Source: Clostridia bacterium (lineage in GTDB: Bacteria > Bacillota > Clostridia > RGIG6154). From it: DNA of 44,533 nt. Location of the stretch: contig JAGAJK010000055.1 in the NCBI GenBank assembly GCA_017626145.1, forward strand, positions 1-44,533, given 5' to 3'. The notes under the pieces were generated by a model that had not been told where the DNA came from, did no database searches, and saw only the letters and a list, made by a program, of their open reading frames with translations. Made by a program: the position numbers and the translations under genes. Within the stretch, counting starts at the first letter, position 1. The number at the start of each line of letters is the position of its first letter. Positions 1 to 44,533 of this stretch are shown piece after piece.

Positions 1-75
1 GAATGGCTGACAGTCTTGATTGCGGATGCGAAATCCAAGGGACTGTACGTCAGACCATTTCATCTCTTATTATAA
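1..75 (+). CDS. Possible 3' end of an upstream gene (partial)
   Basis: Frame 1 is open from the window edge to a TAA at 73-75 and would encode 24 residues ending LYVRPFHLLL. No family is recognisable from so little. The only support is the open frame and the stem-loop with a T-rich tail that follows directly at about 80-130, as expected for a gene end. It may be chance. Confidence 0.35.
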   Translation, partial: EWLTVLIADAKSKGLYVRPFHLLL

Positions 76-79
76 AAAA

Positions 80-130
80 ATAAGTGCAAGTAATCAACTA
101 CATTAATAGTTAATTTGCTTACACTTTTAT
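80..130 (+). terminator. Imperfect stem-loop, probable terminator of the upstream gene
   Basis: The arms around AAGTGCAAGTAA (82-93) and TTGCTTACACTT (115-126) can pair with a few mismatches or wobbles, and TTTTATT follows. It lies just after the stop at 75. Confidence 0.5.
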
Positions 131-137
131 TGTACCA

Positions 138-172
138 GGGACTGTAAAAAATCATCGATTTTTTACAGTCCC
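138..172. repeat. 35-bp near-perfect palindrome, terminator-like (copy 1)
   Basis: The arms are GGGACTGTAAAAAATC and its complement around a tiny centre, followed by CCTTTTTATG, so it can act as an intrinsic terminator. Bases 139-171 are the exact reverse complement of 33178-33210, which makes this a dispersed element as well as a hairpin. Confidence 0.7.
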
Positions 173-189
173 TTTTTATGTGCTTTATA

Positions 190-218
190 TTGACTTATTT
201 GTCGAAAAATGATAAAAT
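190..218 (+). promoter_or_regulatory. Sigma-A-type promoter for the 258 gene
   Basis: TTGACT (190-195), a 17-bp spacer and TAAAAT (213-218), 40 bp upstream of the start codon at 258. Confidence 0.6.
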
Positions 219-257
219 GACGGTGAAATGAAATTTTATAAACGGAGGTAGTTTAAA

Positions 258-689
258 ATGTTCAGTAACATCGGAGGAAAAATTAAAACAGTTGCCGCTA
301 TTGTGGCATGGGTAGGCATTATCGCATCTGTTGTAAGTGGTTTTATCTGTATAGCAGTTGATGATGACCTTATTTTAGTAGGCTTACTTATTGCAGTAGT
401 AGGCTCACTTATCTCATGGGTTTCATCTTTTGTGTTGTACGGATACGGTCAGCTTATTCAGAACACCGACAAAATGGTAGGTAACGTATACAACGATAAG
501 CAGCCAATGGGCGGTTATCAGACAGGTATGCCTGTAAATAATGCACCTGTAAATAATGCACCTGTTAATAACGCACCGGCAGTAGACCCAAGATTCGAAA
601 GCCTTAAGAGACTCAGAGAACAGGGTGTAATCACAGATGAAGAGTTTCAGCAGAAAATGGCTGAAATATGGGAGAACAAAAATGCTTAA
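258..689 (+). CDS. Small membrane protein with C-terminal SHOCT-like domain
   Basis: 143 residues of unknown function. Two hydrophobic segments at about 10-33 and 38-60 look membrane-spanning. They are followed by a polar linker with three PVNNA repeats (about 92-106) and a C-terminal stretch of about 30 residues (LKRLREQGVITDEEF) with the pattern of the short C-terminal SHOCT domain, which in many bacterial proteins ends an otherwise unrelated membrane protein. AACGGAGG ends 9 bases before the ATG and supports the start. The next gene starts inside this one (8-bp overlap) and also ends in a SHOCT-like domain, so the two are probably translationally coupled and may act together. A role for SHOCT in oligomerisation or regulation is only a suggestion in the literature. 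Confidence 0.75.
   Translation: MFSNIGGKIKTVAAIVAWVGIIASVVSGFICIAVDDDLILVGLLIAVVGSLISWVSSFVLYGYGQLIQNTDKMVGNVYNDKQPMGGYQTGMPVNNAPVNNAPVNNAPAVDPRFESLKRLREQGVITDEEFQQKMAEIWENKNA
531..575 (+). repeat. Three tandem 15-bp units inside the coding sequence
   Basis: Three near-identical units CCTGTAAATAATGCA at 531-545, 546-560 and 561-575 (the third has two silent changes) encode PVNNA three times in the linker between the membrane part and the C-terminal domain. The unit number may vary between strains. Confidence 0.85.
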
Positions 690-1389
690 CACAAAATATC
701 AGAATTCAGTTATTTTACTTATAGTCGGCACAGTTCTTGTTGTGTTGGGCAGATTGTTGATTGGAGCAAGCTTCGGCTTAAACTTAACGCAGCTTATATG
801 GCTTGTTTTCGGAGTTGCGTTTAACGTTCTTTTCTTTTTATATCTTTATAAGTATGAGAACACAGCGAATAAAAATTTATTCTTTCAGATTGCTTTTTAT
901 GTAAATGCAGGAATAGCATTTTTAGATGTGGCTCTTGTCAGGGGAGTAGGAATGATGGCAATACTTCTGATGGTTGCAGAGGTTGCCGGTAGCTGTCTTG
1001 TTGCTATTTTCGGTCTTAAAAGAGATAAGAATGTAAGAATTGCATTTTTTGCACTGGCAGTTATGATAATTCTTGAGGTTTTATCAAATCTCAGCATACT
1101 CAGAATATTAGTTCAGGGCTATAGCTGGGGTGTTGCAAGTGCGTTTTTATGGGTAGGCGGACTTCTCGGAAAAATTGCGGCATTTCTTTACATTATGCCA
1201 ATGGCAATGCCGTATCTTACCAATATGTTTAATTCGGCTTCTTTCGGAGCAGGTCAGGTAAACAATCAGCCTGATATGAGAATGACTTACGAACAGATGC
1301 TTGTTTCTTTGAAACAGCAGTATGACAGCGGTCTTATAAGTCCTGCAGAATACGAAGCAAGAAAAACTGAAATTTTAAAGATGCTTTAA
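682..1389 (+). CDS. Polytopic membrane protein with C-terminal SHOCT-like domain
   Basis: 235 residues from the ATG at 682, chosen because GGGAG at 670-674 sits correctly in front of it; an in-frame start at 637 would lie deep inside the preceding gene. About six or seven hydrophobic segments fill residues 10-190. A polar tail contains YEQMLVSLKQQYDSGLISPA, again a SHOCT-like helical pair. The membrane part is not recognisable. It overlaps the previous gene by 8 bp and is followed by a strong terminator, so the two form a bicistronic unit. Function unknown; the shared C-terminal domain suggests the pair interact or are regulated in the same way. Confidence 0.75.
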   Translation: MLNTKYQNSVILLIVGTVLVVLGRLLIGASFGLNLTQLIWLVFGVAFNVLFFLYLYKYENTANKNLFFQIAFYVNAGIAFLDVALVRGVGMMAILLMVAEVAGSCLVAIFGLKRDKNVRIAFFALAVMIILEVLSNLSILRILVQGYSWGVASAFLWVGGLLGKIAAFLYIMPMAMPYLTNMFNSASFGAGQVNNQPDMRMTYEQMLVSLKQQYDSGLISPAEYEARKTEILKML

Positions 1390-1400
1390 TTAAATAAAAT

Positions 1401-1446
1401 AAGTGTTGTGTGACAGAGTTCAAGTCACATAACACTTGTTTTTTTT
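1401..1446 (+). terminator. Intrinsic terminator of the SHOCT gene pair
   Basis: Perfect 14-bp stem AAGTGTTGTGTGAC (1401-1414) with GTCACATAACACTT (1424-1437), followed by an almost unbroken T tract to 1446. Confidence 0.92.
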
Positions 1447-1464
1447 ATGCATTTATGGTAAAAT
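1436..1464 (+). promoter_or_regulatory. Possible promoter of the polysaccharide locus
   Basis: TTGTTT (1436-1441), a 17-bp spacer and TAAAAT (1459-1464) lie 33 bp before the first gene of the locus. The -35 overlaps the terminator T tract, so this is tentative. Confidence 0.4.
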
Positions 1465-1496
1465 ATATTATGTAGAATTATATTTAAGAGGATTAA

Positions 1497-2276
1497 ATGA
1501 TGAAAGAAAATTTCCAGAATTTTTATAAATACAGATATCTGTTATTTGACCTTGTTATAAAAGATTTAAAAATAAAATACCGACGTTCGGTTTTGGGTTT
1601 TGCGTGGAGCATATTAAATCCGCTTTTAATGATGGTTGTAATAACAGCAGTTTTTCAGAATGTATTTAAAAGTAATATCGAAAATTTTCCTGTTTACTAT
1701 TTAACGGGTTATTTGTTCTTTTCATTTTTGACGGAAGCGACAAACATGTCAATGCGCTCTGTTATGGGAGCAGCATCTTTAATTAAAAAAGTATATATAC
1801 CCAAATACCTGTTTCCGCTGGAAAAATGCATATTCTGTTTTGTTAATATGCTTCTTTCCTTTGTGGCAGTAATAATTGTTATGCTGGTTTTAAGAGTACC
1901 TATAACACCAACCTTTTTTGCGTTTCCCATACCAATGCTTTATTTATTTGTATTTACCGTAGGTCTCAGCTTATTTTTGGCAGCGGCAAATGTGTTTTTC
2001 AGAGATATCGAGCATTTATACGGAGTATTTACTACAGCCTGGATGTATCTTACGCCCATATTCTATCCCATGGAAATGCTTCCGGATTTTATGACAAATG
2101 TTTTAAGGTTTAATCCTCTTTATCATTATGTTTTATATTTCAGAGCGATAGTTTTAGGCAACCATATGCCGGATTTACATTCAAATCTTGTTTGTATGGG
2201 ATTTTCACTTATAATGCTTATTATAGGAATAGCATTCTTTAAAAAGAAACAAGATAAATTTATTTTATATATTTAG
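1497..2276 (+). CDS. ABC-2 type polysaccharide export permease (Wzm/TagG family)
   Basis: 259 residues with six hydrophobic segments and the N-terminal signature RRSVLGFAWSILNPLLMMVV typical of Wzm/TagG/RfbA-type permeases, which with an ATPase export completed, lipid-linked polysaccharide or teichoic acid chains across the cytoplasmic membrane. The C-terminal PMEMLPDFMTNVLRFNPLYH region is also characteristic. Two adjacent ATGs (1497 and 1500) follow AGAGGA at 1487-1492; either could be used. The partner ATPase begins 9 bp downstream. The rest of the locus encodes sugar transferases and dTDP-sugar synthesis, so the cargo is a surface glycan rather than a small molecule. Confidence 0.9.
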   Translation: MMKENFQNFYKYRYLLFDLVIKDLKIKYRRSVLGFAWSILNPLLMMVVITAVFQNVFKSNIENFPVYYLTGYLFFSFLTEATNMSMRSVMGAASLIKKVYIPKYLFPLEKCIFCFVNMLLSFVAVIIVMLVLRVPITPTFFAFPIPMLYLFVFTVGLSLFLAAANVFFRDIEHLYGVFTTAWMYLTPIFYPMEMLPDFMTNVLRFNPLYHYVLYFRAIVLGNHMPDLHSNLVCMGFSLIMLIIGIAFFKKKQDKFILYI

Positions 2277-2285
2277 GAGCATAAT

Positions 2286-3017
2286 ATGGAAAATATTGCA
2301 GTTTCCGTTAAAAATGTAACAATGAAATTCAATATGTCCAAGGAAAAGGTGGACAATATAAAAGAGTATATTGTAAAGCTGTTGAAAAGACAGCTTATGT
2401 ATACCGAGTTTACAGCACTTGATGACATATCCTTTGATGTTAAAAAGGGAGAGGTGTTCGGTATTGTAGGACTGAACGGTTCGGGGAAAAGCACAACTCT
2501 TAAAATAGTTTCAGGCATACTTAAACCAACAAAAGGGTCAGTGCAGGTTTTTGGAACCATATCCCCGCTAATTGAGCTTGGTGCAGGCTTCGACCACGAT
2601 TTAACCGCAAGAGAGAATATATTTTTAAACGGTTATGTTTTAGGCTACAGTAAGGATTATATAAAAGAAAAATTCGATTCTATAGTGGAATTTTCCGAGC
2701 TTGAAGAATTTTTGGATGTTCCGATTAAGAATTTTTCATCCGGTATGATTGCACGCTTGGGTTTTGCTATTGCAACTGTAGTAAGACCCGATATTCTGAT
2801 AGTTGATGAAATTTTATCGGTAGGAGATTATAAGTTCCAGGAAAAATGTGAAAAAAGAATTGCCGATATGATGGCAGGCGGAACAACGGTTATAATAGTA
2901 TCCCATTCAATTGAGCAGATTCAAAGACTTTGCGACCGTGTCCTCTGGCTTGAAAAAGGCAAGATGAAAGAGCTTGGCGAAGCAGAATATGTATGCGGAA
3001 AATATAAGAATCAATAA
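2286..3017 (+). CDS. ABC transporter ATPase for polysaccharide export (Wzt/TagH family)
   Basis: 243 residues. Walker A GLNGSGKST is at about 62-70, the signature region NFSSGMIARLGFA is of the Wzt/TagH kind, Walker B DILIVDEILSVGD follows, and the switch histidine is in IIVSHS. The long first loop before the Walker A motif (MSKEKVDNIKEYIVKLLKRQ) is typical of this family. It powers export by the permease encoded just upstream. The protein stops soon after the nucleotide-binding domain, so it lacks the C-terminal carbohydrate-binding domain that gives some Wzt proteins substrate-modification specificity; it resembles the short form that does not read a chain-end cap. Confidence 0.92.
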   Translation: MENIAVSVKNVTMKFNMSKEKVDNIKEYIVKLLKRQLMYTEFTALDDISFDVKKGEVFGIVGLNGSGKSTTLKIVSGILKPTKGSVQVFGTISPLIELGAGFDHDLTARENIFLNGYVLGYSKDYIKEKFDSIVEFSELEEFLDVPIKNFSSGMIARLGFAIATVVRPDILIVDEILSVGDYKFQEKCEKRIADMMAGGTTVIIVSHSIEQIQRLCDRVLWLEKGKMKELGEAEYVCGKYKNQ

Positions 3018-3034
3018 ACTTTAAGGTGAACTGT

Positions 3035-6000
3035 ATGTTTAATAAATTTAAAATAAAAAGGATATCCCGGATAATAAACCGATACAATGCATTTAATGAA
3101 CACATTTATCTTGATAAAGCCGGGGCAGAAATATTTGCAGAAAACTCGTTGGAGCATTTTGTAAAGAACGGAAATAATTACTCAATAAGCCCTAACAATA
3201 GATTTGATATGTATTACTATCTTTACCATAATCCGGATGTAAAGAATAATGGTATCAATGGCCTTTATCACTATATTACAAAGGGATTTTATGAAGATAG
3301 AAAACCAGAGGAAAATCCGAATTATTTCTTTTGGTGGTCAAAACTTTCGAAATCAAGAAAAGGTATTTTCAAAAATATAAGATTTATTGTTGATTGTGCA
3401 GCGATATATAAAAGCAAGGCATTTGACAGTATGTATTATTGTGATGTATATCCTGATGTGGCTAAGGTTGTTCAGTCAAAACGTGCATGGAAGTACAGAG
3501 ACAGTTCATTTATGCCACTTCGGTTTGCGGCAAAGGTATTGACTTCACCTATACCGCATTATGTAAAGTATGGCGCATATGAAGGAAGAAAGCCAAACAG
3601 AAATTTTGATACAAGATATTATATCAACAGATATAGTGATGTAAGACTTTCAAAAATGAATCCGTATGTGCATTTTATTAAATACGGTGAAAAAGAAGGC
3701 AGAGCTTCTTTGGAAGTTCAAAATAATGATTATAATACAGCGCAGGATTTGTTCAATGTTAATGAATTTATTAATAAAATGCCTTCCTGCGATAAAATTT
3801 CTAAAGTAAGTGTTGTTTTTGCAGTAAGTAAGAATATGCCTTTGAGCAAAAGAAGACTTAACGAAATTTTAAAGCAGAAAAATACGGAATTTGAAATATT
3901 TATAGCAGTTGATGCAACTGTTCCCGAAAAAGACAGAATGCAGTTAATTGATTTGAAGAATACACATAGTCGAATAAAAGAAATTTTTGAAGAAGCAACT
4001 ATGTCTGTAGCTTTAGAGAAGACTTTTGAAACATTGACAGGCGAATTTTATGTTCTCAACTGCAGTGAAACAATATATAGCAATACTTTTTTGTCATATG
4101 GAACAAAAGCATTTAAAAACAGTGCAATAACAGCTGTTAAAGCGACAGATGAGTGTGCAGAAAAGTTTGTATACGATAAAAAAATTATACATAATACAGA
4201 GAGCTTAATAAATAGAGATGAAGAGATTTCAGCATATATTTTTAAGAACAGAAAGGGAAATTTCTATTTAAACGATATAACTTCACGTTACGGAAGAGTT
4301 AATTTTATTCTTGATAATCTATTAGGTGGAGCTTACTGTGAAGTAAGTGCAACAGAGACTCTTGTGGAAAAAATAAACGTTATTTGCCCGGATGAAATAA
4401 TAAACTTACAGCAACATAAGCGTATGGTTGAAAATTTGTACAATAATTTTCACATTCCGGCAATAACAGCCAGGAAAATCTACGAGAACGCGAGAACCGA
4501 ATATTTGGCTGCAACAAAATGTTCTGTTTCAAAATTTGCGGAGAGTTATGATTTTGCAGAAATTTTGAAAAAAGGACAAGTTCCTGTGGTAATGGTATCT
4601 CTGGTTGCTTTTACTCATGGCGGTGGCGAAATAATGCCTATCAGAATAGCAAACTATCTGAAAAAAATCGGAGTTAATGTTGTAGTACACAATTACGGGT
4701 ATGCTGAAGATGAGCCAAAAGTAAGAGAAATGCTTGACAGCTCAATTAATGTAATAACTACAAATAACATGAAAGAAATGTCGGCATATTTACGTATTCT
4801 GAATGTGGACGTTATAAACACTCATCATGTAAGCAACCAGATGCTTGTAGGTGAAGTTTTTTTTGCTGACGAGTATATTAAAAAACGGGTATCGCACGTA
4901 GGTACTCAGCACGGAATGTACGAGGCGTTTGATGAGAAAGCATTCGATTATATATCTAAGTTTCTTGAAACAAACGTAGATATGTGGACATATGTTGCCG
5001 AGAAAAACATAGTACCATTTGAAAAAAAAGATAATTTTGACAGAGCAATGTTTGTAAAGACACCTAACGGCGTTGAAGAAAGCTTTGATGATAGTATTAC
5101 AAGAGAAAGCTTAGGTATAGATAAAGACGCTTTTATTTTATGTCTTGCCAGTCGAGCTATTAAAGCAAAGGGATGGAAAGAAGCTATTGATGCGACAACA
5201 ATCGCAAGGAAAGAGTCGGGTAAAAATATAGTCCTTATTTTAATAGGTGAGGGAGAAGTTTATGATGAACTAAACGGTAAAACACCTGATTATGTAAAAC
5301 TTATGGGTTTTTCAGACAAAGTGCAGAGCTTCTATGCAATAAGCGATATGACGGTGTTGCCTTCTTATTATAAGAGTGAAAGTGCGCCGCTTACTATTAT
5401 TGAGTCTTTGGTCGCAGGAACCCCCGTTGTAAGTTCGGATATAGGTGAAATCCGCTCTATGATAGAATATGAAAATACTTGTGCAGGTGAATGCTTTACT
5501 CTTGAAAACGGAAAAGTAAACGTAGAGAAACTGGCAAGAATAATTGTATCCTTCACAGAAGATGAAAATAAGTATAAAGAGGCAAAACAGGCAGCAGAAA
5601 AATATGGCATTCGCTTCAATATGAAAAATGTCGTTTGCGAATACATGAAAATATACAATAAAAGCCTTAAATACACCCCAATAGATGAAAGTGAGATTAA
5701 AAAAGTTCAAAGTAGCTTGTCGCTTTTGGAAAGTTCGGAAAACAAGTGGAGCAGCACGTTGGTTTCGGTCATTGTTCCTTGCTATAACCACGAAAAATAT
5801 CTGAAAAAACGTTTGGACAGTATTTATAACCAGACTTACAAAAATTTTGAAGTTATATTAATGGATGATTGCTCAAGAGACTCAAGCCGAAAGATTATGG
5901 AGGAATACGCTCAAACATATAAAGATAAAACGACAGTTTTATTTAACGAGGTAAATTCCGGCGGAGTATTCAGACAGTGGTCAAAAGGAATAAAGGCGGC

Positions 6001-7792
6001 AAAGGGAAGAATTTGCTGGATTGCAGAATCGGACGATTACTGTGATTATAATTTCATAGAAAAATTAATTCCTGCTTTCGATGACGGAAAAGTTAAAATT
6101 TCATATTCTAATTATGTGTTTGTAGATGTTGATGAAGAGCCGTTAAAAAATTTTACTTTCGAAAATTATTTAGAATGCGTAGGCGGTGAAAAATGGAAAG
6201 CTTCTTATGTGAAAGATTCCAACGATGAGGTTAAAGAAGGGTTAGGCGTAATTAACACCATTCCGAATGTTTCAGCTGCATTGTTTGTAAATCCTAATGC
6301 ACAACCGATACTTGAAGATGAAAAATGGCTTTCTATGCGTTTGTGCGGAGACTGGATGTTTTATTTGAACATCATCAGGGATGGAAAAGTGAGCTTTGAG
6401 ACGGAAACTAATAATTATTATAGAATTCATAATAACAGTACTTCAAAAACAGTCCAGTTAACTGAAAATTATTATAAAGAACATACAATCATTTCAAAAT
6501 TAGTATCGGAATTATATGATATAGAAGATGACCTGATAAAACAGCATGAAAATATATTAAAATTTGAGTATGAATATTTGTCGAAGAAACCTGAAAAATC
6601 ATTCGGGGAAATGTTCAACCTCGAGGAATTAATAAGATATAACAGAAAAAAGAAAGAAATAAGGGCGAAAGAATTTTGTGATAATAAATCAGCCGAAAGC
6701 ACCATGAAAGAAAAACCTGTGGTTATTGCTTCGGGAGTTAAGCTTAAATCTACAGCCGATACATTTGAGACGAAAATCAGAGATGTGGGATATAACACGG
6801 GCAATATGATGTTTGTTAATGCACTTAACGAACAGCTTGATGTTAAAAAAATTGACTTCTATCATCCTGAACTCTTTAAAGATGAAAGAGATGTAAGCTG
6901 TGTAATTCCTTCTGCTAATTTTATAATTTGCGGAGAAGCGATAGAGGACGATGGAATTAAGTTTATGGAAGGAACAGAATTTCCAATAACTCTTGCCGGT
7001 TTGGGGGCTCAGGCAGATGCAAGGAACAATACCCCGAAAGCCCTTGTAGAATCACTTAATCCTGAAAAAATCAAATTTTTCAAAATGGCATCACAGAGAG
7101 CTGTATCATTAGGTATAAGAGGTTCCTTTACCGCAGAATGTCTGGAGATTATGGGTATTAAGAATTACCGTATTATAGGTTGTCCGTCTTTTTATAAGCA
7201 TATGGATGGTGTTTTGCCGGAATTTAAAACTCCATCATCGAAAAAGACAATAATGACTGTAACAAGCGGTAACCGTTTTGAAAGCAATCTTGTAAAATTC
7301 GGTTATGAAAATAACAGTGATTGGATCATGCAAATGACAGCGGAATTGCCTTATATAGAAACAGGCGAAATTCAATATTCACAACAAGAGATTGAACGTG
7401 CATTTCCGAATCTTAAAATTAACAAGAAAATGCTGGAATACATGAAAAATCACAGACGCTTGTTTTTTAACATTGATGAATGGAACGAGTATCTTGAAGC
7501 GGGAGAATTTACATTTGCTTATGGCAGTCGCTTTCATGGCAATATAAATGCTTTTAATCATGGAATACCAACACTTTGGATAACGCATGACAGCAGAACG
7601 AAAGAGTTGGCGGAAGCTTTGTATCTTCCGCATATTACGGTTCATCAATTTAATTCTGTAAGCAATATGGAACAATTGATAGAATATTGTAATTATGAGG
7701 AAACAATCAAGCATTATCCTGAATTATTGAGTAATTACAAGCAGTTTCTTAAAGAAAACGGTTTGAAATTAAACCCAAAATACAATATGTAG
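3035..7792 (+). CDS. Giant multi-domain glycosyltransferase with C-terminal polysaccharide pyruvyl transferase-like domain
   Basis: 1585 residues from ATG 3035 (AAGGTG at 3023-3028; an in-frame GTG at 3026 overlaps that site). Modules in order: residues about 20-225 carry three copies of a DxxYYxxxxxDV ... HYxxxGxxEGR repeat known from bacterial glycosyltransferases; about 255-420 a GT2-like fold fragment without a clear DxD, probably degenerate; about 516-870 a GT4-like (GT-B) domain with an EX7E motif (ESAPLTIIE, 782-790); about 908-1170 a GT2 domain starting VSVIVPCYNHEKYLKKR with DD at 944-945 and ESDD at 999-1002; about 1226-1585 a polysaccharide pyruvyl transferase-like domain ending YGSRFHGN near 1496. 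It probably assembles several linkages of the exported glycan and may pyruvylate or otherwise modify it. Acceptor and donor sugars cannot be read from sequence. Such large fused transferases occur elsewhere, but this combination is uncommon. Confidence 0.85.
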   Translation: MFNKFKIKRISRIINRYNAFNEHIYLDKAGAEIFAENSLEHFVKNGNNYSISPNNRFDMYYYLYHNPDVKNNGINGLYHYITKGFYEDRKPEENPNYFFWWSKLSKSRKGIFKNIRFIVDCAAIYKSKAFDSMYYCDVYPDVAKVVQSKRAWKYRDSSFMPLRFAAKVLTSPIPHYVKYGAYEGRKPNRNFDTRYYINRYSDVRLSKMNPYVHFIKYGEKEGRASLEVQNNDYNTAQDLFNVNEFINKMPSCDKISKVSVVFAVSKNMPLSKRRLNEILKQKNTEFEIFIAVDATVPEKDRMQLIDLKNTHSRIKEIFEEATMSVALEKTFETLTGEFYVLNCSETIYSNTFLSYGTKAFKNSAITAVKATDECAEKFVYDKKIIHNTESLINRDEEISAYIFKNRKGNFYLNDITSRYGRVNFILDNLLGGAYCEVSATETLVEKINVICPDEIINLQQHKRMVENLYNNFHIPAITARKIYENARTEYLAATKCSVSKFAESYDFAEILKKGQVPVVMVSLVAFTHGGGEIMPIRIANYLKKIGVNVVVHNYGYAEDEPKVREMLDSSINVITTNNMKEMSAYLRILNVDVINTHHVSNQMLVGEVFFADEYIKKRVSHVGTQHGMYEAFDEKAFDYISKFLETNVDMWTYVAEKNIVPFEKKDNFDRAMFVKTPNGVEESFDDSITRESLGIDKDAFILCLASRAIKAKGWKEAIDATTIARKESGKNIVLILIGEGEVYDELNGKTPDYVKLMGFSDKVQSFYAISDMTVLPSYYKSESAPLTIIESLVAGTPVVSSDIGEIRSMIEYENTCAGECFTLENGKVNVEKLARIIVSFTEDENKYKEAKQAAEKYGIRFNMKNVVCEYMKIYNKSLKYTPIDESEIKKVQSSLSLLESSENKWSSTLVSVIVPCYNHEKYLKKRLDSIYNQTYKNFEVILMDDCSRDSSRKIMEEYAQTYKDKTTVLFNEVNSGGVFRQWSKGIKAAKGRICWIAESDDYCDYNFIEKLIPAFDDGKVKISYSNYVFVDVDEEPLKNFTFENYLECVGGEKWKASYVKDSNDEVKEGLGVINTIPNVSAALFVNPNAQPILEDEKWLSMRLCGDWMFYLNIIRDGKVSFETETNNYYRIHNNSTSKTVQLTENYYKEHTIISKLVSELYDIEDDLIKQHENILKFEYEYLSKKPEKSFGEMFNLEELIRYNRKKKEIRAKEFCDNKSAESTMKEKPVVIASGVKLKSTADTFETKIRDVGYNTGNMMFVNALNEQLDVKKIDFYHPELFKDERDVSCVIPSANFIICGEAIEDDGIKFMEGTEFPITLAGLGAQADARNNTPKALVESLNPEKIKFFKMASQRAVSLGIRGSFTAECLEIMGIKNYRIIGCPSFYKHMDGVLPEFKTPSSKKTIMTVTSGNRFESNLVKFGYENNSDWIMQMTAELPYIETGEIQYSQQEIERAFPNLKINKKMLEYMKNHRRLFFNIDEWNEYLEAGEFTFAYGSRFHGNINAFNHGIPTLWITHDSRTKELAEALYLPHITVHQFNSVSNMEQLIEYCNYEETIKHYPELLSNYKQFLKENGLKLNPKYNM

Positions 7793-7813
7793 TAATAGAA
7801 AGGGAAATTTGTT

Positions 7814-8686
7814 ATGAAAGGTATAATTTTAGCAGGCGGAAAGGGAACAAGACTTTATCCGATAACAAAATCAGTTTCAAAACAGCTTCTTCCTATCTAT
7901 GATAAACCCCTTATTTACTATCCTATGTCAATTCTTATGCTTGCAGGAATAAAGGACATACTGGTAATTTCAACTCCTGTTGATATTTCATCATATGAAA
8001 ACCTTTTAGGTGATGGTAAAAAATTAGGAATTAATATAAGCTATGCGGTGCAGAGTGAACCTAAAGGGTTGGCAGAAGCGTTTATTATAGGCGAAGAATT
8101 TATAGGAACGGACGATGTATGTCTTATTTTGGGTGATAATGTTTTTTACGGACAGAGTTTTTCCAATACACTCAGGGAAGCCCGTGAAAGCTTGCAGAAG
8201 GATGGAGCTGTAATTTTCGGGTATCCCGTAAGTAATCCTGCTGCATTTGGTGTTGTTGAGTTTGATGGTGACGGAAACGTTCTTTCCATTGAAGAAAAAC
8301 CGGTACATCCGAAATCCAAATTTGCAGTTCCGGGACTTTACTTTTACTCAAACAATGTAATCGAAATTGCCAAAAATGTTAAACCGTCTGCTCGTGGAGA
8401 GCTTGAAATAACAGCTGTTAATAATGACTATCTAAATGCAGGAAAATTAAAAGTTGAATTAATGGGCAGAGGTCTTGCATGGCTTGATACAGGAAGTCCC
8501 GATGGAATGCTTAAAGCAAGTATGTTTGTTGAAACGGTTCAACAAAGACAAGGCTACTACATATCCTGTCTTGAAGAAATTGCATGGCGCAGAGGTTTCA
8601 TTGACGATAAGCAATTAAAAGCTTTAGGTGAAGAATTAAAGATGACAGATTATGGTAAATATATACTTGGACTTTTGGAGGAATGA
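7814..8686 (+). CDS. rmlA: Glucose-1-phosphate thymidylyltransferase
   Basis: 290 residues, the normal RmlA length. It makes dTDP-glucose from glucose 1-phosphate and dTTP, the first step to dTDP-6-deoxysugars. The N-terminal nucleotide-binding loop [20 protein letters not shown] and the following DKPLIYYP are diagnostic; ILGDNVFYG and EEKP follow in the expected order, and GLAWLDTGS is present near the C-terminus. It starts after AAAGGG at about 7799-7804, 21 bp behind the giant transferase gene, and its stop overlaps the region of the rmlB start, so both enzymes are made together. Also called rfbA. Confidence 0.96.
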
Positions 8687-8688
8687 AA

Positions 8689-9708
8689 ATGAAATTATTG
8701 GTAACAGGCGGTGCTGGTTTTATAGGCAGTAATTTTATTTATTATATACTTGATAAATATACCGGCGATGAGGTTGTATGTATTGATGTACTTACCTATG
8801 CCGGCAATTATTCAACTCTTGAAGAAGCGGTTAAGAATAAAAACTTTAAATTCGTAAAGGGCGATATAACAGACAGACAATTGGTAAATGAGCTTTTTGA
8901 AGCAGAAAAGTTTGATGCGGTTGTAAATTTCGCCGCAGAAAGCCATGTTGACCGTTCTATTGAAAATCCCGAAGTGTTTTTGAAAACCAATATTTTAGGA
9001 ACTCAGGTTTTAATGGACGCCTGTTTAAAGTATGGTGTTAAAAGATATCATCAGGTTTCAACGGACGAGGTGTACGGTGATTTGCCTCTTGACAGACCCG
9101 ACCTTTTGTTTACTGAAACTACACCAATTAAAACTTCAAGTCCGTATTCGGCATCAAAAGCATCGGCGGATTTGCTGGTTTTGGCTTATCACAGAACATT
9201 TGGACTGAACGCAACAATTTCACGTTGCTCAAATAACTACGGACCATATCATTTTCCTGAAAAATTAATACCTTTAATGATTATAAATGTGTTAAACAAC
9301 AAACCTCTTCCCGTATACGGAAAAGGTGAGAATGTTCGTGACTGGCTTTACGTTACCGACCACTGCAGTGCCATTGATTTAATCGTAAGAAACGGCAGAG
9401 CCGGTGAGGTTTACAATGTGGGTGGCAATAATGAAAAAACCAACATCTTTATTGTTAAAACCATTATAAAGGAATTGGGAGCATCGGAGGATTTGATTAC
9501 TTATGTAACAGACCGTAAAGGCCACGACCTTCGCTATGCCATAGATTCAACCAAGATTCAGAATGAGCTTGGCTGGAAACCTCAAATTAACTTTGAGGAT
9601 GGCATTAAAAAAACAATAAAATGGTATCTTGACAATAAACCCTGGTGGGAAGAAATTGTAAGCGGAGAATATAAAAATTACTATGATAAAATGTATGGCA
9701 ACAGATAA
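8689..9708 (+). CDS. rmlB: dTDP-glucose 4,6-dehydratase
   Basis: 339 residues from ATG 8689. TGGAGG (8676-8681) lies 7 bases before this ATG but only one base before the ATG at 8683, so 8689 is preferred. It converts dTDP-glucose to dTDP-4-keto-6-deoxyglucose. The NAD-binding GGAGFIGSNF is at the N-terminus; STDEVYGD holds the Thr-Asp-Glu catalytic triad partners and YSASK the catalytic Tyr and Lys. FAAESHVDRSI is typical of RmlB. No rmlC or rmlD is in the window, so the final sugar (L-rhamnose or another deoxysugar) depends on genes elsewhere. Confidence 0.96.
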   Translation: MKLLVTGGAGFIGSNFIYYILDKYTGDEVVCIDVLTYAGNYSTLEEAVKNKNFKFVKGDITDRQLVNELFEAEKFDAVVNFAAESHVDRSIENPEVFLKTNILGTQVLMDACLKYGVKRYHQVSTDEVYGDLPLDRPDLLFTETTPIKTSSPYSASKASADLLVLAYHRTFGLNATISRCSNNYGPYHFPEKLIPLMIINVLNNKPLPVYGKGENVRDWLYVTDHCSAIDLIVRNGRAGEVYNVGGNNEKTNIFIVKTIIKELGASEDLITYVTDRKGHDLRYAIDSTKIQNELGWKPQINFEDGIKKTIKWYLDNKPWWEEIVSGEYKNYYDKMYGNR

Positions 9709-9747
9709 ATTCTAAAGTCAAAGCAATATACTGCAAAGGATGATAAT

Positions 9748-10857
9748 ATGAAAGAACGCTCTTTGTTTTGGGACATTTTAAAAGGTATAGGTGTAATTTC
9801 TGTTGTTTTTGGACATTGTTGCCCACAATATGCGTATTATGTATATTCTTATCATTTGGCGTTGTTCTTTTTTGTAAGTGCATTCTTCTATAGTGAAAAG
9901 AAGTACCGTAACAATTTGTTTGGATATGTTGGAAATCTTTTCAAAAACAATTGGGTAAAATATGTATTTTACTCGGTGTTATTAATATTGTTCCATAATT
10001 TTATTGTCTGGAAATGCCTGGATGTTAGTGCGGTATATATCAGCTTCAAAGAAATTATTGAAAATATTTTACTATCTTTTATTTTTGTAGGCAGAGAGAG
10101 ATTTGCGGGCGCAATGTGGTTTGTGCTTCCAAATATGTTGGCATGTGGCTTTTTAGCGGGAATTGTAACTTTGTTTGACAGGGTAAGCTTGTTTATAACA
10201 GGCCGAGAGAAAAGAAAACTTATAAAAAATATTTTAATTGTTCTTTTTGCCTGTGTTGCAGCGGTAGTTTGTTTTGGAACTAAATTAATGTTCAATATTC
10301 AACTGAGCTTTATTGTTCTGCCTTTGTGTGTGTCAGCGTATTTTATAAGACAGTATATTGGATTTAAACCTGATAAATACTTAAAATGGTACATTGCGTT
10401 ACCATTTGCGGCTTTGTCATATGTACTTTTGGAAAAAGGCGTAAGAGTTGAACTGTCACAGAATATCGTGCCCGGAATATGGTTCTACATATTATCCTTC
10501 AGTGGGATATATGTCTGCATGTATCTGTCTAAACTTATTTCCCGAAATAAGGTAATTGGTAAACTTTTTGCCTTTTGTGGCGAAAAATCATTCTCTGTTA
10601 TGGCACTGCACTTTTTTGCAATCAAATTTTTTGACAGAATAGTAAATTTCGTAATAGGTGAGAAAAATCCTCAGATTATAGGAAGATGGGTTTGCAGTTA
10701 TCCTGAAAAACTTTGGCCCGCATATTTGATTGTAGGTACTGTTGCACCTGTAATATTTGCTTATCTGATAAACAAATTCAGAGTGTATGTTTGTAACAGA
10801 ATTGAAAAAAATCTGTCGGCTGCATCAACAAACCAACAGATGAATGATTTTTCTTAA
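9748..10857 (+). CDS. Membrane acyltransferase (acyltransferase 3 family)
   Basis: 369 residues with about ten hydrophobic segments. The N-terminus RSLFWDILKGIGVISVVFGH has the family's conserved arrangement with the putative catalytic histidine in the first membrane helix. Members O-acetylate or otherwise acylate surface polysaccharides and other extracytoplasmic substrates using acyl groups from the cytoplasm. Position at the end of a glycan export locus points to acylation of that glycan. The start has AAAGGA at 9735-9740. The gene runs 33 bp into the 3' end of the convergent glycosyltransferase gene and its terminator lies within that gene. Confidence 0.85.
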   Translation: MKERSLFWDILKGIGVISVVFGHCCPQYAYYVYSYHLALFFFVSAFFYSEKKYRNNLFGYVGNLFKNNWVKYVFYSVLLILFHNFIVWKCLDVSAVYISFKEIIENILLSFIFVGRERFAGAMWFVLPNMLACGFLAGIVTLFDRVSLFITGREKRKLIKNILIVLFACVAAVVCFGTKLMFNIQLSFIVLPLCVSAYFIRQYIGFKPDKYLKWYIALPFAALSYVLLEKGVRVELSQNIVPGIWFYILSFSGIYVCMYLSKLISRNKVIGKLFAFCGEKSFSVMALHFFAIKFFDRIVNFVIGEKNPQIIGRWVCSYPEKLWPAYLIVGTVAPVIFAYLINKFRVYVCNRIEKNLSAASTNQQMNDFS

Positions 10858-11718
10858 AAGTGAATGTTTGAAAAATCTGTACTTCACAATAGTACGGATT
10901 TTTTTAATTTTGGAGTAATTTTGTAAATTAATATATTCTTTAAGTAAAACTTTTTGATTTTCAGAAAGACGATTTTCAAAAGCAGAACAAAAATATTCTG
11001 TTTGATTATATGTTTTTAAAAGTGAGTTTTTAAGCTCAGAGTTTTTTCTGTATTTAAGTCCTTTTGCACCTACTTCGTTTTTTGAATGCTGACGATATTT
11101 AATTGTGGCTTCGTTTAAAAATTCGATTTTGCCAAAAGCAGAGGCGATTAAATAAAGCCACCAGTCGTGCATTATAACGTTCTCATTTGTGTCACCTGCA
11201 AGCTTTAAAAGTGCTTTGTTTACCATTATCGTACAGCCTGTAACGCAGTTTTGTACTATTGCTCTGTTTAATGCTGTTTCGTTTTTTATACGGCTTAATT
11301 TAAAGTAAGATGGATTTATAGTGTTCAAATTTTCATCAACAACGCACAAGTCTGTGTGAACTAAAACAGGAACATCTGTATTACCGTTTTCTGTTTCGAG
11401 CATTTTCTTAAAAGTCTTTTCAATTTTGTCAGAATGCCACACATCGTCCTGGTCGCAAAACATTATATATTCACTTTTGGAAAATTCTATAAGCTTAAAA
11501 AAATTACCTTTTGCACCAAGAGGAGATGAGGATTTTGAAAGGGTAATTTTGTCGGGATATTTTCCCTGATATTCTTTCAGAATTTCAAAGGTATTGTCGG
11601 TTGAGTTATCATCATTTATATACAGATGCCAGTCGGTAAGGGATTGAGAAAAGAGACTATCTATTTGTTCTTTAATGAATTTTTCACCGTTATATGTTGC
11701 CAGTAAAATATCGATCAA
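10825..11718 (-). CDS. Family 2 glycosyltransferase
   Basis: 297 residues from a TTG at 11718. GAGGTG (11730-11725 on the minus strand) lies 6 bases before it, whereas the GTG at 11727 is part of that ribosome site, so the TTG is preferred and gives the canonical N-terminus MIDILLATYNGEKFIKEQI. A GT-A fold is indicated by DDNSTDN and by CDQDDVWHSDKIEK, which supplies the metal-binding DxD-like acids. Rhamnosyl and galactosyl transferases of this type act on surface glycans in the cytoplasm. It is encoded opposite to the rest of the locus but probably serves the same glycan. Confidence 0.88.
   Translation of the reverse strand: MIDILLATYNGEKFIKEQIDSLFSQSLTDWHLYINDDNSTDNTFEILKEYQGKYPDKITLSKSSSPLGAKGNFFKLIEFSKSEYIMFCDQDDVWHSDKIEKTFKKMLETENGNTDVPVLVHTDLCVVDENLNTINPSYFKLSRIKNETALNRAIVQNCVTGCTIMVNKALLKLAGDTNENVIMHDWWLYLIASAFGKIEFLNEATIKYRQHSKNEVGAKGLKYRKNSELKNSLLKTYNQTEYFCSAFENRLSENQKVLLKEYINLQNYSKIKKIRTIVKYRFFKHSLLRKIIHLLVC
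10870..10906 (+). terminator. Terminator of the acyltransferase gene, inside the convergent gene
   Basis: AAAATCTGTACT pairs with AGTACGGATTTT around a short loop, followed by TTTTT. It begins about 13 bp after the stop at 10857 and lies in the coding region of the minus-strand glycosyltransferase. Confidence 0.75.
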
Positions 11719-11793
11719 AATTATCACCTCTGAAACAGTATAGCATCAAAGTTTAAAAAATACAATATTTTTAATAAAATCTTATCTAAACAC

Positions 11794-11822
11794 TTGAAAA
11801 ATACTTGAATTTTTGGTATTAT
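11794..11822 (+). promoter_or_regulatory. Promoter of the oxaloacetate decarboxylase operon
   Basis: TTGAAA (11794-11799), a 17-bp spacer and TATTAT (11817-11822), 78 bp before the first start codon. A second set, TTGAAT (11805-11810) with TATAAG (11827-11832) and 16-bp spacing, overlaps it. Confidence 0.6.
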
Positions 11823-11900
11823 ATGTTATAAGCGAAAGAATCGGTTTTTTCCGAAGAATATATATAACAATCGCATAATTTGTCAGAAGGAGGGTTAATT

Positions 11901-12176
11901 ATGTCAAGTGCATTTGTGTGTCTGCTTGGAATTGGCACCGTGTTTTTCGGACTTGTTTGTATAGTTGTTCTTTGCTATGTAATGAGTGCTCTTTGCAAAA
12001 TGTTCGGAAAAGAGGAAGCAGAAGCACCTAAAGCAGCGCCTGTTGCTCCTGCGGCAGTTAACAATGCAAAGGTTGAAAACAAGCAGGAAATTATTGCGGC
12101 AGTTGCCTGTGCTATTGCCGAGGAACTCGGAACTGATGTAGAAGGAATAAGAATCAAATCATTCAGAAAGCTTTAA
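11901..12176 (+). CDS. oadG: Na+-pumping decarboxylase gamma subunit (OadG type)
   Basis: 91 residues from ATG 11901, chosen because AAGGAGG at 11887-11893 is correctly spaced. One hydrophobic helix (about 5-33) is followed by an acidic, Ala/Pro-rich linker and a small C-terminal domain ending GIRIKSFRKL, as in clostridial OadG proteins. The subunit anchors and assembles the soluble alpha subunit and biotin carrier on the membrane-bound beta subunit. It is the first gene of a gamma-carrier-beta-alpha operon. Confidence 0.88.
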   Translation: MSSAFVCLLGIGTVFFGLVCIVVLCYVMSALCKMFGKEEAEAPKAAPVAPAAVNNAKVENKQEIIAAVACAIAEELGTDVEGIRIKSFRKL

Positions 12177-12194
12177 TTTTAGGAGGAATTTATA

Positions 12195-12539
12195 ATGAAA
12201 AAGTATAAGGTTAATGTAAACGGAACAGTTTATGAAGTGGAAATTGAAGAAATGTCTGCAAGCCAGGCAGCAAGCGTTGCATCAGCTCCTGCAGCAGCAC
12301 CTGCAGCTCCTGCTGCAAGCGGTGAAGGTGAAGCAGTTACTGCTCCGATGCCGGGTACTATTTTAAGTGTTAATGTTAATACAGGCGACAGTGTTAAAAA
12401 GGGTCAGGTTCTTATGATTTTAGAAGCTATGAAAATGGAAAATGAAATCATGGCAAGTTGTGACGGTGTTGTAACATCTGTTTCTGTAACAAAGGGAACA
12501 GCTGTTCAGTCAGGCGACGTATTGTGCACAATTAAATAA
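12195..12539 (+). CDS. Biotin carboxyl carrier subunit of the Na+-pumping decarboxylase
   Basis: 114 residues. A short N-terminal strand region (MKKYKVNVNGTVYEVEI) is followed by a flexible Ala/Pro linker (about 28-46) and a biotinyl domain with EAMKMENEI; Lys80 is the biotin site. The carrier shuttles the carboxyl group between the alpha-subunit transferase site and the membrane beta subunit. It corresponds to the C-terminal domain of longer OadA proteins or to the separate MmdC/GcdC carriers. GGAGG precedes the ATG, and the gene sits 18 bp after oadG. Confidence 0.95.
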   Translation: MKKYKVNVNGTVYEVEIEEMSASQAASVASAPAAAPAAPAASGEGEAVTAPMPGTILSVNVNTGDSVKKGQVLMILEAMKMENEIMASCDGVVTSVSVTKGTAVQSGDVLCTIK

Positions 12540-12559
12540 TTTGATAGGGGTAATTACTC

Positions 12560-14284
12560 ATGACAAAAAGAATTTTTGCACTTCTTTTGGCAGTTGTAAT
12601 GCTTTGTGCGTGTGCTTTAACGTGCTTTGCTGCTCCTGCAGATAAAGAAGAAAATGTTATACAAATTAAGGGTTATTCTTATGATAAAGCAAAAGAAACT
12701 CTTACTTTGACAGTTGTAAACACATCCGGTAAAAATATCGTAAATTCGGTGCTTGTGCTTGATACCAATGATAAAGCTGTTACATTAAAAGATGCAGCTG
12801 TAAACGAATCAGGCAACACAGGTGCGGTTTTAGGCGGATTAAAAGCAGGCGAGCAGAAGGATGTAATTTTTAAAGTTGCAATAGCAGATTATAATAAATT
12901 TGCCGAAGCAAAAAAAATGCCTGTTGTTAATGCTTTTGCAAACTATATTTTAGAAACTGAAGAAGTTTATGCACAGGGTTCTGAAGAGAGTGAGCAGGTT
13001 TTATCGATTGAATACAATGATATATTAAAGACAGAAACCACATCAACAACTCAGGCGATTATGAACTTTGTTAAACAAACAGGTTTTTCAAAATTAGCAA
13101 GCGGTTGGGATACTGTTATAATGGTTTTGGTAGCATGCTTACTTTTGTATCTTGCCATTGTAAAGAAGTTTGAACCATTGTTGCTTTTACCTATAGCATT
13201 CGGTATGCTTCTTACAAACCTGATTGGCGCAGGAGTTTACCATGAAGAGCTTTTTGCCGGCGGCCATATTCACTGGGATATGTTTTCAAACGGAATACCT
13301 TTAGCAAACGGAACAACAGAAGCTCCCGGTCTTGTTGATATTTTATATCTTGGTGTAAAACTCGGCGTTTATCCGTGTCTTATTTTTATCGGTGTAGGCG
13401 CAATGACAGACTTTGGCCCGCTTATTGCAAATCCAAAGAGCCTTCTTTTGGGCGCGGCAGCACAGCTTGGTATTTTCCTTACATTTTTAGGTGTAAAAGA
13501 GATTTTCCCATTGGTTATATCAAATCTTCCTGAACTTCTTGACGGAACAGTACTTGAAAATCTTGCAGCATCGGTTGGTATTATCGGCGGCGCGGACGGT
13601 CCTACTGCAATTTTCGTTACATCGAAGCTTGCACCTAATTTCTTAGGACCTATAGCTGTTGCGGCTTATTCATATATGGCACTTGTTCCTGTAATTCAGC
13701 CACCTATTATGAAGCTTCTTACAACAAAGAAGGAAAGAACTATAGTTATGAAAACTCTTCGTCCTGTTTCAAAAACAGAAAAGATTTTATTCCCGATTGT
13801 TGTAACAATTTTCGTTGCATGGCTTGTTCCATCAGCGGCACCATTGGTAGGTTCACTTATGCTTGGTAACCTTATTAAAGAATCAGGCGTTTGCGAAAGA
13901 CTTTCAAAGACAGTTCAGAATGAACTTATGAATATTGTAACAGTATTTTTAGGAGTTTCTGTAGGTGCAACAGCAACTGCAAGCACATTCCTTTCACCCC
14001 TTACACTTTGCATAATTGCTATGGGTATCGTAGCCTTTGGTGTAGGTACAGCAGGCGGTGTATTACTTGCTAAATTCATGAACTTGTTCTTAAAGAACAA
14101 GATTAATCCTTTAATCGGCAGTGCAGGCGTATCTGCAGTACCTATGGCAGCAAGAGTTTCACAGAAAGTTGGTCAGGATGAAAATCCTTCAAACTTCCTT
14201 CTTATGCACGCTATGGGACCAAACGTTGCAGGTGTTATCGGTTCTGCAATCGCAGCAGGTGTTCTCCTTGCATTATTCGCTTAA
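12560..14284 (+). CDS. oadB: Na+-translocating decarboxylase beta subunit with exported N-terminal extension
   Basis: 574 residues, about 160 longer than canonical OadB. Residues 1-25 form a signal peptide ([20 protein letters not shown]); about 30-160 form a polar, beta-rich domain of unknown family; from about 164 the protein aligns by eye with normal OadB ([20 protein letters not shown]). The essential [10 protein letters not shown] motif is at 343-352, with Asp346 matching the Na+-site aspartate of the family, and [15 protein letters not shown] follows. The channel decarboxylates carboxybiotin and exports Na+. The extension would lie outside the cell. The start has only AGGGGT nearby, but the signal peptide supports it. 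Confidence 0.92.
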
Positions 14285-14305
14285 TTTTCAGAAAGGAGCT
14301 AATTT

Positions 14306-15736
14306 ATGTCTAAAGTATTTATAACAGATACAATTCTCCGTGACGCACATCAGTCGCAGGCGGCTACAAGAATGAAGCTTGAAGATATGCTTCCGGCTTG
14401 TGAAATTCTTGATAAAGCAGGCTACTGGTCATTGGAATGCTGGGGCGGAGCAACCTTCGACTCATGTATGAGATTTTTAAACGAAGACCCATGGGAAAGA
14501 TTAAGAACTTTAAAAAAGGCAATGCCTAACACAAAATTGCAGATGCTTTTCCGTGGTCAGAATATCTTAGGCTACAAGCATTATGCAGATGATGTTGTTG
14601 AACAGTTCTGCAAAAAGTCAATTGAAAACGGTATTGATGTAGTAAGAATTTTTGATGCTTTAAATGACCCGAGAAACTTAGAAGCAGCAGTTAAGTTTGT
14701 TAAAGAATACGGCGGTATGTGTGAAACAGCCATTTCCTACACAGTAAGCCCTGTTCATAACGAAGACTATTTTGTTAAGCTTGCAATGCAGCTTGAAAAA
14801 ATGGGTGCAGATACAATCTGTATCAAGGATATGGCAAACCTTCTTCTTCCTTACGATGCGTACAGCCTCGTTAAGAAATTAAAGGAAAATGTTGGTGTTC
14901 CTATCCACCTTCATACCCATAACACCGCAGGTACAGGGGATATGACAAACTTAATGGCAATCGAGGCAGGTGTTGATATTGTTGACTGTGCTTTGTCACC
15001 AATGGCAAACGGTACATCAAACCCATCAACAGAAAGCTTAGTTGCAACATTAAAGGGAACAGACAAAGATACAGGTATCGACCTTGACCTTCTTAGTAAG
15101 GCGGCTGCTCACTTCAGAGGTATTGCAACAAAATTAAAAGAAGAAGGAACCTTGAATCCAAAGGTTTTAAATGTTGATTCAAATACACTTCTTTATCAGG
15201 TCCCCGGAGGTATGCTTTCCAATCTTTTAAATCAGCTTAAGGAAGCAAATGCCGAAGATAAGTACTATGATGTATTGGCAGAAGTGCCGAGAGTAAGAGA
15301 AGACTTCGGTTATCCTCCACTTGTAACACCAACAAGCCAGATTGTAGGTACTCAGGCTGTTTTAAACGTTATCTCAGGCGAAAGATATAAGATGATAACA
15401 AAGGAATCAAAGGGACTTCTAAAGGGCGAATACGGTCAGCTTCCTGCTCCCGTAAACGAAGAAGTAAGAAAGAAAGCAATCGGTGACGATGAGGTTATTA
15501 CCTGCCGTCCTGCCGATTTGATTGAACCTGAGCTTCCAAAATACAGAGAAGAAACAAAGGGCATTGCAAAATCTGAGGAAGATGTTTTAAGCTATGCACT
15601 CTTCCCGCAGGTTGCATCAAAGTTCTTTGATTTAAGAGACGGTCGTGTTCAGGCACCAAAAGCAGAAACTCCCAAAGCTCCAGCTAAAGTTGATGCAAAC
15701 GGTGTAAGAACTTTGATAGTTGAAGATTTATCATAA
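14306..15736 (+). CDS. oadA: Oxaloacetate decarboxylase alpha subunit (carboxyltransferase)
   Basis: 476 residues. It moves the carboxyl group of oxaloacetate to biotin, giving pyruvate. ITDTILRDAHQSQAATRM is the OadA/pyruvate carboxylase signature and separates it from CoA-dependent methylmalonyl- or glutaconyl-CoA decarboxylases. Predicted metal-site residues are Asp13, carboxylated Lys174 (IKDMANLL), His203 and His205 (HLHTHNTAGTGD). The PYC/OADA association domain spans about 290-460. The biotin domain found at the C-terminus of longer homologues is absent, its role being filled by the separate carrier gene in this operon. AGAAAGGAG precedes the ATG; a strong terminator follows. Confidence 0.95.
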   Translation: MSKVFITDTILRDAHQSQAATRMKLEDMLPACEILDKAGYWSLECWGGATFDSCMRFLNEDPWERLRTLKKAMPNTKLQMLFRGQNILGYKHYADDVVEQFCKKSIENGIDVVRIFDALNDPRNLEAAVKFVKEYGGMCETAISYTVSPVHNEDYFVKLAMQLEKMGADTICIKDMANLLLPYDAYSLVKKLKENVGVPIHLHTHNTAGTGDMTNLMAIEAGVDIVDCALSPMANGTSNPSTESLVATLKGTDKDTGIDLDLLSKAAAHFRGIATKLKEEGTLNPKVLNVDSNTLLYQVPGGMLSNLLNQLKEANAEDKYYDVLAEVPRVREDFGYPPLVTPTSQIVGTQAVLNVISGERYKMITKESKGLLKGEYGQLPAPVNEEVRKKAIGDDEVITCRPADLIEPELPKYREETKGIAKSEEDVLSYALFPQVASKFFDLRDGRVQAPKAETPKAPAKVDANGVRTLIVEDLS

Positions 15737-15770
15737 AATCAAAGCGGTGGCTAAAGCCACCGCTTTGATT
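15737..15770. terminator. Bidirectional terminator between oadA and the small minus-strand gene
   Basis: Perfect 15-bp stem: AATCAAAGCGGTGGC (15737-15751) and GCCACCGCTTTGATT (15756-15770) with a 4-base loop; T-rich sequence follows on both strands (TTCTATTT, and GATTTTAT on the minus strand). Confidence 0.9.
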
Positions 15771-15941
15771 CTATTTATTGTTTTTGAAGAAATCTTCTAT
15801 TATACTGATTACTATATTATTAAAGCTTGTATCGTGCTTTTGAGCAAGTTCGGTTATTTTTTCGGAAAGTTCATCTGTAATATAAAGTGTTTTGTATCCC
15901 GCTTTGACTTTTTGTTTTGTCTGTTTTGGAGTAAATGCCAT
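15771..15941 (-). CDS. Small ribbon-helix-helix (Arc/CopG-like) DNA-binding protein
   Basis: 56 residues, MAFTPKQTKQKV... ending EDFFKNNK. The order is a basic arm, a short strand (YKTLYI), helix one (DELSEKITELAQKHDT) and helix two (FNNIVISIIEDFFKN), which is the ribbon-helix-helix plan; the pattern of a Ser/Thr-Phe-Asn turn then a hydrophobic helix fits. Such proteins bind DNA as dimers and are often antitoxins or local repressors. The ribosome site AGGTG lies 5-6 bases before the ATG at 15941. A partial palindrome just upstream could be its own operator. No toxin gene follows: the terminator at 15737-15770 comes directly after the stop. Confidence 0.72.
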   Translation of the reverse strand: MAFTPKQTKQKVKAGYKTLYITDELSEKITELAQKHDTSFNNIVISIIEDFFKNNK

Positions 15942-15952
15942 ATAATCACCTA

Positions 15953-15979
15953 CATATAATTTATTATAATTATTATATG
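15953..15979. promoter_or_regulatory. Possible operator upstream of the ribbon-helix-helix gene
   Basis: CATATAAT (15953-15960) and ATTATATG (15972-15979) are perfect inverted arms separated by 11 bases, in the 5' region of the small regulator gene. The AT-rich context makes chance possible. Confidence 0.3.
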
Positions 15980-16015
15980 ATAAAATTTAATTTTAAAATA
16001 TATTAGAAAAATCTG

Positions 16016-16044
16016 TTGTAATTTTATAATATATGTGTTATTAT
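16016..16044 (+). promoter_or_regulatory. Probable promoter of the 16061 gene
   Basis: TTGTAA (16016-16021), a 17-bp spacer and TATTAT (16039-16044), ending 16 bp before the ATG at 16061, so the leader would be very short. Confidence 0.45.
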
Positions 16045-16060
16045 ATAAAAGGTGATTGAA

Positions 16061-16312
16061 ATGAATATTAAACTTGAATTATTAAGAGAATCAATAATGG
16101 AAGGAATATCAAACTCTATATACACAGCACTTAAATATGCTGAGATAGATGTTGAACCTTCTGTAAATTCATTAGCGGTAAAGGCTTTGTCAGAAATAAG
16201 AGGAATTATTATAAACCAGGAAATATCAGAAGATTTTGATGTTGTAGAGAAGATTATTGAAGTTTTGGAAAAATACAATATATATGCAGGAGACCGCCAC
16301 AGTCATTTCTGA
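16061..16312 (+). CDS. Small acidic helical protein, function unknown
   Basis: 83 residues from ATG 16061, with AAAGGTG at 16048-16054; an upstream in-frame GTG at 16052 is part of that ribosome site. The protein is predicted helical (KLELLRESIMEGISNSIYTA), has no membrane segment, and ends with RHSHF encoded inside the terminator stem. It resembles small clostridial hypothetical proteins that end in a His/Asp-Phe tail, but I cannot name a family. It is divergent from the ribbon-helix-helix gene, sharing a 119-bp regulatory region. Confidence 0.65.
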   Translation: MNIKLELLRESIMEGISNSIYTALKYAEIDVEPSVNSLAVKALSEIRGIIINQEISEDFDVVEKIIEVLEKYNIYAGDRHSHF

Positions 16313-16331
16313 CAATGGCGGTCTTTTTTTA
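16291..16331 (+). terminator. Terminator overlapping the end of the 16061 gene
   Basis: AGACCGCCA (16291-16299) pairs with TGGCGGTCT (16316-16324), followed by TTTTTTT. The stop codon at 16310-16312 lies in the loop. The T tract reaches the stop of the convergent PHP gene. Confidence 0.88.
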
Positions 16332-17057
16332 TAAATTAAATTGTCTGCCTGTTTTTTTAGTAAGGTATTCTGCAAAACGTTTTGCGTCTGTGTTTAGAAT
16401 TGAACTTTCGGGGATTCCTGCTTCGGTAAGGTTTTTTATTGCCAAATCAAAATTGCCTACATCCGAGGCAAAATGTGCATCGGATGAAACTACCAATGGA
16501 ACGTTATGCTTTGTGCAAAGACGGGCAATTTTCATGCAGTTATCCTTGCAGGTTGGACGCGTTTTAAAGGAGCTTGCGTTGATTTCAACTATTTTGCCGT
16601 ATTCGGCAAAGAGGGGGATAACCTTTTCGTAATCAAAGCTAAACCTTTCTTCTCCGCAATGTCCTATTACATCAATATGAGGATTTTTAGCGATATTTGT
16701 CCATATTTTAGTGTGGGTATCAAAATCAAAAGGCTTTGTAAGGTATGAATGAATTGATGCGATTACCCATTCCAGCGAATCCATAACACCGTCTGGGACA
16801 TCTACGTTTCCATTTTCGTCAATTATGTTTGTCTCGCACCCTCTTAAAATATAAACACCCTCATATTCATCAGGAATACCTGACCACATACAGGTAAAAT
16901 AAGTATTGTCGGGGGAGCCGGGCATAGTTCCCGTATGGTCGGTAACCGCAATAAATTTAAGCCCCTTCTTTTTCGCCTCATTAATGTTTTCAATCAGGGT
17001 CGAATATGCGTGAGTTGACATTAAAGTATGAGTGTGTGTATCTGCTATAATCTTCAT
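16329..17057 (-). CDS. PHP-domain phosphatase (YcdX/histidinol-phosphatase-like)
   Basis: 242 residues. The N-terminus MKIIADTHTHTLMSTHAYST carries the HxH metal motif of PHP hydrolases; VTDHTGTMPGSP, ASIHS, IGHCGEERF and SSDAHFASD provide further metal ligands in the expected order. The short length and these motifs resemble the trinuclear-zinc YcdX group, which hydrolyse small phosphate esters. It is the last gene of the leftward sugar cluster, 11 bp after the GH51 gene, so it may dephosphorylate a sugar phosphate; the substrate is not known. Ribosome site AAAGGA lies before the ATG. Confidence 0.85.
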   Translation of the reverse strand: MKIIADTHTHTLMSTHAYSTLIENINEAKKKGLKFIAVTDHTGTMPGSPDNTYFTCMWSGIPDEYEGVYILRGCETNIIDENGNVDVPDGVMDSLEWVIASIHSYLTKPFDFDTHTKIWTNIAKNPHIDVIGHCGEERFSFDYEKVIPLFAEYGKIVEINASSFKTRPTCKDNCMKIARLCTKHNVPLVVSSDAHFASDVGNFDLAIKNLTEAGIPESSILNTDAKRFAEYLTKKTGRQFNL

Positions 17058-17068
17058 TTTGTGTCCTT

Positions 17069-18535
17069 TCAGTATTTATATTTTAATAAATTCCAGGAAT
17101 GCTTTTTAAGCACAGCTTTGTCCGAAATAACCTTTTGGGGTGTTACCGCTTCATTATCTTTAGTATTTACTGCTTCAATATCGTCGCAGTAAAGTTCAAT
17201 GTGTTCGGCTAAATTGCAATTGCCGAAATTTTCGAAGTTCATATTAAGTTCAATTTCGTCTGTTAAAGAACGGTTTACTGCAAAAACATAAATCTCTTTT
17301 TCTTCTTCATTGTAAATTACCGATGAAGCAATATACGGAACCTTTTCGTGCTTGCTTGAAGAAAAAGTATCACAGCTTATAACCTGCTGCAGAACGGTAC
17401 CGTTTCCATATTTAGAAGCATACATAAAGGGGTAGTAATTTGCCTGAACCCAGGCTTTGCCGCCCTTTTCTGTCATAATGGGAGCAATGGCATTAACAAG
17501 CTGAGCAAGGCATGCTATTTTAACACGGTCACAGTTATTCTGAAGTGTCATAAGCATAGTTGCTGAAACCAAAGCATCCTTAAGGCTGTAAGCCATTTCA
17601 CCGATATGAGGTGCAGTTTCAAATTTCGGTATGTCACTAAGTACACCGTCGGTCCATACATTCCATTCGTCAAAGGCAATATTAATTGTTTTTGACGAAC
17701 GTTTTTTCGCTTTCACCGCATCGCATATTGCAATAACTGATTTTATATAGTTGTCAAAATCCAGTCCTCTTGCAAGATAATCTTCAATCGCTGAAGAATT
17801 ACTGTAGTACTGATGAATTGAAATATAATCAACAAAATCGTATGTATAATCGAGAACTGTGTAATCCCATTTAGCGAAATCAGGCATATTTATGTGACTG
17901 CTTCCGCTTACGCATAATTCTATTGACGGGTCAACCAGACGCATCTGCTTTGCGGTATCAAGGGCAAGCTTGCCGTAATCATCGGCAGTTTTTCTGCCAA
18001 TCTGACCAAGACCGCCCATTTCATTTCCAAGGCACCATAATTTAATATCAAAGGGCTTCTCGAAACCGTTACTTTTACGTAGCTTTGCGTAATAGGTATC
18101 GGAATCAAGATTGCAGTATTCAACTAAATTACGGGCATCTTCCGTGCCACGTGTACCTAAATTTACTGCCATAATTACATCAGTATCTGCTTTTTTTGCC
18201 CATTTCTGAAAATCGTCAATTCCCACCTGGTTTGTTTCAACAGAATTCCAGGCAGGATTTAGCTTTTGAGGTCTTTTGGTTTTATCACCGATGCCGTCCT
18301 CCCAATGATAAGAAGACACAAAGTTACCGCCGGGGTATCTTACAGCACTTACACCCATTTCTTTTACAAGCTTAAGCACATCCGTTCTGAAGCCGTCACT
18401 GTCAGAAAGACTGTGTGTAGGCTCATATATGCCCTCATAAACAACTCTTCCGATATGCTCAACAAATGAGCCGTATAAACGTCTGTCCGTCTTACCGACT
18501 ATAAATTTTTTGTTAACAGTAATATCAGCTTTCAT
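17069..18535 (-). CDS. GH51 alpha-L-arabinofuranosidase
   Basis: 488 residues, a usual length for a bacterial GH51. It removes terminal L-arabinofuranose from arabinan, arabinoxylan or arabinogalactan oligosaccharides. SAVRYPGGNFVSSYHWEDGI is highly characteristic; the acid/base is predicted to be Glu172 in CLGNEMGG and the nucleophile Glu290 in IAFDEWNVW. The C-terminal part is the expected beta-sandwich. No signal peptide is seen, so it works in the cytoplasm on imported oligosaccharides. Its ATG follows the GH2 stop codon directly (TAAATG), with the ribosome site AGGTG inside the GH2 gene, so translation is coupled. Confidence 0.95.
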   Translation of the reverse strand: MKADITVNKKFIVGKTDRRLYGSFVEHIGRVVYEGIYEPTHSLSDSDGFRTDVLKLVKEMGVSAVRYPGGNFVSSYHWEDGIGDKTKRPQKLNPAWNSVETNQVGIDDFQKWAKKADTDVIMAVNLGTRGTEDARNLVEYCNLDSDTYYAKLRKSNGFEKPFDIKLWCLGNEMGGLGQIGRKTADDYGKLALDTAKQMRLVDPSIELCVSGSSHINMPDFAKWDYTVLDYTYDFVDYISIHQYYSNSSAIEDYLARGLDFDNYIKSVIAICDAVKAKKRSSKTINIAFDEWNVWTDGVLSDIPKFETAPHIGEMAYSLKDALVSATMLMTLQNNCDRVKIACLAQLVNAIAPIMTEKGGKAWVQANYYPFMYASKYGNGTVLQQVISCDTFSSSKHEKVPYIASSVIYNEEEKEIYVFAVNRSLTDEIELNMNFENFGNCNLAEHIELYCDDIEAVNTKDNEAVTPQKVISDKAVLKKHSWNLLKYKY

Positions 18536-20773
18536 TTAATCACCTCTAAGTTCAATGCTCACATCGGGAATGTTCTCGCATTTTGCAGTAAGCTTTCCTT
18601 TTTTGGATTTAACAATTATCTGTGCTTTTCCGTTGAAGAAATTAATTACGTTACCTTTTTCGTTGTGGTGAGAATTTGGGTCACCGTTTCCAACTCCTAA
18701 AATAACACCGTCCTCAACAGAAAAAGTAACTTTTCCGCAGAATGAGGGAACAAAAATGTCGTTTTTATCAAGTGCGTAAAGGTTTATAATGTGAATGTCG
18801 CTATCCTTTGAAGAAAAATCTTCACAAACAACTTTTTCTGCCTTTGACGATATCTTTATTTCGTCATAAACAACACTTTTTCCTTTTTCTACGCAAACCT
18901 TTAAGCTTTTGCCACCTGATACAATATCCCACTCGGCACGTCTGTTTTTAACCTTTATTCTGCCAAAGGATTTGTTATCCTCAAAAAGCTCTGCGTAATC
19001 ACCGTTTGTATAAACGCAGGCACGAACATTTTCGCCTTTTTTAAGATTCTTTTTTGGAATAAGATGTGCAAATAATTCATCCTTATACCAAGATGAAAGA
19101 AGATATGCAGTATCCTTTTTAAAACCGCAGTAATCGGTAAAACCCCAATGAGAAACAACGCTTGGCCAGCCGTAGGGGGTAGGCTCGCCTCTGTAATCAA
19201 AACCGCTCCATGCAAAACAGCCTGCAACGTAATCCTTTGAAAATACAAAAGACATTGTCTCTTCCAATGACTCCGAAAAATAGTCGGGCCACTTTTGACC
19301 GTAGCAATCGAAAATCTGTTTCTTTTCGTCTGTTACATACACACCTCTTGTTGCATATGTAGGGCAGTTTTCCGTACCTATGATAAGTCTTTTCGGAGAG
19401 TCCTTATGTGTCTGTTCATAATCCTTCAGAAAGTAATTTATGCCTATAACGTCAAAAACGTCCGAAGCATTTTCCTTTTCGGTCGTTCCGCCGTTCTGTG
19501 CACCTGTAATTGCACGGGTGCTGTCAAGAGACAGAATTCTCTCTTTCATTCTTTGGGCAATTCTTTTACCTCTTAAGGAGCTTTGCCAGGGTTCTTCGTT
19601 AAATAGCGAATAAAGGAATACGGACGGGTGATTTCTTGAAACCCTTACCATTGCATCAATCTGATAAAAAACATCATCAGATGCTCCGAACATTCTGTTT
19701 TCGCTCATAACAAGAAAGCCCATTTGGTCGCAAATATCAAGAAAGGTTTCATCGGGTGCACTGTGGGCATAACGAATTGCATTAATACCCAATTCCTTTA
19801 ATATGGACATTCTGTATTCAATCAACTCTTTTGGCATAGCGATGCCGACACCTGCGTGGTCGTGGTGAATACAAATTCCCTTAACTCTGCAATGCTCGTC
19901 ATTTAAATACATTCCTTTGTCGGGAATCCACTCGATTTTTCTTAAACCTACAGATGAAACTAATGTATCAATAACCTTGTCATCTCTTTGAAGTGTACAA
20001 ACAACCTTGTAAAGGTAAGGTGCGTCGCAGCTCCAGAGCTTTGGATTTTCAATATCGAAATCAATACTATTTTCAGAAACACTTATATTTTTACTACTTA
20101 AAACAGCACCGTTTTCATCGGAAAGTGTTACGTCTACCGTTAAATCATCTGTTGTATTTAAAACACCAAAATCAACTACTGTTTTCCACTTTCCGTCTTT
20201 TTCTGTTCCTCTTGCAAAGAATTTATCGGTATCAAAACGTGAATTTTCACGAAACTTAATATATGCCTTTCTGTAAAGACCGGCACCTTCATACCACCAG
20301 CCCTCCCAGCGGGTTGCGTCTACAAAAACCGAGATTTCATTTTCCGAGTCGTGGAGAAGGTAGTCACCTATTTCGCAGATAAATTGATTGTAACCGCTGA
20401 AATTTCTGCAGGCAACAATTCCGTTAACGTAAACAGTTGTTTTACCCATAACGCCGTCAAAAACAAGGGTGGCTGATTCTATTTCCTCTTTACCGAGGGT
20501 AAATTTATTTTTATACCAGCCCACACATCTTTTTTTGTAGCCGCCTGCCGCATCGTAATTTTTATTAAATTTTAATTCCGTCATCCAGTCATGAGGAACG
20601 GAGATGTTTCTCCAGGATTCATCATCTTCAAAGCCATCTAATTCTAACAAGGCACCCCCGGCTTTTGAAGTCTGGTGAAACATCCCTATCGGCATATCCG
20701 TCTTTAACGGAAAGCTTCCCAAATGAAACTGCCAACCCTCATTTAACTCAAGATTATAGTTCGCCAACGCCAT
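18536..20773 (-). CDS. GH2 glycoside hydrolase (beta-galactosidase-like)
   Basis: 745 residues from ATG 20773. The frame stays open 96 bp further upstream, but GGGAGG about 9 bases before 20773 and the typical start ...NYNLELNEGWQFHLG decide it. Domains: sugar-binding jelly roll (about 1-175), Ig-like domain (about 180-285), TIM barrel (about 287-560) with KGICIHHDH, acid/base Glu393 in LFNEEPW and nucleophile Glu468 in IIGTENC, then C-terminal beta domains. It probably cleaves beta-galactosides, though GH2 also holds glucuronidases and mannosidases. There is no signal peptide. It overlaps the end of the upstream metallophosphoesterase gene by 20 bp and abuts the GH51 gene. Confidence 0.92.
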   Translation of the reverse strand: MALANYNLELNEGWQFHLGSFPLKTDMPIGMFHQTSKAGGALLELDGFEDDESWRNISVPHDWMTELKFNKNYDAAGGYKKRCVGWYKNKFTLGKEEIESATLVFDGVMGKTTVYVNGIVACRNFSGYNQFICEIGDYLLHDSENEISVFVDATRWEGWWYEGAGLYRKAYIKFRENSRFDTDKFFARGTEKDGKWKTVVDFGVLNTTDDLTVDVTLSDENGAVLSSKNISVSENSIDFDIENPKLWSCDAPYLYKVVCTLQRDDKVIDTLVSSVGLRKIEWIPDKGMYLNDEHCRVKGICIHHDHAGVGIAMPKELIEYRMSILKELGINAIRYAHSAPDETFLDICDQMGFLVMSENRMFGASDDVFYQIDAMVRVSRNHPSVFLYSLFNEEPWQSSLRGKRIAQRMKERILSLDSTRAITGAQNGGTTEKENASDVFDVIGINYFLKDYEQTHKDSPKRLIIGTENCPTYATRGVYVTDEKKQIFDCYGQKWPDYFSESLEETMSFVFSKDYVAGCFAWSGFDYRGEPTPYGWPSVVSHWGFTDYCGFKKDTAYLLSSWYKDELFAHLIPKKNLKKGENVRACVYTNGDYAELFEDNKSFGRIKVKNRRAEWDIVSGGKSLKVCVEKGKSVVYDEIKISSKAEKVVCEDFSSKDSDIHIINLYALDKNDIFVPSFCGKVTFSVEDGVILGVGNGDPNSHHNEKGNVINFFNGKAQIIVKSKKGKLTAKCENIPDVSIELRGD

Positions 20774-21683
20774 TAAGCCATACCTCCCTGTACGCAATCT
20801 CAGGAGAAGCGTAGTGGTCCCAATGTGCTTCGGTTGGTGAAACACCATCCCATTCGGACTGTTTACCAATCATCTGAACAAGTCCGTTTTCCTTAATCTT
20901 AACAAACATATATAATGGGTCTTTAAATGGAATAACGTGAGCTTTGTAAATATCATCGCAGTTTTTCTCTATGTAGGGAGTAGCATTTGATTTCATAGTA
21001 TAATCCATTCCGATTATCTTTTTTGACATTGAGTTTACCATAACGTAGTGAACTCCGCCTTTGTAAAGGTAACCGTCTGCGTGGTCGTGACCGGAGAAGC
21101 ACATAGAAGCCTTATTGTAGCCTGCTTTTTCATTTACACGCCATAAAACGTTGCAAAATGCTACCCAATTGTAAATTGTCCATTCACCTAAAGCCAAAGT
21201 TGCATGAGTGAATATAAAACTGCGTTTATCTGTTTTATTTAAATCTTCTTCAAGCCATTCGAGCTGTGAGGGAGGAATATAACAGCTGAAGTTTGCACCG
21301 CTATGATCTTTGTCTTTGTAATCAACATATTCACCGTTAATTTTTGTATAGTTTGTGTCAAGAACGACAAAATGGAAATCGCCACGGTCAAAGCTGTAAT
21401 ACTTTTCCTTCTGTCCCTGAAATTCCATCATTGCTTCTTTGCCGCCGAATTCTGTATCGTGGTTACCTAAAACGTGGTATTTTCCACCTTCAAAGCTGTT
21501 CCATACATCAAGCAAATTTTTACCAAGTGCATCCGGTGTTGTAAAGTCGCCAAGCTGAATTATAAAATCAGCCTTTCTTTCTCTTGCTTCATTTACAAAC
21601 TTTTCCATTCTCCAGGATTCGTCAACACCCCACAATCCCTGATGAACGTCTGCACATATACCAAACACAAATTCTTTTCCCAT
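20754..21683 (-). CDS. Calcineurin-like metallophosphoesterase
   Basis: 309 residues with the five metallophosphoesterase blocks in order: ICADVHQG, IQLGDFTTP, VLGNHDTE, FTHATLA and FSGHDHADG. No signal peptide is visible, so it is likely cytoplasmic, although relatives include exported enzymes. The true substrate is unknown; in related sugar-catabolic clusters such enzymes are poorly characterised. AGGAG lies before the ATG at 21683. The gene has its own strong promoter just upstream and overlaps the GH2 gene by 20 bp, so it heads a four-gene transcript (with GH2, GH51, PHP) in addition to read-through from the isomerase promoter. Confidence 0.9.
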   Translation of the reverse strand: MGKEFVFGICADVHQGLWGVDESWRMEKFVNEARERKADFIIQLGDFTTPDALGKNLLDVWNSFEGGKYHVLGNHDTEFGGKEAMMEFQGQKEKYYSFDRGDFHFVVLDTNYTKINGEYVDYKDKDHSGANFSCYIPPSQLEWLEEDLNKTDKRSFIFTHATLALGEWTIYNWVAFCNVLWRVNEKAGYNKASMCFSGHDHADGYLYKGGVHYVMVNSMSKKIIGMDYTMKSNATPYIEKNCDDIYKAHVIPFKDPLYMFVKIKENGLVQMIGKQSEWDGVSPTEAHWDHYASPEIAYREVWLNGVGEL

Positions 21684-21713
21684 GGTTCATTTCTCCTGTA
21701 TCGTTTTAATAAT

Positions 21714-21743
21714 ATTATAATAATGCAACCTAAGTTTTGTCAA
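21714..21743 (-). promoter_or_regulatory. Strong internal promoter inside the sugar cluster
   Basis: On the minus strand, TTGACA (21743-21738), an 18-bp spacer and TATAAT (21719-21714) are both consensus hexamers. They fill the 65-bp gap between the epimerase stop and the metallophosphoesterase start. Confidence 0.7.
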
Positions 21744-21748
21744 TGAAA

Positions 21749-22633
21749 TTATGCCATATTCCATTTCTTTAACATATTTCTTTCAAATTCAAGGAGGTAA
21801 GCTGCTTCCTCATCGATTCTTTCTTCAGTTGGGTTGTCGATAAGGTCACGGTAAACGTGAATATCTCTTCCTACTTCGCCGCCCTCCATTACAAAGGGTT
21901 CACATACAATTCTGTTTTTATAGCCAATTTCGGAAAGTGCACCGAAGATTTCATCCCAGTCAAGATGTCCTCTTCCCGGAGCGGTACGGTTATTTTCACC
22001 TGTGTGGAAGCTTGTTAATTTATCACCAACAAGACGGATTGCGTCACCGATATTATTTTCTTCAATGTTCATATGATATGTATCAAGAAGAACACCAATA
22101 TTAGGACTGTCTATTTCATTTGAATAAGCCAAAGCTTCTTTTGCTGTGTTGATAAGACAAGTTTCAAAACGGTTAACAGCTTCAACACAGTAGGTAACGC
22201 CACATTCTTCAGCAACCTTTATAATTTCCTTCATACTTTTAATACTCTGTTCCCAGTATGGGCGCTTGTCGCCTTTGAAATTATCGGGAGTACCCCAGCC
22301 TGCGTAGCTTACACCTGAAAGAAGTGTTCCGCCGCCAACGTGCATTTTTCTTATAATATTCTGCAAATATTCAACTCCGCCTTTTCTTACGTTTTCATCC
22401 AAGGAAGAAACATCGTAGTTTCTGTCAAGACCAAGGCTGTATGTAAGTTCAATTCCAACCTCATCGGCAATTGCTTTTAAAGAACGGATTTTTTCGTCAC
22501 TCATTTCAAGTAAAGGCTGAGCCTGAAATTCTAAAACGTCAAAGCCTATTTTAGATGCCTTTCTGATATACTTTTCGTGGTCTGCGTCCCAGTTCTTTTC
22601 CCAGAAATTCATAAAAATACCAAGTTTGTTCAT
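21749..22633 (-). CDS. Ketose 3-epimerase-like protein (D-tagatose/D-allulose 3-epimerase family)
   Basis: 294 residues, the usual length. Members interconvert ketoses at C-3 using a divalent metal. Four metal ligands fit the family pattern: Glu151 (VEAVNRFET), Asp184 (LLDTYHMNIEE), His210 (FHTGENNR) and Glu245 (CEPFVMEGGEVG). NTAKEALAY and IGDAIR also match clostridial allulose epimerases as I remember them. The substrate may be a free ketose or a phosphorylated one and cannot be fixed by eye. Together with the isomerase-like gene 14 bp upstream it would convert an aldose to a ketose and then to its C-3 epimer. GGGAGG precedes the ATG. Confidence 0.88.
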   Translation of the reverse strand: MNKLGIFMNFWEKNWDADHEKYIRKASKIGFDVLEFQAQPLLEMSDEKIRSLKAIADEVGIELTYSLGLDRNYDVSSLDENVRKGGVEYLQNIIRKMHVGGGTLLSGVSYAGWGTPDNFKGDKRPYWEQSIKSMKEIIKVAEECGVTYCVEAVNRFETCLINTAKEALAYSNEIDSPNIGVLLDTYHMNIEENNIGDAIRLVGDKLTSFHTGENNRTAPGRGHLDWDEIFGALSEIGYKNRIVCEPFVMEGGEVGRDIHVYRDLIDNPTEERIDEEAAYLLEFERNMLKKWNMA

Positions 22634-22647
22634 AATTTTTTCCTCCC

Positions 22648-24048
22648 TTACAGAATATCTGTATTATAATCTAAATATTTTTCCATTGCTTCTTTAACAG
22701 CAAAAGCGAAACTGCCTTTTGCGATTGCAATGTGATGTCTGTAGCCGTTTTCGCACATATACTTTAAAATATCTTCTGTCGAATCCGACTGTGCAACAAC
22801 ACCGCAACCGAAGAAGCAGTCTTCAATCGGGTCATCTGTAAGCGTCATTTCAGCGGTGAATGCACATAATTTTCCGTCCTCTGTTTTAAAGCTTCCTATG
22901 GTAACCTTACCGTCGCAAATGTCACCGTCTACAATTCCAACACCCGTTCCTTCACCAAAGGACTTTTTAAACATAAGATGCTCTGAAATTTTTGTTTTGC
23001 CTTTGAAGAAAGACTGTGGAATTGCAGAGCAATGGAAAAGAATCATCTTATCCTTTTCCTCGTGGTAATTGTTGTTTGCATCAAGAAGCATAACAGGGCT
23101 GTTGGATGCCTCCTGTAAAGCGTACATCATAATTGCATTGTTAATATCAAGCTCACAGGCAGCAGGGATTCCTTTTTCATTTAAGTCACTAAGAACTAAG
23201 CAGGGGGCAAAGCCGTATTTTGTTTCAAATTCGTTCCAGCAACGGATTCCGACTGCGTGTAAATTGTAGTCTTTAATAAGCTTATCCATAACAACGCCAA
23301 GACGAGAAATATTTTCAAGCTTTTCGGGTGGATATGTACCGAAATCGCAAATGTTGCTGTAGTATTCCATTTTTGCTGAAAGCTCATCTTTTTCAACCTT
23401 ATCCATCATATCGAAAACAACACTTAAATCGATTGTTTCAACATTTATGTTTTTGTTCTGCATAGCAATTTCATCAATACGAACTGTTTTAAATGCAGTT
23501 GTTCTTGCACCTATTGCACCGATGTTGAAATTTTTAAGCTTTCTTACAATACGGCAAATTGCCGCAAAGTTATCTAAATCCTTGTCAAACTCTTTGCTGT
23601 TTGGTGCAACAACGGCATTTTCTGTAAGAGTGTATTTGATTTTGCACTGACGGAGAACATTGCACATAGCAATTTTGCCGCATAAAGAGTCACGTCTGTG
23701 AGCAAAATCCATTTTTCCCTTTTCATCAGGATATGCCTGAACAAGAACAGGAACATCTATACCGTTTAATGCAACGGATGCACCGTTTTCATCGCCGAAG
23801 TTGGGGAGAGAAAGAATAACACCGTCAAACTCACCTTCGTGTTCCTTTAAAAAGTTATTGTATAATTTTCCTTCTTCAATAGTTTCAACTGCACCGTAAC
23901 GGGTAAGCTTTTCTTCCATAATAATGTAATCAAAGCCGTTACGTTCCATTGCATCTTGCATATCTTTCCTTGCAGAAGCGATAAGTTCACCTGGGAAAAA
24001 GCCTCTGTTTCCGAAAAATAATGCAAAAGTGGTTTTTCTGTTTTCCAT
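22648..24048 (-). CDS. L-fucose/L-arabinose isomerase-family protein
   Basis: 466 residues. The overall plan, an N-terminal Rossmann-like domain (LFFGNRGFFPGELIASARKD; GVILSLPNFGDENGAS), a central domain beginning IGAIGARTTAFKT, and a C-terminal domain with CSAIPQSFF, fits the FucI/AraA superfamily that interconverts aldoses and ketoses. The match is at superfamily level; I could not place it in a subgroup. It is the first gene of the leftward cluster, with AAGGAGG before the ATG, and is transcribed from the operator-controlled promoter at 24100-24128. Possible substrates, given the GH51 and GH2 partners, are L-arabinose or D-galactose, which is inference. Confidence 0.75.
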   Translation of the reverse strand: MENRKTTFALFFGNRGFFPGELIASARKDMQDAMERNGFDYIIMEEKLTRYGAVETIEEGKLYNNFLKEHEGEFDGVILSLPNFGDENGASVALNGIDVPVLVQAYPDEKGKMDFAHRRDSLCGKIAMCNVLRQCKIKYTLTENAVVAPNSKEFDKDLDNFAAICRIVRKLKNFNIGAIGARTTAFKTVRIDEIAMQNKNINVETIDLSVVFDMMDKVEKDELSAKMEYYSNICDFGTYPPEKLENISRLGVVMDKLIKDYNLHAVGIRCWNEFETKYGFAPCLVLSDLNEKGIPAACELDINNAIMMYALQEASNSPVMLLDANNNYHEEKDKMILFHCSAIPQSFFKGKTKISEHLMFKKSFGEGTGVGIVDGDICDGKVTIGSFKTEDGKLCAFTAEMTLTDDPIEDCFFGCGVVAQSDSTEDILKYMCENGYRHHIAIAKGSFAFAVKEAMEKYLDYNTDIL

Positions 24049-24068
24049 AAATTCATCCTCCTTATTTA

Positions 24069-24107
24069 GCTACTATAACCTTATAGTGACTATAAGGTTA
24101 TAGTAGC
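24069..24107. promoter_or_regulatory. 39-bp perfect palindrome: two adjacent 16-bp operators
   Basis: A 19-bp arm, one central base (24088) and its exact complement. It contains two copies of a 16-bp site, ACTATAACCTTATAGT at 24072-24087 and ACTATAAGGTTATAGT at 24089-24104, each itself an inverted repeat of ACTATAA. The second covers the -10 of the leftward promoter. Probable binding sites of the LacI-type regulator encoded next to it. Confidence 0.85.
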
Positions 24108-24128
24108 ATAAACAAAGAGTTTTGTCAA
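24100..24128 (-). promoter_or_regulatory. Promoter of the leftward sugar cluster
   Basis: On the minus strand, TTGACA (24128-24123), a 17-bp spacer and TACTAT (24105-24100). The -10 lies within the operator at 24089-24104, which predicts repression by the LacI-type protein. Confidence 0.75.
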
Positions 24129-24136
24129 CAAAAAGA

Positions 24137-24165
24137 TTGACAAAACAAGGAAAAAAGTGTACTAT
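24137..24165 (+). promoter_or_regulatory. Promoter of the LacI-type gene
   Basis: TTGACA (24137-24142), 17-bp spacer, TACTAT (24160-24165); TATAAT at 24163-24168 is an alternative with 20-bp spacing. The same hexamers and spacing as the divergent promoter, and again the -10 overlaps an operator. Confidence 0.65.
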
Positions 24166-24175
24166 AATTTATAGT
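24161..24175. promoter_or_regulatory. Third operator, over the LacI-gene promoter
   Basis: ACTATAATTTATAGT is a perfect palindrome with the same ACTATAA half-site as the two operators upstream but one base shorter in the middle. Its position over the -10 suggests autorepression. Confidence 0.7.
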
Positions 24176-24193
24176 GAATTTAAGAGGTGCAAA

Positions 24194-25177
24194 ATGAGAA
24201 AAGTAACACTTAAGGATATAGCAAACAAGCTTGGAGTAACAATAGGAACGGTATCACACGTTTTAAACGGAATTGACGATATATCTGAAGAAACCAAGAA
24301 CAAGGTCTTAAAAGCTGCACGTGAAATGGGGTATATTTCAAACAGTGCAGCAGTTTCTCTTCGTTCAGGGAAAACTCATACAGTAGCGGTAATAGTTCCC
24401 GATATTTCCAACCCATACATAGCCCATCAGGTAAAATCAATAGAAATGGAAATGCGTAAATTTAACTATTCTGTTTTTATTCTCAATACAAATGAAGATG
24501 AGGAAACTGAATATGAAGCTATAGTTTCTGCCTGCAGTAAGCAGGTGGACGGAATTTTTCTGTGCCCCTGTCAGAAAAGTACTAAAAATGTTGAATTTCT
24601 GGACAAACTGCAGATTCCGTACATTCTTATTTGCAGATATTTCAACAGCTACGAGACAGATTATATAGGTGTTGATGATTATAAAGGCGGAAGGCTTGCA
24701 GGTGAATACCTTATTAATAAAGGGTATAAAAATATTATTTATTTTGGTGCATATAAATATATCTGTTCAAGCGTTGACAGATTCAGAGGGATAAAGGATA
24801 TATTTAAAGAGAACGAAATTGATATACCTGACAGCAGATTCATTGAAATAAATCCCACCTGCGGAGATAACGGGGACATAATTGAAGAAACCTTAAGAAA
24901 AACAAAGGATTTTGATTCAATAATTGCATTTTCGGATTTTGTTGCATTTGAAATAAGAGGAAAATTGAAAGAGCTGTGTTCAGGAGTTAAATTGCCTGTA
25001 GTAAGCTTCGATGCGGTAAATACATATTTTAAATTTCCATTTGAGAATATCAGTGTTGGAGTAGTTGATAATGAGTTGTCTTCTCAGGCAGTAAAAGCAA
25101 TGCTTGAAAAGATAGATTCGGGGAAATGTGATTGCAAAAAATTAATCGACGTAAAGCTTTATGAGTTTAACTGTTGA
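24194..25177 (+). CDS. LacI-family transcriptional regulator
   Basis: 327 residues from ATG 24194, with GAGGTG at 24184-24189; the frame is open further upstream but only there is the helix-turn-helix at the N-terminus. VTLKDIANKLGVTIGTVSHV is the DNA-binding domain; VAVIVPDISNPYIAHQVKSI begins the periplasmic-binding-protein-like effector domain, with DGIFLCP, YIGVDDYKGG and IIAFSDFVAFE in the usual places. It most likely represses the divergent isomerase-to-PHP cluster and itself through the three ACTATAA palindromes and is released by a sugar from that pathway. It lacks an HPr-binding signature that I can see, so it is a specific regulator and not CcpA. Confidence 0.93.
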   Translation: MRKVTLKDIANKLGVTIGTVSHVLNGIDDISEETKNKVLKAAREMGYISNSAAVSLRSGKTHTVAVIVPDISNPYIAHQVKSIEMEMRKFNYSVFILNTNEDEETEYEAIVSACSKQVDGIFLCPCQKSTKNVEFLDKLQIPYILICRYFNSYETDYIGVDDYKGGRLAGEYLINKGYKNIIYFGAYKYICSSVDRFRGIKDIFKENEIDIPDSRFIEINPTCGDNGDIIEETLRKTKDFDSIIAFSDFVAFEIRGKLKELCSGVKLPVVSFDAVNTYFKFPFENISVGVVDNELSSQAVKAMLEKIDSGKCDCKKLIDVKLYEFNC

Positions 25178-25206
25178 TTGACATAATTGCTTTTACGTGG
25201 TATAAT
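25178..25206 (+). promoter_or_regulatory. Consensus promoter of the PIG-L deacetylase gene
   Basis: TTGACA (25178-25183), 17-bp spacer, TATAAT (25201-25206): both hexamers are perfect. It begins just after the regulator's stop codon. Confidence 0.85.
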
Positions 25207-25250
25207 CAGTAGCGTAAATTTTTGATTTATAACATAAGGAGAAATATATA

Positions 25251-26093
25251 ATGAGAGTATTAATGATAGGTGCCCATCAGGACGATAACGAGTTTGAGTC
25301 GGGAGGACTTGCCTCAAAGCTGATTAAAAACGGTCACGTTGTTCAGTTTTTAAGTATGTGTAACGGTTGCGGAGGTCATCATATTTTAGGGCCAAAGGAA
25401 ATATCTGAACGCAGAGCAAAGGAATCCGCTAAGGTTGCAAAGCTCCTCGGTATTAAATACGATATATGGGATAATGACGACTGTAACCTTGTTGCCGACC
25501 TTGCAACAAGAAAAAGAACCATCCGTTATATCCGTGAATTTAACCCTGATTTAATTATAACACACAGAACAGTTGATTATATGCCTGACCACAGAGCAAC
25601 AGCTCAGCTTGTTCAGGATGCATCATATCTTCTTACTGTACCGAATGAATGTCCTGATGTTCCTGCAATGCGTTATATGCCGGTAATAATGTGCAGTGAG
25701 GATAAATTTACAAATCCTGTATTCAGACCTGATTTGGTTGTTGATATTGACAGCGAGGTAGATGTAAAGCTTCAGATTGCCAATATAAATGTATCTCAGG
25801 TTTACGAATGGCTTCCATATACTTACGGACACGAAGTACCGGATGGAGATAAGGAACGCTTTGAATGGCTTAAGGGCATGGAAATAACATCTGATACTAC
25901 AGATGAAGAAATATTAAATGCAGGCAGAGGCTATGCGATACGTTATGCACTTCCTGCAGCACGTCACAGACAGAGACTTATTGAACTGTACGGAGAAGAG
26001 AGAGGAAGCAAAATACGTTTCGCAGAATGCTATGAGGTAAGTGAATACGGTAGTCCTATGTCTGAGGATATGAAGCAGGAATTGCTTAAATAA
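25251..26093 (+). CDS. PIG-L/LmbE-family deacetylase
   Basis: 280 residues. The N-terminal GAHQDDNEFESGG is a variant of the AHPDDE zinc motif (Gln for Pro, Asn inserted before Glu), and HRTVDYMPDHRATAQLV supplies the second characteristic block. Members remove N-acetyl groups from GlcNAc-containing lipids, thiols or glycans, and many of unknown substrate occur next to carbohydrate genes. No signal peptide is present. It has its own consensus promoter and so may not share control with the LacI cluster. AGGAG is about 9 bases before the ATG. Substrate unknown. Confidence 0.85.
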   Translation: MRVLMIGAHQDDNEFESGGLASKLIKNGHVVQFLSMCNGCGGHHILGPKEISERRAKESAKVAKLLGIKYDIWDNDDCNLVADLATRKRTIRYIREFNPDLIITHRTVDYMPDHRATAQLVQDASYLLTVPNECPDVPAMRYMPVIMCSEDKFTNPVFRPDLVVDIDSEVDVKLQIANINVSQVYEWLPYTYGHEVPDGDKERFEWLKGMEITSDTTDEEILNAGRGYAIRYALPAARHRQRLIELYGEERGSKIRFAECYEVSEYGSPMSEDMKQELLK

Positions 26094-26127
26094 AAGCATA
26101 GATACTGATTAGGTAGCGAGGAATAAT

Positions 26128-26463
26128 ATGGCAGAGAATAATAATGTAAACAATAAAAGCAACGCAAATAACGGTAGTGGTGGCATAAGCCGTAATAATG
26201 CAGGCAGAAGAAACAATCACGGCGGACGTCCGCACCACCGAAGCGGCAACAATTCAAACAATACTGATAATATAACAAAATTTACTTTAGGTAATTGTGA
26301 ATCAGAAGGTAAGAAGTATGAGTTCCGTTACGACAACGGTACATATAAAATCGTACTTTTGAAAGAAGAGGAACAGTTTGATGTTGTTCTTACAACAAAG
26401 GATAAAGAAGAAGCTTATCCTGAGTGGAATAAGCTTAAGCGTCCTGATAAGAAATCTAAATAA
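26128..26463 (+). CDS. Hypothetical protein with Asn/Gly-rich basic N-terminus
   Basis: 111 residues. The first 50 are low-complexity, rich in Asn, Gly, Arg and His (RRNNHGGRPHHRSGNN), and probably disordered; the remainder (about 52-105) has alternating hydrophobic residues (YEFRYDNGTYKIVLL) suggesting a small beta-rich domain. The basic disordered tail could bind nucleic acid, but that is a guess. GCGAGGAA precedes the ATG and the gene follows the deacetylase by 34 bp, so they may be co-transcribed. No family recognised. Confidence 0.7.
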   Translation: MAENNNVNNKSNANNGSGGISRNNAGRRNNHGGRPHHRSGNNSNNTDNITKFTLGNCESEGKKYEFRYDNGTYKIVLLKEEEQFDVVLTTKDKEEAYPEWNKLKRPDKKSK

Positions 26464-26464
26464 T

Positions 26465-26507
26465 AAAAAGTGTCTGTAAAAATCATTGATTTTTACAGAC
26501 ACTTTTT
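26465..26507. terminator. Bidirectional terminator, 21-bp perfect arms
   Basis: Arms 26465-26485 and 26487-26507 are perfectly complementary around one base, with A and T runs at the ends so it can stop transcription in both directions. Its core CTGTAAAAATCA resembles the palindromes at 138-172 and 33176-33213. Its right end overlaps the stop of the convergent CDF gene. Confidence 0.88.
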
Positions 26508-27669
26508 ATACATAAGATTGTTCCACCTGAACAACTGCAAAATAATGAGTATTTCTTCTGTGAATTTCATATGAAACAAGTCTTTCGGTTTCTTCACCGC
26601 TCATTTTGTAGTTATGAGGGATTATAAGGTCAAAAATTAAATTAGTATGAGTATTTCCAATAACTGCACGGAAATCGTGAAGAGTAAGAATCGGGTCAAT
26701 TTCTTTTATAACCGATTCGGCAAAGTCCTTTAATTCCTTTATCTGTTCATTATCGGTTTCAATAGGGTCCATATGAATTGTTGCCATACATCCCAGCTTT
26801 TCACCCAGTTCACGCTCGATATGGTCGATTTTGTCGTGCATAAGTAAAATATCACCCGACGCAGGAACCTCTGCGTGAAGAGTAATTATATAATTATCAG
26901 GGCCGTAGTTGTGGATAATCAAATCGTGAATTCCGCATATTTCGTCGTGGTCCATAACAATTTTTTCAATTTCATCAACCATTTCTTTTGTGGGTGGCTC
27001 ACCAAGAAGGGGAGAAAGAGAGTCCTTTATGGTTGATATTCCCGTATACAGAATAAAAACAGAAACTGCCAGACCTAAAAATGCATCAATGTTAACGCTG
27101 AATATCCACGAAACCAGAATACCAAGAAGAACTGTTCCTGTGGAGATACAGTCGCTCAGCGAATCCTTTGACGCTGCGTGAAGGGAATCTGAATTAATTT
27201 TCAGTGCAATTTTTCTGTAAAAGAAAAACAAAAATGTTTTGGCAATGATTGCACCAATCAGAATGCAGAGAGAAAGAATATCGGTATGAACCTCTGAAGG
27301 TGTTATGATTTTGCCTATGGAAGATTTAAATAACTCAAATCCCATCAGAATTATAACAAGAGATACCAGTACAGCGCTGATATATTCAATACGTCCGTGA
27401 CCGAAAGGGTGGTCTTTGCTTGCAGGCTTTTTTGCAAGATGAAATCCTGTTAAGGTTATTACCGATGAACCGGCATCGGATAAGTTGTTAACGGCGTCTG
27501 CTATAATACTTATTGAACCTGACAAAATACCTGCCGTAAGCTTAAATACAAAAAGAATAAAGTTTACAACAATCCCCATAATGCTTCCGAAGGTGCCGTA
27601 AGCAAAACGAACCTTCGGATTTTTCAGATTATCCTTGTCTTTTATAAAAATTTTAAAAATCAGTTCCAT
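26506..27669 (-). CDS. Cation diffusion facilitator (CDF) metal transporter
   Basis: 387 residues. About six membrane segments carry the CDF metal-site patterns DAVNNLSDAGSS and, in the fifth helix, HAASKDSLSD; KPASKDHPFGHGRIEYISA links the helices. The cytoplasmic C-terminal domain begins near LLGEPPTKEMVDEIEKIV and is longer than in minimal family members. The protein exports divalent metals such as Zn, Mn or Fe in exchange for protons; the metal cannot be fixed from these residues. It starts 9 bp after the histidine kinase gene, so it seems to belong to that operon, an unexpected partnership. AAGGAG precedes the ATG. Confidence 0.92.
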   Translation of the reverse strand: MELIFKIFIKDKDNLKNPKVRFAYGTFGSIMGIVVNFILFVFKLTAGILSGSISIIADAVNNLSDAGSSVITLTGFHLAKKPASKDHPFGHGRIEYISAVLVSLVIILMGFELFKSSIGKIITPSEVHTDILSLCILIGAIIAKTFLFFFYRKIALKINSDSLHAASKDSLSDCISTGTVLLGILVSWIFSVNIDAFLGLAVSVFILYTGISTIKDSLSPLLGEPPTKEMVDEIEKIVMDHDEICGIHDLIIHNYGPDNYIITLHAEVPASGDILLMHDKIDHIERELGEKLGCMATIHMDPIETDNEQIKELKDFAESVIKEIDPILTLHDFRAVIGNTHTNLIFDLIIPHNYKMSGEETERLVSYEIHRRNTHYFAVVQVEQSYV

Positions 27670-27678
27670 AAAAACTCC

Positions 27679-29391
27679 TTATTTGGTAAGAGGTAATGCT
27701 ATTGTAACGGTAGTTAAAGACTCCGTTGAATGAATACGGCAACCATAATCGTTACCGAAAATAAGCTTAATTCGCTGGTTAACATTTGACAGACCTATAT
27801 GGCGTGACTGAGAAATTTCTTTTGGATTTTCCAGTATGGAATTGAGCTGTAAAACCTTTTCAGGCTTGACAGGAACACCGTCATTTGAAACCTTGATTAT
27901 GAATTTTTCGGATGTTACCATCGTTGAAAGAATAATTCTGCACTTCCTTTTTGTAGGAAGAATGCCGTGGTGAATTGCGTTCTCTATGACGGGCTGAAGC
28001 ATAAGCTTGATAACTGTTAAATTAAGTGTTCCGTCAGCCAGGTCAAGGGTAAAGCTGAATTTATCACCGTACTTATATTGCTGAATTTTAAGATACTGTT
28101 TAACGTATTCAATTTCCGTTTCAAGAGAAACAAGATATCCTTTAGTGTCAAGTGCCGCGTGCAGAAGGTCAGAAAAAAGAACTATCATACGTGATGCGTC
28201 GTTATCACCCTTGCAAAGCTTAAGCGTTGTAAAGTTAATTGCCTGAAGTGTATTGTATAAAAAGTGAGGTGTTATCTGTGTCTGCAACGCTATAGTCTGG
28301 CTCTGACGAAGCAGAGAAACCTTTTCTGCAAGCTCACTTTCAAGCTCGTGGGAATTTAATGAGTTTGTTGCAATCTGCTCAATTACATCCCTTAGTACAT
28401 CTTTTTCCTCGTTATTACCTGCCGCATCCATTGAAAGAACAATATTTGCAATGTAATTATAAAGCTTTGAAGAAAGAATATATGCAAGTATAAATGAAAT
28501 CAGAAGTGCTATAAGAACAATACCGATTGTGAGCATTATCAGAGTAAAATACTCATTTCCTGCGAATATGCTTTCATTTTCAATAAACAGAGTAAAAATA
28601 CCGCCGGTTGATTTTAAATAAGTACCTGCAGAATTGAAGTTCACATTGCTCTCGCTTTTGAGGGAGCTGTTTTCAAATAAATGTACAAAATCAGTTTCGT
28701 AATTTACAATAAAATCGTCAGCTCTTTTAAATACATTTTTCTCTATATCGGCAAGACATACCGTATGGTGTGTTTCCGAAACTGAAGAAGAAAAAACATC
28801 AATCAGATTGAAGTTTATAACTATAATACCGTTGTTTCCTGAATTTGTGTAGGTTTCAAAGCAGTACGTTACAATAAGATTATTGTCAAGAATTCGTGAT
28901 TGTACAAAGCTTCCGTTGTTTTCCTTGTAGGTACTGTACCAGGAATTATCGGGGAAGTTTGCAATTTTACCCGGAGTTCTTGTGGTGAAAACGTAGTCTG
29001 CAGATTCGTTGTATATGTAAATTGAATCAAGTGAAGAGCTTAACACAGTGGTGGTTTTAATAACTCTCTCGAGCTCCCTGAAATAATAATCGTGAGCCTG
29101 TGAGATATCGTTGAAGTCAAAAAAATCACTTACAGTATCGTTCTGTGAAAGCTGAGAATATATAATTTCAGCATCATAAGCAGCCTTGTCAAGAACAGTC
29201 TGCTTCTGATAAAGCGTGGTAAGCTGATTTGAAATAGTCTGGTTAACCAGAATATGTCTGTAATAAATAAATACAAGTATATTTATAAGCAGGAAAGGAA
29301 TTAAAAAGGTAACCGTAAGGGTTTTCCAATAACTTTGAAGTATCTTATTCCATCTGAGCTCTTTGTGTTTCTTGAAAAAATTAAAATTCAC
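27679..29391 (-). CDS. Sensor histidine kinase (YesM-type)
   Basis: About 570 residues from GTG 29391, which follows GAGGAAGAAGG and overlaps the response-regulator stop by 11 bp; an in-frame ATG at 29433 would add 14 residues but has no ribosome site. A membrane helix (LTVTFLIPFLLINILVFIYY) is followed by an extracellular sensor region of about 230 residues, a second helix (LIMLTIGIVLIALLISFILA), and the cytoplasmic kinase with His376 in QITPHFLYNTLQ, the YesM/LytS-type phosphorylation box. VIENAIHHGI is the N box and GLSNVNQRI the G box. Such kinases sense extracellular carbohydrates or peptides. The partner is the response regulator upstream. Confidence 0.92.
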   Translation of the reverse strand: MNFNFFKKHKELRWNKILQSYWKTLTVTFLIPFLLINILVFIYYRHILVNQTISNQLTTLYQKQTVLDKAAYDAEIIYSQLSQNDTVSDFFDFNDISQAHDYYFRELERVIKTTTVLSSSLDSIYIYNESADYVFTTRTPGKIANFPDNSWYSTYKENNGSFVQSRILDNNLIVTYCFETYTNSGNNGIIVINFNLIDVFSSSVSETHHTVCLADIEKNVFKRADDFIVNYETDFVHLFENSSLKSESNVNFNSAGTYLKSTGGIFTLFIENESIFAGNEYFTLIMLTIGIVLIALLISFILAYILSSKLYNYIANIVLSMDAAGNNEEKDVLRDVIEQIATNSLNSHELESELAEKVSLLRQSQTIALQTQITPHFLYNTLQAINFTTLKLCKGDNDASRMIVLFSDLLHAALDTKGYLVSLETEIEYVKQYLKIQQYKYGDKFSFTLDLADGTLNLTVIKLMLQPVIENAIHHGILPTKRKCRIILSTMVTSEKFIIKVSNDGVPVKPEKVLQLNSILENPKEISQSRHIGLSNVNQRIKLIFGNDYGCRIHSTESLTTVTIALPLTK

Positions 29392-30157
29392 TGCCTTCTT
29401 CCTCGTTCCTGAAATGTATTGCTCTGTATTCATTAGGGGTCATATTTGTATATTGTTTAAACAAAGCAAGAAAGTAATGCATGCTTTTATAACAGCACTT
29501 AGTACACACTTCGTATATTTTCATATCGGTTTCCGATAAAAGTCTTTTTGCGTAACCTATACGCAATTCGTTTACATAATCTACCATCTTTTTGCCGGTA
29601 TGTTTTTTGAAGAATCTGCTGAAATATTCAGGATTCATCTCAAGAAAATTTGCAATATGCTCACGGGTGATATCCTCTGTAAAATGTTCGTTTATATAGC
29701 TTATTGCCTTATCAATTGAATTTTTGCTTGCCTGATGCTCAGAATTTTGTGACTTTTTAAGTTCAATGTTGAAAATTTGTGAATCAAGCTCTTTCTTTGC
29801 ATTGTTAAAAAGCTCAATTATATCGTCATAAGAAGTTGGTTTGGTGAGATAGGAAAAAACATGGCATTCAATTGCTTTTTTTGCATACTCGAATTCTTTG
29901 TAGGCACTTATTAAAACCACAAGAATTCTCGGGTACTCATTGTCAAGCTTTTCTGCCAGGTCAAGACCTGATTCTTCTCCTAAACGGATATCCGATAAAA
30001 CCAGATCAACCTTGTTTTGTTCAATATATTTCATTGCTTCCGAGGCAGAGGAAAAAGACCCTGAAAATTCGAATCCCAGAGCGTTCCAGTCAGTCATATA
30101 CGGAAGATTTTTACGAAGCAATTCTTCGTCGTCAACAAATATAAATTTATAAGTCAT
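29381..30157 (-). CDS. AraC-type response regulator (YesN-type)
   Basis: 258 residues from ATG 30157; a second ATG lies at 30160, but GGTGAT is better spaced for 30157. The receiver domain begins KFIFVDDEELLRKNLPYMTD with the acidic pair at 9-10 and phosphoacceptor Asp56 in LVLSDIRLG; Lys in YLTKPTSY completes it. The C-terminal AraC-like double helix-turn-helix runs from ISYINEHF to MTPNEYRA. It works with the histidine kinase whose gene overlaps it. Its likely targets are its own operon and the divergent GH35 gene, since YesMN-type systems commonly control neighbouring carbohydrate genes. Confidence 0.92.
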   Translation of the reverse strand: MTYKFIFVDDEELLRKNLPYMTDWNALGFEFSGSFSSASEAMKYIEQNKVDLVLSDIRLGEESGLDLAEKLDNEYPRILVVLISAYKEFEYAKKAIECHVFSYLTKPTSYDDIIELFNNAKKELDSQIFNIELKKSQNSEHQASKNSIDKAISYINEHFTEDITREHIANFLEMNPEYFSRFFKKHTGKKMVDYVNELRIGYAKRLLSETDMKIYEVCTKCCYKSMHYFLALFKQYTNMTPNEYRAIHFRNEEEGSEF

Positions 30158-30173
30158 CATATCACCATTATAT

Positions 30174-30202
30174 ATTGTATAATTTTTTTTTATTAAAGTC
30201 AA
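30174..30202 (-). promoter_or_regulatory. Promoter of the two-component operon
   Basis: Minus strand TTGACT (30202-30197), 17-bp spacer, TACAAT (30179-30174), 17 bp before the start codon. Confidence 0.6.
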
Positions 30203-30245
30203 TATTAAGTACAAATTTTTCGAATATAATTCGTTTGTAAAAACG

Positions 30246-30274
30246 TTGACATTTATGCTTTTTTGAGGTAGAAT
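30246..30274 (+). promoter_or_regulatory. Promoter of the GH35 gene
   Basis: TTGACA (30246-30251), 17-bp spacer, TAGAAT (30269-30274), 48 bp before the GH35 start. Confidence 0.7.
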
Positions 30275-30321
30275 TTAGAAAATATCAAAGGTATGTTTTG
30301 TTCAAAGGAGGAAAAAGAGTA

Positions 30322-33063
30322 ATGTACGATTTTGATGGTAAATCTTATATTTTCAACGGTGAACGAGTTTGGTTGAATATCGCTGAAATCCATTATTTTC
30401 GTTTTGCAGCAAAGGAATGGAGAAGAACATTAAGCATTGCAAAGGCTTCGGGTATCAATACAGTAAGCACCTACTGTGCGTGGAATTATCACGAAATTTC
30501 CGAGGGAGTATGGGATTTTGAAGGGGATAAAAACATCGCCGAATTTATAGATACAGCAAAGGAGCTTGGAATGTACGTTATAGTTCGTCCGGGTCCGTAT
30601 ATCTGTGCCGAATGGGCAGGGGGAGGTATTCCTACATGGACTATGGGGAAGGAAGATATTGAAAATCGAGTATCTAACCCAACATTTCTTGAACTTACGG
30701 GAAAGTGGCTTGATAAGGTCTTAGCAATTGTTTTACCTCGTCAGATAACCAAAGGCGGTAATGTTATAAGTGTGCAGAACGACAACGAATATCCCGGCGG
30801 TTGGGATGAAAAGAGTGAATCGTACGTTCTTAACATATATAAAATGCTTAAAGAACGTGGTGTTGAGGTGGCAATAACCGCTTGTAACGCTCATTATAAA
30901 GAGGGAAAGCTTGCTATTAACTATGCCTGTGGTGCAAATGTCGAAAAGCTTTATAAGGATATAACAATTACATATAACACAGCAGGTGAGCCGGGTGTTA
31001 TTATGCAGCTTAAGGAATTTCAGCCAAACAGACCTACCATTGTTACTGAATTGTGGACAGGTCCTCAGGTGTATTTCAACAGACCAATCGGTGCCGGTTA
31101 CAATCATACAGAATCAAGAATACTCAATTTTACAGCTCTTCAGACAATGACAACACTTTATATGTTCCAGGGAGGAACAAACTTCGGATTCTACGGCTCC
31201 TGCGGTATTGCAACAAGCTACAGCTCCCATTATCCCGTTTACGAGGGTGGACTTCCTACAAATGATTATTACGGAATAAAGCTTGCGGGTGCGTATGTTT
31301 CAACCTTTGGCGATTTAATTGCAGATTGCGATTTTGAAACAGAAGATAAATTTTCTTCCGTTCAGCATACCAAGTGCGGAGATGTTGTTTACAAAATTTT
31401 CCCAAAGGAAAACTATGAATTCAATTACAACGGAAGAAACTATAAAGGCTTTAACGAATCCTGCTATATAGTAACTCCCGTAAACTTTAACTTTTTTGGC
31501 AATACTATTGATTATACCGACCTTTGCCTGCTTGCAAAGCACAAAAATGTGCTTTATATGTACGGTAATGCAGGAGAACGTTATAAATTATCTGTAAATG
31601 GAGAAGAAAAAGAAATAACCGTTAAAAGACACGATGTGGTAGTAGTTGAATTAACCGGCGCAAAAATACTTATTCTTGACCGCTACTTTGCCAAGCGTAT
31701 GTGGATAATGAACGAAAATGAGGTTATTTTAGGAACATCTCTTGCGTACGAAGATAACGGAGTAAAGGTTATTACAGGCTGCCCGAAGGATTCAAAGGTT
31801 ATATATGTAACAGATGGAAATATAACATATGGCGAAATAGAGTATCAGCCACCTTCAAAGGAATTACCAAAGCTTGAAAGCTGGCAGATTTACAACTCCT
31901 TTGAAACAATTAAGCCTGAAAAAATTGAAAAACCCCTTGCACTTCATATGCATGGTGTTAATTTCGGATATATGTGGTATACTGCCGAAATGGAAAGTGA
32001 ATGCGATAAAACAACTGCACTTATGCTTTCCTGTTATTCGGGCAGGGTTTTAGTATATTTAAACGGCAGATTTGCAGGAATTTTCGGCGATAAGCGTGAC
32101 GGAAGCCCGATGCGTTGGGATTATCAGAAGCCAACCGACAGCTTTAATGAAAGAGTTGTTCTTGATATTAAAAAGGGAATAAACAAATTTGTTTTCCTTG
32201 CAGAGGATACAGGCTACAGCTTTGATGATATCAAGCCTCTTGGTATTATGGGCGATGTTTATGCAGATACCCGTCTTGAACTTATAAATTTACCTGAATA
32301 TGTGGGTGAAACAGCATTATCGGATGAGGCAAGAGAATACTTATATTCAAGATTTACATATCAGAGAGAAAAGTATCACACCATTGAATTTGATTTGGAT
32401 ATTAAAGAAGACGAAACCTTCTTCTTTATGATTCAGGGTCATCCCTGCTGGATAAGTGTTAACGGCGAGGATGCAAAGCCTGTTAAGCAGGCAAATAAAA
32501 TGTGGCAGTTGTTTGCTCATACCGTTATCTGGACGTCATATAAGGTTGATAACGCAAAAACACATAACAGAGTGAGAATTCAGTATATCGGAAAAACAGA
32601 AGATATTATTGCCAAAACAAGAATATATGTGGCAAAGAAAAATTCGATTCTTACGAACTGGAGCAAAGCTGATTTTAAGCATAATGTTGAATATAAGGGC
32701 AGAGAAGACTTTAAGAATGTTGTTGCCGCAGCTTCAACACTTCTTGTTCCCAGTGGTGATTTAGGCGGCTTTGTTGCAGATTTTGAACCTAAATATTTTA
32801 CAACAACCTTTGAAGGTAAAGATTACGGCCCGCTTTTCCTTAACATAGGCAAAATGAAAAAAGGACAGATTTACTTAAACGGGCATAATTTAGGCAGAAT
32901 GCACGGAACACTTCCGCAGACAAAATATTATATTCCCGATGCATATCTGGAAGAACATAACGTTTTAACAATTTTTGAGGAATACGGAATAACACCTCAG
33001 GATGTTAAGCTTATGTATCCTTGTCCGCCGTATAAGCATCAATCCTTGAGTCAATATAAATAA
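30322..33063 (+). CDS. GH35 beta-galactosidase-like glycoside hydrolase
   Basis: 913 residues from ATG 30322, with AAAGGAGG at 30303-30310. The catalytic barrel starts with IAEIHYFRFAAKEWRRTLSI, a divergent form of the GH35 SGSxHYxRxPxxxW block, and continues with RPGPYICAEWAGGGIPTW. The acid/base is predicted to be Glu156 in QNDNEYPGG and the nucleophile Glu243 in TELWTG. Beta-sandwich domains fill the second half. The usual ENEYG block is changed to NDNEYPG, although the catalytic Glu is kept, so substrate preference may differ from standard beta-galactosidases. No signal peptide. It is divergent from the YesMN-type system, a likely regulator. Confidence 0.88.
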   Translation: MYDFDGKSYIFNGERVWLNIAEIHYFRFAAKEWRRTLSIAKASGINTVSTYCAWNYHEISEGVWDFEGDKNIAEFIDTAKELGMYVIVRPGPYICAEWAGGGIPTWTMGKEDIENRVSNPTFLELTGKWLDKVLAIVLPRQITKGGNVISVQNDNEYPGGWDEKSESYVLNIYKMLKERGVEVAITACNAHYKEGKLAINYACGANVEKLYKDITITYNTAGEPGVIMQLKEFQPNRPTIVTELWTGPQVYFNRPIGAGYNHTESRILNFTALQTMTTLYMFQGGTNFGFYGSCGIATSYSSHYPVYEGGLPTNDYYGIKLAGAYVSTFGDLIADCDFETEDKFSSVQHTKCGDVVYKIFPKENYEFNYNGRNYKGFNESCYIVTPVNFNFFGNTIDYTDLCLLAKHKNVLYMYGNAGERYKLSVNGEEKEITVKRHDVVVVELTGAKILILDRYFAKRMWIMNENEVILGTSLAYEDNGVKVITGCPKDSKVIYVTDGNITYGEIEYQPPSKELPKLESWQIYNSFETIKPEKIEKPLALHMHGVNFGYMWYTAEMESECDKTTALMLSCYSGRVLVYLNGRFAGIFGDKRDGSPMRWDYQKPTDSFNERVVLDIKKGINKFVFLAEDTGYSFDDIKPLGIMGDVYADTRLELINLPEYVGETALSDEAREYLYSRFTYQREKYHTIEFDLDIKEDETFFFMIQGHPCWISVNGEDAKPVKQANKMWQLFAHTVIWTSYKVDNAKTHNRVRIQYIGKTEDIIAKTRIYVAKKNSILTNWSKADFKHNVEYKGREDFKNVVAAASTLLVPSGDLGGFVADFEPKYFTTTFEGKDYGPLFLNIGKMKKGQIYLNGHNLGRMHGTLPQTKYYIPDAYLEEHNVLTIFEEYGITPQDVKLMYPCPPYKHQSLSQYK

Positions 33064-33175
33064 GAAAAAAGGGAATGCAAAAAAAGTTCATAACCTTGAC
33101 AGTAGGATACATCCAATCAAACTTCGCTTACAGCTCAGTTCGTCCGTTCTGCAACATTTTTTCCTATTTCCTAAC

Positions 33176-33213
33176 AAGGACTGTAAAAAATCGATGATTT
33201 TTTACAGTCCTTT
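33176..33213. repeat. Dispersed palindromic element, terminator-like (copy 2, inverted)
   Basis: 33178-33210 equals the exact reverse complement of 139-171. The arms extend by AA/TT on each side. It can serve as the terminator of the GH35 gene, although only a short T run follows and it lies 113 bp after that stop. Confidence 0.75.
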
Positions 33214-33284
33214 AAGTATAATTTTCAGTAAATTAAAACGCCTCAGGACAGTATGTCTCAGGACGTAAATAAGTTTATGGTACA

Positions 33285-33313
33285 CAAAAAAGAGGCAGGC
33301 TTGTCTGCCTCTG
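33285..33313 (-). terminator. Terminator of rpsT
   Basis: On the minus strand AGAGGCAGACAAGCCTGCCTCT folds into a stem with a short loop and is followed by TTTTTTGTG. Confidence 0.85.
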
Positions 33314-33331
33314 TGCGAACCTTGTTAAAGA

Positions 33332-33595
33332 TTAGGCAATTGAATTAAAGCTCTTAGCAAGCTGTGATTTCTTTCTTGCAGCAGTATTCTTCTTAAGAAC
33401 ACCCTTAGCAACAGCCTGATCAATCTTCTTAACTGTTGTGTTTAAAAGTTCCTGAGCTAAAGCCTTGTCACCTTTTCTTACAGCAGCTTCAAACTTCTTT
33501 ATGAAAGTTTTTAAGTTTGTTTTAACAGCCTGGTTACGACCGTGTCTGATTTCAGCAACTAAAACTCTCTTCTTAGCTGATTTAATATTAGGCAT
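33332..33595 (-). CDS. rpsT: 30S ribosomal protein S20
   Basis: 87 residues from ATG 33595; the start fits the conserved N-terminus MPNIKSAKKRVLVAEIRHGR and a GGAGGTG ribosome site at 33601-33607. The rest is the expected basic three-helix bundle that binds 16S rRNA early in assembly, with TAARKKSQLAKSFN at the C-terminus. It is a single-gene unit with its own promoter and terminator, divergent from the rimP block. Confidence 0.97.
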   Translation of the reverse strand: MPNIKSAKKRVLVAEIRHGRNQAVKTNLKTFIKKFEAAVRKGDKALAQELLNTTVKKIDQAVAKGVLKKNTAARKKSQLAKSFNSIA

Positions 33596-33628
33596 AGTTT
33601 CACCTCCAAATATCATTTAACGCAAATC

Positions 33629-33657
33629 ATTATAACATTTTTAATTAAAAAAAGCAA
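33629..33657 (-). promoter_or_regulatory. Promoter of rpsT
   Basis: Minus strand TTGCTT (33657-33652), 17-bp spacer, TATAAT (33634-33629). Confidence 0.7.
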
Positions 33658-33727
33658 TAGCAAAATGAAATTTTTTTAAAATAAGGGATAATATGTGTAA
33701 AAAAAGCATAAATTTTTACTGAAACAC

Positions 33728-33756
33728 TTGATTTTTCTACAAAGATATGGTATACT
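33728..33756 (+). promoter_or_regulatory. Promoter of the rimP-nusA-infB block
   Basis: TTGATT (33728-33733), 17-bp spacer, TATACT (33751-33756), leaving a leader of about 75 bases that contains the hairpin at 33783-33810. Confidence 0.7.
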
Positions 33757-33782
33757 TTATCATAGTTGGATAGTATTTGTCA

Positions 33783-33810
33783 GAAAGAGTGGACTTTGGT
33801 CCACTCTTTC
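33783..33810 (+). ncRNA. Leader hairpin upstream of rimP
   Basis: A perfect 12-bp stem (GAAAGAGTGGAC, 33783-33794, with its complement 33799-33810) capped by TTTG, 26 bases before the rimP start. Only TTTC follows, so it is a weak terminator at best. Similar GAGTGG hairpins before rimP are common in Firmicutes as I recall; a control role on the nusA operon is inference. Confidence 0.6.
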
Positions 33811-33836
33811 GTCTGTATTACAGAGGAGGTTTGTGT

Positions 33837-34301
33837 ATGGCAAACAAAACAGAACAGATTGTAGAACAGCTGGCATCACCTATTGCTGAAGCTCTCGGAC
33901 TTTTTGTTTACGATGTGGAATATAAAAAGGAAGGTCCTGATTATTTCTTAAGAGTTTTCATCGATAAAGCCGAGGGAACTATTTCAATCGATGAGTGTGA
34001 GGCAGTGTCACGTCCTCTTTCTGATGCCCTTGACGAAGCGGATCCCATAAGTGAAAGCTATTATCTTGAGGTATCATCACCGGGGATTGAAAGAAAGCTG
34101 AAGAAACAGCAGGATTTTGACAGATTCAAGGACAGTCTTATAAACATCAAGTTTTTTGCACCTTTTAACGGCGAAAAAAATCTGGTATGTGTTTTAAAGG
34201 ACAGAAATGAGAATTTAACAACTGTTGAAACCGAAAGCGGAGAAACAGTTGAAATTGATAATAAGCTTATAGCTGAAGTAAGATTATACGTTGAATTTTA
34301 A
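33837..34301 (+). CDS. rimP: Ribosome maturation factor RimP
   Basis: 154 residues from ATG 33837 with GAGGAGG just upstream. Needed for 30S subunit maturation. Conserved parts include LGLFVYDVEYKKEGPDYFLR, ISIDECEAVSRPLSDALDE and YYLEVSSPGIERKL, followed by the C-terminal Sm-like domain. First gene of the block with nusA, 12 bp ahead of it. Confidence 0.95.
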   Translation: MANKTEQIVEQLASPIAEALGLFVYDVEYKKEGPDYFLRVFIDKAEGTISIDECEAVSRPLSDALDEADPISESYYLEVSSPGIERKLKKQQDFDRFKDSLINIKFFAPFNGEKNLVCVLKDRNENLTTVETESGETVEIDNKLIAEVRLYVEF

Positions 34302-34313
34302 GGAGGAAAAAAC

Positions 34314-35363
34314 GTGGATAATATGGAACTTATTGCTGCGGTTAATATGCTTGAAAAAGAAAAAGGCATAGACCGTGAGTATATGATGAATGCAATTGAA
34401 ACAGCTCTTGCAATTGCATACAGAAAGAGCAGTCCTGAATTAAAGGATGCTGATGTAGTTGTAAAAATCAACAGAGAAAACGGTTTTTCAAAGGCTTACA
34501 AGCGTTTCACCGTTTGTGAAGAGCCTGAAAATCTCGGTGAATGCTCCGTAGAGGAAGCAAGAGAGATTAATCCTGAGTACGAAGCAGGGGATGTATTTAT
34601 GGAAGAAATCGATCCAAAGCCGTTCTCAAGAATTGCTGCTCAGACAGCAAAGCAGGTTGTTCTTCAGAAGCTTCGTGAAGCAGAAAGCGGCAAGCTTTAC
34701 AACGAATTCCGTAAAAAGGAAAATACTGTTACCACAGGTATTGTAAGAAGAATAGATAAAAATAATATAATAGTAGATGTAGGTGATTTTGAAGCAGTTA
34801 TTCCTCCATCGGAACAGATTGAGGGCGAAAGCTTTAACCCCGGCGATAAAATCAAGCTCTACATTGCAAAGGTTAATAAAAGAAATTACGGTCCTGAAAT
34901 TATTGTTTCAAGAAGCAATTCAGGTATTGTAGGCAAGCTTTTTGAGTCTGAAGTTCCTGAAATCACAGACGGAACAGTAGAAATAAAGGGTATCGCCAGA
35001 GAACCGGGTTCAAGAACTAAAATTGCAGTATATGCCGAAAATCCTAACATTGACCCTATCGGTTCATGCGTAGGTCAGAGAGGTACAAGAGTTCAGGCGG
35101 TAGTTGATGCCCTCGGCGGCGAAAAGGTTGATATAATCAAGTGGAGCGAAGATCCTGCAGAGTACATTTCAGCATCCTTAAGTCCTGCAAAGGTTGTTTC
35201 AATCGAGGTTAATGAAGAAGAACATATCTGCAACGTATTAGTACCTGCTTTTCAGCTTTCTCTTGCAATCGGAAAAGAAGGTCAGAATGCAAGACTTGCA
35301 GCAAAGCTTACAGGCTGGAAAATAGATATTAAGCCTGAAGAAAATGTAAGCCTTGAATTTTAG
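34314..35363 (+). CDS. nusA: Transcription termination/antitermination factor NusA
   Basis: 349 residues from a GTG at 34314, chosen for AAGGAGG ending 7 bases before it. An N-terminal RNA-polymerase-binding domain (about 1-125) is followed by S1 (about 130-200) and two KH domains; GSCVGQRGTRVQAVVDALGG and AIGKEGQNARLAAKLTGWKI are the two KH signatures. The protein ends after KH2, as is normal in Firmicutes, without the acidic repeats of proteobacterial NusA. Confidence 0.97.
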   Translation: MDNMELIAAVNMLEKEKGIDREYMMNAIETALAIAYRKSSPELKDADVVVKINRENGFSKAYKRFTVCEEPENLGECSVEEAREINPEYEAGDVFMEEIDPKPFSRIAAQTAKQVVLQKLREAESGKLYNEFRKKENTVTTGIVRRIDKNNIIVDVGDFEAVIPPSEQIEGESFNPGDKIKLYIAKVNKRNYGPEIIVSRSNSGIVGKLFESEVPEITDGTVEIKGIAREPGSRTKIAVYAENPNIDPIGSCVGQRGTRVQAVVDALGGEKVDIIKWSEDPAEYISASLSPAKVVSIEVNEEEHICNVLVPAFQLSLAIGKEGQNARLAAKLTGWKIDIKPEENVSLEF

Positions 35364-35372
35364 GAGAAACCT

Positions 35373-35630
35373 ATGAATGATAAAGTGAATGTAAGAATGT
35401 GTTTTGTTTGCCGTAATTACCTTCCTAAGGAAAAAATGCTCCGTATAACCAAAAATAACGGAGAAGCGTTTTTGGACAAATCATTAAAAAGCGGAGGCAG
35501 AGGCTCGTACCTTTGTTCTGCGGAATGTCTGAAAAAGGCACGTAAAACAAAAAGAATCAATTCATTGCCCGGCTGCAGTGTAAGTGAAGAATTTTTAGAT
35601 AAGCTTGAAAGTGAATTCGAAAATGGTTGA
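35373..35630 (+). CDS. ylxR: YlxR/RnpM family protein (DUF448)
   Basis: 85 residues. RMCFVCRNYLPKEKMLRI and GGRGSYLCSAECLKKARK are the two conserved blocks, with a CxxC pair that may stabilise the fold. In Bacillus subtilis the homologue (RnpM) binds and modulates RNase P. It lies between nusA and ylxQ in the conserved order and overlaps ylxQ by 8 bp. Confidence 0.93.
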   Translation: MNDKVNVRMCFVCRNYLPKEKMLRITKNNGEAFLDKSLKSGGRGSYLCSAECLKKARKTKRINSLPGCSVSEEFLDKLESEFENG

Positions 35631-35931
35631 AAAAGCGCTGAGAATGCTCGGTCTTGCTACCAGAGCAGGGAAAGTAATAACGGGAGCCGAGCTGGTAACA
35701 AAGGCTCTTAAGAATAACAAAATCCATCTTATCATTCTTGCAAATGACGCAAAAGAGAGTACAGCAAAGCTTTTTGTCGGAGGTAATGTTCCCAAGGTCA
35801 TATTAGGCGACAAGGAAACTCTCGGAAAAATGACGGGTAAGGAAATACGTTCGGTTGTGGGAATTACCGATAAAAACTTTGCGGAAGTAATTTTAAAGGA
35901 AGCGGGGAATAGTAATGTTACAGAAAATTAA
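35623..35931 (+). CDS. ylxQ: L7Ae-family RNA-binding protein YlxQ
   Basis: 102 residues from ATG 35623, overlapping the ylxR stop; a TTG at 35605 would extend it by six residues but has no better ribosome site. [20 protein letters not shown] and [14 protein letters not shown] are typical of the small L7Ae-like K-turn-binding proteins of Firmicutes. The C-terminus overlaps the infB start by 17 bp. Confidence 0.9.
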
Positions 35932-38281
35932 AGTACATGAAATTGCAAAGAATCTTGAGCTTACAAGCAAAGATATTACTGCAATTCTTGAAAAATACGG
36001 AATTTCGGTTAAGTATACAACGGTTCTCGAGGAAAAACAGCTTGATATTATATTTGAAGCACTTACTCAGAAGTACGATAAGGGCGGTGAATTCAACATT
36101 CCGAATTCACAGCTTGGTTATGGTTATGTAGAACCTGTAAAGGAAGTAAAGAAGGAAGTAAAGGAAGAGGTTAAGCCCTCTGACGCTAAGGTAGAAAATA
36201 AAAATAATAAAAAGCCTGACAAGAAGGAGTTCAAAAGAGAACCCGGCAGAAAAGAAAAGGATAAGAAAAAGCCTGAATATATTGAAATCAAAGGCAGTGG
36301 CAAGGATGTTGACACACCTAAAAAAGAAAAAGAAGCAGTTGTGTATAACACAAGATCTGAAGCTATTGACGTAAGCCGTATCGAAAAGGTTGAAAAGCTC
36401 GAAGAGCTTGTGTCCGACAAGATGAAGGATAATGTTCAGACAAAGCAGAAAATCAAAAAGGGCAATAAGTTCCAGAAGCCAATGCAGAAGCAGATGCTTC
36501 AGCAGAAGCCTAAGAATATTCCAAAGCCCGTTCAGCTTGAAATAGACATTCCCGAAACCATTTCCGTTGGTGAATTGGCATCACGTCTTAAGAAAACGGC
36601 TGTTGATGTTATCAAAAAGCTTATGGGTCTCGGTCAGATGGCATCTGTAAGTGATGTTATTGATTTTGATACAGCAGCGATTATTGCAGAGGAATTCGGT
36701 GCAAAATATAAGAAAGAAGTTATCATTACTGCCGAAGATTCACTCTTACTTGATATTGAAGATAATGAAGAGGACTTAAAGGAAAGACCTCCTGTTGTAG
36801 TTGTAATGGGTCACGTTGACCACGGTAAAACAAGTCTTCTTGACGCCATCAGAAACACCCACGTAACAGATGGTGAAGCAGGTGGTATTACTCAGCATAT
36901 CGGTGCTTATCAGGTTACTGTTAACGAAAGAAAGATAACATTTTTAGATACTCCCGGTCACGAAGCATTTACTGCAATGCGTGCCCGTGGTGCTCAGGTA
37001 ACAGATATCGCCATTTTGGTTGTTGCGGCTGATGACGGTATTATGCCACAGACAATTGAATCAATTAACCACGCAAAAGCAGCAGGTATCAGCATTATCG
37101 TGGCAATCAATAAAATGGATAAGGAAACAGCAGATCCGGACAGAGTTAAACAGCAGCTTGCTGAACACGAAGTAATTCCTGAAGAATGGGGCGGTGATAC
37201 AATCTGTGTTCCCGTTTCAGCTAAAAAGGGCGATGGCATAACAGAGCTTCTGGAAATGGTTAATCTTGTTGCAGATATGAAGGAATTAAAAGCTAATCCT
37301 GACAGAAAAGCAAGAGGTACAGTTATAGAATCAAAGCTTGATAAGGGCAGAGGTCCGGTTGCAACTATTCTCGTTCAGCACGGTACACTTAAAATCGGTG
37401 ACGTTGTTGTTGCAGGTACAGCTTTTGGTAAGGTTCGTGCAATGATTGACGAAAAGGGAAGACGTGTTAAGGAGGCAGGTCCTTCTGTTCCTGTTGAAAT
37501 CTTAGGTCTTTCATCAGTGCCCGATGGCGGTGATATGTTCTACGTTGTAGAAGATGAAAGAAAGGCTCGTGAGGTTGTAGACGAAAGAGTTGCAAACGTT
37601 AAGCTTGAAGCAGCTCAGAGTGTCCAGAAGGCGTCATTGGAATCACTCTTTGACCAGATTGAACAGGGTAAGATGAAACAGCTTAACATCATCATAAAGG
37701 CAGACGTTCAGGGTTCTGTTGAAGCTGTTAAGCAGTCACTTGAAAAAATAACAAACGAAGAAGTTAAGGTTTGTGTAATTCACGGTGCAGTAGGTGCCGT
37801 TAACGAATCCGACGTAATGCTTGCATCTGCATCCAATGCAATTATTGTAGGCTTTAACGTTCGTCCTGATTCAAATGCAATGGCATCAGCCGAAAGAGCA
37901 GGCGTTCAGATGAAATTGTACCGTGTTATTTACGATGCTATTGAAGAAATTACAGCAGCTATGAAGGGTATGCTTGATCCTAAATTCCAGGAGGTTGTTC
38001 AGGGTCACGCAGAAATCAGACAGACCTTCAAGGTTTCAAGCATCGGCACAATTGGTGGTTCATATGTCCTTGACGGTAAGATTTCAAGAAATTCACAGGT
38101 TCGTATCGTTCGTGACGGTATTGTAATTCACGAAGGTGTTCTTTCATCACTTAAGAGATTCAAAGATGACGTTAAGGAAGTTGCAAGCGGTTACGAATGC
38201 GGTATCGGTATCGAAAATTATAACGATATCAAGGATGGCGACATTGTAGAAAGCTTTATAATGGAAGAAATCAAACAGTAA
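35915..38281 (+). CDS. infB: Translation initiation factor IF-2
   Basis: 788 residues. An N-terminal IF2_N module ([16 protein letters not shown]) is followed by a Lys/Glu-rich disordered linker (about 75-200), a second IF2_N module ([20 protein letters not shown]), and the GTPase domain from about 291 with [17 protein letters not shown] and NKMD. Domains II to IV follow, with [14 protein letters not shown] in domain III. It brings initiator tRNA to the ribosome. AAAGGA lies upstream of the ATG, which sits within ylxQ. Confidence 0.98.
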
Positions 38282-38302
38282 GAAAACTATATATTTATTC
38301 TC

Positions 38303-38331
38303 AAAGGAGCGGGATAAAATCCTGCTTCTTT
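38303..38331 (+). other. Stem-loop between infB and rbfA
   Basis: AAAGGAGCGGGAT (38303-38315) pairs with ATCCTGCTTCTTT (38319-38331) using two G-U pairs and a 3-base loop. The tail is TTGGG, so it is a weak terminator or an mRNA processing or stability element. Confidence 0.45.
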
Positions 38332-38356
38332 TGGGAATCTGAAAGGTAAAATAATT

Positions 38357-38704
38357 ATGGCTAAATTCAGACAGCAAAAAATAGATGAGGAAATGAAAAG
38401 AGAGCTTTCTTTCATCATTCCTTCTTTAAAGGACCCACGACTTGACGGGTGTCTTATTTCTGTTGTTGCGGTTCACGTAACAAAGGATATGAAATTTGCA
38501 AAGGTGTATGTGTCTGTAATGGGAAAAACTGCCGATGAAGCAATTAAAGGTCTTAACAGCTCAGCCGGATTTGTGCGCCGTGAAATAGGTGCTAAAATGA
38601 AGCTGCGTTATACTCCCGAAATTACCTTTGTTGCAGATGATTCTATTGCTTACGGTGCATATATCAACGAAGTAATTAATGACTTGAACAGAGGGGATAA
38701 GTGA
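38357..38704 (+). CDS. rbfA: Ribosome-binding factor A
   Basis: 115 residues, a normal length. DPRLDGCLISVVAVHVTKDMK and YTPEITFVADDSIAYG match the KH-like RbfA fold. It binds the 30S subunit and aids maturation of the 5' end of 16S rRNA. The stop overlaps the start of the nrnA-like gene by one base (TGATG). Confidence 0.95.
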   Translation: MAKFRQQKIDEEMKRELSFIIPSLKDPRLDGCLISVVAVHVTKDMKFAKVYVSVMGKTADEAIKGLNSSAGFVRREIGAKMKLRYTPEITFVADDSIAYGAYINEVINDLNRGDK

Positions 38705-39654
38705 TGAAGAATATCATCAAAGCGATAAGGGAAGCAAAAAAGGTTGCTCTTTTCACTCACATAACTCCCGACGGAGACGCGATTGGTTCAACCTTTGCAA
38801 TGGGACAGCTTTTAAGGTCAGCTGGAATTGAGAACGATATCTATATAAACGAAAAGGTTCCCGAAAGACTTAAGGTTCTTGAAGCTTACGGTGAAAATCC
38901 GTACTATACGGAATTACAGGATAATGACTACGATTTAATGCTTGCACTTGATTGTGGCGATTTGCATCGTCTCGGTGACTTTGCAGATGCTTTTGGGAAT
39001 TTTGAAAACACAGCAGTAATTGACCACCATGTGTCAAATCCCGGATATGCAAAAGTAAATTTTATCGAGGCACACGGAAGCTCAACGGGCGAAGCAGTAT
39101 ATAACTTCGCACTTCAGGGCTGCTTTGAAATAAGCAGTAATGTCGCGTCTCTTCTTTATGCGGCAATAACCTCCGATACAGGTTGCTTTAAGTATTCCTC
39201 CACAACACCGAGAACTCTTGTTGCAGCCGCAGATTTAATGGAAAAGGGCGCAGATTACGTAAAAATCTGCAAAAAGCTTTTCGATACCGAAGATATAAAA
39301 ACCCTCAGATTAAAGGCTATGGCAACTGAAAATCTGCAGCTTTATCATAACGGTAAGGTTGCGGTGATTACCGTTACAACAAAGGATTTAGAATCTCACG
39401 GTGCAATTTACGAGGATGCTGAAGGCTTGACGGATATTCCGAGAAGTGTATCAGGTGTTGAGGTTGGTATAGTTATAAAAGAGTGGAAGGATAAAACCAA
39501 GGCAAGCATCAGAACCAATGAGTATGTTGATGCATCCGCATTAGCAGCAATTTACGGCGGCGGAGGTCATATAAGAGCCGCAGGTCTTGTTTCGGAAATG
39601 GATGTTCTTTCACTTCGTGATGATCTGGTAGCTAATTTAAAGGATTTAATATAG
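38704..39654 (+). CDS. nrnA: DHH/DHHA1 phosphoesterase, NrnA-type oligoribonuclease/pAp phosphatase
   Basis: 316 residues from ATG 38704 (GAGGGG upstream); a GTG one codon earlier is possible. Metal motifs are HITPDGDAIGS, ALDCGD, VIDHHVSN and SDTGCF; the DHHA1 part ends with GGGGHIRAAG. NrnA degrades very short RNAs and converts pAp to AMP. The position between rbfA and truB is the usual Firmicute one. Confidence 0.94.
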   Translation: MKNIIKAIREAKKVALFTHITPDGDAIGSTFAMGQLLRSAGIENDIYINEKVPERLKVLEAYGENPYYTELQDNDYDLMLALDCGDLHRLGDFADAFGNFENTAVIDHHVSNPGYAKVNFIEAHGSSTGEAVYNFALQGCFEISSNVASLLYAAITSDTGCFKYSSTTPRTLVAAADLMEKGADYVKICKKLFDTEDIKTLRLKAMATENLQLYHNGKVAVITVTTKDLESHGAIYEDAEGLTDIPRSVSGVEVGIVIKEWKDKTKASIRTNEYVDASALAAIYGGGGHIRAAGLVSEMDVLSLRDDLVANLKDLI

Positions 39655-39663
39655 GATAAGGAA

Positions 39664-40356
39664 ATGACAGGAATAGCAAATATTAATAAGCCAATAGGCA
39701 AAAGCTCAGCTTTTGTTGTGGCAGTTATAAGAAGAATAACGGGTATAAAAAAAGTAGGGCATACGGGTACGCTTGACCCGCTTGCCACAGGTGTTCTGCC
39801 TATTTGTATAGGCAGAGAATCAACCCGTCTTGCGGATAATATTATGCAGGGTACAAAGCAGTACCGTGCCGTAATTGAATTCGGAAAAACAACCGAAACC
39901 CAGGATTCTGAAGGAGCGGTACTTTCTGAAAAAAAGGTTGAAATTAACGAAAATCAGGCAAAAGAAATCATAAATTCATTTATAGGCGAAATCACTCAGA
40001 TTCCGCCTATGTATTCTGCTATAAAAATAAACGGTAAAAAAATGTATGAGCTTGCCCGTCAGGGTATAGAGGTAGAAAGAAAATCAAGAATTGTTACAAT
40101 TTACGATATTGAAATTGAGGATGTTTCACTGCCGTTTGCAACTGTTCTTGTTACCTGCTCAAAGGGCACATACATAAGAACGCTTTGTGCAGATATCGGC
40201 GAAAAGGCAGGCTGTGGAGCATATATGAAAAGTCTTGTCAGAACTAAAAACGGACGTTTTTCAATTGAGGACAGCCTAACACTTGAAGAATTTGAAGAAA
40301 AGTGGAAAGCAGGAGAATTTGATGAAATCCTTGTTTCTCCCGAAGAATTTAAATAG
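39664..40356 (+). CDS. truB: tRNA pseudouridine-55 synthase
   Basis: 230 residues. NINKPIGKSSAFVV and GHTGTLDPLATGVLPI hold the catalytic Asp38; CSKGTYIRTLCADIG and RTKNGRFSI follow. It makes pseudouridine 55 in the T-loop of tRNAs. It is shorter than the roughly 300-residue enzymes because the C-terminal PUA-like domain is missing, a known variation in Firmicutes. Confidence 0.96.
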   Translation: MTGIANINKPIGKSSAFVVAVIRRITGIKKVGHTGTLDPLATGVLPICIGRESTRLADNIMQGTKQYRAVIEFGKTTETQDSEGAVLSEKKVEINENQAKEIINSFIGEITQIPPMYSAIKINGKKMYELARQGIEVERKSRIVTIYDIEIEDVSLPFATVLVTCSKGTYIRTLCADIGEKAGCGAYMKSLVRTKNGRFSIEDSLTLEEFEEKWKAGEFDEILVSPEEFK

Positions 40357-40364
40357 GAGGGGTT

Positions 40365-41288
40365 ATGGAGGTTTTTAACGCATCAAGGCATTTTGATGAA
40401 AAAACAGTAGTTGCATTAGGCTTTTTCGACGGCGTCCATATAGCCCACCGTGCATTGATTGAAAAGGCAATTGCTATCGCAGAAGAAAACAACTGCAAAT
40501 CTGTAGTTTATACCTTCGACAGAAGTGTAAAAAACATTAAACTGATAACCGATAATGAATGTAAAATAAAGTGTATGAACAAAATCGGTGTCGATTATCT
40601 TATTTTTGAGGAAGTAAGTGAAGACTTTTTAAAAACTTCTCCCGAAGATTTTGTTAAGAATATTTTAAAGGATAAGCTGAATGCTCATACTGTTGTAGTA
40701 GGAAAGCATTATACTTTCGGATATAAAGGTATGGCAGACAGTACAGAATTAACCCGTCTTTGTGCCGATGAGGGCATACAAACAGTTATAATGCCACTTA
40801 TGGAGCTTGATGATTTTCTTGTTTCAAGTACTCATGTCAGATTTTTTATTGAGTATGGCGAAATGGAAAAGGTGAAAAAGTATCTTGGAAGAAATTTTTC
40901 TATTACAGGCGAGGTTGAACACGGAAATCATATAGGTCACAGGATTGGTTTTCCCACGGTAAATATTTATCCGAAAGAGCTTATGGTAATGCCCAGGTTC
41001 GGTGTTTATGCGGTTTGTGTGACTTTGAACGGAAATAAATACGAAGGCATCGCAAATGTTGGTGTTAAGCCTACTGTAGGCTCGGACAGACCGCTTGTTG
41101 AAGCTCATATGTTTGATATAGAGGATAAAGAACTTTACGGAGAGTGTATTAATGTGGAATTTTTATCCTTTATACGTCAGGAAATGACATTTGACAGTCT
41201 TGAAAGCCTTACTAATCAGATTGAAAAAGATAAGGAATATGCCAAAGAATACTTTAAAAAAAATAAAAATCAAGGAGAGGAAATATGA
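40365..41288 (+). CDS. ribF: Bifunctional riboflavin kinase/FAD synthetase
   Basis: 307 residues. The N-terminal adenylyltransferase domain begins VALGFFDGVHIAHRALIEKA with the nucleotide-binding His motif and contains VVGKHYTFGYKG and STHVRFFIEYGEME; the C-terminal kinase domain has GHRIGFPTVNIYP and GIANVGVKPTVG. It makes FMN and FAD from riboflavin. The stop overlaps the next start by 4 bp (ATGA). Confidence 0.96.
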   Translation: MEVFNASRHFDEKTVVALGFFDGVHIAHRALIEKAIAIAEENNCKSVVYTFDRSVKNIKLITDNECKIKCMNKIGVDYLIFEEVSEDFLKTSPEDFVKNILKDKLNAHTVVVGKHYTFGYKGMADSTELTRLCADEGIQTVIMPLMELDDFLVSSTHVRFFIEYGEMEKVKKYLGRNFSITGEVEHGNHIGHRIGFPTVNIYPKELMVMPRFGVYAVCVTLNGNKYEGIANVGVKPTVGSDRPLVEAHMFDIEDKELYGECINVEFLSFIRQEMTFDSLESLTNQIEKDKEYAKEYFKKNKNQGEEI

Positions 41289-42310
41289 AAAGAATAGCTT
41301 GCTTTGTTCTTGTGTTAATGATTTTGTCAGGATTACTTGTTAATGTATCAGCACAATCGGATATAAAAATTTTCATAAACGGAGATGAAATTAAAACAGA
41401 TGTTCCGCCTCAGCTTATAAATGACAGAACTATGGTACCCTTAAGATTTATATTTGAAGCTCTTGATTGTGTAGTTTTATGGGATGACGAAACTCATACC
41501 GCAACAGGCAAAAGAACGGGAACAGAGATTAATATTACAATCGGTGAAAATACATTTTTGCGTAACGGCAAGGTAATTCCTCTTGACAGTCCGGCTGTTG
41601 TAATAGACGGAAGAACATTAGTTCCTGTTCGTGCTATTGCAGAAAGCTTTAACTGCAGGGTTGAATGGGATGGAGAAAATTCTTATGTTCTTATAACAAC
41701 CAAAGAGCTGAAATTTGCCGTTTGTCCTGATTTTCCACCCTTTGCGTACAAGGATGAAAAAGGAAACATTGTAGGTTACGATATGGATTTAGCATTAAAA
41801 ATTGCAACCGAAATGGAATGTATGCCGGTGTTTAATGAATACAAAAACATTTCGCAGGCTCTGGATTCTGTTAAAAACGGCGAATCGGATATGGCTGTTT
41901 CGGGTCTGCCGTATCGGAGTGACTGGTTAGATGAGCTAAGTTCATCTACCCCGTATTATGTATCAAAACAGATTATTGTAACGAATCAGAATTCACAGAC
42001 GGATGTTAACAATTTAAAGGGCAAAACAATAGGTGTGCTTGAAAACACCGTTTCTGAAACCTATATAAAAGAAGATTTTAATTCTAAAAGAATACGTACT
42101 TATAAAACCCTTGATGAAGCATTTGATGCTCTGTCAAAGGTTGAAATAGCGTGTATTATAGCAGACGAAAACCTTTTTTCAGGGAAGACGGATAATTTCC
42201 GGGTTTGTGAAGAGGCGTATATAACCGAGGAATACGTTATTTACTTATCTGAAGATAGTAATAAACTGTTACAGGAAGTTAATTCCATTATTGAAAATAT
42301 GAAAAAATAA
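41285..42310 (+). CDS. Exported protein: copper-amine-oxidase-type stalk domain fused to a family 3 solute-binding domain
   Basis: 341 residues. A signal peptide (about 1-24, IACFVLVLMILSGLLVNVSA) has no lipobox, so the protein is secreted or held by the stalk domain. Residues 27-137 form a copper amine oxidase N-terminal-like domain with the doubled motif DRTMVPLRFIFEAL and GRTLVPVRAIAESF. Residues about 140-341 are a SBP_bac_3 domain: KFAVCPDFPPFAYKDEKGNI and GYDMDLALKIATEM, then SDMAVSGL and LKGKTIGVLENT. It probably binds an amino acid or similar polar ligand outside the cell. There is no ABC permease or ATPase nearby, so it may act as a sensor or an orphan binding protein. AAGGAGAGG precedes the ATG, overlapping ribF. 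Confidence 0.88.
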   Translation: MKRIACFVLVLMILSGLLVNVSAQSDIKIFINGDEIKTDVPPQLINDRTMVPLRFIFEALDCVVLWDDETHTATGKRTGTEINITIGENTFLRNGKVIPLDSPAVVIDGRTLVPVRAIAESFNCRVEWDGENSYVLITTKELKFAVCPDFPPFAYKDEKGNIVGYDMDLALKIATEMECMPVFNEYKNISQALDSVKNGESDMAVSGLPYRSDWLDELSSSTPYYVSKQIIVTNQNSQTDVNNLKGKTIGVLENTVSETYIKEDFNSKRIRTYKTLDEAFDALSKVEIACIIADENLFSGKTDNFRVCEEAYITEEYVIYLSEDSNKLLQEVNSIIENMKK

Positions 42311-42333
42311 AGCTTTTGATAAGGCGGAAAAGA

Positions 42334-43455
42334 ATGAGTTTATTTCAATTATGTATACCAACACTTTTAGGAACTGAATCAATAGTTGCCAATGAAGTGA
42401 GAAATTTAGGATATGAGACAACTGAAGTTATAGACGGAAGAGTTACCTTTACAGGTGATGAGGAAGCAATATGTGTTGCGAACATTAATTTAAGATGTGC
42501 CGGACGTGTTATGATAAAGCTTGGTGAATTTAAGGCATTGAGCTTTGAAATGCTATTTGAAGGTGTGAAAAATATTGAATGGGAACGTTTTATCGAAGAG
42601 GATGGAATATTTCCTGTAAAAGGTTATTCTTTAAAATCAAAGCTTCACAGCGTGCCCGACTGTCAGTCTATAATAAAAAAGGCTATCGTTTCACGTCTTT
42701 CGGAAAAGTACGGAGTAAAGTGGTTTAAAGAGGACGGGGCTGTTTATTCTGTCCATTTTTCGATTATGAAGGATGTTGTTTCGGTTTATATTGATACCAC
42801 AGGGGATAATCTGTATAAACGAGGTTACCGTGCTCAGGCAACGGGTGCATCTATGCGTGAAACATTGGCATTTGCTATGATAGATATGAGCTTCTGGCGA
42901 GGGGACAGACCTTTTCTTGACCCGTTCTGCGGAAGCGGTACAATACCTATTGAAGCCGCTTTGTATGCACTTAATATAGCACCGGGTAAAAATCGTCATT
43001 TTGCGGCAGAAACATGGAAAAATCATATTGCTCCATCTTTGTGGAAAGATATAAGAGAAGAAGCTCTGGAAAATGAAAATAAAGAAGCTAAGCCTTTTAT
43101 ATTAGCGTCTGACATAGATTCCAAAGCCATAGAGATTGCAAAAAGTAACGCAAAAAAAGCCGGAGTTTACGATAAAATTAAATTTAAAGTAAGCGATATG
43201 CGTGATATAAAGCCATTTGTCGACAAAGGTGTAATAATAACAAACCCACCATATGGTGAAAGACTTATGGATGCTAAACGATGTGAAAAGCTTTATGAGG
43301 CTATGGGAAAGAAATTCTCGGAATTTGAACAGGCTAAAAAGCTTATACTTACTTCCCATCAGGGCTTCGAAAAATGTTATGGAAAAGAAGCTGACAAAAA
43401 GCGTAAGCTGTACAACGGAATGCTGAAATGCTATGTATATCAGTATTTTAAGTAG
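42334..43455 (+). CDS. THUMP-domain class I rRNA methyltransferase (RlmL N-terminal-like/YpsC)
   Basis: 373 residues from ATG 42334 with AAGGCGG upstream; a TTG at 42316 would add six residues. A ferredoxin-like/THUMP region (about 1-155) is followed by the methyltransferase domain with FLDPFCGSGTIPIEAA (SAM-binding), ASDIDSKAIEIA and the catalytic TNPPYGERL. Such enzymes methylate the N2 of a guanine in 23S rRNA; the exact position is not readable from sequence. It follows the exported fusion gene by 23 bp. Confidence 0.92.
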   Translation: MSLFQLCIPTLLGTESIVANEVRNLGYETTEVIDGRVTFTGDEEAICVANINLRCAGRVMIKLGEFKALSFEMLFEGVKNIEWERFIEEDGIFPVKGYSLKSKLHSVPDCQSIIKKAIVSRLSEKYGVKWFKEDGAVYSVHFSIMKDVVSVYIDTTGDNLYKRGYRAQATGASMRETLAFAMIDMSFWRGDRPFLDPFCGSGTIPIEAALYALNIAPGKNRHFAAETWKNHIAPSLWKDIREEALENENKEAKPFILASDIDSKAIEIAKSNAKKAGVYDKIKFKVSDMRDIKPFVDKGVIITNPPYGERLMDAKRCEKLYEAMGKKFSEFEQAKKLILTSHQGFEKCYGKEADKKRKLYNGMLKCYVYQYFK

Positions 43456-43466
43456 GAGGTAGTAAA

Positions 43467-44378
43467 ATGGAATTAAGCATCATAGTTTTAAAGCAGGTAA
43501 TTATAATAGTTCTTCTGATGCTTATTGGCTATATTGCAAGAAAAACAAATATCATAGGAAAAGAGGGCGTATCGCAGTTTACATCATTTCTGATGTATTT
43601 TGTAACGCCCTGTGTACTTGTTGAAGCCTATCAGAAGCCCTTTGACATAGAGGGAGCTAAGCTTTTGGCGATTGCCTTTGTAATGGCAGTGCTCATCCAT
43701 TTTATAGTTATATTTTTTTCTGCTGTAATATTTCGCAAAAAAGATAATTATGATTACAGAGTAAACCGTTTTGCCGTTGTATATTCAAATTGCGGTTTTA
43801 TGGCAATTCCGCTCTTAAGTGCCGCACTTGGCAGCGAGGGCGTGTTTTTCGGATCGGCTTATCTTGCTGTATTTTCGATTCTTCAATGGACGCACGGCAT
43901 ATACACCTATACCGAAGACAAAAAAATGCTTTCTCTTAAAAAGGCATTTTTAAATCCGGGAGTTCTCGGAACCCTTTTAAGTCTTGTTTTATTTGTCTGC
44001 AGTATAAAACTGCCTGATGTTCTGAGTCAGACAGTTGGCTTTGTTGCGGATATGAATACTCCGTTATCAATGATTATGTTAGGAACCTTTTTTGTAGGAA
44101 TAAAACCTCTTGAAATACTTAAAAATATATCATTTTATACAGTTGTTATTATACGATTGCTTATTGTTCCTGTTATGGCGATATATCTTTTAAAGCTACT
44201 TGGAACAGAGCCTGCAGTTATAAAAGCACTTGCTATAAGCTCAGCCTGCCCTGTAGCAGGTGTTACGGCACTATGGGCAGGTAAGTTTAACCTGAATGCC
44301 GAATACGCATCACAGCTTGTGGCAATAACGACAGTTCTTTCAATAGTTACTATTCCTGCAGTTTTACTGTTAGTATAA
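43467..44378 (+). CDS. AEC-family transporter (auxin efflux carrier-like)
   Basis: 303 residues with about ten hydrophobic segments. The N-terminus QVIIIVLLMLIGYIARK and the repeated pattern FTSFLMYFVTPCVL and SNCGFMAIPLLSAALG are typical of AEC transporters; the C-terminal SSACPVAGVTALWAGKF repeat is also conserved. Bacterial relatives move organic acids such as malate or malonate; the substrate here is unknown. GGAGG precedes the ATG, 11 bp after the methyltransferase stop. Confidence 0.9.
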   Translation: MELSIIVLKQVIIIVLLMLIGYIARKTNIIGKEGVSQFTSFLMYFVTPCVLVEAYQKPFDIEGAKLLAIAFVMAVLIHFIVIFFSAVIFRKKDNYDYRVNRFAVVYSNCGFMAIPLLSAALGSEGVFFGSAYLAVFSILQWTHGIYTYTEDKKMLSLKKAFLNPGVLGTLLSLVLFVCSIKLPDVLSQTVGFVADMNTPLSMIMLGTFFVGIKPLEILKNISFYTVVIIRLLIVPVMAIYLLKLLGTEPAVIKALAISSACPVAGVTALWAGKFNLNAEYASQLVAITTVLSIVTIPAVLLLV

Positions 44379-44399
44379 AAAATTCCCGACATTTTGCAT

Positions 44400-44430
44400 C
44401 GTGTTCCTAAGGACAGTTGATAGGAACACG
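44400..44430 (+). other. Perfect 10-bp stem-loop after the AEC gene
   Basis: CGTGTTCCTA (44400-44409) and TAGGAACACG (44421-44430) pair around an 11-base loop. No T tract follows, so it is not itself an intrinsic terminator; it may be an RNA-structure element leading into the hairpin below. Confidence 0.55.
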
Positions 44431-44448
44431 AGCATTGCGAGGTAAGAA

Positions 44449-44490
44449 GAAGAGGAAAACTCAGTAAAATGGTTTTTCCTCTTTTCTTTT
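44449..44490 (+). terminator. Probable terminator at the right end of the window
   Basis: AAGAGGAAAAC (44450-44460) pairs with GTTTTTCCTCTTTT (44472-44485, one bulge) and CTTTTTG follows. It may terminate the AEC transcript or act as an attenuator for a gene beyond the window. Confidence 0.6.
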
Positions 44491-44533
44491 TGTCCGCACA
44501 TTCGTCAAAGTAAATGCCTTCTGATAAAATGAA

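Follow-up and report, generated by a model that had tools for sequence, protein, structure and literature searches.

Organization of the locus

The window, that is, the whole 44,533-nucleotide stretch of DNA analyzed here, contains at positions 3035–7792 of the + strand a single gene for a multi-module transferase of 1585 amino acids. Its reading frame is uninterrupted from the ATG at 3035 to the stop codon ending at 7792. A candidate Shine-Dalgarno sequence (AGGTGA) lies 5 nt upstream of this ATG; no Shine-Dalgarno match was found for the GTG at 3026, an earlier possible start.

The gene sits between those of an ABC exporter and a group formed by rmlA, rmlB, and an acyltransferase gene, all on the + strand and separated by short gaps. 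Upstream are an ABC-2 permease (1497–2276; PF01061), with a weak match to the model of the galactan exporter Wzm, and an ATPase of 243 aa (2286–3017); the exporter that an earlier note on this DNA had placed next to the gene is therefore present. In the ATPase, Pfam gave no match to the cap-binding, C-terminal carbohydrate-binding domain of Wzt (Wzt_C). Downstream are RmlA, a glucose-1-phosphate thymidylyltransferase (7814–8686; TIGR01207, above cut-off), RmlB, a dTDP-glucose 4,6-dehydratase (8683–9708; TIGR01181, above cut-off), and an acyltransferase-3 membrane protein (9748–10,857; PF01757), followed on the opposite strand by a further GT2 found by Pfam (10,825–11,727). A gene of the rmlC type is present in the genome, away from this locus.

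Elsewhere in the window, a 15-bp tandem repeat occurs three times at 531–577, near the gene of a SHOCT-domain protein. Genes for a biotin carrier, OAD beta, and PYC_OADA at 12,195–15,736 look like a sodium-pumping decarboxylase set, and at 16,329–33,063 an apparent glycan-use region holds genes for GH2, GH35, an arabinofuranosidase, a sugar isomerase-like protein, and AraC/histidine kinase proteins.

Modules of the N-terminal three-quarters of the protein

From its N terminus, the protein consists of repeats, a degenerate GT2-like module, a GT4 module, a GT2 module, and a PS_pyruv_trans domain (PF04230). The last four had been listed in the earlier note, and that inventory was borne out by Pfam for GT4, the second GT2, and PF04230, and by hhalign for the first GT2. 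The repeats, which the note did not mention, occupy residues 1–240 (3035–3754, +), where three copies of the pattern YY..P.DV...HY...G..E.R begin at residues 60, 134, and 195. By blastp, this region is also found in giant glycosyltransferase proteins of proteobacteria (E values of 3e-12 to 9e-19), the matched proteins being from E. coli, Paracoccus, Bradyrhizobium, Roseovarius, Ruegeria, Acuticoccus, and Phaeobacter.

Assignment of residues 255–420 (3797–4294, +) to a GT2-like (GT-A) module is based on hhalign and on motif alignment. Pfam showed nothing above its cut-off in residues 241–500, and hhalign matched the same residues to the GT2 profile with 87% probability (P = 3.6e-6, 106 columns), compared with 0.4% for the 240 N-terminal residues used as a control. 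A single-sequence model of residues 231–508 reached a pLDDT of only 36. Because NCSET stands at the aligned DxD position (about residues 342–346) and the DxD motif is lost, the module was rightly called degenerate.

The two following modules are better preserved in their motifs, and both were delimited by Pfam, by motifs, and by comparison with a relative encoded on an E. coli plasmid. The GT4-type module covers residues 500–885 (4532–5689, +), with Glycos_transf_1 at 688–856 (78 bits against a cut-off of 26.4), an intact EX7E motif (ESAPLTIIE, 782–790), and the segment SRAIKAKGW at 706–714. In the second GT2, at residues 907–1175 (5753–6559, +), Glycos_transf_2 was matched at 911–1035 (113 bits against 23.3), the DxD region is intact (ESDDY, within 995–1002), and the aspartate of GDW (1105–1107) is, from the sequence, the likely candidate for the catalytic base. 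The end of this module and the linker to the next domain lie within residues 1176–1225 (6560–6709, +), the linker being, by sequence, about 50 residues long or less.

The C-terminal domain keeps the pyruvyl transferase fold but not the aspartate of the known enzymes

Sequence and predicted structure agree that the C-terminal domain, residues 1226–1585 (6710–7789, +), is a member of the PF04230 superfamily. Pfam placed PS_pyruv_trans at residues 1340–1520 (40.5 bits, cut-off 25.3), and an AlphaFold model built from an alignment of 40 sequences showed a GT-B fold with a pLDDT of 87.9. When the model was ranked over 999 solved chains and re-aligned, the first match was 6x1l (Z 13.9, 219 residues aligned, 3.9 Å), which is WbbZ (PMC10629545), and the second was 5ax7, which is Pvg1p (Z 13.8, 250 aligned, 4.2 Å). 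These are the two solved ketal-pyruvyltransferases, in agreement with the fold named in the earlier note. Many other GT-B chains follow closely at Z 11–13, however, and therefore the fold alone leaves the function undecided. A search of PDB sequences with the small C-terminal alignment gave insignificant matches only, among them 5ax7 at an E value of 1.6.

The motifs identified in the domain are NTGN (1254–1257), RGSFT (1362–1366), GCPS (1382–1385), and RFH (1499–1501). Known and candidate ketal-pyruvyltransferases have few motifs in common, namely NxGD, RxxxS/T, and a histidine (PMC10629545). The second of these, which includes R217 of Pvg1p and R148 of CsaB, is found here as RGSFT, and RFH corresponds to the R.H residues R337/H339 of Pvg1p and R306/H308 of CsaB (PMC10435577). 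NxGD, which is present in Pvg1p (as D106), CsaB, WbbZ, and WcfO, was not found; NTGN stands in its place.

This substitution characterizes a whole subfamily, since NxGN is present in 39 of the 40 aligned members (for the fortieth, a pattern search of the corresponding stretch gave no motif) and likewise in the PF04230 copies of Ruegeria and Bradyrhizobium, whereas the CsaB-type proteins of the same class carry NxGD wherever the motif could be read. Further features of the NxGN subfamily are RG..T in place of RD..S and a GCPS segment that is largely invariant across the alignment. The subfamily is sparse, its profile matching in 6 of 391 class genomes, and it is named pyruvyl transferase in databases, yet it is without the aspartate of the characterized enzymes.

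Transfer of a ketal-pyruvyl group by the domain is plausible. It is unproven, because the Asp that is needed in Pvg1p, where the D106A mutation nearly abolishes activity (PMC4872226), is replaced by Asn in this domain and in almost all of its close relatives. This observation, together with the changes that are specific to the subfamily, gives some weight to another explanation: that the fold has been kept by proteins that are not ketal-pyruvyltransferases, and that use another donor or acceptor chemistry or only bind glycan. We regard this as a real possibility, if not a probable one, since Arg and His are retained at their PEP positions, binding of the acceptor hydroxyl is still conceivable with an Asn, and the best fold matches, albeit by a small margin over other GT-B enzymes, are the two solved pyruvyltransferases. 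That NxGN proteins of PF04230 would make up a separate enzyme class with a different chemistry, here placed within a single chain that both assembles and finishes an ABC-exported glycan, is a bolder proposal, and we hold it to be rather unlikely.

Distribution of the fusion

The earlier note had considered the fusion of a PF04230 domain to glycosyltransferases unusual. In general it is not, because GT4 and PF04230 are commonly combined within this class in chains of about 750 aa, one of which is encoded in the genome of the window itself. PF04230 is present in 172 of 245 class genomes, and 84 of the 150 best matches listed lie in frames of 650–832 aa. In the two chains scanned, L048 and L138 (the latter from the window's own genome), Pfam confirmed both GT4 and PF04230, and several other long PF04230 frames open with GT4-like sequence. 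Some putative pyruvyltransferases are filed by CAZy under GT4 (PMC6801904). A different fusion, of the NxGN domain to Glyphos_transf in a chain of 1187 aa, was found in a Lachnospiraceae MAG (L044/L070).

What stands of the note's claim is that the exact four-module order is unusual within the collections sampled. No chain of the same order was found when the full protein was compared with 99 relatives, 72,556 plasmid records, and 50,697 phage records, when the C-terminal part was compared with 391 class and 398 phylum genomes, or when the NxGN profile was run against the 391 class genomes. As such genome searches are samples, the absence of a second chain from them is not proof that there is none. 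A single-protein search of genome contigs gave no match, and an alignment-based search gave 56 loci. At these loci the frames that hold the matched domain are 289–568 aa long, with the exceptions of L070 (1189 aa) and of L106, for which no frame was assigned.

The neighbors of the NxGN-subfamily genes include no single constant partner. At loci such as L081 (10,308–12,224), L089 (3546–4277), and L093 (8814–10,283), neighbors resembling CysN, cytidylyltransferases of the IspD/TarI type, and sulfotransferases recur, these resemblances being judged from the starts of the sequences only.

Proposed role of the protein

We propose that the protein is probably a cytoplasmic enzyme of modular design, which builds a surface glycan that the neighboring ABC transporter exports. 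The GT4 and second GT2 modules would supply two of the sugars in a lipid-linked chain, and one of these sugars may be rhamnose, given that rmlA and rmlB are adjacent and that the genome has an rmlC-type gene at another site. The N-terminal repeats and the dead GT2 would serve as a scaffold or in acceptor binding, and the C-terminal domain would modify one sugar of the chain as it grows, by a reaction akin to PEP-dependent pyruvyl transfer. Such a chain would have arisen by fusion of modules that are separate neighboring genes in other bacteria.

Because the exporter ATPase is without a cap-binding domain, the C-terminal modification would be a decoration or a terminator, not an obligatory signal for export. 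The exporter of Klebsiella O1/O2a is also without this domain, and export there is coupled to chain extension, while in systems of the WbdD and WbbB types only terminated chains are exported (PMC11231755). The suggestion in the earlier note that one protein builds and caps the repeat unit thus goes beyond the evidence, as one of the three glycosyltransferase modules is without the metal motif, the C-terminal domain carries NxGN, and the exporter has no domain for binding a cap. As the fusion was seen in one genome only, conservation gives no support to a joint function of the modules.

It is also conceivable, although we doubt it, that the protein contributes individual linker or adapter sugars together with a decoration, and that polymerization is carried out by other enzymes of the genome. 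Candidates for that task are the additional GT2 on the other strand at 10,825–11,727 and, on contig C13 of this genome (10,476–17,182; L049), a separate cluster in which several GT2-like genes lie together with one GT4-like gene. Multi-glycosyltransferase chains beside an exporter, however, commonly polymerize ABC-exported glycans (PMC11231755), and the E. coli relative is placed in the same way, with an ABC exporter and rml genes next to it.

Finally, the fusion might be unreal or very recent, the product of an indel in an A-rich tract that linked a giant glycosyltransferase of some 1200 residues to a PF04230 gene, either in nature or during assembly. The sequence comes from one draft genome (95% complete, 98 contigs), no second genome in the samples searched has the same fusion, the two parts are separate genes in other bacteria, Met1224 lies at the start position of the stand-alone relatives, and an A6 tract occurs near the junction, at 6646. 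Nevertheless, we consider this origin very improbable, since the frame is open across the junction and encodes a linker-like peptide, the sequence demands no indel, Met1224 has no Shine-Dalgarno sequence upstream, and fusions of PF04230 to transferases exist in other genomes. The idea that out-of-frame stops before Met1224 mark the fossil end of a gene was rejected, given that this frame stops every 8.5 codons; as stops in the alternative frames are frequent along the whole gene, those near the junction are uninformative.

The protein offers a natural single-chain test case for the recombination of glycan-building modules and for their coupling to a chain-modifying step.

Comparison with known systems

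Giant glycosyltransferases of Proteobacteria were among the matches to the window protein in the plasmid records. Because the order of modules varies between these proteins, a full-length alignment of seven sequences was misaligned, and the modules were compared one by one with blastp instead. The E. coli relative, a giant of 1787 aa encoded on plasmid pKTa005_1 (WP_341857793.1), has the same N-terminal repeats, and the window protein is 49% identical to it in the second GT2 (over 298 aa) and 37% in the GT4 (over 385 aa). Its order, however, is sulfotransferase, repeats, WbsX, GT2, GT4, so that it carries a sulfotransferase and WbsX instead of the degenerate GT2 and PF04230, whereas in the window protein GT4 precedes the second GT2. 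The exporter ATPase of pKTa005_1 also differs from that of the window in having Wzt_C. This plasmid is conjugative, and its region 1–19,684 (L165), with rml genes, the ABC exporter, the giant, and cysD/cysN/cysC, looks like a cluster for a sulfated surface glycan.

Other giants present further combinations of the same parts. That of Roseovarius has the order repeats, GT2, GT4. In Ruegeria sp. PR1b, the giant of pSD20 (WP_169618092.1) shares the repeats and the GT4-type and GT2 modules with the window protein, but its GT2 is flanked by two GT4-type modules, and the NxGN protein of PF04230 (WP_169618094.1, 26% identical) is encoded by its own gene about 80 bp downstream. Bradyrhizobium likewise has an NxGN PF04230 gene downstream of that for a giant glycosyltransferase, with one small gene between them. 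At L051, which encodes the closest stand-alone PF04230 relative (40%), this gene directly follows a GT2 gene, and an ABC ATPase is part of the locus; the GT2 gene upstream of PF04230 (6895–7901) extends over two overlapping frames, which may reflect a frameshift. On these sequence comparisons, the window protein reads as another shuffled arrangement, in which modules that are separate neighboring genes in other bacteria are fused.

In the CsaB-type chains with GT4 and PF04230 (L048 and L138, about 750 aa), PF04230 is C-terminal as in the window protein, but there is only one glycosyltransferase, and L138 and the others that could be read have NxGD where the window has NxGN. In L044/L070 the PF04230 domain is N-terminal instead of C-terminal, and its partner is Glyphos_transf (PF04464). 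Parallels are found in Klebsiella, where ABC export, a chain of several glycosyltransferase modules, and an activity that ends the polymer occur together in WbbY/WbbZ of serotype O1 and in WbbB of O12. WbbY has two glycosyltransferase modules, and the pyruvyltransferase WbbZ terminates the chain (PMC10629545); WbbZ has its fold in common with the C-terminal domain described here, but has NxGD and is encoded as a protein of its own. WbbB carries its polymerase and terminator modules all on one chain (PMC11231755), but terminates with Kdo and is built from other glycosyltransferase families.
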